From Dermatophagoides farinae (lineage: Eukaryota > Arthropoda > Arachnida > Sarcoptiformes > Pyroglyphidae), in the NCBI RefSeq assembly GCF_024713945.1, contig NW_027461514.1, positions 1-64,000 of the forward strand: a stretch of DNA of 64,000 bases, read 5' to 3'. The notes below the pieces were generated by a model, which saw only the letters and a program-made list of their open reading frames with translations, had not been told where the DNA came from and did not search any database. Shown here piece by piece: positions 1 to 64,000 of this stretch (positions are counted from its first letter, which is position 1; the number at the start of each line of letters is the position of its first letter). The position numbers and the translations under genes were made by a program.

Positions 1-1030
1 ACCCTCCCCCCTAACTAACCTCACTCCCCTGCCCCCTAACCTCACCTAACCTCACCTACCCTAACCTAACCTAACCACCCTAACTAACCCCTAACCAAAC
101 CTACCTACCCTCAACCTAAACCTCTACCTAACCTAACTAACCTAACCTAACCAACCTAACCTAACCCCCACCCTAACCTAACCTACCCCCTAAACCTAAA
201 CCCTAAACCCTCAACCTAAACCTCCCCTAACCTAACCTAACCCTAACCTAACCTCAACCTAACCTCAACCTAACCCCCCTAACCCTAACCCTAACCTAAC
301 CTAACCTAACCTACACCCTAACCTAAACCTAACCACAACCCTAACCTAACCCCTAACCTAACCTAACCTAACCTAACCCCCTAAACCCTAACCTAACCTA
401 CCTAACCTAACCTAACCTAACACCTAACCTAACCTAACCTAAAACCTAACCCTAAACCTAACCTAACCTAACCCCTAACCTAACCTAACCCCTAACCTAA
501 ACCTAACCCCCAACCTAAACCTAACCTAAAACCTAACCCTAACCCCCTAACCTAAACCTAAACCTAACCTAAACCTAACCTAACCCCCCTAACCTAAAAC
601 CTAACCTAACCTAACCTAACCCTCAACCCCCCTAACCTACCTACCTAAACCTAACCTAAACCTAACCCCTAACCTAACCTAACCTAAAAACCCCTAAAAC
701 CTAACCTAACCCTAAAACCTAACACCCTAACCAAACCTAAAACCTAAACCTAACCCCCTAACCTAAACCCTAACCCTAACCTAACCTAAACCCTAAACCT
801 AACCCCCTAAACCCTAAAACCTAACCTAACCCTAACCTAAACCTAACCTAACCTAACCCTAAACCCTAACCTATAACCTAAACCTAAACCCTAACCTAAC
901 CTAAAACCCCTAAACCCTAAACCCCTAACCTAAACCTAACCTAAACCCTAAACCCTAAACCCACCTAAACCCTAACCAACCTAACCCCTAAACCCTAACC
1001 CCTAACCTAAAACCTAACCCTAAACCTAAA
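1..1030. repeat. Telomeric repeat tract at the left chromosome end
   Basis: About 1 kb of C-rich repeats reading toward the chromosome interior, so position 1 lies at or near a natural chromosome end. Units are mixed: CCTAA, CCCTAA, CCTAAA and CCCTAAA alternate, which correspond to TTAGG, TTAGGG, TTTAGG and TTTAGGG on the G strand. Five-base CCTAA units dominate in many stretches, and units with longer A and C runs become more frequent toward the inner edge. The irregularity may be a real degenerate telomerase product, or may come partly from homopolymer-length sequencing errors in a CCCTAAA array. Confidence 0.93.
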
Positions 1031-2013
1031 TACTAGTAGAACATAGAAATATGATTCGAAATAAACAAATTGAAAACATCTTTATAAAATAAAACTATTA
1101 TTACACTCACTATAGAGAAAACATTATATAAAATCATATATCTTATCATATATAATAAAATTTTGGTCAAGGAAGATACAACAAAGTTATAAAATATTTA
1201 CCATGTTATTATCCAAATTGTTTGTTTGTTCTTATTAAGTAGAATAGTTTATTAATTTTCAACGTTTAACTTGGTTTAATTATTGTGAGTTTCAATTAAT
1301 TTAAAAATGTAATAAGCCGTTTAATTATTAATATACTATCGTAAGTACATTATTTAAAAAAAATTAATTCAGTTTTTATAAATGAAATAATATACAAAAA
1401 ACTAAATAAAACTTGTTATTATTCAATTTTTGTTTTTTGTGAAATATTACTTTGAGGCGATCGTTATTTAATATATAGATAACAGAGATTATTTTATAAT
1501 TTATGGATATCGACTAAGCAACTCAAGATGGATCCAGAATTTCATTTGAAGTTGATCAATTTTTTTTTATATTAAATACTTTGATCTATAAAAGTGTGTT
1601 GTAGTTATTGGTTTTATGTAACTTGATTTTAAAAATAAATTAATAGTAAAAATTCATTTATACTAACTAAATTATATATCACTTAACTATAAATATAAAA
1701 ATAAATATTTTTATTCTATTCGAATAAATAAATAACAGTATTATTTTAAACAATTTAGGAATTTCAAATTATAGTATAGTTTAAAATAATAATACTTTAT
1801 GAGTATTAATTAATATAATTTATATGTTTTGCCAATAGTTTGATTAATCTGTTAAAATTCTTAGACCAATAATAAATATTACTAAATTTATAAAATAAAA
1901 AATAAATTACTCCTTCTAGTTTTTATATTGTGAAATACTTTCTTATTACATCTGTATTAAATCAGTGTTGTAAGTCTTATAAATAGTATTTCATTATTTG
2001 ATTCTAATAACAT
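1031..2013. other. Gene-free AT-rich subtelomeric spacer
   Basis: Nearly 1 kb of strongly AT-rich sequence between the telomeric tract and the first gene. Only short open frames are present, the clearest a 15-codon frame near 1528. I see no tandem repeat family, tRNA or remnant gene. The last part presumably holds the promoter of the IMP4 gene at 2014. Confidence 0.6.
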
Positions 2014-2721
2014 ATGTTAAGAAAATATTCTGATTCTGTAACATCATTACGTAGTAAAGTTAATAACAACAATACAAATGTGAATGAAAATGTACTGAAG
2101 CCATCGCATAATATATTAGTTACTAGTAGCTTTAGCCCAAATAAAAATACAAAATTATTTATTAGAGAGTTATGTTATATATTACCTAACGCTCAAAAAA
2201 TTAATAGAGGAAGATTATCTCAATCTGATTTGATTCAGTTATGTAACGAAAATAACGTTCAAATTTTAATTGAAATATCTGGTAAAAATATAGATGGTAA
2301 TCCTAGTACTATGAGTTTGTTAAAACTTCCACTAGGACCTGTGATAAATTTTAATCTTAATAACATTAACTTACAAAAATATCGTTCAGAATTGAAATTA
2401 CGTCCAATTTTAGCTAGTGACGCACTTATATTAGATGGTTTTCCTATGGAAAAAAAACCTTACAATATTATCTTACCAATAATTGCTAATATTTTTAATA
2501 CCCAAAAAACACAGCCACGAAAGTATTTAGGATTATTTTTACGTAATAATTATTCTATATTTGTTCGAGCATATTATCTACCAGATGAAAAAAAAAACTT
2601 TGATATTAGTAAGATTATCGAAAACGGGCCTTTATTTGTGCTTACGCCAATTAAAATAATTTCGACAATTTCAAAAACTAGTTATCAAGATATAGCATGG
2701 GCTAACACACAGTTTTTTTAA
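2014..2721 (+). CDS. IMP4: U3 snoRNP protein IMP4 (Brix domain)
   Basis: Predicted component of the U3 small nucleolar ribonucleoprotein in the nucleolus, needed for early 18S pre-rRNA processing. The 235-residue protein begins MLRK, like the MLRR start of the family, followed by a short Asn-rich linker. The Brix domain then starts at about residue 34 with ILVTSS; the family's FIREL, NRGR and LPLGP-type blocks follow, and the C terminus carries the late block around NGPLFVL (about residue 205). It is shorter than animal IMP4 (about 290) because the charged N-terminal region and the tail are reduced. It is the telomere-proximal gene, so a housekeeping gene lies about 1 kb from the repeats. No intron is needed. 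Confidence 0.85.
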   Translation: MLRKYSDSVTSLRSKVNNNNTNVNENVLKPSHNILVTSSFSPNKNTKLFIRELCYILPNAQKINRGRLSQSDLIQLCNENNVQILIEISGKNIDGNPSTMSLLKLPLGPVINFNLNNINLQKYRSELKLRPILASDALILDGFPMEKKPYNIILPIIANIFNTQKTQPRKYLGLFLRNNYSIFVRAYYLPDEKKNFDISKIIENGPLFVLTPIKIISTISKTSYQDIAWANTQFF

Positions 2722-2934
2722 GCATGTATTGTATATGAAATGCAATGATAAAAAAGTGTTGACTTGTCTATTTTCGACAAATATATTTTTACATTGTTAT
2801 TATGATATGTTCTATATTTATTACGTGAAAGTTTATTTTATAATCTCTAAAAAAGAGTGAACTTATAAAATAATTAAGGTATATTGTTTTAATAAATTAA
2901 TATGTATATAATAGATTGGGTGTTAGAAAACAAT

Positions 2935-4263
2935 TTAAGTTGATTTTTTATTTGACCACACAAACCAAATTGCAGTAGCAATAGCAACAATAACAAGTAC
3001 AACACAAATAACAATTAATACAATTTTAACTGTACTTAATTTAGAGGCAGTAGGATCATACGTTGCAATTGATATTGGTTCATCTAATTCAACCGGTGCA
3101 GTAACAATGAGAGATCGTTGCTTGATTCCTTCATTGTAAGTATTATCATCACTGGGAGTTGTTGCCACAAATTCGTTGTAATCAGAAATAATACCATAGT
3201 AAGCATTCTTACCCAATTTGTTAGAATTTGGTTTTGTTTTGATATATTCTTGTACATCGTGAGCAAATAATTCTCTCGCTTTAGATGATGAAGATGAATT
3301 AGTATCCTTTTTATCAGTATCTTTTTTAGAATCGTCTGCCATAGCTTTTTTAGAATCGTTTTTGTTCTTAGAGTTAGAAGAATCTGAATCCTTACTAAAG
3401 GCAACATTTAAACCTGCTTTTTTGTATCCAATACAAGCACTAGAACCATGTTGGAAAGAAAACATAAGTATCTTGTCATCGTCGCTCTTTAAATTTTTAT
3501 TGTAGTCTAAAACTTTAGAGTGACATTCAGCTTCATTTGAACCAGTGAGATTTACGACTAGCTTTGACAATTCATCAAGAACAGCCTTATCTATGTTAGA
3601 GCCGGATTTATTATAATTTGCAAATGTTTGTGGGTAGCTACCTATTACTGAGGTTCCAATCAGACCTACAGACATTGCATTTATAAAGTTAGAAGCCTCC
3701 AAGGTCTTTTTGTTGCCATTCTTAGTTTCTTTTACAGTATATTTTTGTATAAAGTCATTAAGTTTCTCAGTATCAGTAGATTTCGAAGTATCTAAAATTG
3801 TAAAAGTTTTTAAGGACTTATTATCGCTAAGATAATATAATTTATTGGCTCCTGCCATATTAGCAGGCGTCTCAAATAGTGGTTTATCAGTTTCTGTGTA
3901 TGCTGGGTCTTTAGCCTTAGTAACCAAGTCAACCAGACCTTTTTGCGTAACAGAAACGACTTTAGTTTTATCTGTTGCAAAACCATCAATCGATTTTACA
4001 CTGACAGGCAAAGCATCTTGTAGTACTATAGTATTGTTAGTATCTATATGACCCTTCGAGTCCTTTCTTAATTTTACGATTGTATAACAATGGTGTTTGC
4101 TACGGTTTGTTTCATTAACAACACTACAAAGAACAGCTGGATTTTCTAAATCGAATTGCTTAATTTGTGTTTGTTTTTGATTAACCAAGTCAAATCCAGG
4201 ATATTGGGTAGTAGAAGCTGTAGAGATACCAGCTAGTAAATATAAAGCTCTTCTTACGATCAT
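2935..4263 (-). CDS. Putative secreted/surface type I membrane protein
   Basis: A 442-residue protein with an N-terminal hydrophobic signal-like segment (about residues 1-18), a long extracellular-type region, a low-complexity Ser/Asp/Lys-rich stretch (about residues 290-330) and one strong C-terminal transmembrane helix (about residues 412-434) with a short basic tail ending NKKST. I recognise no family. Four cysteines lie in the ectodomain, two near the N terminus and two in the middle. Its base composition and codon use are visibly less AT-biased than the LRR gene that follows, which could reflect strong expression or a different selective regime. Position next to the telomere and this architecture fit a parasite surface antigen, but that is inference. 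Its upstream region (4264-4501) carries a repeated GCGCATG motif. Confidence 0.7.
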   Translation of the reverse strand: MIVRRALYLLAGISTASTTQYPGFDLVNQKQTQIKQFDLENPAVLCSVVNETNRSKHHCYTIVKLRKDSKGHIDTNNTIVLQDALPVSVKSIDGFATDKTKVVSVTQKGLVDLVTKAKDPAYTETDKPLFETPANMAGANKLYYLSDNKSLKTFTILDTSKSTDTEKLNDFIQKYTVKETKNGNKKTLEASNFINAMSVGLIGTSVIGSYPQTFANYNKSGSNIDKAVLDELSKLVVNLTGSNEAECHSKVLDYNKNLKSDDDKILMFSFQHGSSACIGYKKAGLNVAFSKDSDSSNSKNKNDSKKAMADDSKKDTDKKDTNSSSSSKARELFAHDVQEYIKTKPNSNKLGKNAYYGIISDYNEFVATTPSDDNTYNEGIKQRSLIVTAPVELDEPISIATYDPTASKLSTVKIVLIVICVVLVIVAIATAIWFVWSNKKST

Positions 4264-4317
4264 TTTAACTATGCCGAATTTGATCTATAAAGTTAAAAAA
4301 TTTATTAACATGCAAAA

Positions 4318-4392
4318 TTGCGCATGTTTTATACAGTTTTCAAAATCGCGCATGTTTTACACAATTTTTCAAAATAACGCACGTTTTTTATA
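4318..4392 (-). promoter_or_regulatory. Three spaced GCGCATGTTTT-type repeats upstream of the surface-protein gene
   Basis: Three related copies start near 4320, 4348 and 4377. The first two share GCGCATGTTTTA followed by YACA; the third is CGCACGTTTTTT. The spacing is 28-29 bp, close to three helical turns. They sit 57-130 bp upstream of the start codon of the minus-strand gene ending at 4263 and are GC-rich islands in an AT-rich spacer. This looks like a multi-copy transcription-factor site, perhaps for an AP2 factor, but binding is inference. Confidence 0.45.
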
Positions 4393-4501
4393 TTATTAAA
4401 TATTTTTTTTTCGCGGATTATATTATAACGCACCAAAATGAACTGCTAAAATAAAAAAGTATAAGTTTTTTAGAAGTTTTATATTGGTATTTCTTGATAA
4501 T

Positions 4502-7500
4502 TTAGTATTGTTTAATAAATTTATAGCTATTTTTGATCCTAGAATTTGTTTCATTGATGCAATGTAATTTATAATTAGAAACAAAATCTAAAAAAGAAAT
4601 AGAATATGGCGTCGTTAAGAAAAGTTTGTTAAGGCTTTTGAAATTTCTGAATAAAATAATCATAAATTGATACATTAAATCAATTGAAAATATATTGAAT
4701 CTCAGGTCAATGGACTTAAGATTATTCACGTTTTTAATCTTTTTTGCATAGGTTTGATTTGAAAGATTTGGTATTTTTAGATTAAATTCAGACAAATCAA
4801 AAGCGCTATCTTCTGCAATATTGATGAAATATTCTAAAAAAGAGTCATTTAAAAAATTGTTCGCTAATGAGAAATGTTGTAGTTCCGTTGTAAATAACAT
4901 TGAATATAATAATAGAGCCCAATGAAAAGAAGTATCAGTTAAATTGAAGTCTAAGTATAAATAAATTACCCCTGTTGTAACAATTATATCATGTAGATTA
5001 ACTACATCAATCTGTGAAGACAAATTAATACAATTCACAGACAGATTTAGTTCTCTTATTTTATAAAATTTAAGTAGATTATGTTTAGCTAATTCATTCA
5101 TATCATCTTTTGATAAACCACAATTTATTATCATAACTGAATTAAGTTCAATAGATGAAGATAGTTTTTTTTCTGATCCTTCTTGAATATTTGTACAATC
5201 AATCAATGATGATAAAAAATTATCAAATACTTCAATATAGAAAATACATGAAAATAAGAGTATCGAATCGTGTATTTCAGAATTATAATATTCTAAAATT
5301 TGCTGTTGTATAGAACATGTAGATGTTTGAGTAGAGCTAAATCCAATTATTGTTTTAGTACCCTGAATTGTATCAAGTAAATTGTTGTATTTTTTTTTAA
5401 TATGATCTATATAATGAATGAAGTTGTTTGGATAGGTAATATGATTAATAATAATAATATCTTTTTTGTCGATATATCGACTAAACTTAGCATTAATATT
5501 TTTCTGTAATAATAAGTCCGGTTGAATTACGTAATAATGATGTTGATTAAATAATTTGACAAGATTGAATTTATTTTCAATAAGCAGTTGTGAATTTTTT
5601 GATAAATATTTATCTAATCCATACTTCATGAGTTTATAAGTATGATTAACGTTCAATGCATTATTGTAATCATTTAAAACAATATATTTTAAATACTTGT
5701 TGGTTATTAGTTTTGAAAATATCTTATAATATTTATATATATTCTGACCTTTAAGCGAATGGAATCTTCTTAATTTAACAAAGGAATAATCAGTACTACA
5801 CCATAACGCAAATTTGTGTTTATGCAACTTTTGATTTATAACGACAAATTTTAAATCGGAATATATATTATGTAATGATTGTAAAAATTTTGCTTGTTTG
5901 CAACTTGTTTGAATATGATTATCAGATATATTTAAGAAAATCAATCGAGACTCACATTTGACATGAGAGTTTCTCATTCTCTCAAACTCTTTTGCAAGTT
6001 CAAATATGTGAGCATTTGATAAATTAGTATTTTCTAAGTTGAGAACATTTAGCGATGTATTCATTGTAATTTCTAAAAAGAATTTAACAAACATAGAAGG
6101 TCGGATCGATTTGAAAGAAACAAAAGCTAGATTTAATGAGCTAACATAATGTTTTTTAATTATTTTGACAATAGCCTGCAGTTGGCTCAAATTAGACTCG
6201 TTTTGACTATTGCCATAACAATATTTGAAAAGATCTGAGGCTGATAAGTTTAAGTAATTAATATTAGTATTTAAAATATTACTATTAGCTATAAGCTCTA
6301 GTTTAAGATAGCCACTACAAGCCATTAAAGTCAAATTACAAAGCTTTTGCATAGCTAATGTTTCTATAACTTTGATAAGCAAATTTTTTGAAAAGTTTAT
6401 ATCAAAAAAAGTGATTGATTTTTTAGAGAGCTGACGAGTTAAAAACAATTCAATCAGAACTGATTGCAAAACAGCCGTATTTATTCGACTATTAGATGTT
6501 TGAATTTCTATAGGAACTTGACTTTTGACTGTTTGGACAGGTTGGTATACTAATTTCTGAGAGAGTTTTATATTTAAGTCTGTTATAATTATTATATCTA
6601 AAATATCCAGAGCTTTGCACTTATACAATATTTTCCGTAACTCTGTATAATCTCGAGTTGATAAATTATTTTTTAACATTATCAATTGTATATTCCTAAT
6701 TCTATTAGTTGGTTTTTGAGATTCAGTTGAATAACTATTAACATAAAGTTCTATTTTGTTTACGAACCCAAATACAAAATTTGAACCTAAATTGTTTTGC
6801 TGGAGATCAATTACTTGAACATACTTATTATTTAAAATAAAGTGTGCTAACAAATCACCATTGGATATGCTATCAGTTATTCCGATATTACTGAGTATAA
6901 ATTTTTTCGTGTGTAACCTTTCTAAAGAAATTATATTGTTAAAGTCAAACAACTTATTATTTGAAATATCCATTAATTCATTGCTATTACTGACTTTAAT
7001 AAAATATTCTAAAAAGATAATAGTGTTATTATTAGCAAAATCAAGATATCTAAAGCTTAAATTTTGAGTTGTTTGTAATAAAATATTGAACTCATCTCTA
7101 TGAGCAATTATATACTCTACAATCAAATCGCTTATTTCGATTATTTCTTCATTTAAATTATTTTGAACGAACTTATAAAAACTTGACGCAAATAAATTAG
7201 ATGTTTCGTACTTTTTTAATATATTTTTCAAATGAATTTTTTGCAAAGTATATTTTAAAAAACAGTTTGCTAACTCATGAAAAAGATTAATTTTCGTAGT
7301 AAAACAAATCATTAGTGATACACCACCATTTAAATTATATGTATTTCTAAACAATATCAAGTTGCAAGAATTCGATACACACACGTTTTGTAATCCCACA
7401 GGAACTATATTGTAAAATTCAATTGGAATGCTTGATTCATTGATCAAATAAAAAAAATCATCAGTACTTTTATTAAAAACTATATCTAATCCAGAAATAA

Positions 7501-9448
7501 CTTCAAAATTACTATATTCAAAATCGTCTGAGTGTGGTGGATTGCAAATATAATAACCGTCTCGAAAAATATAAATGTATTTTAAAGAAATCTCCTGTTG
7601 AGAGATAAAATGATAAATATCTAGTTTTACCCAAAATGGAGAACTTAGAATATTTTTTAAAATTTTTTCAGAAAGTATTGTATTATTGTCATTTTGTATT
7701 GTACGATATAAATAAAACTCGGAATAAGGTAGAAATGGAAAATTGTTTTTTAAGAGTTTTTTTACGGAGTCAATGTAGCTATGACGTATGTTTAATAAGT
7801 AATGCTTTGTTAATAAAATCTTGTTGGATGTAATTTTTTTGTTTGGTAAGACCAAATTAAAACGGGAATTGATTATACTCGCGTATATCTCATCGAAAAA
7901 AGAATATCCTAAGTTATACTGCTTAACTACTTTAAAAAAGTTTATGTAATCAGTAAAATTGTTGAACGCATCTAATATTAATTTTATTTTAGAACCTAAT
8001 ACATTGTGTATCCAATTTAATCGGGAAACAATCAATTCATCTGATGAGTCAACCAAATTGTTTGAAGTGTTTTTGACATTTAATAAATTCGATGTAACTG
8101 AGTAAGACTCGTGCACTACTTGGTCCACTTCCTTTTGAAAAGATGTATCAATAGGAGAAATGCTGTCTGGAGTTTCCGTTTGTGGAATAATTGATGCATA
8201 TTGGAGTTTTATATCATTTTCTGCTAATTGATCTAGCACTTTGTCAAGCTCATTTGTTGGAATTTCAGACTGTTCTTCTGTTAATGTTTTAAATTCCGTT
8301 ATTCTATCATCACGAATATATTCTTGAAAAAGAACTTCATGCAAATTTGAAGTAGTGTCTGAGTATTCATGAATTATGTTTGAAAAGTTTACGATATAAA
8401 TAGGATCAGCAACAAAATAAATGTAAAACTTGAATTGTTTTATTTCGATCGATTGTGGAATATCTTGGTAGCTTAATGTATTCTGGTCTGCAATTAAAAC
8501 ATTATTATTCTGCAGAGGGTTTACTCGGTTAGGTATACAGTCATCTGCTTTTTTAAAATAATCAAAAAGTGAATTAACTTCAGTTTTAAACGGGAATTTC
8601 AAATGATCAAAATGATCAACGTTTGAAATACAATTTTTGAAATCTGCCTTATTGTTTAATTCTGAAATATTAACAAAATTCAAGTTATGTTGCTCCGTAG
8701 ATTTCTCGCTAAATTCATTAAATAATGTGTTGAAGTCAACATTACTTTGCGTTTGTTCGTCATTTACCGCTTGTAGACAAGATAATGGATGATTAACAGA
8801 ATGTCTTAAATTTTTAGGTAAGGAAAGTAATTTTTCTACAACACTTATCTTATTAATAAATTCTATTTCTTCGTTTTTCTTGTTGTGAATTGTTTCTGGA
8901 TTCTTGATTATATTATTATTACTGAAATCATCTTCCGTATTATTATTTAAGTAGTTGTTACATTTACTAACTTTTAATTTAAAATTTTCTATTTCGTTGT
9001 TCAGTTGCTTACTATCTTCATTTATAGTATAAAGATCTGAAGTAAGAATGAAACCAAATTTAGAGTTCAATTGTTCTAGAAGTTCGTTTAACTGAGTAGC
9101 ATTGTCATTTATAGATCGTATTTTATCATGTCGAATTGTTGATTTTTTATCTTCGTAATCAATACTCTCAAAGTTTGTTAAAAGTTTTTTTGATAAGACT
9201 TGATTTTCATGATACGTTTTTGATACATGAAATGGCTCGTTAGTAAGTGCTAAATGATAGACTGGTTTATGTGAAGTAAAATCCGGAATATTTTCAATTT
9301 TAAGATTTTGTATATCTAAAGTGTTCTTGTTCCATAACTTATTTTTACTTCGATTTGAATTATCACTCTGTTCTGTTGAATGATTTGCTTTTTTATTATA
9401 GTTTAAACTACTTTTTAAATTTTCGAATAATGAATTTGTATCTTGCAT
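4502..9448 (-). CDS. 1648-aa leucine-rich-repeat protein
   Basis: A very long intronless gene. The N-terminal third (about residues 1-450) is polar and Asn/Asp/Ser-rich, probably disordered with helical patches. A central part mixes hydrophobic helices. From about residue 850 on, leucine-rich repeats of ribonuclease-inhibitor style are scattered, for example VIDLQQNNLGSN, YLNLSASDLF, VLNLENTNLSNAHI, FLNISDNHI and LNLSVNCINLS, separated by long inserts. I see no nucleotide-binding domain, kinase or clear transmembrane segment, so it is not an obvious NLR receptor. A scaffold or protein-interaction role is likely, with the partner unknown. It is transcribed in the same direction as the 597-aa gene just upstream (98 bp spacer). 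Confidence 0.7.
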   Translation of the reverse strand: MQDTNSLFENLKSSLNYNKKANHSTEQSDNSNRSKNKLWNKNTLDIQNLKIENIPDFTSHKPVYHLALTNEPFHVSKTYHENQVLSKKLLTNFESIDYEDKKSTIRHDKIRSINDNATQLNELLEQLNSKFGFILTSDLYTINEDSKQLNNEIENFKLKVSKCNNYLNNNTEDDFSNNNIIKNPETIHNKKNEEIEFINKISVVEKLLSLPKNLRHSVNHPLSCLQAVNDEQTQSNVDFNTLFNEFSEKSTEQHNLNFVNISELNNKADFKNCISNVDHFDHLKFPFKTEVNSLFDYFKKADDCIPNRVNPLQNNNVLIADQNTLSYQDIPQSIEIKQFKFYIYFVADPIYIVNFSNIIHEYSDTTSNLHEVLFQEYIRDDRITEFKTLTEEQSEIPTNELDKVLDQLAENDIKLQYASIIPQTETPDSISPIDTSFQKEVDQVVHESYSVTSNLLNVKNTSNNLVDSSDELIVSRLNWIHNVLGSKIKLILDAFNNFTDYINFFKVVKQYNLGYSFFDEIYASIINSRFNLVLPNKKITSNKILLTKHYLLNIRHSYIDSVKKLLKNNFPFLPYSEFYLYRTIQNDNNTILSEKILKNILSSPFWVKLDIYHFISQQEISLKYIYIFRDGYYICNPPHSDDFEYSNFEVISGLDIVFNKSTDDFFYLINESSIPIEFYNIVPVGLQNVCVSNSCNLILFRNTYNLNGGVSLMICFTTKINLFHELANCFLKYTLQKIHLKNILKKYETSNLFASSFYKFVQNNLNEEIIEISDLIVEYIIAHRDEFNILLQTTQNLSFRYLDFANNNTIIFLEYFIKVSNSNELMDISNNKLFDFNNIISLERLHTKKFILSNIGITDSISNGDLLAHFILNNKYVQVIDLQQNNLGSNFVFGFVNKIELYVNSYSTESQKPTNRIRNIQLIMLKNNLSTRDYTELRKILYKCKALDILDIIIITDLNIKLSQKLVYQPVQTVKSQVPIEIQTSNSRINTAVLQSVLIELFLTRQLSKKSITFFDINFSKNLLIKVIETLAMQKLCNLTLMACSGYLKLELIANSNILNTNINYLNLSASDLFKYCYGNSQNESNLSQLQAIVKIIKKHYVSSLNLAFVSFKSIRPSMFVKFFLEITMNTSLNVLNLENTNLSNAHIFELAKEFERMRNSHVKCESRLIFLNISDNHIQTSCKQAKFLQSLHNIYSDLKFVVINQKLHKHKFALWCSTDYSFVKLRRFHSLKGQNIYKYYKIFSKLITNKYLKYIVLNDYNNALNVNHTYKLMKYGLDKYLSKNSQLLIENKFNLVKLFNQHHYYVIQPDLLLQKNINAKFSRYIDKKDIIIINHITYPNNFIHYIDHIKKKYNNLLDTIQGTKTIIGFSSTQTSTCSIQQQILEYYNSEIHDSILLFSCIFYIEVFDNFLSSLIDCTNIQEGSEKKLSSSIELNSVMIINCGLSKDDMNELAKHNLLKFYKIRELNLSVNCINLSSQIDVVNLHDIIVTTGVIYLYLDFNLTDTSFHWALLLYSMLFTTELQHFSLANNFLNDSFLEYFINIAEDSAFDLSEFNLKIPNLSNQTYAKKIKNVNNLKSIDLRFNIFSIDLMYQFMIILFRNFKSLNKLFLTTPYSISFLDFVSNYKLHCINETNSRIKNSYKFIKQY

Positions 9449-9546
9449 TACACTAAAATTACCTGATATTAAGAAATAAATCTCTAATTAGTTAAAAGAA
9501 CAATCCGTTGATCAAATTGAGTAAATTGAATTTTCCGATTAATTAG

Positions 9547-11340
9547 TTAATTGTTTTTTTTTGTAATTCTAGTCAAATAGATTGTATTATCGGTATTACC
9601 TTCCAAATAAATTTCTCCGTGGTTCATAAGTAACAAACAAGTAAAAAATATTTTGCATATCTCACTTTGTTTAGCTTTGCAGCTTGATACTAATTTCATA
9701 AAAGAATATTTGTTAATTGAATCTGGCTCACAGCTATTTAGTTTATCGTGTATTAGCTTAACATATTTATCTAAATTAAACAGAAAAAAATCGGAACTTA
9801 AATCTTTTGTTGTCAATAAACTTTTTGCCCATATTATGGAGTCATTATTTTGAGCTGGTTCTAATTTTTCATCATAATTGAAACATTGTTCATAAGTATT
9901 GTCTAAGTATTGGTTCGTAGAATCAATCAGTGAATTTCTTTTATTGATTTTTTCAATGCTATTTAAATTATAATTTTGTTGTAAGGAAGTATGTGTGTTT
10001 TGCACATTATCTTTTTTCACTTTTACTGAAATTCCAAAAGAAGGTGGAATAGATCCTTGTAAAATTTTTTCAAATAAACCAGCTGAAATATGTGTAATTG
10101 AAGATTTAATCAAACTAACTTTCGGTAATAATGGAATAGTTTGATAATTTATAAATTGTTGATCATCACTACCTAAGTATGTTTTAAGTTTATCCAGCAT
10201 TGTATATTTCATATTTTTACTTGAGTTTATAAACCACAATGTACTGAACGGTTGACAATACAATAAATATAAACTATGATCATTTGTCACATCCGTTTGA
10301 ACAATCTTCAAACGCTTTACATTATATTTAGAATGAGAATTTATTGCTAGAGCTGAATTAGCTTTAATTTTTTTAGATTTTTTCTGAAATGACTTTATCA
10401 AAACAGATGGACTCAATAATTGAACATCGTCGTGCGAAAAATTTACATGTTTGTTTCTTGTATCATAATCATCGAAATCGTCAGTTGTTAAATCATAAAA
10501 TGTTCGATCTTCACTTTGTATAGATTCAGAAAAATTCGTAATTGTCTTTATATCCTCAAAAGATAAATGTGAATTTTGCGATCTGGATACGTTATAGATA
10601 TAGTTAGTAATGAGTAATTGTCCATTAGCATCATAATTAAAGTCTAATGAAAAATATTTGAAACGTTCATAATTATAATAATACAGTAGCGCTGAAGGTA
10701 GGTTACTTGATGCCCACATATTAGAAAATTCATATAGTGAGGAAATGTAGCACATTGGTGAAGGAATATTTAAAAAGGATGAATGAAAAATCATCTCGTC
10801 TCTATTATAATAGCTGGTTGAGTTTTCATCGTTTAATTGCAAAAATAGATTTTTATTTAATACTGATTGTGAGTTAATCGTATTATTGAACAAAGTTTTG
10901 CAAGTATTAGGTTTGGTTTTGTTTTTTACTAATTTAGAAGTGGTGTTCACATTAACTGAGGCTTCTTGATTTGTTTTAGCACTTTCTTTTGAATTCTTTG
11001 AAAAAGAATATAATGTCCTTAATACTTCATTAAGTTGATTCTGTAGAAGTTGGACCTTATGCGAAAATATTTTGGTAGCTTCAACCATTACACTACTGAC
11101 TTGATTAAAATTAATACTTGTTATGTCAGTGTGGTCTTGTAAGAATTCATTTGAATTATCGTCTATTAATAACTGAAGTCGGTGCTGTCTTTCGATAATA
11201 TTAATATAATTAGAAAGTTCTGTAGAAACATTAATATTTATGTATGAAGAAACATCTTTAGTCTGTTTAAACAGTTGAAGAAGCCTGTTAGTTTCGAGTT
11301 TTAATGATTGTAATTCATCCTCGATTGAAGGTGTCAGCAT
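9547..11340 (-). CDS. Hypothetical protein, 597 aa, coiled-coil-like N terminus
   Basis: Not recognised. The first 120 residues are heptad-like and rich in Leu, Gln, Ser and Asn, compatible with a coiled coil. A middle region (about residues 175-250) is rich in Tyr, Phe and Ser and could be a folded domain. A basic patch of KKSKK type lies near residue 320. The C-terminal 100 residues contain several cysteines and a hydrophobic block ending FFTCLLLMNHG. No signal peptide or membrane helix is evident. Composition resembles the neighbouring LRR gene on the same strand, and the two may be transcribed from nearby promoters. The gene is convincing by length alone. Confidence 0.65.
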   Translation of the reverse strand: MLTPSIEDELQSLKLETNRLLQLFKQTKDVSSYININVSTELSNYINIIERQHRLQLLIDDNSNEFLQDHTDITSINFNQVSSVMVEATKIFSHKVQLLQNQLNEVLRTLYSFSKNSKESAKTNQEASVNVNTTSKLVKNKTKPNTCKTLFNNTINSQSVLNKNLFLQLNDENSTSYYNRDEMIFHSSFLNIPSPMCYISSLYEFSNMWASSNLPSALLYYYNYERFKYFSLDFNYDANGQLLITNYIYNVSRSQNSHLSFEDIKTITNFSESIQSEDRTFYDLTTDDFDDYDTRNKHVNFSHDDVQLLSPSVLIKSFQKKSKKIKANSALAINSHSKYNVKRLKIVQTDVTNDHSLYLLYCQPFSTLWFINSSKNMKYTMLDKLKTYLGSDDQQFINYQTIPLLPKVSLIKSSITHISAGLFEKILQGSIPPSFGISVKVKKDNVQNTHTSLQQNYNLNSIEKINKRNSLIDSTNQYLDNTYEQCFNYDEKLEPAQNNDSIIWAKSLLTTKDLSSDFFLFNLDKYVKLIHDKLNSCEPDSINKYSFMKLVSSCKAKQSEICKIFFTCLLLMNHGEIYLEGNTDNTIYLTRITKKNN

Positions 11341-11522
11341 TGATTATTTCATTTTATGAATTAAAAAAAAATTTTATTTAAACAGTTATCTTTAATTATA
11401 AAGTAGCACTTAAATCATCAATAGTTATTTGTTATTCATGAACATCATATATTGTTTTACACGTTCGAAATCGATCAGCACAAATATGAGCTAGTTTTTT
11501 TTTTAAATTGTATACATAGTTT

Positions 11523-12110
11523 ATGAGATTTATAGTTGTTAGCCAGATTACCACACTTCTTCTTTTACCATTAGCTTTCTCCATAAGCGCTATAGATTGG
11601 TTGAATCAAAATAATTTTGGAGATTTGTCTGAATCTATTAATTTAGGAAAAAAACAAGCTTCAGCAATACTTGAACAAATACAGTCAGGGCACAACTATT
11701 CGTTAGTTTTGCCCACCAATGAAGCCTGGAAATTGCAACCTAAATTAAAAAAATTCTTAAATGATAAATTAAATAAAGATAGCCCAGTTAGTTCAAATGA
11801 CCCTATCTACAAGCTCATGTTTTTTATAACTGCTGAGACTCAAGGAAAGATAATGTCCCCTTCAGATATTGACACACAATCTTTGTTTACTTTGTACGGA
11901 AACGAAATTGAGCATAAAGAAAAAAATGGTAAACACTATTTATATTTTGTTGAATACGATAACAACGGTGAGCGAAAGAGATTAGATAATGAACACGAGA
12001 TCGAGGTGCAACCAAAACCCATTGCCGTTTTAGATGACGTTACAATCTTTGGTGCCAATGAATTTAAGCTTCCAAAGCAATTCTTAGAGGAGCTTGGATA
12101 TGTTGAATAA
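11523..12110 (+). CDS. Secreted FAS1 (fasciclin-like) domain protein
   Basis: A 195-residue protein with a strong N-terminal signal peptide (hydrophobic stretch about residues 5-22 ending near AFSISA). The rest fits one fasciclin-1 domain: an early helical region, then YSLVLPTNEAW (about residue 59), which matches the family's core 'F-T-x-F-A-P-T-N-x-A-F' block, and a late region in which a second H-like block is less clear. FAS1 domains mediate adhesion or extracellular matrix contacts. There is no membrane anchor, so secretion into an organelle or outside the cell is expected. The assignment depends mainly on the PTNEAW block and the size, so it is moderate. Confidence 0.55.
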   Translation: MRFIVVSQITTLLLLPLAFSISAIDWLNQNNFGDLSESINLGKKQASAILEQIQSGHNYSLVLPTNEAWKLQPKLKKFLNDKLNKDSPVSSNDPIYKLMFFITAETQGKIMSPSDIDTQSLFTLYGNEIEHKEKNGKHYLYFVEYDNNGERKRLDNEHEIEVQPKPIAVLDDVTIFGANEFKLPKQFLEELGYVE

Positions 12111-12242
12111 CTCTAAAGCTGATTAAAATTAATTTATATTCATAGTTTTTAAAATCTATAATCTTGACATGCATAATTTTGTATTAATTTAATAGCATGC
12201 GCACTTAAGTGTTTGAAAGACGTTCGTATTCAGGTCGTATAA

Positions 12243-12876
12243 ATGGGGTATGTTTTGATTTTAGCTAATAACTCTGTTTAGTAATACCACATCACATTTC
12301 AAAGCGGTTAATGAAGTCGCAATCATTAAATCGTTGATGTTTTCGCGTTCTCAAATGTATTATCTCACTCAAAAGTACGTTGATTAAAAAAAACTTGTAG
12401 ATTTATAGGAAATAGTAAAAATATGAACGGAAAACTATCGTTGATTGATTTAAAGGAAAATGAAAACCTACGGGATGTAAGTTTTTAAAAAACAATAATT
12501 TTAGTTCCCGATGCTAGAAAGATTCTTTAATGTGCTAGATGTCAATAGAGACGGGCTGATTTCATTTCCAGAATTCTTGCTTTTTGTGTCCAAATTACTG
12601 ACAAATAACGACCCAACTATCCGCATGAAAATCTTGTACGAGTTATTTGACACGACAAAGAGTGGTGCGATAACTCAAAAAGAAATTGAAAATGTATTGG
12701 CGGAATTGCCTGATATCAATTTAAGCAAGACGCACATAAATGATCTTATTTATAAGACATTTGTGAGGTATGACTTTAATAACGAAAATACGCTAAACAT
12801 CAATAAGTTTTTTTCTACTATTAGCAACGTTGATGTATCTATTGGTTGGGATCAGCAGTCAAAAAAATTTATATAA
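12243..12876 (+). CDS. CNB: Calcineurin B-like N-myristoylated EF-hand protein (four exons)
   Basis: Predicted regulatory subunit of the calcium-activated phosphatase calcineurin. Four exons can be joined in frame: 12243-12247, 12282-12374, 12401-12476 and 12505-12876, separated by introns of 34, 26 and 28 bp. The five-base first exon plus exon 2 gives an MGNTTSHF start, the classic N-myristoylation context of calcineurin B. The second and third joins align gap-free with the calcineurin B helix before EF1 and with EF1 itself. EF1 is degenerate (Ser at position 1, Asp at 12), EF2 (DVNRDGLISFPE) and EF3 (DTTKSGAITQKE) look functional, and EF4 (DFNNENTLNINK) is damaged. Length is 181 residues against about 170 for the family. 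Another myristoylated EF-hand family member cannot be fully excluded. Confidence 0.82.
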
Positions 12877-13043
12877 GTGATCAATGAAGCTCTAGGGAAA
12901 TTTTTCTCCGATGAAAATATAATTATTATAAATAAAAATTTATTAATCTAGGAAATCATTTTTGAATTCTGAAGAAAAGTTAACAAATACTAATGTATAT
13001 TACCAATAGTGATTATTAGTATTTTGTATTTGAGTTTGTCGAA

Positions 13044-13693
13044 ATGGTTAGTTTCAAAGTATAAATAATCCGTTTTAGAGTCTTTTTACTTTCAATGGAG
13101 GAACTATATTGGCGCTCGAGGGAAAGGAATGTGTAATACTACTTTCTGATTTAAGATATGGTGAGTTTGGCTATAGCACGGTAGAAATGAATTTTTCTAA
13201 AATCAACACCATAACGCCCAAGATTCTTCTGGGTTCATGTGGAATCAGCATGCATATCGACAAATTATACCGCGATATCCGTATGCACAAGAATATATTT
13301 CAGCTGGAACATACGTCAGAAATAAAAATTGAAATGGCCGCTCAGCATTTAGCCCAATTGCTTTACAAAGCGAGATTTAATCCTTATTACGTTTATCCAC
13401 TTTTAGCAGGTTTGACATCTGAAAATAGCCCTTCTATTTATTGTTACGATTTAATAGGGACGTTGCAAAAGGTAGATGGGTTCGTATCTTTTGGATCTGG
13501 TTCTGATCAAGTGACTGGATTATGCGAAACACTTTGGAAACCTGATTTATCGGCCGATGAGTTGTTAAACGTGGGTTTAAATTGTTTTATCAATGGAGTA
13601 AACCGAGATTGTTTTTCAGGGTGGGGTGTTATTGGACATGTTCTCACCCCGACGTCGTCTCGTGTCGTTCACGTGAAAATGAGAATGGACTGA
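13044..13693 (+). CDS. PSMB3: 20S proteasome subunit beta-3 (intron directly after ATG)
   Basis: Non-catalytic beta-3 subunit of the 20S proteasome core. The long frame lacks an ATG at the family position, but an ATG at 13044-13046 followed by a 32-bp intron (GTTAGT...TTTAG, 13047-13078) joins to exon 2 at 13079. The product starts MSLFTFNGGT, matching the N terminus of PSMB3. The spliced length is 205 residues, the same as human PSMB3, and the C terminus ends KMRMD, close to the family's RMD ending. There is no N-terminal propeptide and no catalytic Thr, as expected. Conserved blocks include YKARFNPYYVYPLLAGL and the late NRDCFSGWGV region. It lies near a second beta subunit (15607). Confidence 0.92.
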
Positions 13694-13773
13694 GAAGTTG
13701 CTAAGCATTTATAAAATAAAGATTACAATTTATAAGTACATCTATATTAATAACAATGATTTGATCATATTTT

Positions 13774-15369
13774 TTATGTTTTTTTAACGTTTAGGTTGAT
13801 GTAATAATCAAGTGTTATAATTGTAAGTAACGCAAACAGAGTTATGAAAAATTTCATGCTTAAGTTGGCGATTAAAATCTGATATGTATCTAAAACAAAA
13901 ATACAAAAAAATATCAGAGTGCGAAGTAAAAAAGCTGATATTGGCGTAGGTCTAAAAAATGTGATCGTGGAATCGCCGTAATGTTTAGTGGAAAAACCAG
14001 AAAGTTCAAGTATTGTTGCTTCGAACAGTAGTCTTAGATTGCTATAAAGTTGGGGAAAGCTGCCGTAGTTCCTATATCTTTCATGAATAAATAATGATAA
14101 AAATTCGTACTTCTTGTTATAGTACTCCTTGATATTTTCTTCTTTGAGTTTGAAAAATTCTGTTTCGAACAAATTTAAGACGTGTTTTATAGACTTCATA
14201 TCGCTTGTGTGTAAGCTATACAAAATAGAAACGTAAGATAAGTATGATTGCGTACTTTGATACTGATTAGCTAGTTCGCTCTCTGCTTCTTTGACGCCAG
14301 CAGCGGCAAGCAACGCAAGTCGATCTTGACTTAGCTTGCCGTAGTTTTTGATACCAATCCGTAGAGTGCCAATTTCTTCTTCTGTAGAACTATGAGATAT
14401 CTTCCAAAGATAGTGACGCAGAAGATTAGAGTATATGTACCAATGTCGAGCGCAAGATAAGTCTTTGAAAGTATCACGGCGTTTTTCTAAGACTTCGTAC
14501 AAAAAGTCTAGTTCATTTATAACTAAATTTCCTTGGGTTGCGTCCGTAATATAGTCGTTCGTCGCTGAAACTTTTTCATTGGTGAAATAACCAAATATTT
14601 GATTATACTGCGCTAGTTTCAAAATGCATAAGTTTCTAAGTTCTTCAGCTAAATCCTGATCGCGTAATAAATTGACATATTTTTGTAAAGTGAGCAACAC
14701 GTAATATTCTAATAAACTCGTAGTATTAGTATAAGAAAACTTTTCTGATGTGTTGTGGAGCAAAAGCAAAGCTACAAGTTTGTCGTGAACTGGAATGTTG
14801 TGTGAATAATAAATGAGTTTAGCGTAAAATAACAACTCAGATCGATTCATGTTAAAGTAACTCAATGAACTCACTAAAGATATGGCTTTCGAGATAGACT
14901 GTTGTAAATCTCCTAAGCCGTAAAAAAGTTTTTCAGCTAGTGAGAATGCGTACAATTGAAGCCTGTGCGTATTTTCTAAAGGGCTTAGTTCAGAAAGAAT
15001 AGATTGACGCTGATCTTTACTGTATTGAAGTTTAATATATTCGTTCAAACTCTTGTGAGGAGAATATTCGGGAAAAATGTAAGCTTTAATTGGAATTTTT
15101 CGAGAAAGCACCGCAAGTCGTTGAACAAGTCCCGTTTGAATTTCGACTCCTAATGAGCAAATGCCTTCAATTCGACTGATTTGGCGCACTTTTATCATAG
15201 AAAACAAGTAATTTTTATCCAGAACTAAATTTGCTATGTGGGTTTCGTTATTTATTACGCTGTGATTGACGTCATCTCTACTCAAGACGTATCCAGGTGG
15301 TTTGGTCAAAGAAATACGGTAACCCCAAATAATGTAACAACATAAAAGCAAGTGAGAGAATAAAAACAT
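13774..15369 (-). CDS. HRD3/SEL1L-like ER membrane protein with Sel1 repeats
   Basis: A 531-residue protein with an N-terminal signal peptide (about residues 1-17), a helical luminal region with Sel1-type repeats (for example the LFYGLGDLQQSISKAISL block and LALLAAAGVKEAESELA), and a hydrophobic C terminus with one or two transmembrane helices (about residues 480-525) ending in a short basic tail. This layout is that of HRD3/SEL1L, the luminal partner of the HRD1 ubiquitin ligase in ER-associated degradation. The repeats are divergent, so another Sel1-repeat membrane protein is possible. Proteasome genes flank it on both sides, which is suggestive but not strong evidence of shared function. 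Confidence 0.6.
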   Translation of the reverse strand: MFLFSHLLLCCYIIWGYRISLTKPPGYVLSRDDVNHSVINNETHIANLVLDKNYLFSMIKVRQISRIEGICSLGVEIQTGLVQRLAVLSRKIPIKAYIFPEYSPHKSLNEYIKLQYSKDQRQSILSELSPLENTHRLQLYAFSLAEKLFYGLGDLQQSISKAISLVSSLSYFNMNRSELLFYAKLIYYSHNIPVHDKLVALLLLHNTSEKFSYTNTTSLLEYYVLLTLQKYVNLLRDQDLAEELRNLCILKLAQYNQIFGYFTNEKVSATNDYITDATQGNLVINELDFLYEVLEKRRDTFKDLSCARHWYIYSNLLRHYLWKISHSSTEEEIGTLRIGIKNYGKLSQDRLALLAAAGVKEAESELANQYQSTQSYLSYVSILYSLHTSDMKSIKHVLNLFETEFFKLKEENIKEYYNKKYEFLSLFIHERYRNYGSFPQLYSNLRLLFEATILELSGFSTKHYGDSTITFFRPTPISAFLLRTLIFFCIFVLDTYQILIANLSMKFFITLFALLTIITLDYYINLNVKKT

Positions 15370-15606
15370 TAACTTTATTTTTCTTTATGACTACATTTAA
15401 AACAACAAGATCAGATTGATAATTTGCCAGGCAAATTTTTTTTGGCGAATTAAATAATACACTGTTTGTAAAATATGTTTAAATTAATAAATTGTTAATA
15501 AGCTACATAGCGCAATATTATTGAAGATAATTGATTAAAATTTATTTGATTTAATTGTTTTAGATATAATATCGCGCCATCGAACTGCTAACGACATCAT
15601 TACCAA

Positions 15607-16236
15607 ATGTCATCTTGGTCGCCATACGTAAACAATGGAGGTACTGCTTTAGCAATAGCAGGACCTAATTTCGCAATAGTAGCTGCTGACACGCGTTTAT
15701 CTGCAGGTTATAGCATTCTGAGCCGCCACACCAGCAGAATCACTAAGTTGACCGATCAGTGCTTCATTGTGAGTTGTGGTCAAAGTTGCGAAGTTGACAA
15801 GCTACAGTACGAAATGACTCAAATCGTCCAAGATTATGTTTTTGAACATAAAATGAATCCTAGCTTAAATGCTATTGCTCAAAAACTTTCTTTGCAGCTT
15901 TATTCCAGACGTTTTTTTCCTTACTACGCGTTTAATTTACTTGCAGGAATATCAGACACCAACTCTGGCATCGTTTATAGTTATGATTCGATCGGCAACA
16001 CTGAGCCTTTAAAGTATGGAACGACAGGCTCGTCGGCATCTGCAATTTTACCCATAGTTGATTTATATTTCAGCAAAATTAAAGATTACAACGAAAAGAA
16101 TTGTATAGAATTAATCAAGGACTGTTTCAAATCTGCCGCCGAACGAGATATTCTGACGGGGGATTCAGTTGAAATATTTGTCATACGAAATAATAAAGAA
16201 ATAAGCAAACAAGTGTTTCCGCTGCGCAATGATTAA
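15607..16236 (+). CDS. PSMB1: 20S proteasome subunit beta-6 (PSMB1 type)
   Basis: Non-catalytic beta-6 subunit of the proteasome core. The 209-residue protein carries the characteristic block SPYVNNGGTALAIAG at residues 5-19, then IVAADTRLS, the LYSRRFFPYYAFN block (about residues 98-110), GSSASA and SAAERDILTGD, and a final LRND close to the family's LRKD ending. The mature N-terminal Thr of catalytic subunits is absent, as expected for beta-6. The start ATG gives an N terminus a few residues before the conserved block, so there is little or no propeptide. No intron is needed. Confidence 0.93.
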   Translation: MSSWSPYVNNGGTALAIAGPNFAIVAADTRLSAGYSILSRHTSRITKLTDQCFIVSCGQSCEVDKLQYEMTQIVQDYVFEHKMNPSLNAIAQKLSLQLYSRRFFPYYAFNLLAGISDTNSGIVYSYDSIGNTEPLKYGTTGSSASAILPIVDLYFSKIKDYNEKNCIELIKDCFKSAAERDILTGDSVEIFVIRNNKEISKQVFPLRND

Positions 16237-16430
16237 GATTTTCGCAATGTACCGATTTGATAATTTATTTTTCTTTGCAGAAATACGCTATTAATAAAAA
16301 ATTATTTATTACATTTATTTTAGAAAACATATTAAGACTGTATGGCCCTTCTGCTGTAAGGTTGTGGCTTGATATCGAAATAAATATACACGTTTTGTAT
16401 CAAAATAAATAACTAGGTCCTTTATACTGT

Positions 16431-17748
16431 ATGACATTTTCTCACAACAAGTTTTCCAAGTCAAATACTAATTTGAAATCGATTATAAAAAACAAGCCTA
16501 ATACCAAGGCACGCAGCAACAAAAAATTGGGAGGTGAAGTTTATTTAAAAAAGGGAAAAAACAGTTATTTGAATAACCGCAGAAGGGGTGATTTTAATGG
16601 ACCAGTTGTTCGTCCTAGATCGCCGAGAGTACTTATAAAAGGTCATCAAGACTTAAAAGCGCATTCTGATTGTATATTGAGTTTAGTTTGTGTTCCTGAC
16701 TCAGAAAAGAACGACCAATACTATTTGTATTCAACTGGCAAAGACAAATTCTTAAAAAAATGGATCATTAGTCAGGAAGAAGATCCGTTTTTAAAAAAAT
16801 CCCTTGCATTGGATAACAATCAAAGTGCTTGGCAAATGAAACTCGATAAATCATTTTTACTTGAAAACATAGCGACTTATTTCATAATGATCGCACAATA
16901 CTTTATTCTCGGTATGAAGAACGGAAGCATTCAAATAATCGATAACAACTTTACCCCTTTTGGACAATTTGCAGGTCATTCCGAAGAAATTAATTTGCTG
17001 TACAACATTAATCAGTATTTGTTTTCTCTTGACATTAATGGAAGCTTGAAATGCTGGGATCTGTCTACACTTACCGTTGACAACAAAGAACCGTCATTGG
17101 TTTCGTCTTATGAAATCAAAAAACACATAATGAGTGCTATTGTTAACACAGACACTTGGTAAGTTCATGGTGACTTAAATTATCGCTTACTTAAAAACAC
17201 AGCTATGAGGGCATTTCTGTTTTTGAAGTGGTAACTGATAATTTATATGTAACTTAGGGATGCGAGATTGTTTTTTTAGGCATCTGGTACTTGGTGGAGA
17301 AAACTTTTTTGCACTTTATGATTTGAAGACGTTGAACTGCATACTTATGCACGAAACCAGCACGTCCAGCGGTTTCTGCATGAGAATATTACAAGACGAA
17401 AAACATTATTATTTTGTTTACTCTTCGGCTTCCATTCTTGTATTTTCTAAAGAACAAATGAAATTGATCAGCACGATTAATACCAAGCTTAGAGAATTTA
17501 TTATTTCTGCTACTTTTATAAAACAACAAGATAAAGCTTATTTGGTTTTGGGCGATAATAGTGGAAAATTTTATGTGATTCATTTTAGTTTAAACCCTGA
17601 TCAATATAAAATTATTTTTTCTTATAAATCAAACAATCCACAAGTTCGATGCTTAATTTCAAACGAAAACTTTTTATTTTTTGGCGGAAATTCAGGAGTC
17701 ATTGGTTTGTTCGAAATCGCCAAGCTCAATTCAAACCAGTCCAGCTAA
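16431..17748 (+). CDS. WD40-repeat protein, two exons
   Basis: A beta-propeller protein with a basic N-terminal tail of about 70 residues rich in Lys, Arg, Asn and Ser. Exon 1 (16431-17158) carries blades around LKAHSDCIL and FAGHSEEINLL...LKCWDLSTL. Exon 2 (17280-17748) continues with LVLGGENFFALYDL and later blades. I join them across a 121-bp intron (GTAAGT at 17159, TTTTTTTAG ending at 17279), because the junction WHLVLGG gives a WD40 A-strand of normal length with no gap. The product is 398 residues. The layout recalls zfwd-type WD40 proteins, but no zinc finger is present, so I give no symbol. The intron is much longer than the others seen here, and alternative splicing through an internal AG is conceivable. 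Confidence 0.75.
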
Positions 17749-18189
17749 CTGATAACTGCAGAAAATCATTGACCTTTTATTTGAAACTTCTTTTTTCGCA
17801 CTAACCTGTTTAGCGTACGGCGCTGACTTTTCTAGCGTATCTTTGTGAATAGAACCTCACAATTGATGTGCTTTGCCGTTAAAAATTTTAAACACGGTAA
17901 AAATATATTTTTGTATAGAAATAACTAGGAAATGACTAGTTCAGCTCGGTCTCTGCACGCCATTAACGGCTAGAGCTAAATCGCCAATGTGTTTATAACA
18001 TGGTGTGCAAGATATTTTCAACTACTAAGTAGTTTATGGTATAGAATAAAAATCAATTTTTATAAAATATGGTTTTAAAAATAAAGTTGATTTTTCAACT
18101 TAAAGTGTAATCTAGATAGATCTTTTTCTGACTTAATTATTAAAGTTAGTAAACTTAGTATACTAACTAAGTTATGACGCCACCAAAAG
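17749..18189. other. Intergenic region, convergent 3' ends; possible structured RNA
   Basis: A 441-bp spacer between the WD40 gene and the convergent ApiAP2 gene. The centre (about 17820-17990) is less AT-rich than other spacers and holds small inverted elements, for example AGCTC ... GAGCT around 17942-17975 enclosing GCC-ATTAAC-GGC. No tRNA boxes or known snRNA signature were found. A small non-coding RNA is possible but unsupported beyond composition and these short stems. Confidence 0.25.
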
Positions 18190-19013
18190 CTAGTTTATCA
18201 CCAGCTCTTCGTTGGTTTTTTCCGTCTGTTGCGGGAAATAGTTATATGTATAATTCCAATCGTATGACCAATTATGTTGTTGATCATTATTTTGATAGAC
18301 TGTGTAAAAATTATTTTGTGACTCATTGTTTGTTGTATTATTAGTATACCTGGTTTCAAGCTCGCAGTCATACTGTTTCATCGGTAGAGATTCGTTTAAA
18401 TACAAATTATAGTTTTGGTTGTTAAGCTGAGTGTAATACATCATAGGATCTTGATAATTTTGTGTTTGTAAAAAATTATTGTTACATAGTTGGTCGCCAA
18501 CGTAGTTGTCTTGAACCTGGTTCCAATCCCAGGTGTGTATGCTCGACATGGATTGCATGTTGTAGTATGGATACAAATGATAATTTAAATAATATTGTTG
18601 TTGTTTATTGTTGGTGTTGTTTGCGCCTCGCTTTGAGCGTTTGTTTGTCGTATCTTTCGGTAAAACTGCCCCGCGCGAGGACAACAGATTGTTATTTTTG
18701 CGATTATTACCATTTCTCCGTTTAAAAACACCGCCTTTTCGGTCTATTTCACTTTGAATTTGTACTTTGAATTTATAAGCTTCGATTCGAGCAGCTGCCT
18801 CGCTCGGAAAAAATTTAGGGTTAAAATACTTTGTGTGTCTTTGTCCATTTTCGTCAGTCCATTGTGCAGCCCATATTCCTAAAGTAAATGTTAAGAATTA
18901 CACAAACCCCTGTGCATAACGTGTTTAGCCAAGAATCCATTTAGCTTTCACTGGTACTTACCTCTACAATTCTTATAAACTCCTTTTACACCTGTAAAAT
19001 CTAGTGAAGACAT
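18190..19013 (-). CDS. ApiAP2-type transcription factor, single AP2 domain, two exons
   Basis: Predicted sequence-specific DNA-binding protein of the apicomplexan AP2 family. Exon 1 (18962-19013) reads MSSLDFTGVKGVYKNCRG and is joined to exon 2 (18190-18878) across an 83-bp intron (GTAAGT...TTTAG, 18879-18961). The AP2 domain is split by this intron: GVKGVYKN in exon 1, then IWAAQWTDENGQ, KYFNPKFFPSEAAARIEAY and FKVQ in exon 2, so it occupies roughly residues 7-66. The remaining 180 residues are Asn/Gln/Tyr-rich and low in complexity, with a basic patch (KRRNGNNRKNN) just after the domain. Total length is 246 residues, short for an ApiAP2. Starting at the downstream ATG at 18684 would lose the domain. 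This protein is the strongest single indicator of an apicomplexan host. Confidence 0.88.
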
Positions 19014-19266
19014 AAATAATCCTAAGCAAAAGGCACAACAATATAGAGCCTGACTTAGAGATACTTTACTATGGGTGCATATAGTGCACCTATTTAAGTG
19101 AAGCACCAGTCACTTCTGCCTCTTCAAAATAGTACCCACAATTGGTTTTTTATTTTTAACTTTAATTTTCCACATATCAATTGAATATATTTTAGGGTGG
19201 TGCAAACTCTGTCAGTCTTTTAAACTTACAAATAAGCAGTACATCTAAATTAAAGAAGCGTAATTT

Positions 19267-20259
19267 TTACTTGAGTCTGCAGTTAAAACGCTCGTCGTCT
19301 ATTAAAGTTAGATGCTGTACCACTGGATACGCTGATAAGACTTCTTTTTGATACATTTTTAGTAAACCTTTCTCTATCACATCCCAACTCGACATTTCTT
19401 CAAACATACAGATTAATGAACTATTTTCAGTGAACTCGTGTGACTTAGACTTGTGCAAATGCATAATCAGTTCGTAAAAGTAGTATTTTTTAGCCTCTTT
19501 CGCACAGTCCAAAATTGTTGTTAGTTTGGGAATGCGATCGCCAAGACTGTGGCACTGCGATGCGCCAAACAGAAACGGTATGAAAAAATAATCGTCCAAA
19601 CCCCATTGACCTCTAGAACCAGCCGGCATAAGTCTAAACTTGTTGATTACTCGCCTGATCAAATTGTAGTAATAGTGCAAAACAAAAAAAACAACAAACT
19701 GGCTGTACTTACTCGTCACGACAGATTGATCAAAAGCGTTCGCCAAAAAAATAGCAAACAAGAAATGCAACTCATGTCCAGTTCCATAGTCTTGTCTTTG
19801 TATATTACCAAGACTTTTGACTACGTAAAGTATAAGTATTAACTCTTCTTTTGATTTGATGAGCTCTGTGTTAAATGTAGTTACTGTGAACCCGTGATGC
19901 TGTGTCATAGTCATAAACTCGACTGGTAAATTGTAATAGTCTAATATCCTGCATATAAATTGTTTATAACTTTTGTCTGTTGACTTTTCATACATATCGA
20001 AAGAGTCTAATAAAGTGTGAATGTTCTGATATGCTCTCGAAAGAAAACAAAGATGAAAATAACAATCACTAGAAAAAATATCAAGAATCTCTTTTTTTAA
20101 TAAATATGTTTCCCAGTGCATGTCCGTATCGTGAAGAGAATAACATACTGAAGTTACAAACTGCATAAGATCACGAAATAACAACGAAGACGTCCATTGG
20201 CTGAGTTGCTCCGGCGTTTTGTAATGAAAAACTAAAAGATTGACATCAACATTGCTCAT
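19267..20259 (-). CDS. PTPA: Serine/threonine phosphatase 2A activator (PTPA)
   Basis: Peptidyl-prolyl isomerase-type activator of PP2A that helps load catalytic metals into the phosphatase. The 330-residue protein carries the family's diagnostic blocks: YGTGHELHFLFAIFLANAF (about residues 168-186), RLMPAGSRGQWGLDDYFFIPFLFGASQ, and a late SAYPVVQHL segment. Length is in the family range (about 320). It is intronless and starts with an ATG at the usual position ahead of the helical N-terminal lobe. Divergent from the SEC20 gene across about 106 bp. Confidence 0.92.
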   Translation of the reverse strand: MSNVDVNLLVFHYKTPEQLSQWTSSLLFRDLMQFVTSVCYSLHDTDMHWETYLLKKEILDIFSSDCYFHLCFLSRAYQNIHTLLDSFDMYEKSTDKSYKQFICRILDYYNLPVEFMTMTQHHGFTVTTFNTELIKSKEELILILYVVKSLGNIQRQDYGTGHELHFLFAIFLANAFDQSVVTSKYSQFVVFFVLHYYYNLIRRVINKFRLMPAGSRGQWGLDDYFFIPFLFGASQCHSLGDRIPKLTTILDCAKEAKKYYFYELIMHLHKSKSHEFTENSSLICMFEEMSSWDVIEKGLLKMYQKEVLSAYPVVQHLTLIDDERFNCRLK

Positions 20260-20365
20260 TTTTTGGTACTGGAGCGTGCATAATGGCTGCGAATCACCTT
20301 TATTTACTTAATTAAATTTTATCAGCTAGCAATAAATTAAATATTAAAACGAATAATTTACTTGG

Positions 20366-20998
20366 ATGAGTCAGATAAAACAAATTCAACAAGATATTCA
20401 GGAGCTTTGCAGATTACAAAATGAAGTTAAAACTAACAAAAGCTTAGACAAAATTGGTCTAATAATTAATAAACTAAAAAGTTATCAAAATTCGGAATTA
20501 CAAACTACAATTACCAAGTTGAACGCCGCCACAAAAGTACAATTAAATTTTTTACTGAACGAACTGCTGCAAAAACACACGTTCAACATTAGTTCAACAG
20601 AAAACGCAGACGATAAAATGGCTTCTCAACTCATTAATAGAGTATCTGCGAATTTGTTGAATTCAATGACTCGACTAAACGCAGCTGAAGACTACATCGA
20701 TTCGACTAACGAAGGAATTAAATCGATTTTAAAGTCTTTCAAAAATCTTAATTCGATCATGTATGCAGCCAGCGTTAAAATGCATAAAGTGCTAAAACGA
20801 AAACGTTCAGACATGGAGTTTTTCAAATTCTCGCTTTCTTTTTTTTGCATCGTTGCTACAGTTTTAATAATTAAAAAACTACTTATGATTGGTTTCCTTA
20901 TTCGCCTGATCTTGCTTGTCCGCAAAATTGTGATAAAAACCATACATGTAATATTCAAAGCTTATCGAAAAATAGAAGAAATCACTGTGAAGAAATAG
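20366..20998 (+). CDS. SEC20: SEC20/BNIP1-like SNARE
   Basis: Predicted ER Qb-SNARE acting in Golgi-to-ER retrograde traffic. The 210-residue protein has an N-terminal coiled coil, a Sec20-type SNARE motif (about residues 90-150, including LINRVSANLLNSM and an STNEGIKSILKSF block) and one C-terminal transmembrane segment (about residues 155-185, FFCIVATVLIIKKLLMIGF). After this helix a further amphipathic, basic tail of about 25 residues follows; there is no clear HDEL-like retention signal. The last 17 bases of coding sequence overlap the 3' end of the convergent CMTR2-like gene. Confidence 0.7.
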   Translation: MSQIKQIQQDIQELCRLQNEVKTNKSLDKIGLIINKLKSYQNSELQTTITKLNAATKVQLNFLLNELLQKHTFNISSTENADDKMASQLINRVSANLLNSMTRLNAAEDYIDSTNEGIKSILKSFKNLNSIMYAASVKMHKVLKRKRSDMEFFKFSLSFFCIVATVLIIKKLLMIGFLIRLILLVRKIVIKTIHVIFKAYRKIEEITVKK

Positions 20999-23900
20999 AG
21001 CTCTTGGAAAATACTTCTTCCAAAATCTTTTCAAACGTAATTTTTGGTGAGCTTTGATTCCTGTTAGTATTAGCTATAAAGTCATCCACAAACTTATAAT
21101 GTTTACTCAGTAATTCTTTTGTAACGGGATCTTCCAATTGATTTAACAAGTCGCTTAACGTGTTATTAATGCTAGTTTGCGCTAACGATACTACAATATC
21201 GCTTTCAAGAACGCTGACCTGCGTGTCATCGATTTGAATTTTAGAGTCAACAAAATTGACCAAGTCTTTATGCTCTAAAAAGTCGACAATTGTATTGTAA
21301 TTGTGGACGGTTCGGATTAACCAATCATTTAGAGTGAGTTGTTCCAATGAAGTATCTAGATTTAACTTTTTTTTAATTTCATTGATAAGAGCGGCTGCTT
21401 TAAGATTATTAGACGCGTTTAATGTTTTGAAAAATTCTTCTTTTGTAAGGTTTTCTTTTTTTTCAGGCTCGTTATAAAATAAACCAGTGACAGATTTATT
21501 CTCCTCAAGTAATTTGACAACGTCATAGTAAATACATCTTAAACAAAATGAATTATATAAAACAGAATTTTGTATCTTAAAACAGTTGTTGTTATAAGCA
21601 AGATGACTTTTTAAGCTCGACATAAAAAAACTGCTATGCGGTAGCAAAGTAGACAACATACAATTTTGCATAATTTGATCAGATTGCAGAATTTTCAAAA
21701 CCAGGCCAAGGAAAACCTTTACAGTTTTTACGAAATCAGTTTTAATAAAGTTCTCACAAACGATTTTATGTCTCATTACGCACGACTTAAAAAAAAAAAC
21801 CGGTTCAAACTTTACACTTGTGAACAACAACTTCAATATTTGAACAATATTATGGCTGCTTCGTGTCAAAAGAATAGGTAATATAAATATTACATTGTTT
21901 CTGTGTTGCGAAATGTTCACAATTAGATATAGAATATTAATTAATAGTCCAATTTGATATAATTCTTGTGAAAACAAGTCGCCAAATTCATATCCGCAAA
22001 GATCCACTATAATTGGATCAATAACCAAATTGTTCTTGACTAGAGCGTAATACGTATTGTTGATATTCGACAACTTATAATCGTAAATGATAGTGTTTCT
22101 ATATAATGGTTCGACCTTGCCTTTTCCAAAGTAAAGAAATTCTTGATCAGTAAACGTTTTGTTTAGATATTCAACAACGGATAAAGAATTCGTGATTATT
22201 ATAGATCTAACATTTTTTCTAGCTCTTCGAACGTTGACTGGTTGATTGTAAAAATATTTCAAATGGGTTAACAAAATTTCAACAGCTTCGCAATTGAAAT
22301 TATCTGAACCGCGTTGGCTTGTTATCCAGTCGTTGAACGTATAAGCTGGTAACGCATCTTCTATCTGTAGTCGTAGTTTGATGTTTTCTGTTATTAAATG
22401 ATTGTCTACGAATAGCGACGAAACAAATTTGTAAACAGGAGTAGATCTCACAAAATTAGGCGAAGACGTACTGGTTGTAGTTGAAATTCTCCACTGATTT
22501 TTAATACCGTCTGAAATAGTTTTTTTCAAACACTCAATTTCACAATTGTAAAGATCAATTGAAATTGCCGAAAATCTGTTTTGATTCATCAACATAAATT
22601 TATTAAGCAGGTTGGATGACGAAGGGTTCTTACTGGGGAAAAAATTCTTAATAGTAATTAAAATTGAATTGTTCTTCGATTTCACAAAGTTTTCCTTACG
22701 TTTTATATATTCTTGATCGGCCAATTGTAATATCGTTGTACTATTATCTGTCTGTACCAAAAGATTTTTGAATTCAGAATATATTATATCGGAGCTTTTG
22801 ACAAAATTATAATATATCTGTGGTTCACGCATGCCAATGGTTAAGTAATAATCGTAAATTAAGCGAGCCAAACCTAAGTTCTTCATTTTTTGGTTACTAT
22901 CAATTTCTCTTAGTCTACATAAAGGAAACAAAGCATAATTATTATAACAAGCTGCTAAATGTTCTATGTATGCGTCGATTTGTTTGTCAGTAACGGCTAA
23001 CGTAATTACTAAAAACCCCAATAGTTCAGCTAGTTTTTCTGAACCTAACAAAAACTGAGCTATTACTTTTTGTAACAAATTTATTAAAGTTTTTTCCACC
23101 TGTTTGAAATTTTTCGCAACCAATTCCAGTTTTTTACTGTACGGTTCTGATAGTTTCGGTTTATAAAATGAAACATTGGTAAACATTTTTTGAAGAATTG
23201 TGAATAATAAAAAAGTAAAGATGCTGTATGGTTCATCAATTGAAATTACAAGTGATCCTTCATTTCTCAAAATGTTTACTGCGAAAAAAATGATGTGCAG
23301 ATTGTATATTTCTCTCTCGTATTGAGTGTTCAAATATTTTAAAGAATTTCGTACAAACCTTTTTCCACAATACACGAAAGAAAATTGTTGACTGTTTTGA
23401 ATTATAGACTTCACGGAGTCTACTAAAACGTCTGGGTTAAATAAATTTCCTATATTATCTATGAATTGCCATTTATTATTTTTAATCAAATACCAATCTT
23501 GCACATTGATAGTTGAGTCGTTCAAAACTAATTCTGATCCAAAATCATTGCAAAACATTTTTATGTTAAAATCTTCGCCACGATTTTTTGCATAATTATA
23601 AAAACTGTCGACCAAAAGCATAGACGGCTCATTTATAGTCAAGCTTTGAGAAAAATCGTGCAACTGATGTTCATGAGCGATTTCGTATATTGTGATCCAT
23701 TTGTTAGAGAATTCTAAGTTATTGTAAAAAATAAAACTTGATAAATATTTTTCTGTTCTGATAATGAAATGATTATAAGTTTTAGTTAATTTCTTTGAAT
23801 CGGGATAATCAGTTGACTGAGAAAATTGCGAGAAAATTATATTAAAGTCTTCTAAGCTGGGGAAATCATTTTTTTTTGTTAAATCACGAATATAATTTTC

Positions 23901-23999
23901 AAAATTCACACAAGTACACACTAAGACATCGGGAGAACCACGTTTACAAACGCAATTAGCAAAAGCCAGAAGCTTTGTAAATACCAACTCTTTGGACAT
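20982..23999 (-). CDS. CMTR2-like protein with two degenerate FtsJ/RrmJ domains
   Basis: A 1005-residue protein that resembles cap-specific 2'-O-methyltransferase 2, which has an active and an inactive Rossmann-fold domain. The first domain (about residues 115-305) keeps the order of CMTR2: a helical lead, the region where the SAM motif should be (here NEPSMLL instead of an EAPGAF-like motif), WQFIDNIGNLF where the family has W-x-F-G-x-D-x-T-G-D, and the late block EREIYNLHIIFFAVNILRNEG...VSFYKPKLSEPYSKK. A second copy of the late block lies near residues 670-760 (ELYQIGLLINILYLIVNI ... VKFEPVFFFKS). The SAM-binding glycines and the likely catalytic Lys/Asp are not evident, so it may be a pseudoenzyme. 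Identity below the fold level is uncertain. Confidence 0.5.
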   Translation of the reverse strand: MSKELVFTKLLAFANCVCKRGSPDVLVCTCVNFENYIRDLTKKNDFPSLEDFNIIFSQFSQSTDYPDSKKLTKTYNHFIIRTEKYLSSFIFYNNLEFSNKWITIYEIAHEHQLHDFSQSLTINEPSMLLVDSFYNYAKNRGEDFNIKMFCNDFGSELVLNDSTINVQDWYLIKNNKWQFIDNIGNLFNPDVLVDSVKSIIQNSQQFSFVYCGKRFVRNSLKYLNTQYEREIYNLHIIFFAVNILRNEGSLVISIDEPYSIFTFLLFTILQKMFTNVSFYKPKLSEPYSKKLELVAKNFKQVEKTLINLLQKVIAQFLLGSEKLAELLGFLVITLAVTDKQIDAYIEHLAACYNNYALFPLCRLREIDSNQKMKNLGLARLIYDYYLTIGMREPQIYYNFVKSSDIIYSEFKNLLVQTDNSTTILQLADQEYIKRKENFVKSKNNSILITIKNFFPSKNPSSSNLLNKFMLMNQNRFSAISIDLYNCEIECLKKTISDGIKNQWRISTTTSTSSPNFVRSTPVYKFVSSLFVDNHLITENIKLRLQIEDALPAYTFNDWITSQRGSDNFNCEAVEILLTHLKYFYNQPVNVRRARKNVRSIIITNSLSVVEYLNKTFTDQEFLYFGKGKVEPLYRNTIIYDYKLSNINNTYYALVKNNLVIDPIIVDLCGYEFGDLFSQELYQIGLLINILYLIVNISQHRNNVIFILPILLTRSSHNIVQILKLLFTSVKFEPVFFFKSCVMRHKIVCENFIKTDFVKTVKVFLGLVLKILQSDQIMQNCMLSTLLPHSSFFMSSLKSHLAYNNNCFKIQNSVLYNSFCLRCIYYDVVKLLEENKSVTGLFYNEPEKKENLTKEEFFKTLNASNNLKAAALINEIKKKLNLDTSLEQLTLNDWLIRTVHNYNTIVDFLEHKDLVNFVDSKIQIDDTQVSVLESDIVVSLAQTSINNTLSDLLNQLEDPVTKELLSKHYKFVDDFIANTNRNQSSPKITFEKILEEVFSKSSISSQ

Positions 24000-24061
24000 T
24001 CAGTGCAAAAAGATTATGAGAAGCCAGCACTTTAAAGTCTACATTGAGAAATAATTTAAAA

Positions 24062-24952
24062 TTAAAAAAATATTAAAATTGATTGCTTACGGTAATATAT
24101 CGACGAATTTGTTTTGTGTCCATCCTGGACAATGTGGGGGTAGACATTGAGATCTATCTCTCGATGAATATTATCTGTCCCGTACAAGTGGAATAACCGT
24201 GTTTCAAGTAAATAAACGTATTTGCCATCGACTCTAGATTTTATACAAGCAAGGGCATACCAATATTTACTTGTTGACCGAAACTTTATTTGCCATTCTG
24301 CTTCGCCTTTATCAAATAAATCACCTACGGCTAGTTTGTTTTGATAATAAAAATTTATGGGATATGAGTTATCTCTTAAGAGGTCAGTCGATAATGGGCT
24401 GGTACAAAGTTTAACACGAAATTTAAAATTATCTGTTTCGTGGTGTGGTACCGATAGCAGCGGATCGCTGTTTAGAGCCTTACAGATTTTTTTGTATACT
24501 AAATTACATTCGTCGTTAGCAGTTGAAAAAAACATGGGCTTATATATTGGAAACCTATTCCAATTGAATCTCGTTTTAATTTGAGCAATATTTTGCGACT
24601 CTTTATTTTTTAGGTTAAAAGTTACAGTAGGTAATAAACTGTTCACGGGACACAAACAAATTTTATCTAAACAACCCGTGCAGTTAGTTTTAGACCCGCT
24701 TTGAATAATTTCACATAATAAGATATCAATTGTTGATATTCGGATAGAAAACGTTTTATAACTTATCAAAAGTCCATCGAGTAACCTTATTTCGTCGGGT
24801 AAGGATTCACAAGTTGTACAACCAAGTATATCTTCAACAGTATCTCGTTCTTGTCCGTTACTCATCGACTGTGTTTTTCGTGACACGAAAGTCCAACCAC
24901 AATAACTATCTTGCTCGACCACGCAGTTTGAATTTTCGTTAGACTTGATCAT
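24062..24952 (-). CDS. Hypothetical protein, 296 aa, cysteine pairs
   Basis: Not recognised. The protein has CxxC pairs at about residues 45-48 (GCTTCESL) and 96-104 (CTGCLDKICLC), which might bind a metal or form disulphides, and otherwise an alternating hydrophobic pattern that suggests a beta-rich fold in the C-terminal half (for example KYWYALACIKSRVDGKYVYLLETRLF). There is no signal peptide or membrane helix. A GTAAGC near the end of the frame could be a donor to a short downstream exon, but the simple stop is preferred. It lies head-to-tail with the CMTR2-like gene across a 62-bp spacer. Confidence 0.55.
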   Translation of the reverse strand: MIKSNENSNCVVEQDSYCGWTFVSRKTQSMSNGQERDTVEDILGCTTCESLPDEIRLLDGLLISYKTFSIRISTIDILLCEIIQSGSKTNCTGCLDKICLCPVNSLLPTVTFNLKNKESQNIAQIKTRFNWNRFPIYKPMFFSTANDECNLVYKKICKALNSDPLLSVPHHETDNFKFRVKLCTSPLSTDLLRDNSYPINFYYQNKLAVGDLFDKGEAEWQIKFRSTSKYWYALACIKSRVDGKYVYLLETRLFHLYGTDNIHREIDLNVYPHIVQDGHKTNSSIYYRKQSILIFF

Positions 24953-25127
24953 TGTAACTTAAAAGTCGATGAGTGTTTAGATGACGTGTTAAAAACAGAA
25001 GAAACTAAGATAGTTTTATCAAAATCGGAGTATGTTATTAGTTGTCTTTACAAATCTTTCAATAAATATATATTTTAAAATAATATTATTCGACGACGGC
25101 TAACGTCTCAATAGGCACAAAAATCTC

Positions 25128-25936
25128 TTAAGTTAATAATAAGGCATTGATACAGCCATCTGTTTCTGGATTATTGGTTACTTGAGCGTATTTTGCCCAT
25201 ACAACCTTTCCTGTTTGCGTTACCAATCCTAAATCACTTACATCAACCTCGATTATTGTACCTTTTGTAATAACACCGAGAGAAGTATACAAAGCCGACT
25301 GAGCGTTCTTTTTTACGCCTACAATGCTTAGTTGAAATGTAGTTTTAAGCTCTGGGTGAGTCACATTTGCCACTTTCATTCGCATAGCAGACGGACGAAT
25401 GTATCGTTCGAGTTTAGGTGGTTTTCTTGTGAAATCGTCTCCAACGAATACTACTTTGTTCAAAATTCTCTTCCATGCTTTTTTTTGACGTTTACCTGAT
25501 TTATAAACTGAAAACATGTCAGCTTCAGTTAGCGCTTTCACTTTTTGAATTGGAACAACCCATTTACCGGCGTTATCTTTTCGCTTTTGGCGAATCATAT
25601 TTGTCAAAACTTTCGCAGAAGTGACTCCACCTCGGTCGAGTAAATAAGTTGGAACAACATTTTCGGATATAACAGCCTCTGGCTCTGTTTCTTTAACCTC
25701 TGACTGCTTAAGTTTTTTCTTAATTTCTATCTTTTCAACAAATCTCTTGCGATTCAAAATCTTGGCCTTCAACTTTCTAGTTTTCCTGCACTTCCTGCTT
25801 ATTTCATGGGGCAATCTGGCTTGTTTCTTACGACTAAAGTAAATTCCAGCTTTTTACCAACTTACAGTCTTTCTTCATGGTCAAAACGCTTCCCAAATCG
25901 TTTTTGGTGTAGTTCTATATATTCATTTTGAGGCAT
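25128..25936 (-). CDS. NSA2: Ribosome biogenesis protein NSA2, two exons
   Basis: Nucleolar factor for 60S subunit maturation (27S pre-rRNA processing). The long frame alone begins inside the protein. A first exon (25866-25936) reading [20 protein letters not shown] is joined in frame to exon 2 (25128-25833) across a 32-bp intron (GTAAGT...TTTAG, 25834-25865), which restores the conserved [10 protein letters not shown] start. The spliced length is 258 residues against about 260 for the family. Diagnostic blocks are AYLLDR-like [30 protein letters not shown] and the ending [21 protein letters not shown], nearly identical to other eukaryotes. Divergent from UTP25 with a 120-bp shared upstream region. 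Confidence 0.95.
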
Positions 25937-26056
25937 TCTATAACAAAATTAATTAGGATAACGAACAACCAAAATATTTTTATATATTTTTTGTTTATTT
26001 TTAACAAAATTTTAAACTTTTAAAAAATATTTTATTATTGATTTTGCTTTCCCCAT
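25937..26056. promoter_or_regulatory. Shared 120-bp upstream region of NSA2 and UTP25
   Basis: The start codons of NSA2 (minus) and UTP25 (plus) are only 120 bp apart, so both promoters must lie in or overlap this AT-rich stretch with long T and A runs. Both products act in ribosome biogenesis, so a bidirectional, co-regulated promoter is plausible. I see no clear sequence-specific motif in it. Confidence 0.5.
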
Positions 26057-28065
26057 ATGAATGATGAAGCATGGATAGAAAAATTTTTTTTAAGATTTAT
26101 TAGTTTCGATTCCACTGTAGATCCTGAGGAAACAAATCGGTTTATAGAGTAAGTTTTCATTTTAATGACTACTGTAGATCAAAATCGGCTTCATTTTATC
26201 AACAAGCTTCTATCAAAAGTAATGATAATTATAAATTTCCGCCACAATTTTTAGACTTCAATATTCTTAGATGGCAATTCACATCTGACGAACTGTTGTG
26301 CCCTTCAAGTTTTCTGTCCGTTTTAAAGCACTATTTGTTTAAGCACCGTACATTTTATGAAACTATATTGAACGAATCTCCCGTGTATCAAACTAAAAAG
26401 TTAGACGAAATTTCTTCTGTGCATATATGTTTGAACTCAATGGGATTAAGTTTGGACAGCAATATCAAAACTTCTTCAGAACTAACGAGGTACTTAAATG
26501 ATAATATTGACTACGGAACTTTTTTCAAGCTCATGACTGACTACAAATCAGTGTATCTAACTAATTTTAACTTCTTAACATTTGACGTTTATCAAACACT
26601 TACTGCCATGCACATTGCTCGCCATTTAATGTTTTATAAAGTTTGTTTAAGCCATAAATTGTATGCTAAACATTGCAGCGAAGAAATGTCAAACGGTCAA
26701 TATCGAAACTCAGGATGGGCCAATGCCCGTGTTCTGGTTCTTTGTCCAACTAGGTTTCACGCTTATTTGTGGGCTCATACCATCTTCAAGTTCACCAATT
26801 TAGAAGCAGAGAATTTAGACAAGCTTTTTGAGTACAGATCCGACGAAGCCGATAATATAGATGTTTTGAGTGAAAGCGAGCATGGACTACACATGTGCAA
26901 ACGAGTTAACTCCAATCCCAAAAGTCTAGATTATATTAACACGTTTCGAGGTGATTCTCACGATATTTTTTTGTTGCCAATTAAAATCGTCAACAACAAA
27001 ATGAATTTCAATTGTTCACTCGAAACTGCTTCCTTGATTATAGCGTCGCCGATTGGACTTCGCCTAGCTTTAGTAAAGAATCAAGAAAAACAAAATGTTG
27101 TTTACGAGCAAAATTACAATGAATCTGATTATGACTTGCTACTGCTATCGTCAATTGAAATTTTGGTTGCAAGCCAGGTAGACGTATTGGAACAACAAAA
27201 TGCTACACATTTAGACAAAATAATAAAACTTTGCAACAGAGAGCCAAGTAGTTACTGCAAAAACTTTTGCATTGACAGGCTTAGGAAGTCTTATTTCCAG
27301 GAAGATGTTCCTAATGCGCCAATCTACTTGCGTCAAGAAATTTTTTTATCTGGCACTAAAAACAGCGTTATTTTATCTAACCCGCTTCAAAACATTCGAG
27401 GATATGCACAACTATTTACTTATCATGGAAATTATCTGCTAAATCTTATTCGAAGCACTCCTACAGTAAATGTTATTAGCGTCGGAGAACAAGCAAAAAA
27501 AATTTCAGACGATAGCGGGCTTTTTTTAATGTCCATATTAGAAGACGAAGTTTACCTTACGTTTTACCAACATTTTATCAAAGAATTTCATTCTCAAATC
27601 GTAGAAGATCCCGTTCTGCTCGTAATTCCTAACGAAGTTCATTATAAGCCAGTTAAAAAATTACTTAAATCCGGTGTATCTACAGACAATTTTCAATGCG
27701 TGAGTGAAAAACACAGCCTAAAAACACTGCAGTCCCGAATTGCTGATTTGAAAGCGAAAACAATAACTATTTTGGTTCTTTCTGAAAGGTTTTATTATTA
27801 CCATAGAAATTTACTTTCAGGTTACAAACATTTGGTATTTCTGGAACCCCCCACGAATCCGTTTATATTTAACGACCTATTTAAACAAATGAACACTGAC
27901 GTGACTGACAGTGTCGCGAATTCATATAAAATTAAGCCATTATGCCTTATTTACTGGCATACAAAGTATCATTATTTAGAAATGGAAAGGATCGTAGGTA
28001 CAGCCAAAATAAAATCACTACTCACCAAAAATTCAAATACACAAGTTTTTATAAACGAATTATAA
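26057..28065 (+). CDS. UTP25: UTP25 / digestive-organ-expansion-factor-like protein, two exons
   Basis: Helicase-fold protein of the small-subunit processome that lacks ATPase motifs. Exon 1 (26057-26148) starts MNDEAWIEKFFLRF and joins in frame across a 29-bp intron (GTAAGT...TGTAG, 26149-26177) to exon 2 (26178-28065), giving 659 residues. Family blocks are present: ARVLVLCPTRFHAYLWAHTIF, ASPIGLRLA, DYDLLLLSSIEILVASQVDVL (the family's D-F-L-S-S-I-E-I-x-V-x-D-Q-A-D block) and the late ERFYYYHRNLLSGYKHLVFLEPPTNP, which matches the family's T-E-R-x-H-F-x-R-R-Y ... Y-x-x-P block. The NDDCFR-type block is weaker. The gene ends 3 bp before the convergent SPRTN gene. Confidence 0.85.
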
Positions 28066-28068
28066 ATT

Positions 28069-28938
28069 TTACTTTTCCAAGCTGATTTCATTATATAAAA
28101 TGGTTAAATAAAACTCTTGAAGTGGTTCAAATTTTATTTCTTCATATTTAGTCGCTAACTTTGCAAGTTTTGATTTTGAAACCCAGTTTTCAACCGAAAA
28201 ACGCGTTGTTTTAAATGGGTCGAGGATATAAATACCTTTACAATAATGCCTGTGAGCCTGTTGTGTAGCGTCACAAGGATTATTTAATCTAAAATAACAC
28301 CTGGAGCACACAAGTAAATCTGATGAAACTTTGTTTGACAAATTAGATATTAAATCGGCTGGTTTTTGAATCAATCTACACAAAATTGTAAAATCGTGAT
28401 GAGATAAATAGTTTTGTAAACTTTTGATATGAGAAATACTGAATTTTAAAGCTGGCTGCACACCGCGTTCCAAAGTACCTGGACATATTAACGTGTGAAC
28501 TAAACCTAAAAGTTGCTCTTTTTTATTTTTCACACTGAAGTGAAAGCCACAACTTTTGCAAGACTTCAAATTTAATATTGAACAGTGAAACACCTCATCA
28601 TGATAGTTATGAGTCACTGTAATGTTAATCTGCAAAGTTTCATTGATAATCTTTGAGTATTTTTTAAACAATTTGCCGTGTTTTAAGTGTTCAGGAGATC
28701 TGTGTGCCAAATATATATAAGCATGAACCATTTCATGTAGGAGAACCTCCTTAACGCTCTTTTCATTTAAATAATCGAGCAAATTTCTATTTAACTTTAT
28801 TATGCAATTTTTGTAGTCACAGACTCCGGCTTTCGATACCAGCTTGTTACTGAACGACAAACTAAAAACTTTTGAAACGATAGATTCAAAAAAAATAAAG
28901 TCGAATTCAACAAATAACTGATTGATATCGATAGACAT
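28069..28938 (-). CDS. SPRTN: SPRTN-like DNA-protein crosslink protease (SprT domain plus UBZ-like finger)
   Basis: Predicted metalloprotease that digests proteins covalently trapped on DNA during replication. The SprT domain holds the catalytic motif HEMVH (H68, E69, H72) and a third ligand in KHGKLF (about residue 88). A CxxC pair (CKSCG, about residue 126) with later H and C residues forms the zinc-binding beta region. Near the C terminus, VCSRC...HRHYCKG has the C-x2-C-xn-H-x3-C spacing of a UBZ4-like ubiquitin-binding finger, as in SPRTN. Total length is 289 residues, shorter than human SPRTN (489), with no recognisable PIP box or p97-binding motif. The gene is intronless, and its stop lies 3 bp from that of UTP25. 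Confidence 0.82.
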   Translation of the reverse strand: MSIDINQLFVEFDFIFFESIVSKVFSLSFSNKLVSKAGVCDYKNCIIKLNRNLLDYLNEKSVKEVLLHEMVHAYIYLAHRSPEHLKHGKLFKKYSKIINETLQINITVTHNYHDEVFHCSILNLKSCKSCGFHFSVKNKKEQLLGLVHTLICPGTLERGVQPALKFSISHIKSLQNYLSHHDFTILCRLIQKPADLISNLSNKVSSDLLVCSRCYFRLNNPCDATQQAHRHYCKGIYILDPFKTTRFSVENWVSKSKLAKLATKYEEIKFEPLQEFYLTILYNEISLEK

Positions 28939-29153
28939 AAAAAAATCAGAACCTAAAATAGGCTTTAAATATTAACTTAAGACTGACTCTTAAGCATAGG
29001 AATTGGACTTGAAGTTTTCAATTAGCAATTATCAGGTATCCGAATAAACGTCAACTACACTGTAACCGCCCTTCGCCCAAGGATATTTAATTAATTTTAT
29101 AATAAGCTTATTTTTTTAATTTATTTAAGCAAAAGCTCGTGGCGGGTAAAAAA

Positions 29154-29873
29154 TTAAATTTCAGATCTAAAGTTGTATTTATACAAACCTTGACGAAAAT
29201 AACCTTGCGGGGCGCAAAAAATAAATTTTTTGTTTGCGCATTCGTTGTCACCAGTATCGTTGTAGATAATTTTTTTTACGTCATTTATTAAGTTTTTCTT
29301 AATGTAATCTTCTGTGTTAACACTGATTGACGTGGTCAACTTGTCTAAAGTTAACGAATGCATAGGTAACTCGATAAATGCTGATTCAGTTGCTCGTGTC
29401 GCATACGTTGGCATTTTTTCTTCTGAAAGGAAACTCACTATATTTTTTGCATATTCTTTCTCTAAGGATTCAAGTATTCTAATGGAGGCATTCTTATCTT
29501 GGATAGTCAAAGGAGTCACAGAGTCTAGTGATAATTTACGTATTCTAACAATTTGATATAGCTGTAAAATTCTGATAACGCGCGACTCAATGAGAATATT
29601 GAAAGCGTGCTCAAAATGATTGGAAATTTTCAATACGTTTTTCTTAAACAAGTAAAGATTCTAAAACTTACTTTTTCCTCAATTTGCCGTTGAATGATTT
29701 TCCAGTTTAGTAAAAAAGAATCAATGTCGTTTTGGTTACACACATATCCACTCAGCCAAGAAGGCAGTAGCTCGACAAAAGCATTTTCTGTTAATACTTG
29801 CTAAAACGTAAATCGTGTGGCAACGTACCAATACCAAATTTCTAAGAATATTCCAGTGCCTTAAATCAACCAT
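29154..29873 (-). CDS. SLD5: GINS complex subunit SLD5, three exons
   Basis: Subunit of the GINS complex, part of the CMG replicative helicase. Exons 29829-29873, 29672-29800 and 29154-29642 are joined by introns of 28 bp (GTACGT...TTTAG) and 29 bp (GTAAGT...TTAAG), all in phase 0. The spliced protein has 220 residues, against 223 for human SLD5. The first exons give an ENAFVELLPSWL segment like the SLD5 N-terminal helix, and ESRVIRILQLYQIVRIRKLS matches the family's 'E-x-x-R-x-x-x-x-L-x-x-Y-L-R-x-R-L-x-K-I' helix. The C-terminal beta domain is more divergent. Assignment to SLD5 over PSF1 rests on that helix and on length. Divergent from the CDPK gene. Confidence 0.72.
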
Positions 29874-30123
29874 ACTATGTATAAAACTAATATTTTTATG
29901 TGCAATAATTGCCGAAGAAAAATTATAACATTGAAATGTTCTGAATATTTATTTAGCTCACTTTTATGATATGTAATTAATAATCTTGTTTGGTGCGACA
30001 AAGAAACATTACACACAATTATCGTACGCCTACCTAAAATATGTTTGTTCACCGTAATAAATAACTAGAACGAAGTAGATACATGTTAGTTCGATAAATT
30101 GAGAAGATAGTTAGCTTTTTTAA

Positions 30124-31773
30124 ATGGTATATCGTCTATGTAAAATTATTAACGGTTTTTGCAAAGCAAAATGTTATCGGGATAAAACGGCGAAATATAA
30201 CGCGAAATTATGGGAATCCTCAAATGGCGAAGAATTTAAAAAAATCTTTAGAGAGAACCAAACTGTCATGTATGGAGGCAGTGAAGCCTGTAATTCATTA
30301 ACATCACATCACGTTGAACATGATCCGTTGAATTCATCAACTTTTCACAATGATTATCCTCGCTGCATCAATACAATAAGAGTTTTTAAAAATAAAAATC
30401 AAGATATTTACTATAAGTACGATTTAAAAGAAAGCATAATTGGAACTGGTGCTAGCGGCGTCGTACGGTTGGCTGTTAACCGTTACACAGGTGAATACTT
30501 TGCAGTTAAAACACTTACTACGGATATCCATAACAACAAAAAAACTTCTATGGCTCGAAACGAAGTTTTGACTTACCTTAAGCTAGATCATCCATCAATT
30601 GCTCGGTTAATAGATGTATTTGAAGACGACGGCAACATTATTTTAATTATGGAACTTTCTTCTGGAAAAGAATTGTATGACCATTTAATTAGCAAGCAAC
30701 ATTTACAAGAAAGCGACGTTAAACAGCTTGCCGTCCAAATGCTCTCCACGATTGCCTACTGCCACAGTCAAAAAATTTGTCATAGAGATCTTAAACTGGA
30801 AAACTGGGTGTTTTCTGATTTAGGGAAAAAAATTCTAAAGTTAATAGATTTCGGTTTTGGTAGAGTCTTTTCCACAATAATTCCAATGACAGCCATGCAC
30901 GGAACTGTTTATTACGTTTCTCCTGAAGTTATCGATGGATGTTATCAACACAAATGCGATGTTTGGGCAATTGGGGTCATAATATATATGTTACTCAGTG
31001 GTATGCCACCCTTTAACGGAAATAAAGACAGTCAAATATTAGACGAAATAAAGAACAACTCATTCAATTTCAAAAACAAAGTTTGGAATGACGTGAGTGA
31101 TAAAGCCAAATCTTTTATCTCTTCTTTGCTTTGCAAAAACATCGCGTTACGTCCTGACGCTGAATACGCTTTGCATCACCCGTGGCTAAGAAATGTTTGC
31201 ATTAATCAAGACATTCTAGACACAAACATCACCATTAAGCATTACAAAATTCTTGGCGAATATTTAAACGCAATGAAGTATTTCGGTGCTAACTTCAATA
31301 TTTTCGAGCAGATAATTATGTATGCACTGACATTAGAATCATTGCCAACAAAATGGAGTCATTTTTTATTTAATGTGTTCGACATCAGCAAAACAGGTAA
31401 AATTACGAAAGAATTTTTTACAATCACGTTTCAAAAGTATGATATCAAAGATCGTTATGATAAAGAAAAGTATGACGAACTTTACGATCAGTTAAACGTG
31501 TTCAAAAGTCCTTGTCTAACGTACACAAACATTATTTCAGCGTCCTGTTTTTTCAAGCTTGTTAACAATCACGAAGAGCTTACAAGTATGATAAAACTTT
31601 TTTCTGACAACAATGAAACGATGACTTTGAATAATTTTAAAGACGTGTGTGGAATTTCGATTCAGTACATCAATTTTGATGAAGATGCTGAAAATTACTT
31701 TCCAATCGAGACAATAAAACTTGAACGAAATTTAATAGAAAAGTCACGAGTTATTGTCATTAAACACGACTAA
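30124..31773 (+). CDS. CDPK-like calcium-dependent protein kinase with degenerate EF-hands
   Basis: Serine/threonine kinase of the CDPK/CaMK group, central to apicomplexan calcium signalling. After a 100-residue N-terminal extension the kinase domain (about residues 100-358) shows GTGASGVV (glycine loop), FAVKTL (ATP-binding Lys, near 128), HRDLKLEN (catalytic loop, near 220), DFGFGR (in place of DFG-x) and GTVYYVSPEV. The C-terminal region should hold four EF-hands, but only one loop resembles a site (DISKTGKITKEF, with Phe instead of Glu at position 12) and a late one (FSDNNETMTLNNF) is degenerate, so calcium sensitivity is doubtful. There is no MG myristoylation start on this frame, although a short upstream exon cannot be excluded. 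Length is 549 residues. Confidence 0.85.
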   Translation: MVYRLCKIINGFCKAKCYRDKTAKYNAKLWESSNGEEFKKIFRENQTVMYGGSEACNSLTSHHVEHDPLNSSTFHNDYPRCINTIRVFKNKNQDIYYKYDLKESIIGTGASGVVRLAVNRYTGEYFAVKTLTTDIHNNKKTSMARNEVLTYLKLDHPSIARLIDVFEDDGNIILIMELSSGKELYDHLISKQHLQESDVKQLAVQMLSTIAYCHSQKICHRDLKLENWVFSDLGKKILKLIDFGFGRVFSTIIPMTAMHGTVYYVSPEVIDGCYQHKCDVWAIGVIIYMLLSGMPPFNGNKDSQILDEIKNNSFNFKNKVWNDVSDKAKSFISSLLCKNIALRPDAEYALHHPWLRNVCINQDILDTNITIKHYKILGEYLNAMKYFGANFNIFEQIIMYALTLESLPTKWSHFLFNVFDISKTGKITKEFFTITFQKYDIKDRYDKEKYDELYDQLNVFKSPCLTYTNIISASCFFKLVNNHEELTSMIKLFSDNNETMTLNNFKDVCGISIQYINFDEDAENYFPIETIKLERNLIEKSRVIVIKHD

Positions 31774-31845
31774 TTTATTTTTACATTAATAATTCGCACT
31801 AGATATTTTTTATATGTAAGATTTTCTGCATCAAATATATGTGTA

Positions 31846-32961
31846 ATGAAAATATTCAAAAAAATCACGTCTATAAAAGACAGTGTGACTTTAGAGATTG
31901 AATCTCAGTATGATTTATGGTATTTGAACAGGTTGCTGGAAATAAACGACGTAATACGGACTTCTACGACCCGGAAAGTTTTCAGTGCAGATGGCAAAAA
32001 TTCGCGAATTAAACACATAACAATTTCTCTTGAGATTAAAAAAAAAGATTACTGCGTCGATACTAGCGAAACTGGGGGTACTAACACGAAAATAGATTCC
32101 ATTCGCGTTAATGGAGTGTGCGTTGAAGAACACACGGATATAAGTTTAGGTCAATACCACGCCTTTGAACTCGGGACAGGTACAAGTCTAACCCTCACTA
32201 AGGCAAATTGGACAGCCAAGCACTACAAAATTTTAGAAGCGGCGAATAACTTAAAGCCTGATTTAAGCGTGCTACTATTCAATTCAACTTCTGCCTTGCT
32301 GTATGTCGTGTTTAAAGATTACATAGCGAATGTCGGCTGTTTATCTTTCAAATGTGAAGCAGCGAGTAGTTACAAACAACTATCGAAGAAAAGCAAGAAC
32401 AGCTTTTTAGCGCTGATGAAACTCGTCACGTCATCAATAGACCTGAACCAAATCAAGTGTTTAGTGACTGGCACTTCTCGTGCACTTTACTCAACACTTT
32501 TTATGTTTCTCCAGGAAGAAAACAATGACGCTCTAATCGACATAAAGCGCAACACAAGCAAAATCCAATTTTATGAATGTCTTTTGGTGAAGATGGCTTC
32601 AGCAAAAAAACTCTTGGTCGACAACAACTTTGTCTCGCTTGTCGATAAAAAAGTAGACTTGAAGCCGGTAAAATTGATGGTCGAGTTCAAAAAATTAGTA
32701 GCTACCAACAGCAACAAAATTGCATATGGTTTACCCACTGTCATGAAAGCGGCCGAGCTAGGCGCGATCAAAGAACTGATGGTATCTGAATCTATAGTTT
32801 TTTCAAACGAACCAAAAGTCAACAAGCAGTACGAAGAACTTTTGGCATTCTGCTCTCACATCGACGTGCAGGAAATATCTGTAGACTCTTTAATTCACGA
32901 AGACTTGGCAAATCTGTGCGGCATTTGTGCAATTCTGTGTTTTTCGGTCGAAATTGATTAA
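31846..32961 (+). CDS. PELO: Pelota/Dom34, mRNA surveillance factor
   Basis: eRF1-related factor that binds stalled ribosomes with Hbs1 in no-go and non-stop decay. The 371-residue protein has the pelota N-terminal Sm-like domain (LWYLNRLLEINDVIRTSTTRKV and, later, RVNGVCVE), the tryptophan-containing segment LTKANW, a central domain lacking the GGQ of eRF1, and the C-terminal domain with ELMVSESI (family: LLISDEL), CSHIDVQEIS and a final LCGICAILCF (family: L-T-G-V-A-A-I-L-R-F). Length is close to the family (385). It is intronless and on the same strand as the preceding CDPK gene. Confidence 0.9.
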   Translation: MKIFKKITSIKDSVTLEIESQYDLWYLNRLLEINDVIRTSTTRKVFSADGKNSRIKHITISLEIKKKDYCVDTSETGGTNTKIDSIRVNGVCVEEHTDISLGQYHAFELGTGTSLTLTKANWTAKHYKILEAANNLKPDLSVLLFNSTSALLYVVFKDYIANVGCLSFKCEAASSYKQLSKKSKNSFLALMKLVTSSIDLNQIKCLVTGTSRALYSTLFMFLQEENNDALIDIKRNTSKIQFYECLLVKMASAKKLLVDNNFVSLVDKKVDLKPVKLMVEFKKLVATNSNKIAYGLPTVMKAAELGAIKELMVSESIVFSNEPKVNKQYEELLAFCSHIDVQEISVDSLIHEDLANLCGICAILCFSVEID

Positions 32962-33144
32962 AAAATACTAAATAAAGAGTTCTGCAAAAATATTGGGAGT
33001 TAAAAATCCAAAGTTAATAATTGCGAATTAATTATTACTTGTCGCTAGACGTTCTTAAATTCCGGAAGAAACGTTTAGTTTAACTATGTGTTACCATTTA
33101 GTTAAATAAAGAAGCAATCACGATTTACCCATTTCATTTTAACA

Positions 33145-34809
33145 ATGGCCAATTGGACTAATAAGATAAAATCTAAGCTTACGTCGATCGCCACAAATAT
33201 ACCAAACTTAATTAACAATTTAGCGAGCGATTCCAAAAAAGATGAAGAATCCACTTTAGCGGAGGCAATCAGCCTGTTAAACTCAAATTCTAATTCTGAC
33301 AAAAAAAAGGCTTTAAAACGCCTGATCCAATGCATTTTGGAAAACAAAGACGTTTCCTCAGCGTTCACGAGTGTTCTAAACTGCAGCATGACAAAATCGA
33401 TTGAAATAAAGCAGTTGATAAACATGTATTTCATCTTTATTTCGCAAAAGTGCGCAGACAAGTTGATTCTTTCAGTCAACCGATTGTTGGTGGACTGCAA
33501 AAACGTTAATCCGATAATCCGCGGACAAGCCATCCGTAGTTTGGGAAACTTGCTAACAGAAAATTCGCTGGAATGCACGTTGAACACGGTGATGGAGTTG
33601 ATCAAAGATAACGATGCGTACGTCCGCAATTGTGCAATAATGTGTTTGCCAAAAATATATCGTTTTGATCCGTCGATAATTGAACTAGACACTACTCGTG
33701 CCACTTTAGAAGAACTACTATACAAAGAGTACAATCAAATAGTTATAGCGGCTACACTAACTACGCTTGACTTTATTTATGGCGACAATTTTGTCATTGA
33801 CCACAAACTAATGCTTCACTTGATTCTATTTATGTCTACATGCACTGAGTACGGCCAAGCTTACATCCACAACATTGTCATGAAACGGTATCCGTTCTCG
33901 TCCCAGAGTGAGTGCAACGAGCTTGTTAACAAACTGAAGCACAGATTGACTCATTCTAGCTTTGTCGTCGTGTCAACTTTAACAGATTTTTTATTTAAGC
34001 TCCTTGATAATCTAAAAAATCAAGAAGAATTTGTCAAGACGATCATAACGGAAAACATTCTTCCGGCGAATCTTTCGTTCTTAAACACTCTTAACCCTGA
34101 ACAATTATACATTGTGCTGAACAAGCTTGTTACTTACTACGAAAAATACCCAAAATACACGCTTTCGGTTTTTCTCGATCAGATTCATAGTTTTTTTGTG
34201 AGAGACAGCGACCTTTTCTACATCAAGCGATACAAATTATTTTTTTTGAAAGAGTTTTTTAAGGAGACCATTATTACTTCTAATTGTCCGGAGACTCAAA
34301 GAGCACTGGTTTCTGAGTTCAATTTATATCTGACAACTTCTGACATGCTTTTTTTTGAGCTCGTTTGCGTCGCTCTTAGCCAATTAATACTCGAATTACA
34401 CGCATACAAACGCGAAAATTTTATCCTCCCCATGATTGAAACAGTATTGAGAAACGAAAACAACCTAGTGGCGAAAACCGAACGAGTTCTCAACAATCTT
34501 GCTGAACTATACTTTAGCAAAATCGCCATACCAAATATTGACAATATATTATGCGATAATATAAATCCGACTCAGATGAAGTTGTCTAGTAACGTCTTAT
34601 TATTACTTTCTGAAAGAAAATTGTTTGACTTATTATATGAATATTTATCGAGCCTCAACGTTGTGGAAAAAAGATATCTCAATTCTTTAATGTTCATTTA
34701 TAAAGAGACTAAACACGAAAATTTGCTTGCATTGTTATGTGATAAGCTCGAGCTCGACGATGATAGTTCCCAGAATTTGATTTTGAACACGCTCGCAGCT
34801 GTTGATTAA
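33145..34809 (+). CDS. Beta-adaptin trunk-like subunit of an AP clathrin-adaptor complex
   Basis: Large beta-type subunit of an adaptor protein complex in vesicle traffic. The N terminus fits the adaptin_N superhelix: DKKKALKRLIQCILENKDVSSAF (about residues 50-72), IEIKQLINMYFIFISQ, VNRLLVDCKNVNPIIRGQAIRSLGNL, and VRNCAIMCLPKIYR. It is 554 residues long and stops within the trunk, so there is no hinge or ear domain with clathrin boxes. Whether it belongs to AP-1/2, AP-3 or AP-4 cannot be told by eye; a beta subunit without an ear would have reduced clathrin binding. Convergent with the giant gene, 37 bp apart. Confidence 0.78.
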   Translation: MANWTNKIKSKLTSIATNIPNLINNLASDSKKDEESTLAEAISLLNSNSNSDKKKALKRLIQCILENKDVSSAFTSVLNCSMTKSIEIKQLINMYFIFISQKCADKLILSVNRLLVDCKNVNPIIRGQAIRSLGNLLTENSLECTLNTVMELIKDNDAYVRNCAIMCLPKIYRFDPSIIELDTTRATLEELLYKEYNQIVIAATLTTLDFIYGDNFVIDHKLMLHLILFMSTCTEYGQAYIHNIVMKRYPFSSQSECNELVNKLKHRLTHSSFVVVSTLTDFLFKLLDNLKNQEEFVKTIITENILPANLSFLNTLNPEQLYIVLNKLVTYYEKYPKYTLSVFLDQIHSFFVRDSDLFYIKRYKLFFLKEFFKETIITSNCPETQRALVSEFNLYLTTSDMLFFELVCVALSQLILELHAYKRENFILPMIETVLRNENNLVAKTERVLNNLAELYFSKIAIPNIDNILCDNINPTQMKLSSNVLLLLSERKLFDLLYEYLSSLNVVEKRYLNSLMFIYKETKHENLLALLCDKLELDDDSSQNLILNTLAAVD

Positions 34810-34846
34810 TTATAAAATTTTACACCATTGTTAATTATAAAAATTT

Positions 34847-37800
34847 TTACCTTTTATCTATATTACATTGCTCGCGCAAAACTTTATCTATTGGAAACAA
34901 GCTTAGCAAGTCAACTTGGTCTTTTTTTGAAAAATTTTTAAACAGGTAACATTTGCTGTATATGTACTTTTCTGTTTCACTGAGCATAACGGTGAGAATG
35001 AAAATTGTTGTAGAACACAGTAAATTAAACTTGACAAAGCTTGATGGCGTGAACGTTATTTTAAAACCAAATATTGCCATGTAGTTTAGCACATTAAACA
35101 GACTCAGCAAAAGTATGACGATCGTATGACTCCCAAGAAGAAAGTTTGCGGATTTTTTTTTTTTCACACAGCTATGTGTAAACTTAGTCAGTAACCGTAA
35201 AGTAGCAAATGTTAAAACAGCACTGGTGATGGAGACTCCTAGCAAAAAAGGAAAATAGTAAAACGATAGCATTGAGTTCAACACCCAGTTCAAATCAATG
35301 CTGTTCTGAAAGAATATCATACTCATTGTAATTACCAAAGTCCCCCAAACATTTGACACGAGATAAAACGAGAATATTGATAGCAACGATACGTTAAAAT
35401 AATAATTAATTGGAAAACGTGCTACAAGCGCTTGGTTTGTAATGGAAGTTGATAAAAACCAAATTTTCCCAATGTCGTCTTTGTTCAGCGTTCTTAACAA
35501 ATATATTAAAATATAGTAAGAATTGTTTTTGAAGCAGTTATTAAATTGACTGATTTGTTGATTTATGGTATCTTCATTAAAGTTGAAATCATTGTCTAGC
35601 TCGGGTTTATCATTCGCAAAACAATCCGTCTTTGCAAAGACTTTTTTTTTCATCAGATCATTACAAACAGAGCTTGCGTGTGGATTATCAGTAGAAGATA
35701 AATATTTATTCTGCAATGAGCCTATGCTTGATCCACTGGCTAAAACATCGACAACGTTATTTTTGACAACGATTAGTGCGTAATTTGTTATAAATCTTTG
35801 CCAGTTTTCTTTTTTATTTTCGCGCGTAGGTAATAAAATAACAACTCGGTCCTCCGTGAAAAACTGGTCGAACGAATATTGTTGTTTCGTGAACGTGAGC
35901 TCTTTTGTGGATAATATGAGAACTATGTGAGGAGTAAACAACAAAGTTTTTCGAGCCTGATCTTGGTTTTTAGCAACTGTAGATCTGTAATTAAATATGT
36001 AATCGCTTAAACAAATATCTTCAGTAGTAATAGGTTCTTTTGGAACTGAGTCTTCAATGCAAAACTCATTCGAAATTCGTAGAAATGAATCATTTTTCTC
36101 GTATACATCAAACGGTTCTAAATTGAAATTTACTGAAAAGCAATCTTTGTTTAACTCATACTCAGTTTTTGAGTTTTTTTGATTAATGAGCCAGTATTTA
36201 TTTAGTTGAATCTTTAGTAACACAGTAGTTAGTAAATTGTCTGTGCCCAAATACAAAACTTCGTTATTCGTTAAATAGACGCAGAAATAAGGTATCAACG
36301 CTAATTTAACAGAACTAAGGTACATATCATCGTCTGCATGATAGTTGCGTTTAATTACATTGAATTCTATTGCTGAAACACGAATTATTGACTTAGTATC
36401 AAGAGATAGACAGTATTGCAGAAAAGCATTTTTCTTGTTTAAATGTTCAGAAAAGTATATTAATAAATAAATATCGTTTGTTTGAGAATTGCAAACAACA
36501 GAGATTTCCCCATTAAAACCGTTAATGAAACAACTAATTGAATGACAAACTTTTGGAACAAGCGATAAAGTTTTATTTTTCAAAGTCTGAATTGGATAGT
36601 TCATCACACAGTTTGTTGGATACAAAGACGCGAAACTTTCGCTGTTTACGCCACTATGGGAACTACAAAGCAAATTTTTGTTGTTGGATTTGCAAGCTAA
36701 ACGTTTAGCAATCATTTTCTGAAGCCTAGAAAGCCATTTATAAACAGTCTTAGTAGAACTTAAGTCGATAAAGCTTCTGCACACAGACGGGTTAAAACAA
36801 GATATGGTCGACGGAATGTAAAAAAACAAATTTTGCTTCAACTCAATCATACCAGTCGAAGCAAGTGACAACTTTGCCTCAAGCAGATTAAAAAAATAAT
36901 TTTTTCGTCTTTGGTTCTTTAAATAAACTAATATTATACTTGAATATAAAGACAGGGACAAATAGCAAGGAAGTGAAATGTTGTTGCAATACAGTGTTCC
37001 GGGTAAAAATCCGATTTTCAAGTAGTTAAAATCGGAAAATCGCTCGTTCATAAGCAAATACTTGTGTATTAAAATCCTCCGTACAAATGCAAAATGAGAG
37101 TTAATGACGAATCTCAGCCCATGATCAATTTTTACCTGAACTTTAACGTTTTTATTAAAGGAAGCTGAATTCACGAGGCAGAACAAACCTTGATCCTCAT
37201 CCCCATTAATTTTTTTAATGCTTGCCAGCTGGTTGTGATCATTTTCTAGCCGTCTAGAAAAGAAATAATTAAATAACTTGAAGATCAGTTTTTTTTCGTG
37301 TTGATGTTTAGAAGGAAGTAATAAAGAATAAAGTTCCAAATAATCGATGAGTTTTATATTCAATAGATATATGTTTGATTTTGAAATAACCAAATTTTCA
37401 ATTTTATGCTTTACTACAAGAGCTGACAAGTCTAATTTATAATTAGTAACGTTTCTAGTTAATGCCAAATGTATATTGTAAGAATTGATGATTGCGTTCG
37501 TATTTAAGTTTTTTTCATCGGTGTTTTTAGATAAGTAGAACAAAGACTTAATAAATGATTGGCCGGTTTCAGTTTTTTGCATTAACTTTCCCAATAAGTC
37601 GGTAACCTTGCTAATTCGAGATTTTTTATCTGATGAATCGTGATAGCTAGGTGGGGTATCATACATAAAACCTGAGAACAACTTTTTAAAACTTGGAGTT
37701 ATCGTTTTATTTTCACGGTAAAGTGACATGACTAAGTAGTACATGAAACATAGCAACGAAACAGTATAGAGCGAAATTATAAAAACCTGATTTTTTTTGA

Positions 37801-40800
37801 TTAGATTTTCGTTTAACGACTGGTACCACTTAGCAAAATCTACTGCGACATATAAGTTCAGAGTCTCTGATTTGTCAACGACATTAGATTCACAAATCAA
37901 TTTATCTTCAAAAATTTCTATATGGCAAGACACAGGAACATACTCATCAAAACTCTTCCTAAGCACAACTAAATTGTTTACTAAAGTATAATTCTTCGAA
38001 AGTAATCGTCTTAAAATGCGACTAAGTTCAGGTGATACGCTTTTTTCAAAATAAATTAAACTGTGCAATTCAGGTTTAATAACGGTAAAAACAACAGGCA
38101 GCAAATAATTTCTATCTATGTGTGATTCAGCAACTTCTGTATTTGTAGAACTAAGTACTTTGAAATCGTCTTCTAATTTAGAAATGATATTTTCAAATGT
38201 TTCGTTATTAGCTATAATGGCCTCGATAAAGAATATATCTGTTAACCGACTAACAACTGTGTATTCCATAGTCTCTTTTGCGTTGAAAATTTGCTTTATA
38301 TTTTCAATCGATTCATTGATATAGGTTTCAATTTTTTTGTTAAGTAATTTATGTTCTAACCGTATTATCAAGTTATCAGCGTAACTCAAACGTTTTGATT
38401 TTTTGAAAACGTTCAAGTAAATTAAAGACAACCAAGAAAATAATTCGTTGTACGAAATATTAGACTCAGAAGATATTTTCTTTGAATCAAGATCTAATAA
38501 TTCCATCTCGGTATAATTAAAGAGCACGTTTTTAAGGACAGAAATGCTGTCAAACATTTCTTTATGATTAAAGTTATCAAGTCTGGAAAGTTTGGATTCT
38601 AAGTATCTAATAAAGAGACTGTCGTTGATTTTATTGTAATCAACGTTTAGTAAATTTGAAGAATTATCAGAGTGCTTGAAGTACCAAAGTTTTTCAAAAT
38701 CAGATCCTAACTTTGTTTTTATTGATTCTTGATTCATACTACTGTATTGGCATTTGTAATTAACGCAAATTTCAGTTTGATTAACTAAGGTATTATGAAA
38801 GTAATAATCGATAAAACTAGTTGAACCATAGTTAGTTTCTTTAATTTGCTTGTCCAAAATATTGAAAACATAATCGTCCGTGTAAGCCAATGACACCATT
38901 GGATTTGTAATTATAAAAGAATCAGTAGCTTGCTTTTCTACAACTGATTTATTCGGATCAGTTGCCACTATACTCAAAAAGTCATCATAATAAACTCTAT
39001 TCAAATTATTAGTATTATTAACAAAATCATTGTCGTGTAAATTTATCTCATCTGCTAAGCACTTAACGAACCATAACAACTTGGTATCTCTCTCGCTGTT
39101 GAAATTGCCTTGCAAATCAGAAATCAATAAATTCTTGAGAGTAACAGTAATATCGTTTTGGGGCAAAAGTAGAACTTCCGAAATAACTTCATTTTCACAT
39201 TGCTGATCTAATATTTCAACTTCTTCTACCGTTTCCCATTCTGTGTCAAACACATTATTCCGCTTTAAAGCTTGCTTTGTAATTACATTGGCTACTTTAT
39301 CAAGTTCGTATATACTCATGTTATAAGTGTCTTCAGATGTGGCAATAATTTTTTTTACATTGGTAAACACAAACGGAAATTTTAAATTTCCAAAACTTTT
39401 CTCCGGAAATATGATTGAATTATGAAGTTTAGTATTTTCATCTAAGCTTTCAGTCCATATTATCGATTTGTAAAATAAGTTTCCTTTAAGGTTTTCGACT
39501 TCGGTGGTTCTTCTTTTCAATGAACAACAACTGTGTAAAATCCCATCTAAAAACAGACAAGCTGAATTTATGTTTAGAGGCGGCAATAATACATAATGAA
39601 AATCATTACATTCAGAATAATAACTTTGAATAATAGATTTTACTGGTTTCAAAGAAGAAACAAGTGCTTTCTTTTCTTTTAAAAACGTTAATTTATCGAA
39701 CTCGTAATGAATTATTGAATAATGTTTTTTCATATTATCCAAGATATCAATTTCTAAAAGTAATTTGTGATATAAACGATTTTCAAAAGTAAGATTTTTT
39801 TCAAATTCATCTGAAGATGTTTGAAGTTTATTTTCGACGTGTATTTTTAAATTTATTCCATCAGCTAAAACGATTTGATTAAATGTAGGTATATATTCCA
39901 AAGGTACAGCGACTTTAATTATAATGATATTATCGATTAAAGTACAAACTGAATATTTGAGTAATTTTGGAGATGTTATAATGGACTGACAATTGAATCG
40001 TAATGTTTTAAATTTTACGGACGAGAATAAAACCAAAATATTGTCAAACCATTTCGCTGAAACGATTTTTTTCACTAATAGATCGCTAGCAAAATCAGAA
40101 AAATCGACATATATGATTTTATTTTCAAACGATGATAATTCAGCTGGATGTGTAGTGTTCGTCAAGCTTTGTAAATCATCATAAGAAGCTATTTCCTTAG
40201 AAATTAATCTTTCAACTAAAGAGTGAGAATTATCTAAGTATTTTCCAAAAATGTTTAGTAAAAGAATTTTGAAATTAGTTTTCACAAAAATAGTTTCATC
40301 GGAAGTCCTTGCTACATTGAGTATGTCTTTTATAACTTCGTGACTATTTTCACTTGGTAGCCATAAAAATGGCTTTAATTTTCGATTTTCTAATGGTTTC
40401 AAAAAAAGTCTTGTTTTCACTCTGGCATTGTCCTTGTAAACTGCACAATCTATTTTATTTTTATTGTTTACTGTATTATCATCAGACGAAACTGATGTGG
40501 TATTTGTATCGTTTTGTGTATTTTTTTTTGTGAAAAAAGAATTGTTTGACTTAAAAGACTCTGCACATATTTTACAACACGAAAGTTTTGTGTAATTATA
40601 AAACTGACGTAATGAACCACTTGATAAATTTTGCAATAAATGAACAGTCTCTGGTTCATAACCAAAGCCATTAATCGATGTATCTAAACCTTGAAAGTAA
40701 AATGAATTTTTATAACATTGATACTTGCTTAAGCAATCTTCAAATATCGATTTTAAAGCTTCTTTTTTATTTATTTTGATATTGCAACTCTCCAGATATT

Positions 40801-43800
40801 TTATAAAACTTCGAGAGAATAATAAATGGATGTCGACATTTTCATAACTATAAATAAATCCAAGTCCATATGTATAATTTAACCTCAAACAAATCAGTTT
40901 CTTTGCGTTTTCACACGAAGGATGTAGAATAAATTGTGAAATTAATAAAACATAGTTCTTAAAAGAACTGTTAAAAGAAAACATGTTTGATTTCTGCATT
41001 GAGTAATTGTTAATTGAAGATATCAAATTCGTATTTTCTTTTAGCTTAATAAAAACGTCAAAAGCTTGATGATCCATGCTATCTTCGGCAGTATCAATTA
41101 CTTTACTTTGTTTTTTGTTGCTCTCTGGCTTATTATCTTTTAGTGTCAAAAAATTGGACAAATGAACAATGCAGTAGTAAGTTTTTAAATTATTTTTTAA
41201 ATACTCCAACAAATCATCTGCTCCTTCAACGATAAAAACCAACTCGGTAAATACATCCATGTTAAAATTTCTTAAAGAAAAAACTCGAGATGGATTAAAT
41301 CTATAATTATTCAAAGACGCATATATTGGTTCTGCTATGGGTTTCAAATTATGGTCCAATTGTTGCACGAAAATCGGATATTTTAAATCCACTAACAAAA
41401 ACGTAACATTATTAGAAATGACTCGTTCTACTTTGCAAACTATTTTATTATAATTTTCGTGAACTGAGTCTCGTAGAAGTTCGTACTTGTTTCGATCTTT
41501 ACTCTGATCGATTGCTTTTTTATCATTGTAAACAACAGTAGAACGCTTTTGTTTATGCTTTAGCGCCAAATATCTTGTGTAATCTGGGTTATTAAAGTTC
41601 TTAAGCTTACCAAGATCAACGTAATTGGAGTAATCTGACAGTTTAACAGCTATAAAGTAATCTTCATTTTCATCGCAAGAAGATAGATCTAGATTGATAA
41701 GTTGATTTTCTTCAAGATATTTATAGAACATACAGCGATTAGTCTGTTGATAAATAATTGTAGGAACTGCTTTTTTTACATCTTTTTTTTGCATTAAATC
41801 TAGTTTACTCTTAAACTTGTCGCTAAATTCAAACAGAAAATGTCCTGTTTCTTGAGTTTTAAAATTTTTAAATATCTGGAAGTTTACTTTTGTTTTATCA
41901 ATGACAATCAATCTTTGTTTAATTAGACTATCAATAGAGGAAATTTCCCACCAAGCTAGCAATGGAGAACTAATTAAAATTTCTGCAGATGATTTTTTAA
42001 CCCCTTTGTCAATGCAAAGTTTTTCGAAATGATGGATTAGACCGTTTATCAACCGATATTCAAAACGGAAACATTTTTCACTTTCGTCATTGTCTCGAGA
42101 AAATTGGATAACAAATTTAAACTCGTTTATTCGATCATCACGATCTGAAATATAAATTAAGACGTCGTCAATTTTAGTTGAATCTACAGATTCCGAAGTT
42201 GAATTGTTTTTCACATTCTGAATAATTTTTTGATAGCCTGAAACTTCGTCAAACAAGGTGATTGTTTTATAATCCATAAATAATTCAAGACTAATGAAAA
42301 CTTTACCAAGCCGATCAATCAAAGGACAATTACTTATAGAACTAATAGTAAATAATGAATCAGGTAAATTTTCAAGTAGTTTATAATAAATTGCCATATT
42401 GTTTGTGCAATCAGGACTAATGTTAATGTTCAGTAACCAGTAGTTTTCATTTTGTATTATTGTATTATCATTAGCAAATTCGACTATTAAACGTTGTTCC
42501 TTGAGTGAATTATTATTTTTTGAAATCAAAAGATTGAAATTGTTTCCTCGTAATCGACTCTTGTCAATAAATAAATTTAAACGGGAATGTACATCACTAA
42601 ATTTAATAATTTCAAATTTATCTATAGATTCTAGTAAGTTAGAATCTTGATCTTCATTAACAATAGGACAAAATCTAAACACAATTGGATCATCAACTAA
42701 TAACATTTTTTCAAAATCAAACGTCACGCCCAAATCTTTTACCAAAACACATTTAGAAAGTTCCATTGTTATTGAGGTGTCTTTACAAAACGTGACAGTT
42801 TTATCATCAGTTGAATTTACTATTTCGTAGAATCCAGTTTGAGTACAATTTAGTGTTATAATATCATCATTTCTGGTTATAACGAGTTTATCTTTTATAT
42901 TCAAAACGATTTTTTCCGAAGATTCTAAAATTGTTTCTGAAGAATCATACACACGGTTGTAATGAGTATAATAGTCTAAAAACTTAACCTCGTCAGTTTT
43001 CATACACTGCAAGATATTATCACTAAACATCGTATTCATATTATCTTGAAATTCAACAGACTCTAACTTGAATTGATCTAATAATTTGTAACTTGCATCA
43101 TAAAACAAACAATTATAACTTTTTTTTAAGGTTTTGTCAGGCCATTTAGTATGATAAATTACATAATTTTTGTTAAAGTCTTGACAATTTTCATCTTTAT
43201 TAATTTGATAGAAAGCATCGTCTGCTGCACTGCCTAAATCGCAATGTAAAAAAAGATTTTTACAATTAACCGTAATCTTTTCGGGCTTGATTAATAATGT
43301 TAGCTGGTTATTAGATTCAGAAAAAATATAATCATACCTGAAGACCTGGGCTTCTGATAAATTTTTTAAGTACATATTACTTTTATATCTTGCCAACAAG
43401 TTAAGGATGTTTTGGTTAAAGTTGGTATCATAAAGCTTTCGATTAATTTTTTTTCCGTATGGATTTTTATCAATCTCTAATATATCCATCAAACCTGCAC
43501 AAATTTCAGTATCAACTGAAACAGAAAAATCAGTAGTATTAGAATCATACTCAAGTAAATAAGAAACCGAATCAATTTTTTGCAATGAATGACAGCTATC
43601 ACATAAAACATTATGAGATTCAAAATCGAACTTTATTAATGCAGTGTTATTATTTTGTATTATTCTGTTTTCTAACATTTTAAACCTGCATGGTAATGCA
43701 ATATAAGGCAATAATAAAGTGTTAGTTACAACGTCTTCGGGCTTAATTAAAAAAGAACTACAGCTCATATTTTTGTAAAAATCCGCTGAATTTACTACTG

Positions 43801-46800
43801 AACTTAAACAAATTTCAAATATGGCATCTATTACCATAAATTGGGGAGTATCGAATTTTATCGTAATCTTTTCGCTAGTTTTTAAATCTGATGAATAAAC
43901 AATGGAAGAAAATAATAAAATTTTTCTTCTACCATTTAAAACATTAAAGTTTAAAGTCAGAATAATGTCGTCCATTAGTAAATCTTGATTTGGAGTTATA
44001 TCAAATGATATTTCAACTTCAAAAGATAATATATTATAGTAGCCTATGTGGATTACTAATGAATGTAACACTATAACAGTATCATTTTCATTAACATTTC
44101 GATTTATACAGGTTTGTTCATCTTTTTTTACTAACTGATCTGCGTCATGAGATAAAGGTTTATCGTAGTTTCTACTCAATAAGTACCAAAAGAAATCATC
44201 AAAAATGGGACAGTTTTGAAGTCTTTTCCACATAGGATTATCAGAAAAAACCGTTTCTAATGTTAAGTCGTTTGACAAATAATAATCTGTTCTTGAAGGA
44301 AAAAATGTTTTTATTTTTAATGCTTCTTCAATGAATTTATGACTGATGATTTCATAAGACAGTTTATTCCATAAAGGCGTTGATTTTAGATAAGACGAAA
44401 ACGACGTTTTAAAGAAATGATATTGAATTAGTTCTTTATAATTTTTATTCTTTAGAATATCTAACAACTTATTTTTCGTATCATTGTACAATAAAGTTGT
44501 CATTGGAGCTCTGTTTTTTAAAAAAACTTCGCAGCTAAGTTTATCAAACAATGATATCATAAGTAACGGTTTTATAGTTAAGTCAATAGCCACAGGAGTT
44601 AATTCGGTGTTTTTCAATTTATTTGTAGAAACTTCTTTTATATAAACCTCTTCTAGATTTTGCCATTGAGATACGAATTCTGCATCGGTTACCCATTCAT
44701 CTTTTGATGAGAGAATTTTTAACACATCATTTTTTCCAGATAAGGGTAACTTTGACGAAATGAAGTAGTTTTCGTACTTGTTATTTTTATAGTCTGTATA
44801 GTAAGTTGCCTTAACAATAATTTTAACAGTGTCTCGATTATATGTAGCGGGAATTTTCGTTGAAAATGATCTAGAATAAATTGTTGATTTATTTTTAGGT
44901 TGTAAACTCGGAATTAACTTATAATATTCGTTGATTGAAAACAAGTATTTTATAAACTTAAAATCATCGCTTACAAGAAAAACTTCATAGAAAGTTTTTT
45001 CATATTGCTGATCATACTCTAAAAGATAAAATATACCAGAAATCCATTCAATTCTGTTGTCCGTCAAAAACATCGACGAAGTGAATTTAAATATAGCATC
45101 ATGGCCCAAATTAACCTTAGCGTTTTTCGATATAGCTGAAAAACAAATTTCACTGTTGTAAAAGTATTGGCTTCCAAACTTTAATATAAATAAGCCCTGT
45201 TTTCTTATTTCATCAGGCAAACTCAAAATTGACGACTTGTACAAATCACATTTCGTCTGCTCAGATGAAACATATGATAAATACATTGTACATTCATATT
45301 TAATACAAGCTTCATAACATTCACTTTTATCATTAACTATGTTAGAATAAACTAAAAACAAATTTTGAATGGTAATAGCCGACTTCCTATGAGTAAAACA
45401 AACTTCATGAATTATTGAAACATCGGTAATGTAAGACAATTCAAAATATGCTTTATTGAAAAAAATTGGGCTAGGCTCTAACGAAAATACCTCTTCTTTT
45501 ATTCCCAAGTCCTTCCTGTCAATTAACTCATGTTTGTTTGTTAAGATAATTTCTTTTTGCACCGTTGTTCCGTAATAAGTCTCTTTCACGAACTTTTGAA
45601 TTTCTGCACTATTAGCTATATAACATGAACCGAACTGTCTGTTCCACACATTTCTATAACCACTTTCACATGCGTTAATATATCCTAAATCCGGACTAAT
45701 ATCGAAAAGTAAAGATTTTGGTTTTCTAACCAAATTCAATGTTGAATCTAAAAAATATGAGGAGTTAACCAATACATTTCCTTTGATGGGTAGTTCAACG
45801 GTGCAAAATAAAATACTTTTTCGAATCAAAAGTAGCTCCATGTCATTAGAAAGAATTATGTTGCCAGAAAGCAGCAATTTTGCTACCTCTGTAATTTTTT
45901 CGAATTCTAATTTATCACAAACTATATTTATCCTTCCAGCACTATTTTTATTGACTTTACAACTGTTATCTAACAACTCCGCATTTGAATAGCCATATTT
46001 ATCATAAAATTTAATTAAACATTTATCAGTATTACGAAGCCGTAAACAGATAGCATCGACTAGTTCTTCATGAACAGAAAAAACAAAGTTAAACTCATCA
46101 ATAGATGAATTTTTTAACAATAAATAGTGAGGCGGGCAGAAATTTTCAAAGTCAAATTCATATTTATAAAAAGCAAATGCCTCATTTGCCTTTAACAAAT
46201 CTTCAAGTTCTGATTTTTCATTTAAATAATAAAGATCAGAACGTCGCATATTCGTTTTTGTATTGACTTCATTAAGTAATTCACTGAATACTTGAACAGC
46301 TTTTTTATTATCTATTTCAATTGATTTATTGTGTAAAACCGGAGACAACCGATATCTTAGAATTACATAAGTTTGAAGATTATTATCGTACAAAAAACAA
46401 TCCAATCCCATAGTTATGTTTGGAAAGCCAGTTCCAACAAATTTAAAAGTATTGATGAGACTTTTTTTTATTTCATGTTTGAACCAAACAAACTCATCAT
46501 TCATAAACCAGGAACTCAGGCAAAAGTCTGCTTTCGCCTTAAAATCATTGATAATAGATAGATCAATTATAAATGCATCTAAGCTATATGCAGACACTTC
46601 AAAAGAATAAATCAAAGTACTGTGGGATTCAACATCGACTATGAGTGAATTTAACACTGGCTGTCTTTCGTTAAAAATAACATCAACAATTTCAACTAAA
46701 TAAACTTCTTTCTCTAGTTCTGTATAAACGTTTAGCCGACATAAAGTATCAAGATCAGAAATGGCTTCAGGTAATTCTTCTATATTAAGTTCGTATTTAT

Positions 46801-49330
46801 TATTCGAGTTACGGCTCAATGCACAACCTGAACTGATTGTTGTGAGTTTGTCGAATGTTGAGTATAGTTCTATCGAATATTTGTATTTTTTTTCATCATA
46901 AGAAATAAAGTTATTGATTAGGTTAACATTTTTCGTCAATAAAGGACTTTTCCTTAAAGTCTTATTTGTTGAATCAGATTCTGTTATTAAAGGAACTACA
47001 AGGTCTATATCCTTAACATTAACAATTACAGCTATTCTGTTCATTTCTTCTTGAGCTATTGAACTGTATTCATTAGATCCTGTCTGCAGATCAATAAAAA
47101 TCTTTGCTTTCGATTTGTTTAAATTGCGATATATTGTTTCGAATCTGATTTTTTCGTTTTCTAGTTTGAGCTCCTGCGAAATTTTAATTTTGTATAAATT
47201 TGAAAGTAGATATTGCTTACTTGGATACACAAAAGTTGTTACAAATGACAATTTCTTTAACAATTCATTTTCTGGTGACACTTTTATTCGTAAAAAATTC
47301 ATATCAAACGATTTTAACCATGTTAAAAATAGATGATATGTTATTTGGACAGTAGTAAATTTTTTTTGTTGTAATGTAATATAAGCAAACTTAACAAAAA
47401 ATGTCTGATTACTTTCTAATAGAGGAATCATATTGGTTTTAAAAAAAGATGAGGAATCCACAACTTTATTATTTATCATCTTTTGCTCAACAACTATAGA
47501 AGTCTTTCTATGACTATAGTAACTGAGATCGTTGTTCACCTGAACAACTAAGTTATTTGTGTCAGAAAATTCTGGTAATTCGTCAATACCACAATTATCA
47601 AAAGAGCTGATTGTACCATCGCTATAAACTTCACTTAATACTTTAGAATACAATATACAAACTAAATCGAACAACCAAGCCGTACACTGAGAGTGGTTGC
47701 TACATAAATTTTTGCATTTCAGAATATCGTTAACAAAAAGTCTAGCTATTTCGAAACCAAGAAAGTGATAATTTTCTAAAATACAACTATTTATTTCATG
47801 TACATGGCGATCTATGATTTTCACAAAGCTCATTTCAGATAATACCAAAGGAATCGAATTCCAACAATAAGCACCATCCTCATCAATCCCAGTATTACAA
47901 ACAGCATTCTTGCTCTTAATTAAAAACAATTCGTTTTTATTATTATCAAAGATAATTGAATTAGATGGTCGAACAATTGAAATAGAACCACCTAAAATTT
48001 TTTCTATGGTAGATTGAATCATCCCTCTTTTATCAATTAATACTAATATATGATTTTTCGGCAAAAATTTTTGATCACACCTTATACTATCTGGATGTGC
48101 ATCGATATCATAACAGTAGTTTGTTTTTAACTCACTACCAGCTTCAGTATCATTTAAGGTAATGGTCTCATTATGTATTTCCTGATTATCTGAGTATAAC
48201 ACTACTGATACTGATAAAGTCTTACCGATAAAATTAAACGGACAAGTTATGTAACCTATCTGTTTATCATAGTCACACTCTATAATATATTCAGTTTGAA
48301 TTTCTAGTGTATTATATATTTTTTTATGATCATTAATTTTAAGTTTAATTGAAAAAGGCCGGAGCATAAACCCACTGAAATCAACATCAGGTTTAAACAT
48401 AATAAAACCATTAGCATAATTCTTTAAACTATTTATATCTATAAATAACGTCTTCAATATTTTAAAAGGTCGGATAACATTTTGATCAAACGAAAATTCA
48501 CACATAACCTTATAAAGGTTATCCTCTGAAATTCCAGTTTTCCTTCTCATAAGTAATAAATATTGAGGCCAGTTGTCTTTGTTAATTCTAGGGATTCGAA
48601 TTATTTCATTCTTATTAAATTTATATAAATATAACGTCGATTGTTCGACAACGACAATATTTGTAGCAAATTTAAAAGGCTTTGTTAACACTTTAAAAGA
48701 ATCTTCACTGTAGTTAAGTTGGAAATTACACTTTGGATAAAGTTTTTTCTTTGCTAATGTCAACTTAGATAATAAATTAAAAATATTAGATGCGGCTACT
48801 GCTCTGTTGATAAGTTTCTGCATCGAATCTGTTTTGTATACGTTAACAGAGTCGATAAACTTTTTTAAATCTGTGCATTCTAATTTTTTAAACGTGGTGT
48901 CATCAGAGATTTGTTTAATAAATAAACAAACGTCACTATTTTCAATTATATTGTAATTATAAAAAGTGTCAGATGCATCGTAGTCTTTGCTGTTAAATCT
49001 TTTAATTAATGTAAGTACAGTGTTTAATAAGCTTATGCGATCAAAAACAAAATATTTTTCTTCTTTTTGTATTATCGGAATTATAATTTCAAACAAACCT
49101 CGTTCATACCAAAGAAATTTATGCTCAGTTCGGTCTTTGCCTTGTGTAGATTTAGTATTTAATGATAAAAAATAGTACGAAGGCCAATCAATATAAGGTA
49201 AGTAAATTAAGCTTTTATTCGTAGATAAAAATTTATCATGTTTTACGATTTCTTGAACATCGCTAGAACGATCAAAGATCTCTTTACCTAATGAATAACA
49301 ATAAATTATAAAATATTTAAATAATTTCAT
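34847..49330 (-). CDS. Giant 4827-aa polycystin-1-like membrane protein with PAN/apple-like modules
   Basis: One uninterrupted 14.5-kb frame. A hydrophobic N terminus (residues 1-15) looks like a signal peptide. Three cysteine clusters resemble PAN/apple modules: near residue 533 (CKNLCSNHSQCTAW), near 1305-1366 (ECYEACIKYECTMYLSY ... CDLY) and near 2913 (CCKICAE ... CAVYKD). The first transmembrane helix lies at about 3847-3867, with no evident GPS cleavage motif before it. After a cytoplasmic region of about 770 residues comes a cluster of four or five helices (about 4645-4785). The lead-in IWFLSTSITNQALVARFP, the helices with FYLVSNVWG, and the last pair, including AIFGFKITFTPSS, follow the TM2-TM5 region of polycystin-1 proteins (family: H-L-W-x-S-x-x-x-R-P-x-x-x-F-T-R, then F-F-T-x-L-Y-G-L-x-F-G). 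The channel-like TM6-11 part is missing. A PLAT domain is not recognisable. The polycystin link is moderate; the gene itself is certain. Confidence 0.6.
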   Translation of the reverse strand: MKLFKYFIIYCYSLGKEIFDRSSDVQEIVKHDKFLSTNKSLIYLPYIDWPSYYFLSLNTKSTQGKDRTEHKFLWYERGLFEIIIPIIQKEEKYFVFDRISLLNTVLTLIKRFNSKDYDASDTFYNYNIIENSDVCLFIKQISDDTTFKKLECTDLKKFIDSVNVYKTDSMQKLINRAVAASNIFNLLSKLTLAKKKLYPKCNFQLNYSEDSFKVLTKPFKFATNIVVVEQSTLYLYKFNKNEIIRIPRINKDNWPQYLLLMRRKTGISEDNLYKVMCEFSFDQNVIRPFKILKTLFIDINSLKNYANGFIMFKPDVDFSGFMLRPFSIKLKINDHKKIYNTLEIQTEYIIECDYDKQIGYITCPFNFIGKTLSVSVVLYSDNQEIHNETITLNDTEAGSELKTNYCYDIDAHPDSIRCDQKFLPKNHILVLIDKRGMIQSTIEKILGGSISIVRPSNSIIFDNNKNELFLIKSKNAVCNTGIDEDGAYCWNSIPLVLSEMSFVKIIDRHVHEINSCILENYHFLGFEIARLFVNDILKCKNLCSNHSQCTAWLFDLVCILYSKVLSEVYSDGTISSFDNCGIDELPEFSDTNNLVVQVNNDLSYYSHRKTSIVVEQKMINNKVVDSSSFFKTNMIPLLESNQTFFVKFAYITLQQKKFTTVQITYHLFLTWLKSFDMNFLRIKVSPENELLKKLSFVTTFVYPSKQYLLSNLYKIKISQELKLENEKIRFETIYRNLNKSKAKIFIDLQTGSNEYSSIAQEEMNRIAVIVNVKDIDLVVPLITESDSTNKTLRKSPLLTKNVNLINNFISYDEKKYKYSIELYSTFDKLTTISSGCALSRNSNNKYELNIEELPEAISDLDTLCRLNVYTELEKEVYLVEIVDVIFNERQPVLNSLIVDVESHSTLIYSFEVSAYSLDAFIIDLSIINDFKAKADFCLSSWFMNDEFVWFKHEIKKSLINTFKFVGTGFPNITMGLDCFLYDNNLQTYVILRYRLSPVLHNKSIEIDNKKAVQVFSELLNEVNTKTNMRRSDLYYLNEKSELEDLLKANEAFAFYKYEFDFENFCPPHYLLLKNSSIDEFNFVFSVHEELVDAICLRLRNTDKCLIKFYDKYGYSNAELLDNSCKVNKNSAGRINIVCDKLEFEKITEVAKLLLSGNIILSNDMELLLIRKSILFCTVELPIKGNVLVNSSYFLDSTLNLVRKPKSLLFDISPDLGYINACESGYRNVWNRQFGSCYIANSAEIQKFVKETYYGTTVQKEIILTNKHELIDRKDLGIKEEVFSLEPSPIFFNKAYFELSYITDVSIIHEVCFTHRKSAITIQNLFLVYSNIVNDKSECYEACIKYECTMYLSYVSSEQTKCDLYKSSILSLPDEIRKQGLFILKFGSQYFYNSEICFSAISKNAKVNLGHDAIFKFTSSMFLTDNRIEWISGIFYLLEYDQQYEKTFYEVFLVSDDFKFIKYLFSINEYYKLIPSLQPKNKSTIYSRSFSTKIPATYNRDTVKIIVKATYYTDYKNNKYENYFISSKLPLSGKNDVLKILSSKDEWVTDAEFVSQWQNLEEVYIKEVSTNKLKNTELTPVAIDLTIKPLLMISLFDKLSCEVFLKNRAPMTTLLYNDTKNKLLDILKNKNYKELIQYHFFKTSFSSYLKSTPLWNKLSYEIISHKFIEEALKIKTFFPSRTDYYLSNDLTLETVFSDNPMWKRLQNCPIFDDFFWYLLSRNYDKPLSHDADQLVKKDEQTCINRNVNENDTVIVLHSLVIHIGYYNILSFEVEISFDITPNQDLLMDDIILTLNFNVLNGRRKILLFSSIVYSSDLKTSEKITIKFDTPQFMVIDAIFEICLSSVVNSADFYKNMSCSSFLIKPEDVVTNTLLLPYIALPCRFKMLENRIIQNNNTALIKFDFESHNVLCDSCHSLQKIDSVSYLLEYDSNTTDFSVSVDTEICAGLMDILEIDKNPYGKKINRKLYDTNFNQNILNLLARYKSNMYLKNLSEAQVFRYDYIFSESNNQLTLLIKPEKITVNCKNLFLHCDLGSAADDAFYQINKDENCQDFNKNYVIYHTKWPDKTLKKSYNCLFYDASYKLLDQFKLESVEFQDNMNTMFSDNILQCMKTDEVKFLDYYTHYNRVYDSSETILESSEKIVLNIKDKLVITRNDDIITLNCTQTGFYEIVNSTDDKTVTFCKDTSITMELSKCVLVKDLGVTFDFEKMLLVDDPIVFRFCPIVNEDQDSNLLESIDKFEIIKFSDVHSRLNLFIDKSRLRGNNFNLLISKNNNSLKEQRLIVEFANDNTIIQNENYWLLNINISPDCTNNMAIYYKLLENLPDSLFTISSISNCPLIDRLGKVFISLELFMDYKTITLFDEVSGYQKIIQNVKNNSTSESVDSTKIDDVLIYISDRDDRINEFKFVIQFSRDNDESEKCFRFEYRLINGLIHHFEKLCIDKGVKKSSAEILISSPLLAWWEISSIDSLIKQRLIVIDKTKVNFQIFKNFKTQETGHFLFEFSDKFKSKLDLMQKKDVKKAVPTIIYQQTNRCMFYKYLEENQLINLDLSSCDENEDYFIAVKLSDYSNYVDLGKLKNFNNPDYTRYLALKHKQKRSTVVYNDKKAIDQSKDRNKYELLRDSVHENYNKIVCKVERVISNNVTFLLVDLKYPIFVQQLDHNLKPIAEPIYASLNNYRFNPSRVFSLRNFNMDVFTELVFIVEGADDLLEYLKNNLKTYYCIVHLSNFLTLKDNKPESNKKQSKVIDTAEDSMDHQAFDVFIKLKENTNLISSINNYSMQKSNMFSFNSSFKNYVLLISQFILHPSCENAKKLICLRLNYTYGLGFIYSYENVDIHLLFSRSFIKYLESCNIKINKKEALKSIFEDCLSKYQCYKNSFYFQGLDTSINGFGYEPETVHLLQNLSSGSLRQFYNYTKLSCCKICAESFKSNNSFFTKKNTQNDTNTTSVSSDDNTVNNKNKIDCAVYKDNARVKTRLFLKPLENRKLKPFLWLPSENSHEVIKDILNVARTSDETIFVKTNFKILLLNIFGKYLDNSHSLVERLISKEIASYDDLQSLTNTTHPAELSSFENKIIYVDFSDFASDLLVKKIVSAKWFDNILVLFSSVKFKTLRFNCQSIITSPKLLKYSVCTLIDNIIIIKVAVPLEYIPTFNQIVLADGINLKIHVENKLQTSSDEFEKNLTFENRLYHKLLLEIDILDNMKKHYSIIHYEFDKLTFLKEKKALVSSLKPVKSIIQSYYSECNDFHYVLLPPLNINSACLFLDGILHSCCSLKRRTTEVENLKGNLFYKSIIWTESLDENTKLHNSIIFPEKSFGNLKFPFVFTNVKKIIATSEDTYNMSIYELDKVANVITKQALKRNNVFDTEWETVEEVEILDQQCENEVISEVLLLPQNDITVTLKNLLISDLQGNFNSERDTKLLWFVKCLADEINLHDNDFVNNTNNLNRVYYDDFLSIVATDPNKSVVEKQATDSFIITNPMVSLAYTDDYVFNILDKQIKETNYGSTSFIDYYFHNTLVNQTEICVNYKCQYSSMNQESIKTKLGSDFEKLWYFKHSDNSSNLLNVDYNKINDSLFIRYLESKLSRLDNFNHKEMFDSISVLKNVLFNYTEMELLDLDSKKISSESNISYNELFSWLSLIYLNVFKKSKRLSYADNLIIRLEHKLLNKKIETYINESIENIKQIFNAKETMEYTVVSRLTDIFFIEAIIANNETFENIISKLEDDFKVLSSTNTEVAESHIDRNYLLPVVFTVIKPELHSLIYFEKSVSPELSRILRRLLSKNYTLVNNLVVLRKSFDEYVPVSCHIEIFEDKLICESNVVDKSETLNLYVAVDFAKWYQSLNENLIKKNQVFIISLYTVSLLCFMYYLVMSLYRENKTITPSFKKLFSGFMYDTPPSYHDSSDKKSRISKVTDLLGKLMQKTETGQSFIKSLFYLSKNTDEKNLNTNAIINSYNIHLALTRNVTNYKLDLSALVVKHKIENLVISKSNIYLLNIKLIDYLELYSLLLPSKHQHEKKLIFKLFNYFFSRRLENDHNQLASIKKINGDEDQGLFCLVNSASFNKNVKVQVKIDHGLRFVINSHFAFVRRILIHKYLLMNERFSDFNYLKIGFLPGTLYCNNISLPCYLSLSLYSSIILVYLKNQRRKNYFFNLLEAKLSLASTGMIELKQNLFFYIPSTISCFNPSVCRSFIDLSSTKTVYKWLSRLQKMIAKRLACKSNNKNLLCSSHSGVNSESFASLYPTNCVMNYPIQTLKNKTLSLVPKVCHSISCFINGFNGEISVVCNSQTNDIYLLIYFSEHLNKKNAFLQYCLSLDTKSIIRVSAIEFNVIKRNYHADDDMYLSSVKLALIPYFCVYLTNNEVLYLGTDNLLTTVLLKIQLNKYWLINQKNSKTEYELNKDCFSVNFNLEPFDVYEKNDSFLRISNEFCIEDSVPKEPITTEDICLSDYIFNYRSTVAKNQDQARKTLLFTPHIVLILSTKELTFTKQQYSFDQFFTEDRVVILLPTRENKKENWQRFITNYALIVVKNNVVDVLASGSSIGSLQNKYLSSTDNPHASSVCNDLMKKKVFAKTDCFANDKPELDNDFNFNEDTINQQISQFNNCFKNNSYYILIYLLRTLNKDDIGKIWFLSTSITNQALVARFPINYYFNVSLLSIFSFYLVSNVWGTLVITMSMIFFQNSIDLNWVLNSMLSFYYFPFLLGVSITSAVLTFATLRLLTKFTHSCVKKKKSANFLLGSHTIVILLLSLFNVLNYMAIFGFKITFTPSSFVKFNLLCSTTIFILTVMLSETEKYIYSKCYLFKNFSKKDQVDLLSLFPIDKVLREQCNIDKR

Positions 49331-49438
49331 CTTAAAAGAGCTTTAGAATTATTCATCGAAGAGAGATAAACATAATAAATATTGATTTATTTATCAGAAC
49401 GTAGAGTGTGCAGCCCACATAATTAATTTCAAAAACAA

Positions 49439-49933
49439 TTATTGAAAAGGCAATTGGTCAAATAATTGTCTAATTTTATTTACTTTATTAATATCAATTT
49501 TATAATCAGGAATAGCATGTTTATTGTCCATAAAAACATCTATCATGGACATCATCATCTGATCATTTAAGTAGAATTTTAAAATTTCATCTTTATTTAA
49601 TTCAAATTTGACAGCAGTATGGTTTTCGTTAACGAATTTTTTCATTTGGTCAAGTAACTCTTCTTTAATAACATTGGAATATGTATTATTCCATTTATCA
49701 TCCGTTAAAACTTTCACCAAGTTAGTTTTGTACTCCATTAGTAATTCATTTGCAATTCTATACGGAGTTGAAACGTCTTCTAGCTGTTGTTTCAACATTT
49801 TATTATTAATATATGGTTCTACTAAAAAATAATTATCTTTTAAAACATAGTAAAGTGATTCTGTCATTAGTATGTCACTGATACTTCTTGTTTTATTAAA
49901 ACGTTCATCTGAATCTTCGGATAATTTTTTCAT
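49439..49933 (-). CDS. Hypothetical protein, 164 aa, helical
   Basis: Not recognised. It is charged and apparently all-helical, with many Lys, Asp, Asn and Leu residues, no cysteines, no signal peptide and no membrane helix. Acidic and basic helices alternate from residue 30 to the end, which fits a small soluble protein or a subunit of a complex. The gene lies between the start of the giant gene and DNA ligase I, all three on the minus strand, with spacers of about 100 bp. An upstream short exon cannot be excluded. Confidence 0.5.
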   Translation of the reverse strand: MKKLSEDSDERFNKTRSISDILMTESLYYVLKDNYFLVEPYINNKMLKQQLEDVSTPYRIANELLMEYKTNLVKVLTDDKWNNTYSNVIKEELLDQMKKFVNENHTAVKFELNKDEILKFYLNDQMMMSMIDVFMDNKHAIPDYKIDINKVNKIRQLFDQLPFQ

Positions 49934-50025
49934 AATACAGTTTTAAAAAAGAAAATAGTATTTCTTTATAAGTCTATAATTAATTGCTAAATTATTCAGA
50001 AGTGTAAAATAAGAAAATTTCGCTT

Positions 50026-52197
50026 TTATTCGTCTATTTCAGTATCACTATTTAATAAAACTATATCGGAATTACTGATAGATACTTGTGATTTATAAAT
50101 ATTAAAAATTTGTGAACTAGACGCTATTTGTTTTACATTTTTATCATCTCTAATTTTAACTAAACGCGGAAATCTAAGTCCTATCCCCGATATACCCATT
50201 TCGTTACAAGCGGTATGAACTGGAGAAACAAATAAATCTGCTGCTCTTACTTCTAAAACAACACTTGGATCAAACCAAACATCTGGGACTAAATTTGACA
50301 CGACAGATTGTGGCTTATGTTTTATAATGCTAGTTTCCAACTGTTTATGGAGCTCAGTTAGCTGATTATCATCAAATCCCGTTGCTATTTTGCAAACAGT
50401 TCTATAATTATCGTCTTCTTCATCGTACACAGACATTAAAAATGATCCGTACACATTGGTTCGCCGGCCTTTGCCGTAATAAGCACCTACAATCGCTAAA
50501 TCTATAGAATCTCCTATTGTTTCAATATAATCCTTCTTAACTTTTAACCAATTTGTGTTTCTTTTATTCGGTTCGTAATAAGACAATGGACCATTCAATA
50601 ATTTAATCATCAATCCTTCAGTGTTACTATCTATTGCCTCTTGCAAAAATTTTTCAATATTGTCTAAGCTAGATAAATTTTTTCCAACTGATAAATTAAC
50701 ATTGACTAAATTATCATCTTCCTTCGAAGACTTAAATGAGTCTTTCGCTTCTGAAATTTTTAGACATTTGGTAAAAGACTCAGCGTCTTTCACAAGTTTT
50801 TCTAAATACTTTAATCTTTCTTCAAGAGGTTGATCTAACAACACAAGATCATCCACTGCAATACAGTCAAATACGTATAAAGCTACTTTGACATTGGCCA
50901 CCATTTCTGTAACTTTTCGCTTTCTAGTTGATAAAACCTGAAAAGACAAAATATTATTATTGTCGCCAACTGCCACTACTTCAGCATCCAAAATAAAAGC
51001 TCTTGAAAATTTCTTAACTATAGAATCATGAATGTCAAAGTATTTGTTATTTAAATTTTCCATTTGGCGGCTAAACAAGCTAACCTTTCCATCTGAGGTT
51101 CGATGAATTTGTATTCTTTCTCCATCATACTTGTACTCCGCCCGCACACCTGAGCCAGGAATCAAAGTAACAAGTTCTTTAAAACTTTTGCAAGATTTAG
51201 CAAGCATAGGCAAAATTGGAAAACCAATAGTTAGATTGCATTCTTTTTTGATTCTCTCAATACTTGCTCCTGTCAATAAATAAAAAGTAAGTAACCATAA
51301 GTTAGGCATTCTAGCGTAACAAACTTTGAAGACGGTGTTCAAGTTGTTAGATGCGACCTCAATATTTTCAGCAGGCGAAACATAAGTCACATATTCCTTA
51401 TCTAATTGGTTTGAATTTAAAAGACAGTGACAATTGTTTTTGATAAACGTTAAAGAGCACGAATGTATTCCATTATATAATAATTTCGATCTCAACTCAT
51501 TCATTTCTGTTGATTCGCTCAATTTTTTTACCGATAGTTTACAGAAAGTCTGAGCCAATGTAGATATTATTTTATTTTTCTGAACACCAATCCTCAAAGA
51601 TTTCAAAAAAAATCTTAGCAAAAATTTCAACTCCTCGTTTTTTGTTGGTAATACTAGTTTATTAATAATTTGTAGCTTCTGCTTCACTGCACTCGCTCCA
51701 GAAACTTTACATAATTCCTCGTAAGCATTTATTACATCTTTAACTGTAATAGAAGCAGGAGCTATCAAAAATCCTTTGGGTTTATGAAATAGCATCGCCA
51801 CGGTACCTAAATCTCCTTGATCTTTTAAGTGCTTTTTAAGTTGAAGCGTGGACAAACCACAAGCTTCCTGGACAACCTTGAAAATTATGTTTTCACCTAT
51901 TCCTGCATCTAATCCAAGATGTTCTGGCCCTGTAGAGTAAAAAAAAAAAGAAATAATATACAATACAGACTCAGGAGTAACGATGCTGCAGTAAACCAGC
52001 AAGTTGGTAATTATATTTGAAATGTATTTTGAACTATTAGAACCACTTTTGTAAGTTTCTTCGATTTTCTGGCAAACCTTCGCTAAAAAGCTAAATAGCA
52101 AAACGCCATTTGACAATAAAGTTTTATCTTCTAAGAGACTTGTGATGAGTTCATCTCCTTTTTCATCAACACATATAAAATTGTCAAAGCTAACCAT
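50026..52197 (-). CDS. LIG1: ATP-dependent DNA ligase I
   Basis: Joins Okazaki fragments and repair nicks. The 723-residue protein has the DNA-binding domain (about residues 30-240), the adenylation domain with motif I KYDGER (active Lys near residue 355), SRQMEN, ILDAEVVA (motif III), TEGLMIKLL (motif IV), WLKVKKDY (motif V), and the OB-fold with VWFDPSVVLEVRAADLFVSP and GIGLRFPRLVKIRDDK (motif VI region). The start sits just before the DNA-binding domain, so the usual N-terminal extension with a PCNA-binding PIP box is absent on this frame. An AG upstream of the ATG leaves room for a short 5' exon. The C terminus ends in an acidic tail. Confidence 0.95.
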   Translation of the reverse strand: MVSFDNFICVDEKGDELITSLLEDKTLLSNGVLLFSFLAKVCQKIEETYKSGSNSSKYISNIITNLLVYCSIVTPESVLYIISFFFYSTGPEHLGLDAGIGENIIFKVVQEACGLSTLQLKKHLKDQGDLGTVAMLFHKPKGFLIAPASITVKDVINAYEELCKVSGASAVKQKLQIINKLVLPTKNEELKFLLRFFLKSLRIGVQKNKIISTLAQTFCKLSVKKLSESTEMNELRSKLLYNGIHSCSLTFIKNNCHCLLNSNQLDKEYVTYVSPAENIEVASNNLNTVFKVCYARMPNLWLLTFYLLTGASIERIKKECNLTIGFPILPMLAKSCKSFKELVTLIPGSGVRAEYKYDGERIQIHRTSDGKVSLFSRQMENLNNKYFDIHDSIVKKFSRAFILDAEVVAVGDNNNILSFQVLSTRKRKVTEMVANVKVALYVFDCIAVDDLVLLDQPLEERLKYLEKLVKDAESFTKCLKISEAKDSFKSSKEDDNLVNVNLSVGKNLSSLDNIEKFLQEAIDSNTEGLMIKLLNGPLSYYEPNKRNTNWLKVKKDYIETIGDSIDLAIVGAYYGKGRRTNVYGSFLMSVYDEEDDNYRTVCKIATGFDDNQLTELHKQLETSIIKHKPQSVVSNLVPDVWFDPSVVLEVRAADLFVSPVHTACNEMGISGIGLRFPRLVKIRDDKNVKQIASSSQIFNIYKSQVSISNSDIVLLNSDTEIDE

Positions 52198-52452
52198 CCA
52201 CCCTATAAAATAACTTATTCTTGACTACTGTTACATAGCAAAGAACAGTACGAAATCCTATTTTTTTCAACTGAATGAGAGATAAAAAAATATACGAGTC
52301 GAAATCAAATATTATTTAATTTAGTGAATAATCTTATTTTTGGTATTCTAGATATTATTATCTGGATCGTAGGCAGGTTATATAGATATAAAAAACATTC
52401 TTCCTATTTTTTTATTTATAATGACCTTAACATCTAAATCTTCGATTTTTAC

Positions 52453-53199
52453 ATGTGGTACAATACATCAATAGGTAACGTTTTCTTACAGCTAGCATTG
52501 ATATGTTTGTGCGCAAGTTCAACAATTTCGATTTATTACGCGTTTTCGTCCAATAATCTCGTCAGTTATGATGTCATTGACGCAGAAATCATTTCTACTT
52601 CTGTATATACTGATGAGTTAAATAAAAACATCACGATAGGGCATATTTCAGGTACTCCAAACCGAATACTTTACATTCCAAATGAAAATAACGACACGGC
52701 TACCAACTCAGAATTATTAGATGCGTCTAACCGATTTCGCAATAGGTTAGCTCCAAATTTAGAAAGTTACCAAGATCTACATAACTCCAGATGTGCAAAC
52801 GATACTGCTTACCAAATTGACATTTGTTCTAGATTAGAATTAGTCTTAATGTGGGTCAAAACGTTTTACATTTTATTGAATCTTGCATTAGTTTGTTTTG
52901 TAGGACATATCATTTGTTATAATATCTTACCACATTTTGAAGTTAACACCACCGTAATGGGAATCGTTTTTGCCACTATGAGTTGTGCGTTGTTTATTTC
53001 ATACGGAGCAATAATAAAAGACACAAGTAACATTGTCACGTCAATTTTAAACTTAGCTCTGCCAAAAAATTACAAATATATATTTATAAATAGGGGAGTA
53101 AATTCCTTTTTAGTCACAGCAATAATGACATTTGGCAGCATCGGAACTTTATTTTACCACGCTGCATTACTAGATAAATTGTTTACAAATGCAAAATAA
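52453..53199 (+). CDS. Four-transmembrane protein, claudin-like topology
   Basis: Not assigned to a family. The 248-residue protein has an N-terminal helix (about residues 8-30), a polar loop with two cysteines (SRCANDTAYQIDICSR, about residues 112-126), helices at about 131-155 and 165-188, and a last helix at about 215-240. Four helices with one large, cysteine-containing extracellular loop recall claudin/tetraspan families, but no sequence signature supports homology. Divergent from DNA ligase I across a 255-bp spacer. It starts a run of three small plus-strand genes with PRP38 and a RAD51-like gene. Confidence 0.6.
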   Translation: MWYNTSIGNVFLQLALICLCASSTISIYYAFSSNNLVSYDVIDAEIISTSVYTDELNKNITIGHISGTPNRILYIPNENNDTATNSELLDASNRFRNRLAPNLESYQDLHNSRCANDTAYQIDICSRLELVLMWVKTFYILLNLALVCFVGHIICYNILPHFEVNTTVMGIVFATMSCALFISYGAIIKDTSNIVTSILNLALPKNYKYIFINRGVNSFLVTAIMTFGSIGTLFYHAALLDKLFTNAK

Positions 53200-53270
53200 T
53201 GATAAAATCAACTATCGTAATCCAGTCTATTGGTGGAATTTATTATTTTTTAAATTATTAATATTTTTTT

Positions 53271-53717
53271 ATGTCATATCCATTTAATCCATCCATTGTC
53301 AATAAAGTACTAAATCATGATTATTGGATTTTATCGGCTGAAAAATTAACATTGTCTACATTTATTGATGAAGCGGTTAAATTAACGTCAATTGGAGTGT
53401 ATTACGGTCCTCACCGTAATATAACCAAATATATGTGTCTACTGTACAAATTGGCCATGTTGAACCCGCCGGATGAAATTATTGAATTATATTTATTAAT
53501 GTCTAAATATCCTATTTTTATTTCACTAGTGTTATTATATTTACGTTTGAGAAGACCCTATAAAGTAAGTAAAAATATTTTGGTTAAATATTTATACAAA
53601 ATAGAGTTTCTGACCGTTATTTACCCAGATCAAACAAAAAGATTACTGAAGATGGACGAGTTCGCTCAAATACTTCTTGAAGAAGATTCTTTTTTGGGAT
53701 TACATCTGATAAAGTGA
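53271..53717 (+). CDS. PRP38: Pre-mRNA splicing factor PRP38
   Basis: Component of the spliceosomal B complex needed for U4/U6.U5 activation. The 148-residue protein is essentially the conserved PRP38 core: NPSIVNKVLNHDYW (family: N-x-x-x-x-x-K-I-x-x-x-x-Y-W), GVYYGPHRNITKYMCLLYKL, and ISLVLLYLRLRRP (family: Y-x-R-x-L-G-A-L-Y-L-R), with a MDEFAQILLEEDSFLG tail matching the family's V-D-E-F-I-D-x-L-L. The C-terminal charged or RS-rich extension of other eukaryotes is absent. A minimal splicing machinery in a genome with very short introns is notable. Confidence 0.82.
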   Translation: MSYPFNPSIVNKVLNHDYWILSAEKLTLSTFIDEAVKLTSIGVYYGPHRNITKYMCLLYKLAMLNPPDEIIELYLLMSKYPIFISLVLLYLRLRRPYKVSKNILVKYLYKIEFLTVIYPDQTKRLLKMDEFAQILLEEDSFLGLHLIK

Positions 53718-53781
53718 TAACTTTCTTTTTAACTTGTGTTAAGCGATCATTATTTTATAATAAATAATTATATTGGCGTTT

Positions 53782-54492
53782 ATGGTTCTGCAAAAAATTG
53801 ACTTAGAAAAAGATTACACCAATGAATGGTATTTAACTACAACTACAAATAAAAAGTTTCTCGATCACCAAGAATTTATTAAAGACGAAAAAATTTTTTT
53901 GCCGTTCGGGGTGACAGAGATATATGGAGAAACTGCCTGCGGAAAAACTTCACTTTTATGTAGCTTGTTAGAAAATTGTGAGACAACTAGTTTGTTCAAA
54001 GAAACATTTAGCACGAAAATTGGTCTAATTTTTATTGACTCCGAAGCTTCCATAAGCCGAACGAAGCTCTTGCAAATGTATGAAAAAACTCAAAACCATA
54101 ATTTGTACTACATAGCGGTTAACAATCCTGAAGAATTTTCTGATCTTTTACTGCAGCTAGAGTTGAATTTGAAAAAACAAAATAATATGATTGGAATTAT
54201 TTGCATTGACAGTATATCTTATTTGGCAAAAATTTTATTTCACATACACAACGATATCACTACCCACATTAATTGGGTTCGTAAACTAAATAATATCGGT
54301 TTTAAACATCGAATTCCTATTGTTATTTCAAATAATTTAACTTATGATAAAAAGAATTTAATAAAACCGTCATTAGGATCTAAATTTTCTTCACTATTGC
54401 CGGTTCGAATAAATTTATCGGATTACGATTCAAACAGTGAAAAAGTCTTTCCAAAAAAAAATATTCAAACTGAAATCACGTATATGAATTAG
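53782..54492 (+). CDS. RAD51/RecA-like ATPase (RAD51 paralogue type)
   Basis: Predicted homologous-recombination ATPase. The 236-residue protein has Walker A GETACGKT at about residue 49, a second strand block GLIFIDSEASISRTKL typical of RAD51 paralogues, and Walker B IICIDS near residue 139. The frame is open further upstream to a TTG at 53773, but the ATG at 53782 gives a natural start. It lacks the N-terminal helix-hairpin-helix domain of RAD51 itself, and the region after Walker B is short, so XRCC2-, XRCC3- or RAD51D-like are all possible. I give no symbol. It lies 64 bp after PRP38. Confidence 0.75.
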   Translation: MVLQKIDLEKDYTNEWYLTTTTNKKFLDHQEFIKDEKIFLPFGVTEIYGETACGKTSLLCSLLENCETTSLFKETFSTKIGLIFIDSEASISRTKLLQMYEKTQNHNLYYIAVNNPEEFSDLLLQLELNLKKQNNMIGIICIDSISYLAKILFHIHNDITTHINWVRKLNNIGFKHRIPIVISNNLTYDKKNLIKPSLGSKFSSLLPVRINLSDYDSNSEKVFPKKNIQTEITYMN

Positions 54493-54533
54493 TTGCCAAC
54501 TTGAAATTAACGTTCTAATCTATTGAAAAAAGT

Positions 54534-56071
54534 TTATGAATCTGAGAAACGTTTTTTCTTCGTTAGATATCGATAGCTTTCTGCGAAAGAGTAGTCTAAT
54601 GCCAATATATCTAGTGAGAAACTAGCCAAAAAAATACACCACGAATGGAAAAATGAAGTCAGCTGGTAAGCTACCAACTTTGGTTCTTTAGCTTCAATGT
54701 GACCCACCACAAGTTGCGAAAAAAATACTATTAGTATTGCAGCTAGCTTTAAAAATAGAGAAGGGAACTTCACGACAAATAAATGCTTAAAGTTTTTGTT
54801 GAGTTTTTGTATGATAAAGATAACAAGGTAATTGAAGAAAACAACCAACATCCAAACATAAGACAGCACTGCCCAAATGCAATACAGTCGATAAAACCAA
54901 TAGTTTTTAAGATCCTCCCTGAATTTTTTTGAATTGTTGCAAAGCACAGGAGTTTGCATGACAAGATAATCTTGGTTTAACGAATTAACGACATTTTCTG
55001 GTTCTATAAGATTTTCTTCTAAAAATCGTTTTTTTGTAGTGTCTGGAGAACTTTTATACGCCTTACTGTCAGCAATTATTTTGTTGAAGGAATTTAAGTA
55101 GTCATTAATATTACTCATATTCTCATCAATTTGTTGGGAATTATCAGACTGAAAGCTGCTAGGTGCATCTAAGATATCATTTACGTCTAGATCAATTAGA
55201 TGAAAAATATGAGAATTGTTGATTCGATGTTCTAAAGGCATATTGACAATAACGCTATTCTGTGCGTCCGGTATGTTTTTATTTTTTCGATTTATTTGGT
55301 CTAGCTGAGGATGAGCTAAGCTACTATTATTATATGGATGCTGCGAATACGGCTTTTCTTGAATGCTTGAGTCGATGGTACGCAGAGATCTGATGGGATA
55401 AATAGGAACTCCTCCTAATTCGACATTGCAATTTTGCATTATCGTAGAAAAAAGGTTTTCTTGACTGTAAGTTATTAAACATATGTTTAAAAATTGTAAG
55501 GAAAATATTCCAAGAAATACACAAGTATAATTTACAAATTTCCTGTACCTCGATTTGTCATTATTGTAGTAAATTTTTTGCATTTCATTGTTTATTTTTT
55601 CAATGAAAACAAATTCGAACGATGATGACATCCAATTAGGTTGTTCTTGACTGTATTGGTTTACGATATTTGAGCTAGACTTGATGGCTGCTAGATTATC
55701 GAAAAAAAACTTAGAATATTGCACATAACAAGATAATGTTTCAATTATTTGCTTTGTTAAATATATTGACCAAAATAAAACAACTAAAACGTTTTTCTTT
55801 TTATAAACTTACATAAAAAAGCTATGATTTTTTCCGGTTGTCTCTGCAATAAAAAAATAATAGGATAATCTTTGATTATGATGAGCGAATTTTTGATTTT
55901 CAAAGTATTGTGTTGCAGATAATTTGATATAAACTTCAAGGTCCAAAGAAAAACTACTAACAAGACTACTGATAAAAAAGGCAACAGTTTAGCATAAGAG
56001 TTATTGATATATCTAGAAAGTTTCTCAGAAGTATCTAAAGGCTTGTTGAACGATAAAGTTGTAAAACTCAT
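54534..56071 (-). CDS. Polytopic membrane protein, two exons, unknown family
   Basis: Two frames are joined by a 29-bp intron (GTAAGT...TTTAG, 55784-55812). Exon 1 is 55813-56071, starting at ATG 56071 with MSFTTLSFNK; exon 2 is 54534-55783. The product has 502 residues. Hydrophobic segments lie near residues 30-52, 87-105 (across the splice junction), 160-185, 375-410 and 415-485, so about six helices. Between them is a polar loop of about 180 residues, rich in Ser, Asn and Asp. The C terminus is cytoplasmic-looking and basic (LTKKKRF). I recognise no family. It is convergent with the RAD51-like gene and on the same strand as the MLO-like gene. Confidence 0.65.
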
Positions 56072-56134
56072 GAGGGGTTTGTTTCTCAAGTTCGAATTTT
56101 GTTATTATAATATTTTTTTCACGCGTGCGATATG

Positions 56135-58000
56135 TTAAGAGTTTAACATATAACCAATCCTCTCAGAAAATTCAGATTGCTTTAACTGATTAGAGTCGTT
56201 GAATAGTTCATTGCAAAATAGATTGATTTCGTCGGAAGAGAAAATCGATTTTGCATATAAAATAAAATCATCAATAGTAAGATTATTCTGCATATTACGA
56301 TTTATTTGATTATACAAACAATCTGTAAAAATGCTAAATTCTTCTTTTAGTAATGAGCAATTATTGAAAATCAAACACAAATATTTATATTTTATTAAAT
56401 TCAACCCCGCTTGAAACATTTTTTCAAACTGAGACAAACTAAGTGTTCGATTAAGATCTGAACTTTTATTGATTGCTCTTTCTGAATATTCGTTAGACGT
56501 GTCAGTTTGAAATTCTATATTTCCCATATTAATGATATTGCAGGCTTTCATTATATTCTTATAATCGATTATTGCGTCATCGGCGAATTCGTCAAATACA
56601 AATAAAGCACGCTTCTTCAATACTGGATGTAAATTGTCGAATTTCTGGTTGATTAAATCTCCATATGATGATATTTCTACTAAATTTTTAGTCTGAGAAA
56701 GGAGTTTATTAACTAATTTTTTAAGTTTATTATTTTTTTCTAACGTGTTTGACATTGCTAAATTATTTAAAAATTTTCTGTCTAGGTTGTATTCGCAACA
56801 GCTGATTAAGAAATAAGTTTTTATCTGGGAGTAATAAACACTAATGCCTATGACTAGAAGTACTTGAGTAGAAAGCAAGATAACAAAATTATACCATTTT
56901 AGAATCTTTGGATAAAAAAATATTTGTAAAAAACAAGTCATGATAATGGCGGCAGAAACTCCCAAAATAAACTTTCCATAATGTACGTAGGTGTTTTTGA
57001 GTGATAGTAAAGAGACGTATGTTGTGGAATTTATTTTTTTGAAAAACCGATTTTTTAACGATGGGGGTAACAAATCTATTTTTAGAAACAAAGAATCAAA
57101 TATATTAGTAGTTTTCTTTGAGTAAGAATATTGCGAAATTCTACTGTTTTCAGCTAAAGCATTTACACTGGATTTGTACCAGTTTTTACTTTTAGTAACA
57201 CAGTAATTGGTTATGAAAATAACAATAACAATTACTAGTCCACAGCACAAACTTACAAAACATCTGTTATCAACGTCTAAAACAACAAATGGAACTACTA
57301 AAGTTGACAACATACAACACGCGAAAAACGTTTCCAAAGAGAAATGTGTTAGTATGTTGAACAATTTCTGCACATAAGCATCGTAATAATTATCGAATGA
57401 AACGTTGTTAATATTTAAGTCTAAATTATTTATAAGACTTGGTGGTGAGTAACATTTACCCTGATATCTCTCTTTGATTGTATTGATTAAAGTGTATTCT
57501 TTATCGTCAATTGAAATTTGATCTAGCAAGTCATATTTTTCTTCATCTATGAAGTTAATGATGTTTTTGTCTAATAAATCAATTCTTAATGAGTTCTGTC
57601 GGCCATATATCAAACTGAGTACAAGAGCTATCGAACAGTAAATTAAAATAGTAAAAAAAATGAAAACATGAATGAGTTCAAATAATTCAGTTAATTCTTC
57701 ATTTACGATATCTTTACGAATCCAACTTTTATTGTTTACAAAGTGCTTAATCAAAAACTTTGACAATAAATCTAAAATTAAATATTTATTAATCAATAAA
57801 ACTGTCAAAGAGATAAACCCTAAAACAGCAAGTTCGTCGCAGATTATTTTAAATAAGTTGACGAACAGATTATTTTGTTTTTTCTTTTTGTTTACAAAGG
57901 TATAGCTCCAATTAAACACACTGTAGATGAAATAAATCAAAACAATGATGATTATCTTGATCAAAACGTATTTTTGTGTTGGTGATAGCGATAGTCGCAT
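56135..58000 (-). CDS. MLO-like seven-transmembrane protein with EF-hand-like C terminus
   Basis: MLO proteins of plants are seven-helix, calmodulin-regulated calcium channels. The 621-residue protein has TM1 at about residues 12-30, then the diagnostic KIICDELAVLGFISL (family: K-I-K-x-E-L-M-L-L-G-F-I-S-L) leading into TM2, and the ELFELIHVFIFFTILIYCSIAL block (family: L-H-x-L-H-I-F-I-F-V-L-A), TM3. Two helix pairs follow (about 220-275 and 350-410), giving seven in all. The last 180 residues are soluble and include the EF-hand-like FDEFADDAIIDYKNIMK and a late LFNDSNQLKQSEFSERI helix-loop-helix, where plant MLOs have a calmodulin-binding site instead. Conservation after TM3 is low, so the call rests on the first third. 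Confidence 0.6.
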   Translation of the reverse strand: MRLSLSPTQKYVLIKIIIIVLIYFIYSVFNWSYTFVNKKKKQNNLFVNLFKIICDELAVLGFISLTVLLINKYLILDLLSKFLIKHFVNNKSWIRKDIVNEELTELFELIHVFIFFTILIYCSIALVLSLIYGRQNSLRIDLLDKNIINFIDEEKYDLLDQISIDDKEYTLINTIKERYQGKCYSPPSLINNLDLNINNVSFDNYYDAYVQKLFNILTHFSLETFFACCMLSTLVVPFVVLDVDNRCFVSLCCGLVIVIVIFITNYCVTKSKNWYKSSVNALAENSRISQYSYSKKTTNIFDSLFLKIDLLPPSLKNRFFKKINSTTYVSLLSLKNTYVHYGKFILGVSAAIIMTCFLQIFFYPKILKWYNFVILLSTQVLLVIGISVYYSQIKTYFLISCCEYNLDRKFLNNLAMSNTLEKNNKLKKLVNKLLSQTKNLVEISSYGDLINQKFDNLHPVLKKRALFVFDEFADDAIIDYKNIMKACNIINMGNIEFQTDTSNEYSERAINKSSDLNRTLSLSQFEKMFQAGLNLIKYKYLCLIFNNCSLLKEEFSIFTDCLYNQINRNMQNNLTIDDFILYAKSIFSSDEINLFCNELFNDSNQLKQSEFSERIGYMLNS

Positions 58001-58288
58001 TGAATAGTGAAAAAAAAGGCGAAGATTAATGTTTCGATCTAGAAAAAGATATAATGTGACGAAATTGATCTAATTTACAAAAAAATCTTGTAATCAGTTC
58101 TTATTTATTAAAAAAGTCAAAAATAATAAATAGACTCTTGTAAAAAATAGCTATTACAATAACATCTTATTATGTGAAGTACAAAAAAAAATACAATTAA
58201 TATAAAATAATAAAATAATTTAACATAATTTTTTACAAAAAATTATTATTATTATTTTAAATCGAATGATAAATCGTTGTTAATTGTA
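58001..58288. other. AT-rich divergent promoter region
   Basis: A 288-bp spacer between the divergent MLO-like and AT-hook genes. It is extremely AT-rich, with long A and T runs and TTATT repeats near 58240-58260. I see no open frame and no GC-containing motif that would suggest a factor site. Confidence 0.5.
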
Positions 58289-60091
58289 ATGGCATCGAAA
58301 AGTGATGATATTAAACAATTGAATACACCGAAGGTGGAAATTGATGCTAAAAAAGAATCTGATTTATCTTTAATTGTAGAGAATTTTTCTATTAAAAATA
58401 ATTCAAATTCTAGCTCTACTTTTTCGACACAATGTAACTCTAGTTCAATTCCAATGAATTCCAATATCAGTAATTTAGATGAAGAATATTCCGACTGGTA
58501 TGAAGAATCTTTTTATGAATCTAGAGGAGCTAACACTGAAAATAATTCTAACGATGATACAGCCCACTACAATAAAACAAACGCACAAAATGCAGATTTT
58601 TCAGAATCTAGCAGATTCAACAAATCAAAAAATTTTCCCCTTACTAAATCCTCACCACAAAATTTCAACAATAATGAAGCAATACCTGATATAAATAATT
58701 TTATAAAGGAACCCGAGATAATAAAAAATTCTTATGACATGGTTCTTAATCAGTCGTACAATTATGAGAATCGCTCCGGAAACTGTAATGTTTATAAAGA
58801 TGTGGAATCTATGAGTTCTATGCAATATATTCCAGAAAATTCTAACGAGATTGTACACGAACAATCGTACTATATGCATATGCAAAACCCTAGAAACAAT
58901 CATAATATGTACAATGTATGTCATGATCGCAATCAACAAAATTTTGAAGAGATCAAAAAACAAAATCCTAGTAACAATAATTCATTTAACTCTGAAAACG
59001 TCCAATCAGTCGAACAATGCAACAACTCCCCATTCCAAATGCAAAAACAAAATTCATCTACATCTCCCACTCATAAAGACGAAAATATTGATAATATATT
59101 ATACAATAATATGCCGCAACAAATGAACATGCATCAATTATCTGGGATAAATACTCACATGATTTCAAATATGCAACATGAAGGAAATATTTCCGCGTCA
59201 AATATTTCGATGTCAAACAATGAATCAGGAGATATGCAAACAATGATGAGTAATAATAATATTATTCCGCAGCAATCTTCTATGAATCCTATTTGTAATG
59301 TCAACGGTGAAGAAAATATGAATATGCATGGAAAAATGCACGATGAATTAGAGATTTTGGATGTTATGTATCATGAACATATGAAACGAAGATTCGAAAG
59401 TGTGAGCCGTCTTAGAGCACTTGTAGACTTGATTACTGAAATTGGAACACTTAGTGAAGTTGAAGATGATTTCGATTTTATGCATGCTCAATATTCTAAA
59501 AGACATCTGTCAGAAAAACCAGAAAATGATTTTTACTCAATGCATTATTATCAGCCCGTCAATAATGTAAACTCAAACAACTCATATCTCGCGCAACCAG
59601 TCAAGCGAGGTCGTGGAAGACCACGAAAAATGTCTGTTCCAGGTGAAGAATTTGTAAAACGTTCTCGAGGTAGACCTAGAAAGGATTTTAACTCGAACAA
59701 CATTCCTATTGCAATTGATGGTGTTTCTAGCGGCAGCGATAACGAAACGATGGATATAAGACGAAACCGTGGTAGACCTAGAAAAAATAGTTTGATCGAT
59801 GAAAATCGCATTAAAAGGCCTCGTGGAAGGCCTCGAAAAGACAGAACTGATCTAGATCCTTTGATTCTTAAAAGACCTCGTGGCAGACCTCGAAAAGCAA
59901 TTAATGAAATAGACTTATTAATTTCACAAGCTCACCAAATGTCTCTTATTCCCCCGCATATGATGCAAATGAATTCAAATAACCAAAACAGAATATGTAT
60001 GGACAGCAATTCAATGTTTAAGTCTATGCAGCAAGCAATGCTGCAACATCAAAGTACTCCTATTGAAACTGGAGAGACTAATGAAATTTAA
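58289..60091 (+). CDS. AT-hook DNA-binding protein with five RGRPRK motifs
   Basis: Predicted chromatin or transcription protein that binds the minor groove of AT-rich DNA. The first 350 residues are Asn/Ser/Gln/Met-rich and low in complexity. A helical segment follows (about residues 350-390, HMKRRFESVSRLRALVDLI). Five AT-hooks of the RGRPRK type, all with an R-G-R-P-R-K core and KR or RR before it, lie near residues 442, 460, 494, 512 and 530. The start is ATG 58289; a TTG four codons upstream is not needed. A protein with five AT-hooks encoded in an AT-rich genome would have very many binding sites. The length is 600 residues. Confidence 0.82.
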   Translation: MASKSDDIKQLNTPKVEIDAKKESDLSLIVENFSIKNNSNSSSTFSTQCNSSSIPMNSNISNLDEEYSDWYEESFYESRGANTENNSNDDTAHYNKTNAQNADFSESSRFNKSKNFPLTKSSPQNFNNNEAIPDINNFIKEPEIIKNSYDMVLNQSYNYENRSGNCNVYKDVESMSSMQYIPENSNEIVHEQSYYMHMQNPRNNHNMYNVCHDRNQQNFEEIKKQNPSNNNSFNSENVQSVEQCNNSPFQMQKQNSSTSPTHKDENIDNILYNNMPQQMNMHQLSGINTHMISNMQHEGNISASNISMSNNESGDMQTMMSNNNIIPQQSSMNPICNVNGEENMNMHGKMHDELEILDVMYHEHMKRRFESVSRLRALVDLITEIGTLSEVEDDFDFMHAQYSKRHLSEKPENDFYSMHYYQPVNNVNSNNSYLAQPVKRGRGRPRKMSVPGEEFVKRSRGRPRKDFNSNNIPIAIDGVSSGSDNETMDIRRNRGRPRKNSLIDENRIKRPRGRPRKDRTDLDPLILKRPRGRPRKAINEIDLLISQAHQMSLIPPHMMQMNSNNQNRICMDSNSMFKSMQQAMLQHQSTPIETGETNEI

Positions 60092-60422
60092 ATCCGTTTT
60101 TTCTCAGAAATAGTAACGTTTTAAAAATTTGATTATTGTTCATTTCGGAACTAGCTTTCTATTTTTGTTTTATCCTTACAATTTAATATCAAGAACAAAT
60201 AAACAATGTTTAGTTGAAAAATTTTTGTTTGTATGAAATTTACGCTGTATAAAAATAAAGTAAAACTATCTGCTATTGTATTTTTATTTCTCAATGTTAT
60301 TATTAAATTAAATTCATTTTTCAATGAATCCAGTATTGACTAAATTATTTTATGTTTTTTCTTTAATCTTATAAAATTGCAATTCTCAAAAAAATATTTA
60401 AAATAGCTTAGAATTTTGGCAA
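60092..60422. other. Intergenic spacer, no gene seen
   Basis: A 331-bp AT-rich spacer between two plus-strand genes. It contains AATAAA-like signals (around 60197 and 60256) that could serve 3' end formation of the AT-hook gene, and T-rich runs before the next start codon. No open frame of interest or tRNA was found. Confidence 0.5.
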
Positions 60423-60836
60423 ATGGCATACAACAAAATAAAAAAAAACTTCTCAAAAAAAGAGTGCTTAGGTTGCAGAAAATTTGGACATTTATTGAAA
60501 GACTGCCCAGAAGGAAAATATAATATTTGCTGGAGGTGTGGTTCTAACGAGCACCAATCCTCTAATTGCATTCAACCTGAAGACCCTGAAAACCCCACCC
60601 CGTTTATAACATGTTTCTATTGTAATAAAAACGGTCATAGCTCTTCAAAATGTCCTGATAACAAAAGGGGATTGTATCCGTATGGTGGAGGATGCTATAG
60701 ATGCAACAGTGTTAGGCATTTAGCTAAAGACTGCGAAATGCGAAAAGATTTTATCGAGGAAAAACGCCTTAATCGAAAAAAAAAGAGAAATGAACCTAAG
60801 AAAAATATGGAGGTTAAAAAGCAAACTAAGGATTGA
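60423..60836 (+). CDS. ZCCHC9-like protein with four CCHC zinc knuckles
   Basis: Small nucleic-acid-binding protein of 137 residues. Four knuckles of the C-x2-C-x4-H-x4-C type are visible: CLGCRKFGHLLKDC, CWRCGSNEHQSSNC, CFYCNKNGHSSSKC and CYRCNSVRHLAKDC. The spacer CPDNKRGLYPYGGGCYRC is the distinctive linker of the ZCCHC9 family (family: C-P-D-N-P-K-G-L-Y-x-x-G-G-G-C), so this is not the CNBP/GIS2 type. The C terminus is a Lys/Arg-rich tail. ZCCHC9 proteins are nuclear or nucleolar and linked to rRNA processing, which would fit the other ribosome biogenesis genes here. Confidence 0.82.
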   Translation: MAYNKIKKNFSKKECLGCRKFGHLLKDCPEGKYNICWRCGSNEHQSSNCIQPEDPENPTPFITCFYCNKNGHSSSKCPDNKRGLYPYGGGCYRCNSVRHLAKDCEMRKDFIEEKRLNRKKKRNEPKKNMEVKKQTKD

Positions 60837-60942
60837 TTTTATTTAGAAATTTTTAATTTATTAAATTTCTTTTTATCTGCAATTCAATGATGACTGCTTT
60901 CACCCTTGTAAACCTATAATTATAAAGATTCATCTAGTTTTC

Positions 60943-62255
60943 ATGATTATCAAACAAAAGGAGAGAATAAAGCAATGCTTGAGTAACTTAGAAATAACAT
61001 CATTCGATAAAGATTTGCCTGCACGAGAAAAACAAATACTTTATTTAAATAAAGCGTTCAGAAGAAGTATAAAAAATCCTGGCGGTCCGGGCCATGTCTT
61101 TTATATTTACGGCCAGCCTGGAACAGGAAAAACCGCTACAATTAGTTATTTGACAAATACGTTAAAAAGACAGTATGCTTTTGAACTTTTAGAAATTAAT
61201 TGCTTTTCCATTCGAAAGATTGATCAACTATACAAGATAATTTACGGTAAATTATATCCAGAAAAATCGCAGGTTACGAACGAAACAGCAAGAACGCAAG
61301 TGTTTCAAGTATTCAACAGTTCAAAAGCTTCAGCGCACCATTATTTTGTTATCTTAGATGAGTTTGAACATTTATATAAATATAATAAAAAAAATTTTGA
61401 TAACGAATTCTATACATTATTTTCTCTTACTCACGAACCAAATGTGTCGATGTCAATCGTTTGCATCGCAAACGGAATAAATTTATATGAAAATGCTTTT
61501 AGTGTTAAAACACTAAGCAGACTTGGAAATATAAATTACTGTTTTCCAAGTTATAAATACAATGAAATCATCGAAATACTTAGTTCCAAAAGTGAAGTAA
61601 TTACGGAACTTTTTGAAAATAATGCTTTGGAATTGCTTTGTCGTAAAGTCAGCGCTAAAACAGGCGACATGAGATATTTATTAGGGTTAGTTTCTATAAT
61701 AATTGAAAAATATTGTTTGCAAGCAGAACGGTTAGTAACTATTAACGACATTATGGAAGAATGTATTTTATTTCACGACGATGTAAGTATCAGGTATGTT
61801 ATTATTTTTAGGGTTTTAAACAATTATTAACCGACCTAAGTTTTCAATCGAAAATTTTAGTTTGTTCAATTTATTCGCTAATACGTTCGGACACAGAAAG
61901 CCTATATATTCCAGATGTTTTAACTAAATTTTCATACGAACTGTGTTTGCTTTGCAGCTATGAACAATTTGAAATCGAACTTTTATTTGAAGCTTGCATG
62001 AACGAAGTCGTTGAAAGACGTATAGTACGTTTTATATATTATTTAAAGACGGAGATAGGAGGATTAAGCCATCTTGCACTAGAAGGAAATAAAAATAAAC
62101 AATTAAAACTGTTTCAGTCATCAACAAGTTTATATAAAAAATATGGTCAATGGGGATTACTGGTTTTAATTTCTGTGTCTGACATAATCGATGCTTACCA
62201 ATCTGAAACTAAACTGGTTTCTTTGCTAGCACAAATTCAAAATCTAGATACTTAA
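60943..62255 (+). CDS. ORC1/CDC6-type AAA+ replication initiator, two exons
   Basis: ATPase that loads the MCM helicase at replication origins. Exons 60943-61782 and 61812-62255 are joined in phase 0 by a 29-bp intron (GTAAGT...TTTAG, 61783-61811). The joined frame, otherwise split by a stop in the intron, gives 427 residues. Walker A is GQPGTGKT (about residues 57-64) and Walker B VILDEFEHL (about 136). The lid ends near residue 280, and exon 2 forms the C-terminal winged-helix domain. There is no BAH domain, so CDC6 is favoured over full-length ORC1, but the two are hard to separate by eye. It follows the ZCCHC9-like gene on the same strand. Confidence 0.85.
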
Positions 62256-62484
62256 TGGCTTTTCACGTCAAGAAATAATGCGTATATCTATATATTTATG
62301 ATTTTCATTGTATTAAATTAAAACATTGAATGGTGCAGAAATTCTAAACAAAAGTTCTTCAAGTTTTGATTAATTTTCGATTTATTGGTGCAAATAATAA
62401 CGTTTATAGATAATTTCTATATTAGATGCTGTTGTATTATACCTATTGAAGAGTGCGCATTATAAAGAAATTGTTCACTATCTG

Positions 62485-63439
62485 ATGGAACAAGATGCTA
62501 GAGATAAATGCAAAAAATATGATAAATTAAATGTGGAGCTGAAAGGTAGATCACCAAAACATGGTAATAAAATATTTGTATTCATTTTATTGTTAATCAT
62601 AGCTGGCTATTACAGTGCGTACTTCTATTTATGTATCTTCTCACCTGAAGGTAAAACACGGTTATTAAATCATAGCTTTTGGAGAATTTCCATTGGCATT
62701 TTGCATATGCATTTACTACTCTTATTGTTTTCTTACGTCGCTGCTATTCAAACTGAGCCGGGAGCAATACCTCCGCATTGGGGATTTTACGTAGGTGACG
62801 ACGCTCGACGAATTAGATATTGTGGAATTTGTCAAGTTTGGAAACCAGACAGAGCACATCATTGCAGTGTCTGTAATAGATGTGTTTTAAATATGGATCA
62901 CCATTGCCCTTGGATTAACAATTGTGTTGGATTCTACAATAGAAAGTTTTTCATCCAAGCGTTATTCTTCGCGAATTCTTGTTTATTAAATATGTTGATT
63001 CAAATGTAAGTTTGATTAAACAAATAATTTTAGCTTTTACATTTTATTCCCATTGCTTGTGAATTCTAGAAATAGATATTCACGTGGAATGGATACGAAT
63101 GCTCGTGTTTCAGGACTATTATTACTAGCTGTTTTGATAATAGGAGTTTTGCTTGGACTTATTCCGTTTAGTCGATTTCATTGGCATTTGTTAGTATCTG
63201 TAAGTAAAACCAAAACCAATACATTTTTATAGAATTCAACTACCATTGAATCGTTAGATGTTGTTAATAAAGAACACTCACGATTTAATATTGGGGCTAG
63301 AAGAAACATAGAACAAGTCTTTGGATCCAATTTTTTGTTTTGGTGGCTACCATGCCATACTTCGTCAACCCAACCTGTTGGTGACGGAGTTAGATGGCGG
63401 CGACATTATTTGAAGAATGATAATTTATCGTTAATATAG
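62485..63439 (+). CDS. DHHC palmitoyltransferase, three exons
   Basis: Integral membrane S-acyltransferase. Exons 62485-63005, 63034-63199 and 63233-63439 are joined by introns of 28 bp (63006-63033) and 33 bp (63200-63232). Exon 1 holds TM1 ([19 protein letters not shown]), TM2 ([18 protein letters not shown]), the TEPG block, the cysteine-rich domain with [19 protein letters not shown] (catalytic DHHC) and TM3. Exon 2 completes TM3 and adds TM4. Exon 3 has NSTTIE (the TTxE motif) and RRNIEQVFG, plus the C-terminal LPCHTSS...GDGVRW. Two further joins that restore family motifs support the introns. The frame is open to a TTG at 62446; the first in-frame ATG is 62485, though a short upstream coding exon is possible. 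Confidence 0.9.
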
Positions 63440-63711
63440 GTTTTAAAGTAAAGTTAAACACAATCACCTGATTACTAAGTATATCAATCATAAAATCTAA
63501 TAAATATTGTGCGAGGTATAATGGTGTTTATATAAAACTAAAATAACTAAATATAAAAAACGGCTTACATAAATACCAGGAATAGAATTTGTGGAATTTG
63601 AAAAAGGATTTCATATAGATAATGTGTAATCAATCTATGATAAAAAATGTGTAAGATTGATAGAATTGATTGAGTTAATTGAGTTTAATAGATAAACTAT
63701 AACGTGATTAG

Positions 63712-64000
63712 TTAATTTGATTTGGTCAACGTTAGTGCTCGGTTGATAATATATTCAGTGAGCGCTTCATTCTTTTCGTCTAAATCTTTCGTAATTTCTC
63801 CACGAGCTCTGCAGGGTAATTTTGTACCTTCCAAGTTGCTGTGGACCCATCGCTTCAAGCGCATATAACATGCATTGCAAAATTTCTCGCGATGTACGTA
63901 TCTCCACTGAGGTGTTTCAGTAATGTCGCAATTCTTGCAACCACCACTTACACTAATGATGTTGCTTCGCCGACTGTTTTTTGGTTTTCGATTAATTTTA
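63712..64000 (-). CDS. GATA-type zinc-finger protein, C-terminal part, cut by window edge
   Basis: An open frame on the minus strand runs from the right edge to a stop at 63712-63714 and is not complete at its N terminus. It encodes CKNCDITETPQWRYVHREKF followed by CNAC, which is a GATA finger: C-x2-C-x16-C-x2-C with a TPQWR block (canonical TPLWR) and CNAC. A basic stretch (RLKRW) follows the finger, then about 50 charged residues. GATA factors bind (A/T)GATA(A/G). The finger spacing is one residue shorter than usual between the second and third cysteines. Start and full domain content lie beyond the window. Confidence 0.78.
   Translation of the reverse strand, partial: KINRKPKNSRRSNIISVSGGCKNCDITETPQWRYVHREKFCNACYMRLKRWVHSNLEGTKLPCRARGEITKDLDEKNEALTEYIINRALTLTKSN

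Follow-up and report, generated by a model that had tools for sequence, protein, structure and literature searches.

A giant, apparently five-pass membrane protein with an apple-type module on probable apicomplexan scaffolds of the Dermatophagoides farinae assembly

The locus and its reading frames

The stretch of DNA analysed here (the window, 64,000 nucleotides) opens with a telomere-like array and carries, among its genes, a protein kinase and a giant protein frame:

1..1030, no strand: telomere-like array of irregular make-up, mainly CCTAA plus CCTAAA, CCCTAA and CCCTAAA
30124..31773, plus strand: neighbouring calcium-dependent protein kinase (CDPK type), pointing to an alveolate
34847..49330, minus strand: giant protein frame, 4827 amino acids, by ORF analysis

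The giant frame (34847-49330) is open on the minus strand as a single exon from ATG to stop, with 4827 codons (4831 from stop to stop). The original prediction had described a protein of 4827 residues in one exon that fills 23% of the window, and both statements hold, the computed share being 22.6%. Codon usage gave 0.86 for the true frame versus 0.75-0.87 for shifted or antisense frames and hence does not separate them. A convergent open frame at 33145-34809 stands 37 bases from the end of the giant frame, so that downstream exons could hardly accommodate a missing channel half. No leader exon is visible in the 695 bases upstream, which contain another small minus-strand frame. The giant frame had also been set apart from its neighbours as unspliced among spliced genes, a contrast that does not emerge clearly: the DNA ligase neighbour has all three of its domains in one frame, the kinase neighbour its complete domain, and the eRF1-type neighbour its first and third domains, while the adaptin-type neighbour covers 393 of 524 profile positions. 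Further, other giant single frames are present on contigs C13 and C19 of the same assembly. On C13 an open frame of 3332 codons spans the whole of the first 10 kb (C13:1-10000, plus strand) and is without a Pfam match at E 0.001. In the first 10 kb of C19 (C19:1-10000, minus strand) at least 3332 codons stay open in one frame, which encodes ketosynthase, acyltransferase, dehydratase, enoyl- and ketoreductase-type and carrier domains and reads as a giant type I polyketide synthase (PKS) or fatty acid synthase.

Scaffolds of apparent apicomplexan origin in a mite assembly

The assembly comprises 62,435,336 bases in 22 contigs and corresponds to the Dermatophagoides farinae genome published at 62.43 Mb (PMC11074847). 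That genome is described as 10 pseudochromosomes and 21 scaffolds, with a size of 59.35 Mb estimated from k-mers, and its authors filtered out microbes by BLAST against microbial RefSeq (PMC11074847). The ten mite chromosomes, contigs C1-C10, total 58.83 Mb, close to the 58.77 Mb reported in 10 contigs for an independent D. farinae assembly (PMC8487952). The eleven scaffolds C11-C21, the first of which begins with our window (C11:1-64000), total 3.59 Mb and account for the excess of the assembly over 58.8 Mb.

Several observations bear on the source of these scaffolds: 1) In dinucleotide composition C11-C21 lie at distances of 27-101 from the window and C1-C10 at 128-309, as measured on one 10-kb sample per contig (two for C7), with masked bases in two of the samples; the outlier among the eleven scaffolds is C19, at 101, and the highest mite value, that of C4, is inflated by telomere repeats. 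2) All four AP2 matches in the assembly fall on C11, C14, C16 and C19, three of them above the cut-off and that of the window below it, and the single alveolin match is on C14; each of the two profiles also matched in one bacterial control genome. 3) Calmodulin-domain kinases, which we take to be apicomplexan entries, head the best 60 of 1597 PDB matches of the CDPK-type kinase, several of them aligning through both the kinase and the EF-hand parts. AMA-1 gave no match in the assembly and none in the control genomes either. Thus, from the dinucleotide signature together with the AP2, alveolin and CDPK matches and the giant type I PKS on C19, C11-C21 are most likely apicomplexan DNA left in the mite assembly, and the apicomplexan origin proposed from the window is supported by its kinase, by AP2 and alveolin and by the existence of a separate scaffold set. 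The window's own AP2 match (18787-18882, minus strand) is weak, at 26.9 bits with a cut-off of 33.3, and might belong to an ApiAP2 regulator.

The array at the window start (CCTAA 67, CCTAAA 21, CCCTAA 18, CCCTAAA 8 and CCCCTAA 8 copies) does not bear on this question. Short CCCTAAA repeats begin C14 and C16, and C4 and C6 begin with the arthropod TTAGG type; with CCTAA commonest in the array of the window and also seen at mite contig ends, the array is no evidence for a parasite, and it could be a parasite telomere, an assembly error or a misjoined mite end.

That the parasite is gregarine-like is a guess. The mite Caparinia is a close relative. In Caparinia, which is another parasitic mite, an 18S sequence has been identified as gregarine (PMC6321676). 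The smallest apicomplexan genomes reported so far are of about 9 Mb (PMC10210345), and against that size a scaffold set of 3.59 Mb is probably partial. Among the open-licence papers listed by our searches, none was seen to report an apicomplexan in D. farinae or such contamination.

A supported apple-type module and further candidates in the predicted ectodomain

The giant protein begins with a predicted ectodomain of 3846 residues, about 98% of which is without a match to anything. The original prediction had placed three PAN/apple clusters in it, and two sites are of interest:

47591..47785, minus strand: PAN/apple module 1, residues 516-580, six cysteines; sequence matches to Pfam PAN_1 and plasma kallikrein
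45143..45400, minus strand: residues 1311-1396, possible second apple module (module 2) with six cysteines spaced as in apple domains; cysteine layout

Searched as a whole against Pfam, the giant protein gave PAN_1 at residues 518-565 with E 0.094. Residues 505-590 searched by themselves gave PAN_1 at E 7e-4 and 19.8 bits, below the cut-off of 21.4, the gain in E coming partly from the testing of one chosen segment. Against PDB sequences the same segment matched plasma kallikrein with a whole-chain E of 5.6e-4, a value summed over four apple repeats, the best single one of which reached E 3 and none of which is significant by itself; plasma kallikrein and factor XI account for nine of the ten PDB sequences that match module 1 at E up to 10. 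Two shuffles with the cysteines held in place found no PDB sequence at E up to 10, so that the match is carried by residues and not by cysteine spacing alone. A single-sequence AlphaFold model of residues 505-590 is all-helical and differs from the mixed fold of the apple domain; with pLDDT 56.6 and pTM 0.46, and made without an alignment, it is poor evidence either way.

The six-cysteine apple pattern, which was composed after both sites had been seen, occurs twice in the protein, whereas 2000 shuffles contain it 0.0015 times on average and never twice. The second of these sites, module 2 (1311-1396), gave no Pfam PAN match, and none of its three weak PDB matches is an apple protein. In the third cysteine cluster (2918-2962) the central cysteine is missing and the Pfam search of its tile gave no match. 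Of the three clusters, the first (cysteines 516-580) is supported by profile and PDB matches, the second shows the six-cysteine layout and the third is incomplete.

A PAN_1 scan of the whole assembly (E up to 1) gave 29 matches, 27 of them on the mite contigs C2, C8 and C10; the other two are that of the window itself (19.1 bits, E 0.063) and one on C17 above the cut-off. The latter is a PAN_1 domain of 28.2 bits in a parasite open frame at C17:147600-148800. Its first three cysteine gaps, of 22, 3 and 5 residues, are the same as those of module 1, and it has a seventh cysteine. As a phmmer query against the giant protein the C17 domain found only residues 536-562 and 1336-1366, with negative scores that lie below those of the best shuffles. 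A profile built from the C17 domain and module 1 recovers module 1 by construction, plus two weak stretches that include 1332-1368, and an alignment of module 1 with module 2 put the cysteines out of register. The Pfam and PDB matches of module 1, with the empty shuffle controls, support the reading that the giant protein carries at least one apple-type module, about 500 residues from its N-terminus.

Predicted membrane segments and topology

49241..49330, minus strand: residues 1-30, a weak candidate for a signal peptide, with its hydrophobic core at about residues 3-15
37724..37792, minus strand: transmembrane segment 1 (TM1), residues 3847-3869, hydropathy maximum 2.14
35396..37723, minus strand: region of 776 residues (3870-4645) that separates membrane segment 1 from segment 2 and is read as cytosolic; no Pfam match
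34976..35395, minus strand: four packed transmembrane segments, residues 4646-4785, by hydropathy and flanking charge

The hydropathy profile supports the proposal of a giant multi-pass membrane protein. The four packed segments are spaced by 10, 22 and 8 residues, and a weak hydrophobic stretch at 4118-4138, inside the 776-residue region, could be a further membrane pass. Of the loops in this bundle, the one that joins the second segment to the third is rich in lysine, with flank charges of +6 and +4, and the one that joins the first to the second has a charge of -1. This pattern suggests that the C-terminus is cytosolic and, given five passes, that the N-terminus lies outside the cell. The charges beside TM1 (+2 and +3) favour neither orientation. 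At the N-terminus the hydrophobic core is weak, with a best 9-residue mean hydropathy of 1.6, and a single-sequence model of residues 3701-4827 has a pLDDT of 33, too low for a meaningful comparison of folds.

These features bear on a reading of the giant protein as intracellular or endomembrane, with the apple-like cysteines arising by chance or forming a metal-binding cluster. The weak signal peptide and the all-helical model of module 1 fit it, as do a PAN_1 match below the curated cut-off and a cysteine content in the "cytosolic" region (2.45%) that is not lower than in the ectodomain (2.13%). However, both Pfam and the PDB set give apple-domain matches for module 1, in the PDB set through residues between the cysteines, and we consider an intracellular protein unlikely.

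The polycystin-1 question

In polycystin-1 the segments TM1-TM5 start from an N-terminus outside the cell, make five passes and end with the C-terminus inside. The topology proposed here for the giant protein is the same, and the segment ahead of TM1, judged by eye, has helices followed by a cysteine-containing, strand-rich stretch in a loosely GAIN-like layout. From such features one could construct a truncated, diverged polycystin-1 with a GAIN-like region, TM1, a PLAT domain decayed beyond recognition, TM2-TM5 and loss of the channel half; the original prediction had named a truncated polycystin-1 architecture without the channel half. Several results speak against this: 1) No Pfam match for PLAT, GPS, REJ, polycystin or the channel turned up in the whole protein or in ten tiles covering it; the tiles were searched at E up to 10, though weak matches above about E 0.1 were mostly dropped by the tool. 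Residues 3701-4827 had no match among PDB sequences at E up to 10. 2) Compared with three frames of the mite's own polycystin-1, the giant protein gave no phmmer match, and BLAST returned chance-level scraps of E 0.6 or worse. 3) The membrane spacing differs: in the mite protein a stretch of about 190 residues that includes PLAT leads from TM1 to TM2 (in one frame TM1 847-865, PLAT about 894-1005, TM2 1057-1075 and TM3 1101-1119), whereas in the giant protein 776 residues without a PLAT match follow TM1 and the remaining four segments are packed together, so that the order and spacing of TM1-TM5 claimed for it are not reproduced. We therefore regard a truncated polycystin-1 as highly improbable. 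As far as sequence can tell, polycystin-1 identity is not supported by domain content, similarity or membrane spacing, and the lack of a match that the original prediction had named as its refutation is what the sequence searches show. No testable feature makes the giant protein a polycystin-1 and no channel part was seen, a distant structural kinship being unproven.

The mite polycystin-1 with its PLAT, polycystin domain and channel lies at C7:4824000-4833999. Among the matches listed for the assembly, all 12 PKD_channel, both Polycystin_dom and the single PLAT match are on mite chromosomes, and those listed include no PKD_channel or Polycystin_dom match on C11-C21.

Other candidates and relatives

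Cysteine repeat modular proteins (CRMPs) are multi-pass proteins that may sense host contact (PMC9815656, PMC9670195). A very diverged member of this kind, which serves the rhoptry secretion complex as a multi-pass sensor, would share the general plan of the giant protein, namely an apicomplexan source, a giant cysteine-containing ectodomain and a C-terminal multi-pass region, and each of two gregarines is reported to have one CRMP, with very low local conservation (PMC9815656). However, the CRMPs of Toxoplasma gondii have nine membrane segments and the conserved CRMP core has two EGF-like domains (PMC9815656), against the five or six segments found here; EGF or ephrin-receptor-like Pfam matches are absent from the giant protein and its tiles, and all eight ephrin-receptor-like matches in the assembly are on mite contigs. 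On membrane count and on the lack of an EGF-like or ephrin-receptor-like match we set this candidate aside as very unlikely.

Three other candidates were rejected. CLIP of the CLAMP complex is described as single-pass (PMC10690463). A DUF4368 match at residues 131-170 (E 0.045) lies below its cut-off and is taken as chance, as is a match of residues at about 4734-4801 to a trace amine receptor, a seven-pass GPCR (E 0.19), which was the single PDB match when residues 4560-4827 were the sole query.

Internal repeats were sought by comparing 200-residue tiles with each other, and nothing better than in three shuffled copies of the protein came up. Within the assembly, residues 1-2977 and 3701-4827, the two parts covered by a search for paralogues (2978-3700 lay outside it), match only themselves. 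The C-terminal 507 residues found no relatives in prokaryote and virus contig collections, which says little.

Proposed function and comparison with known systems

We favour, with a probability of roughly 0.6, a giant five-pass membrane protein with at least one apple-type module, belonging to an apicomplexan associated with D. farinae and acting, as its topology and apple module suggest, in adhesion or contact sensing. It would most likely be an orphan surface protein of an uncharacterised apicomplexan. In such a protein the apple module or modules might bind a glycoprotein of the host or of a partner, and the four-segment bundle might either anchor the giant chain or pass on a contact signal. 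Apple domains are named among the possible adhesion modules of Cryptosporidium (PMC9250747). A bolder proposal, which we hold to be doubtful, would make the protein the founding member of a family, giant apple receptors with five passes that sense contact with mite host cells in the role of TRAP-type adhesins or CRMPs, and would make C11-C21 the first genome sequence from an apicomplexan of house dust mites.

The source of the DNA outweighs the identity of the giant protein in importance. A polycystin-1 in Apicomplexa would be remarkable, and the clear polycystin-1 in the assembly is that of the mite. In a published genome of an allergen source, 3.59 Mb of apparent apicomplexan DNA would inflate the size and the gene list of the mite genome. 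Mite cultures serve for allergen extracts, and an unsuspected parasite in them would therefore be of practical interest. At the same time C11-C21 would offer large pieces of a parasite of which we found no description among the open-licence papers listed.

The kind of protein is known and its exact plan is unmatched: to our knowledge, no described apicomplexan apple protein has one or two modules in a five-pass chain with an ectodomain of 3846 residues. Three known systems come closest: 1) With PAN/apple proteins (PF00024 and PF14295; plasma kallikrein, factor XI and apicomplexan apple-domain adhesins) it shares the six cysteines and the sequence matches of module 1; unlike them, it has one, perhaps two, modules in an ectodomain of that length otherwise free of matches, followed by five passes. 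2) With polycystin-1 it shares a giant ectodomain ahead of TM1 and, as proposed, an N-terminus outside the cell, and it differs in the absence of PLAT, GPS, REJ or channel matches and of detectable sequence similarity, and in its membrane spacing. 3) Like CRMPA and CRMPB of Apicomplexa, which are proposed contact sensors, it is giant, multi-pass and cysteine-containing; the CRMPs combine nine membrane segments with EGF-like domains and with Kringle or lectin-type domains, whereas the giant protein combines five or six segments with an apple module.
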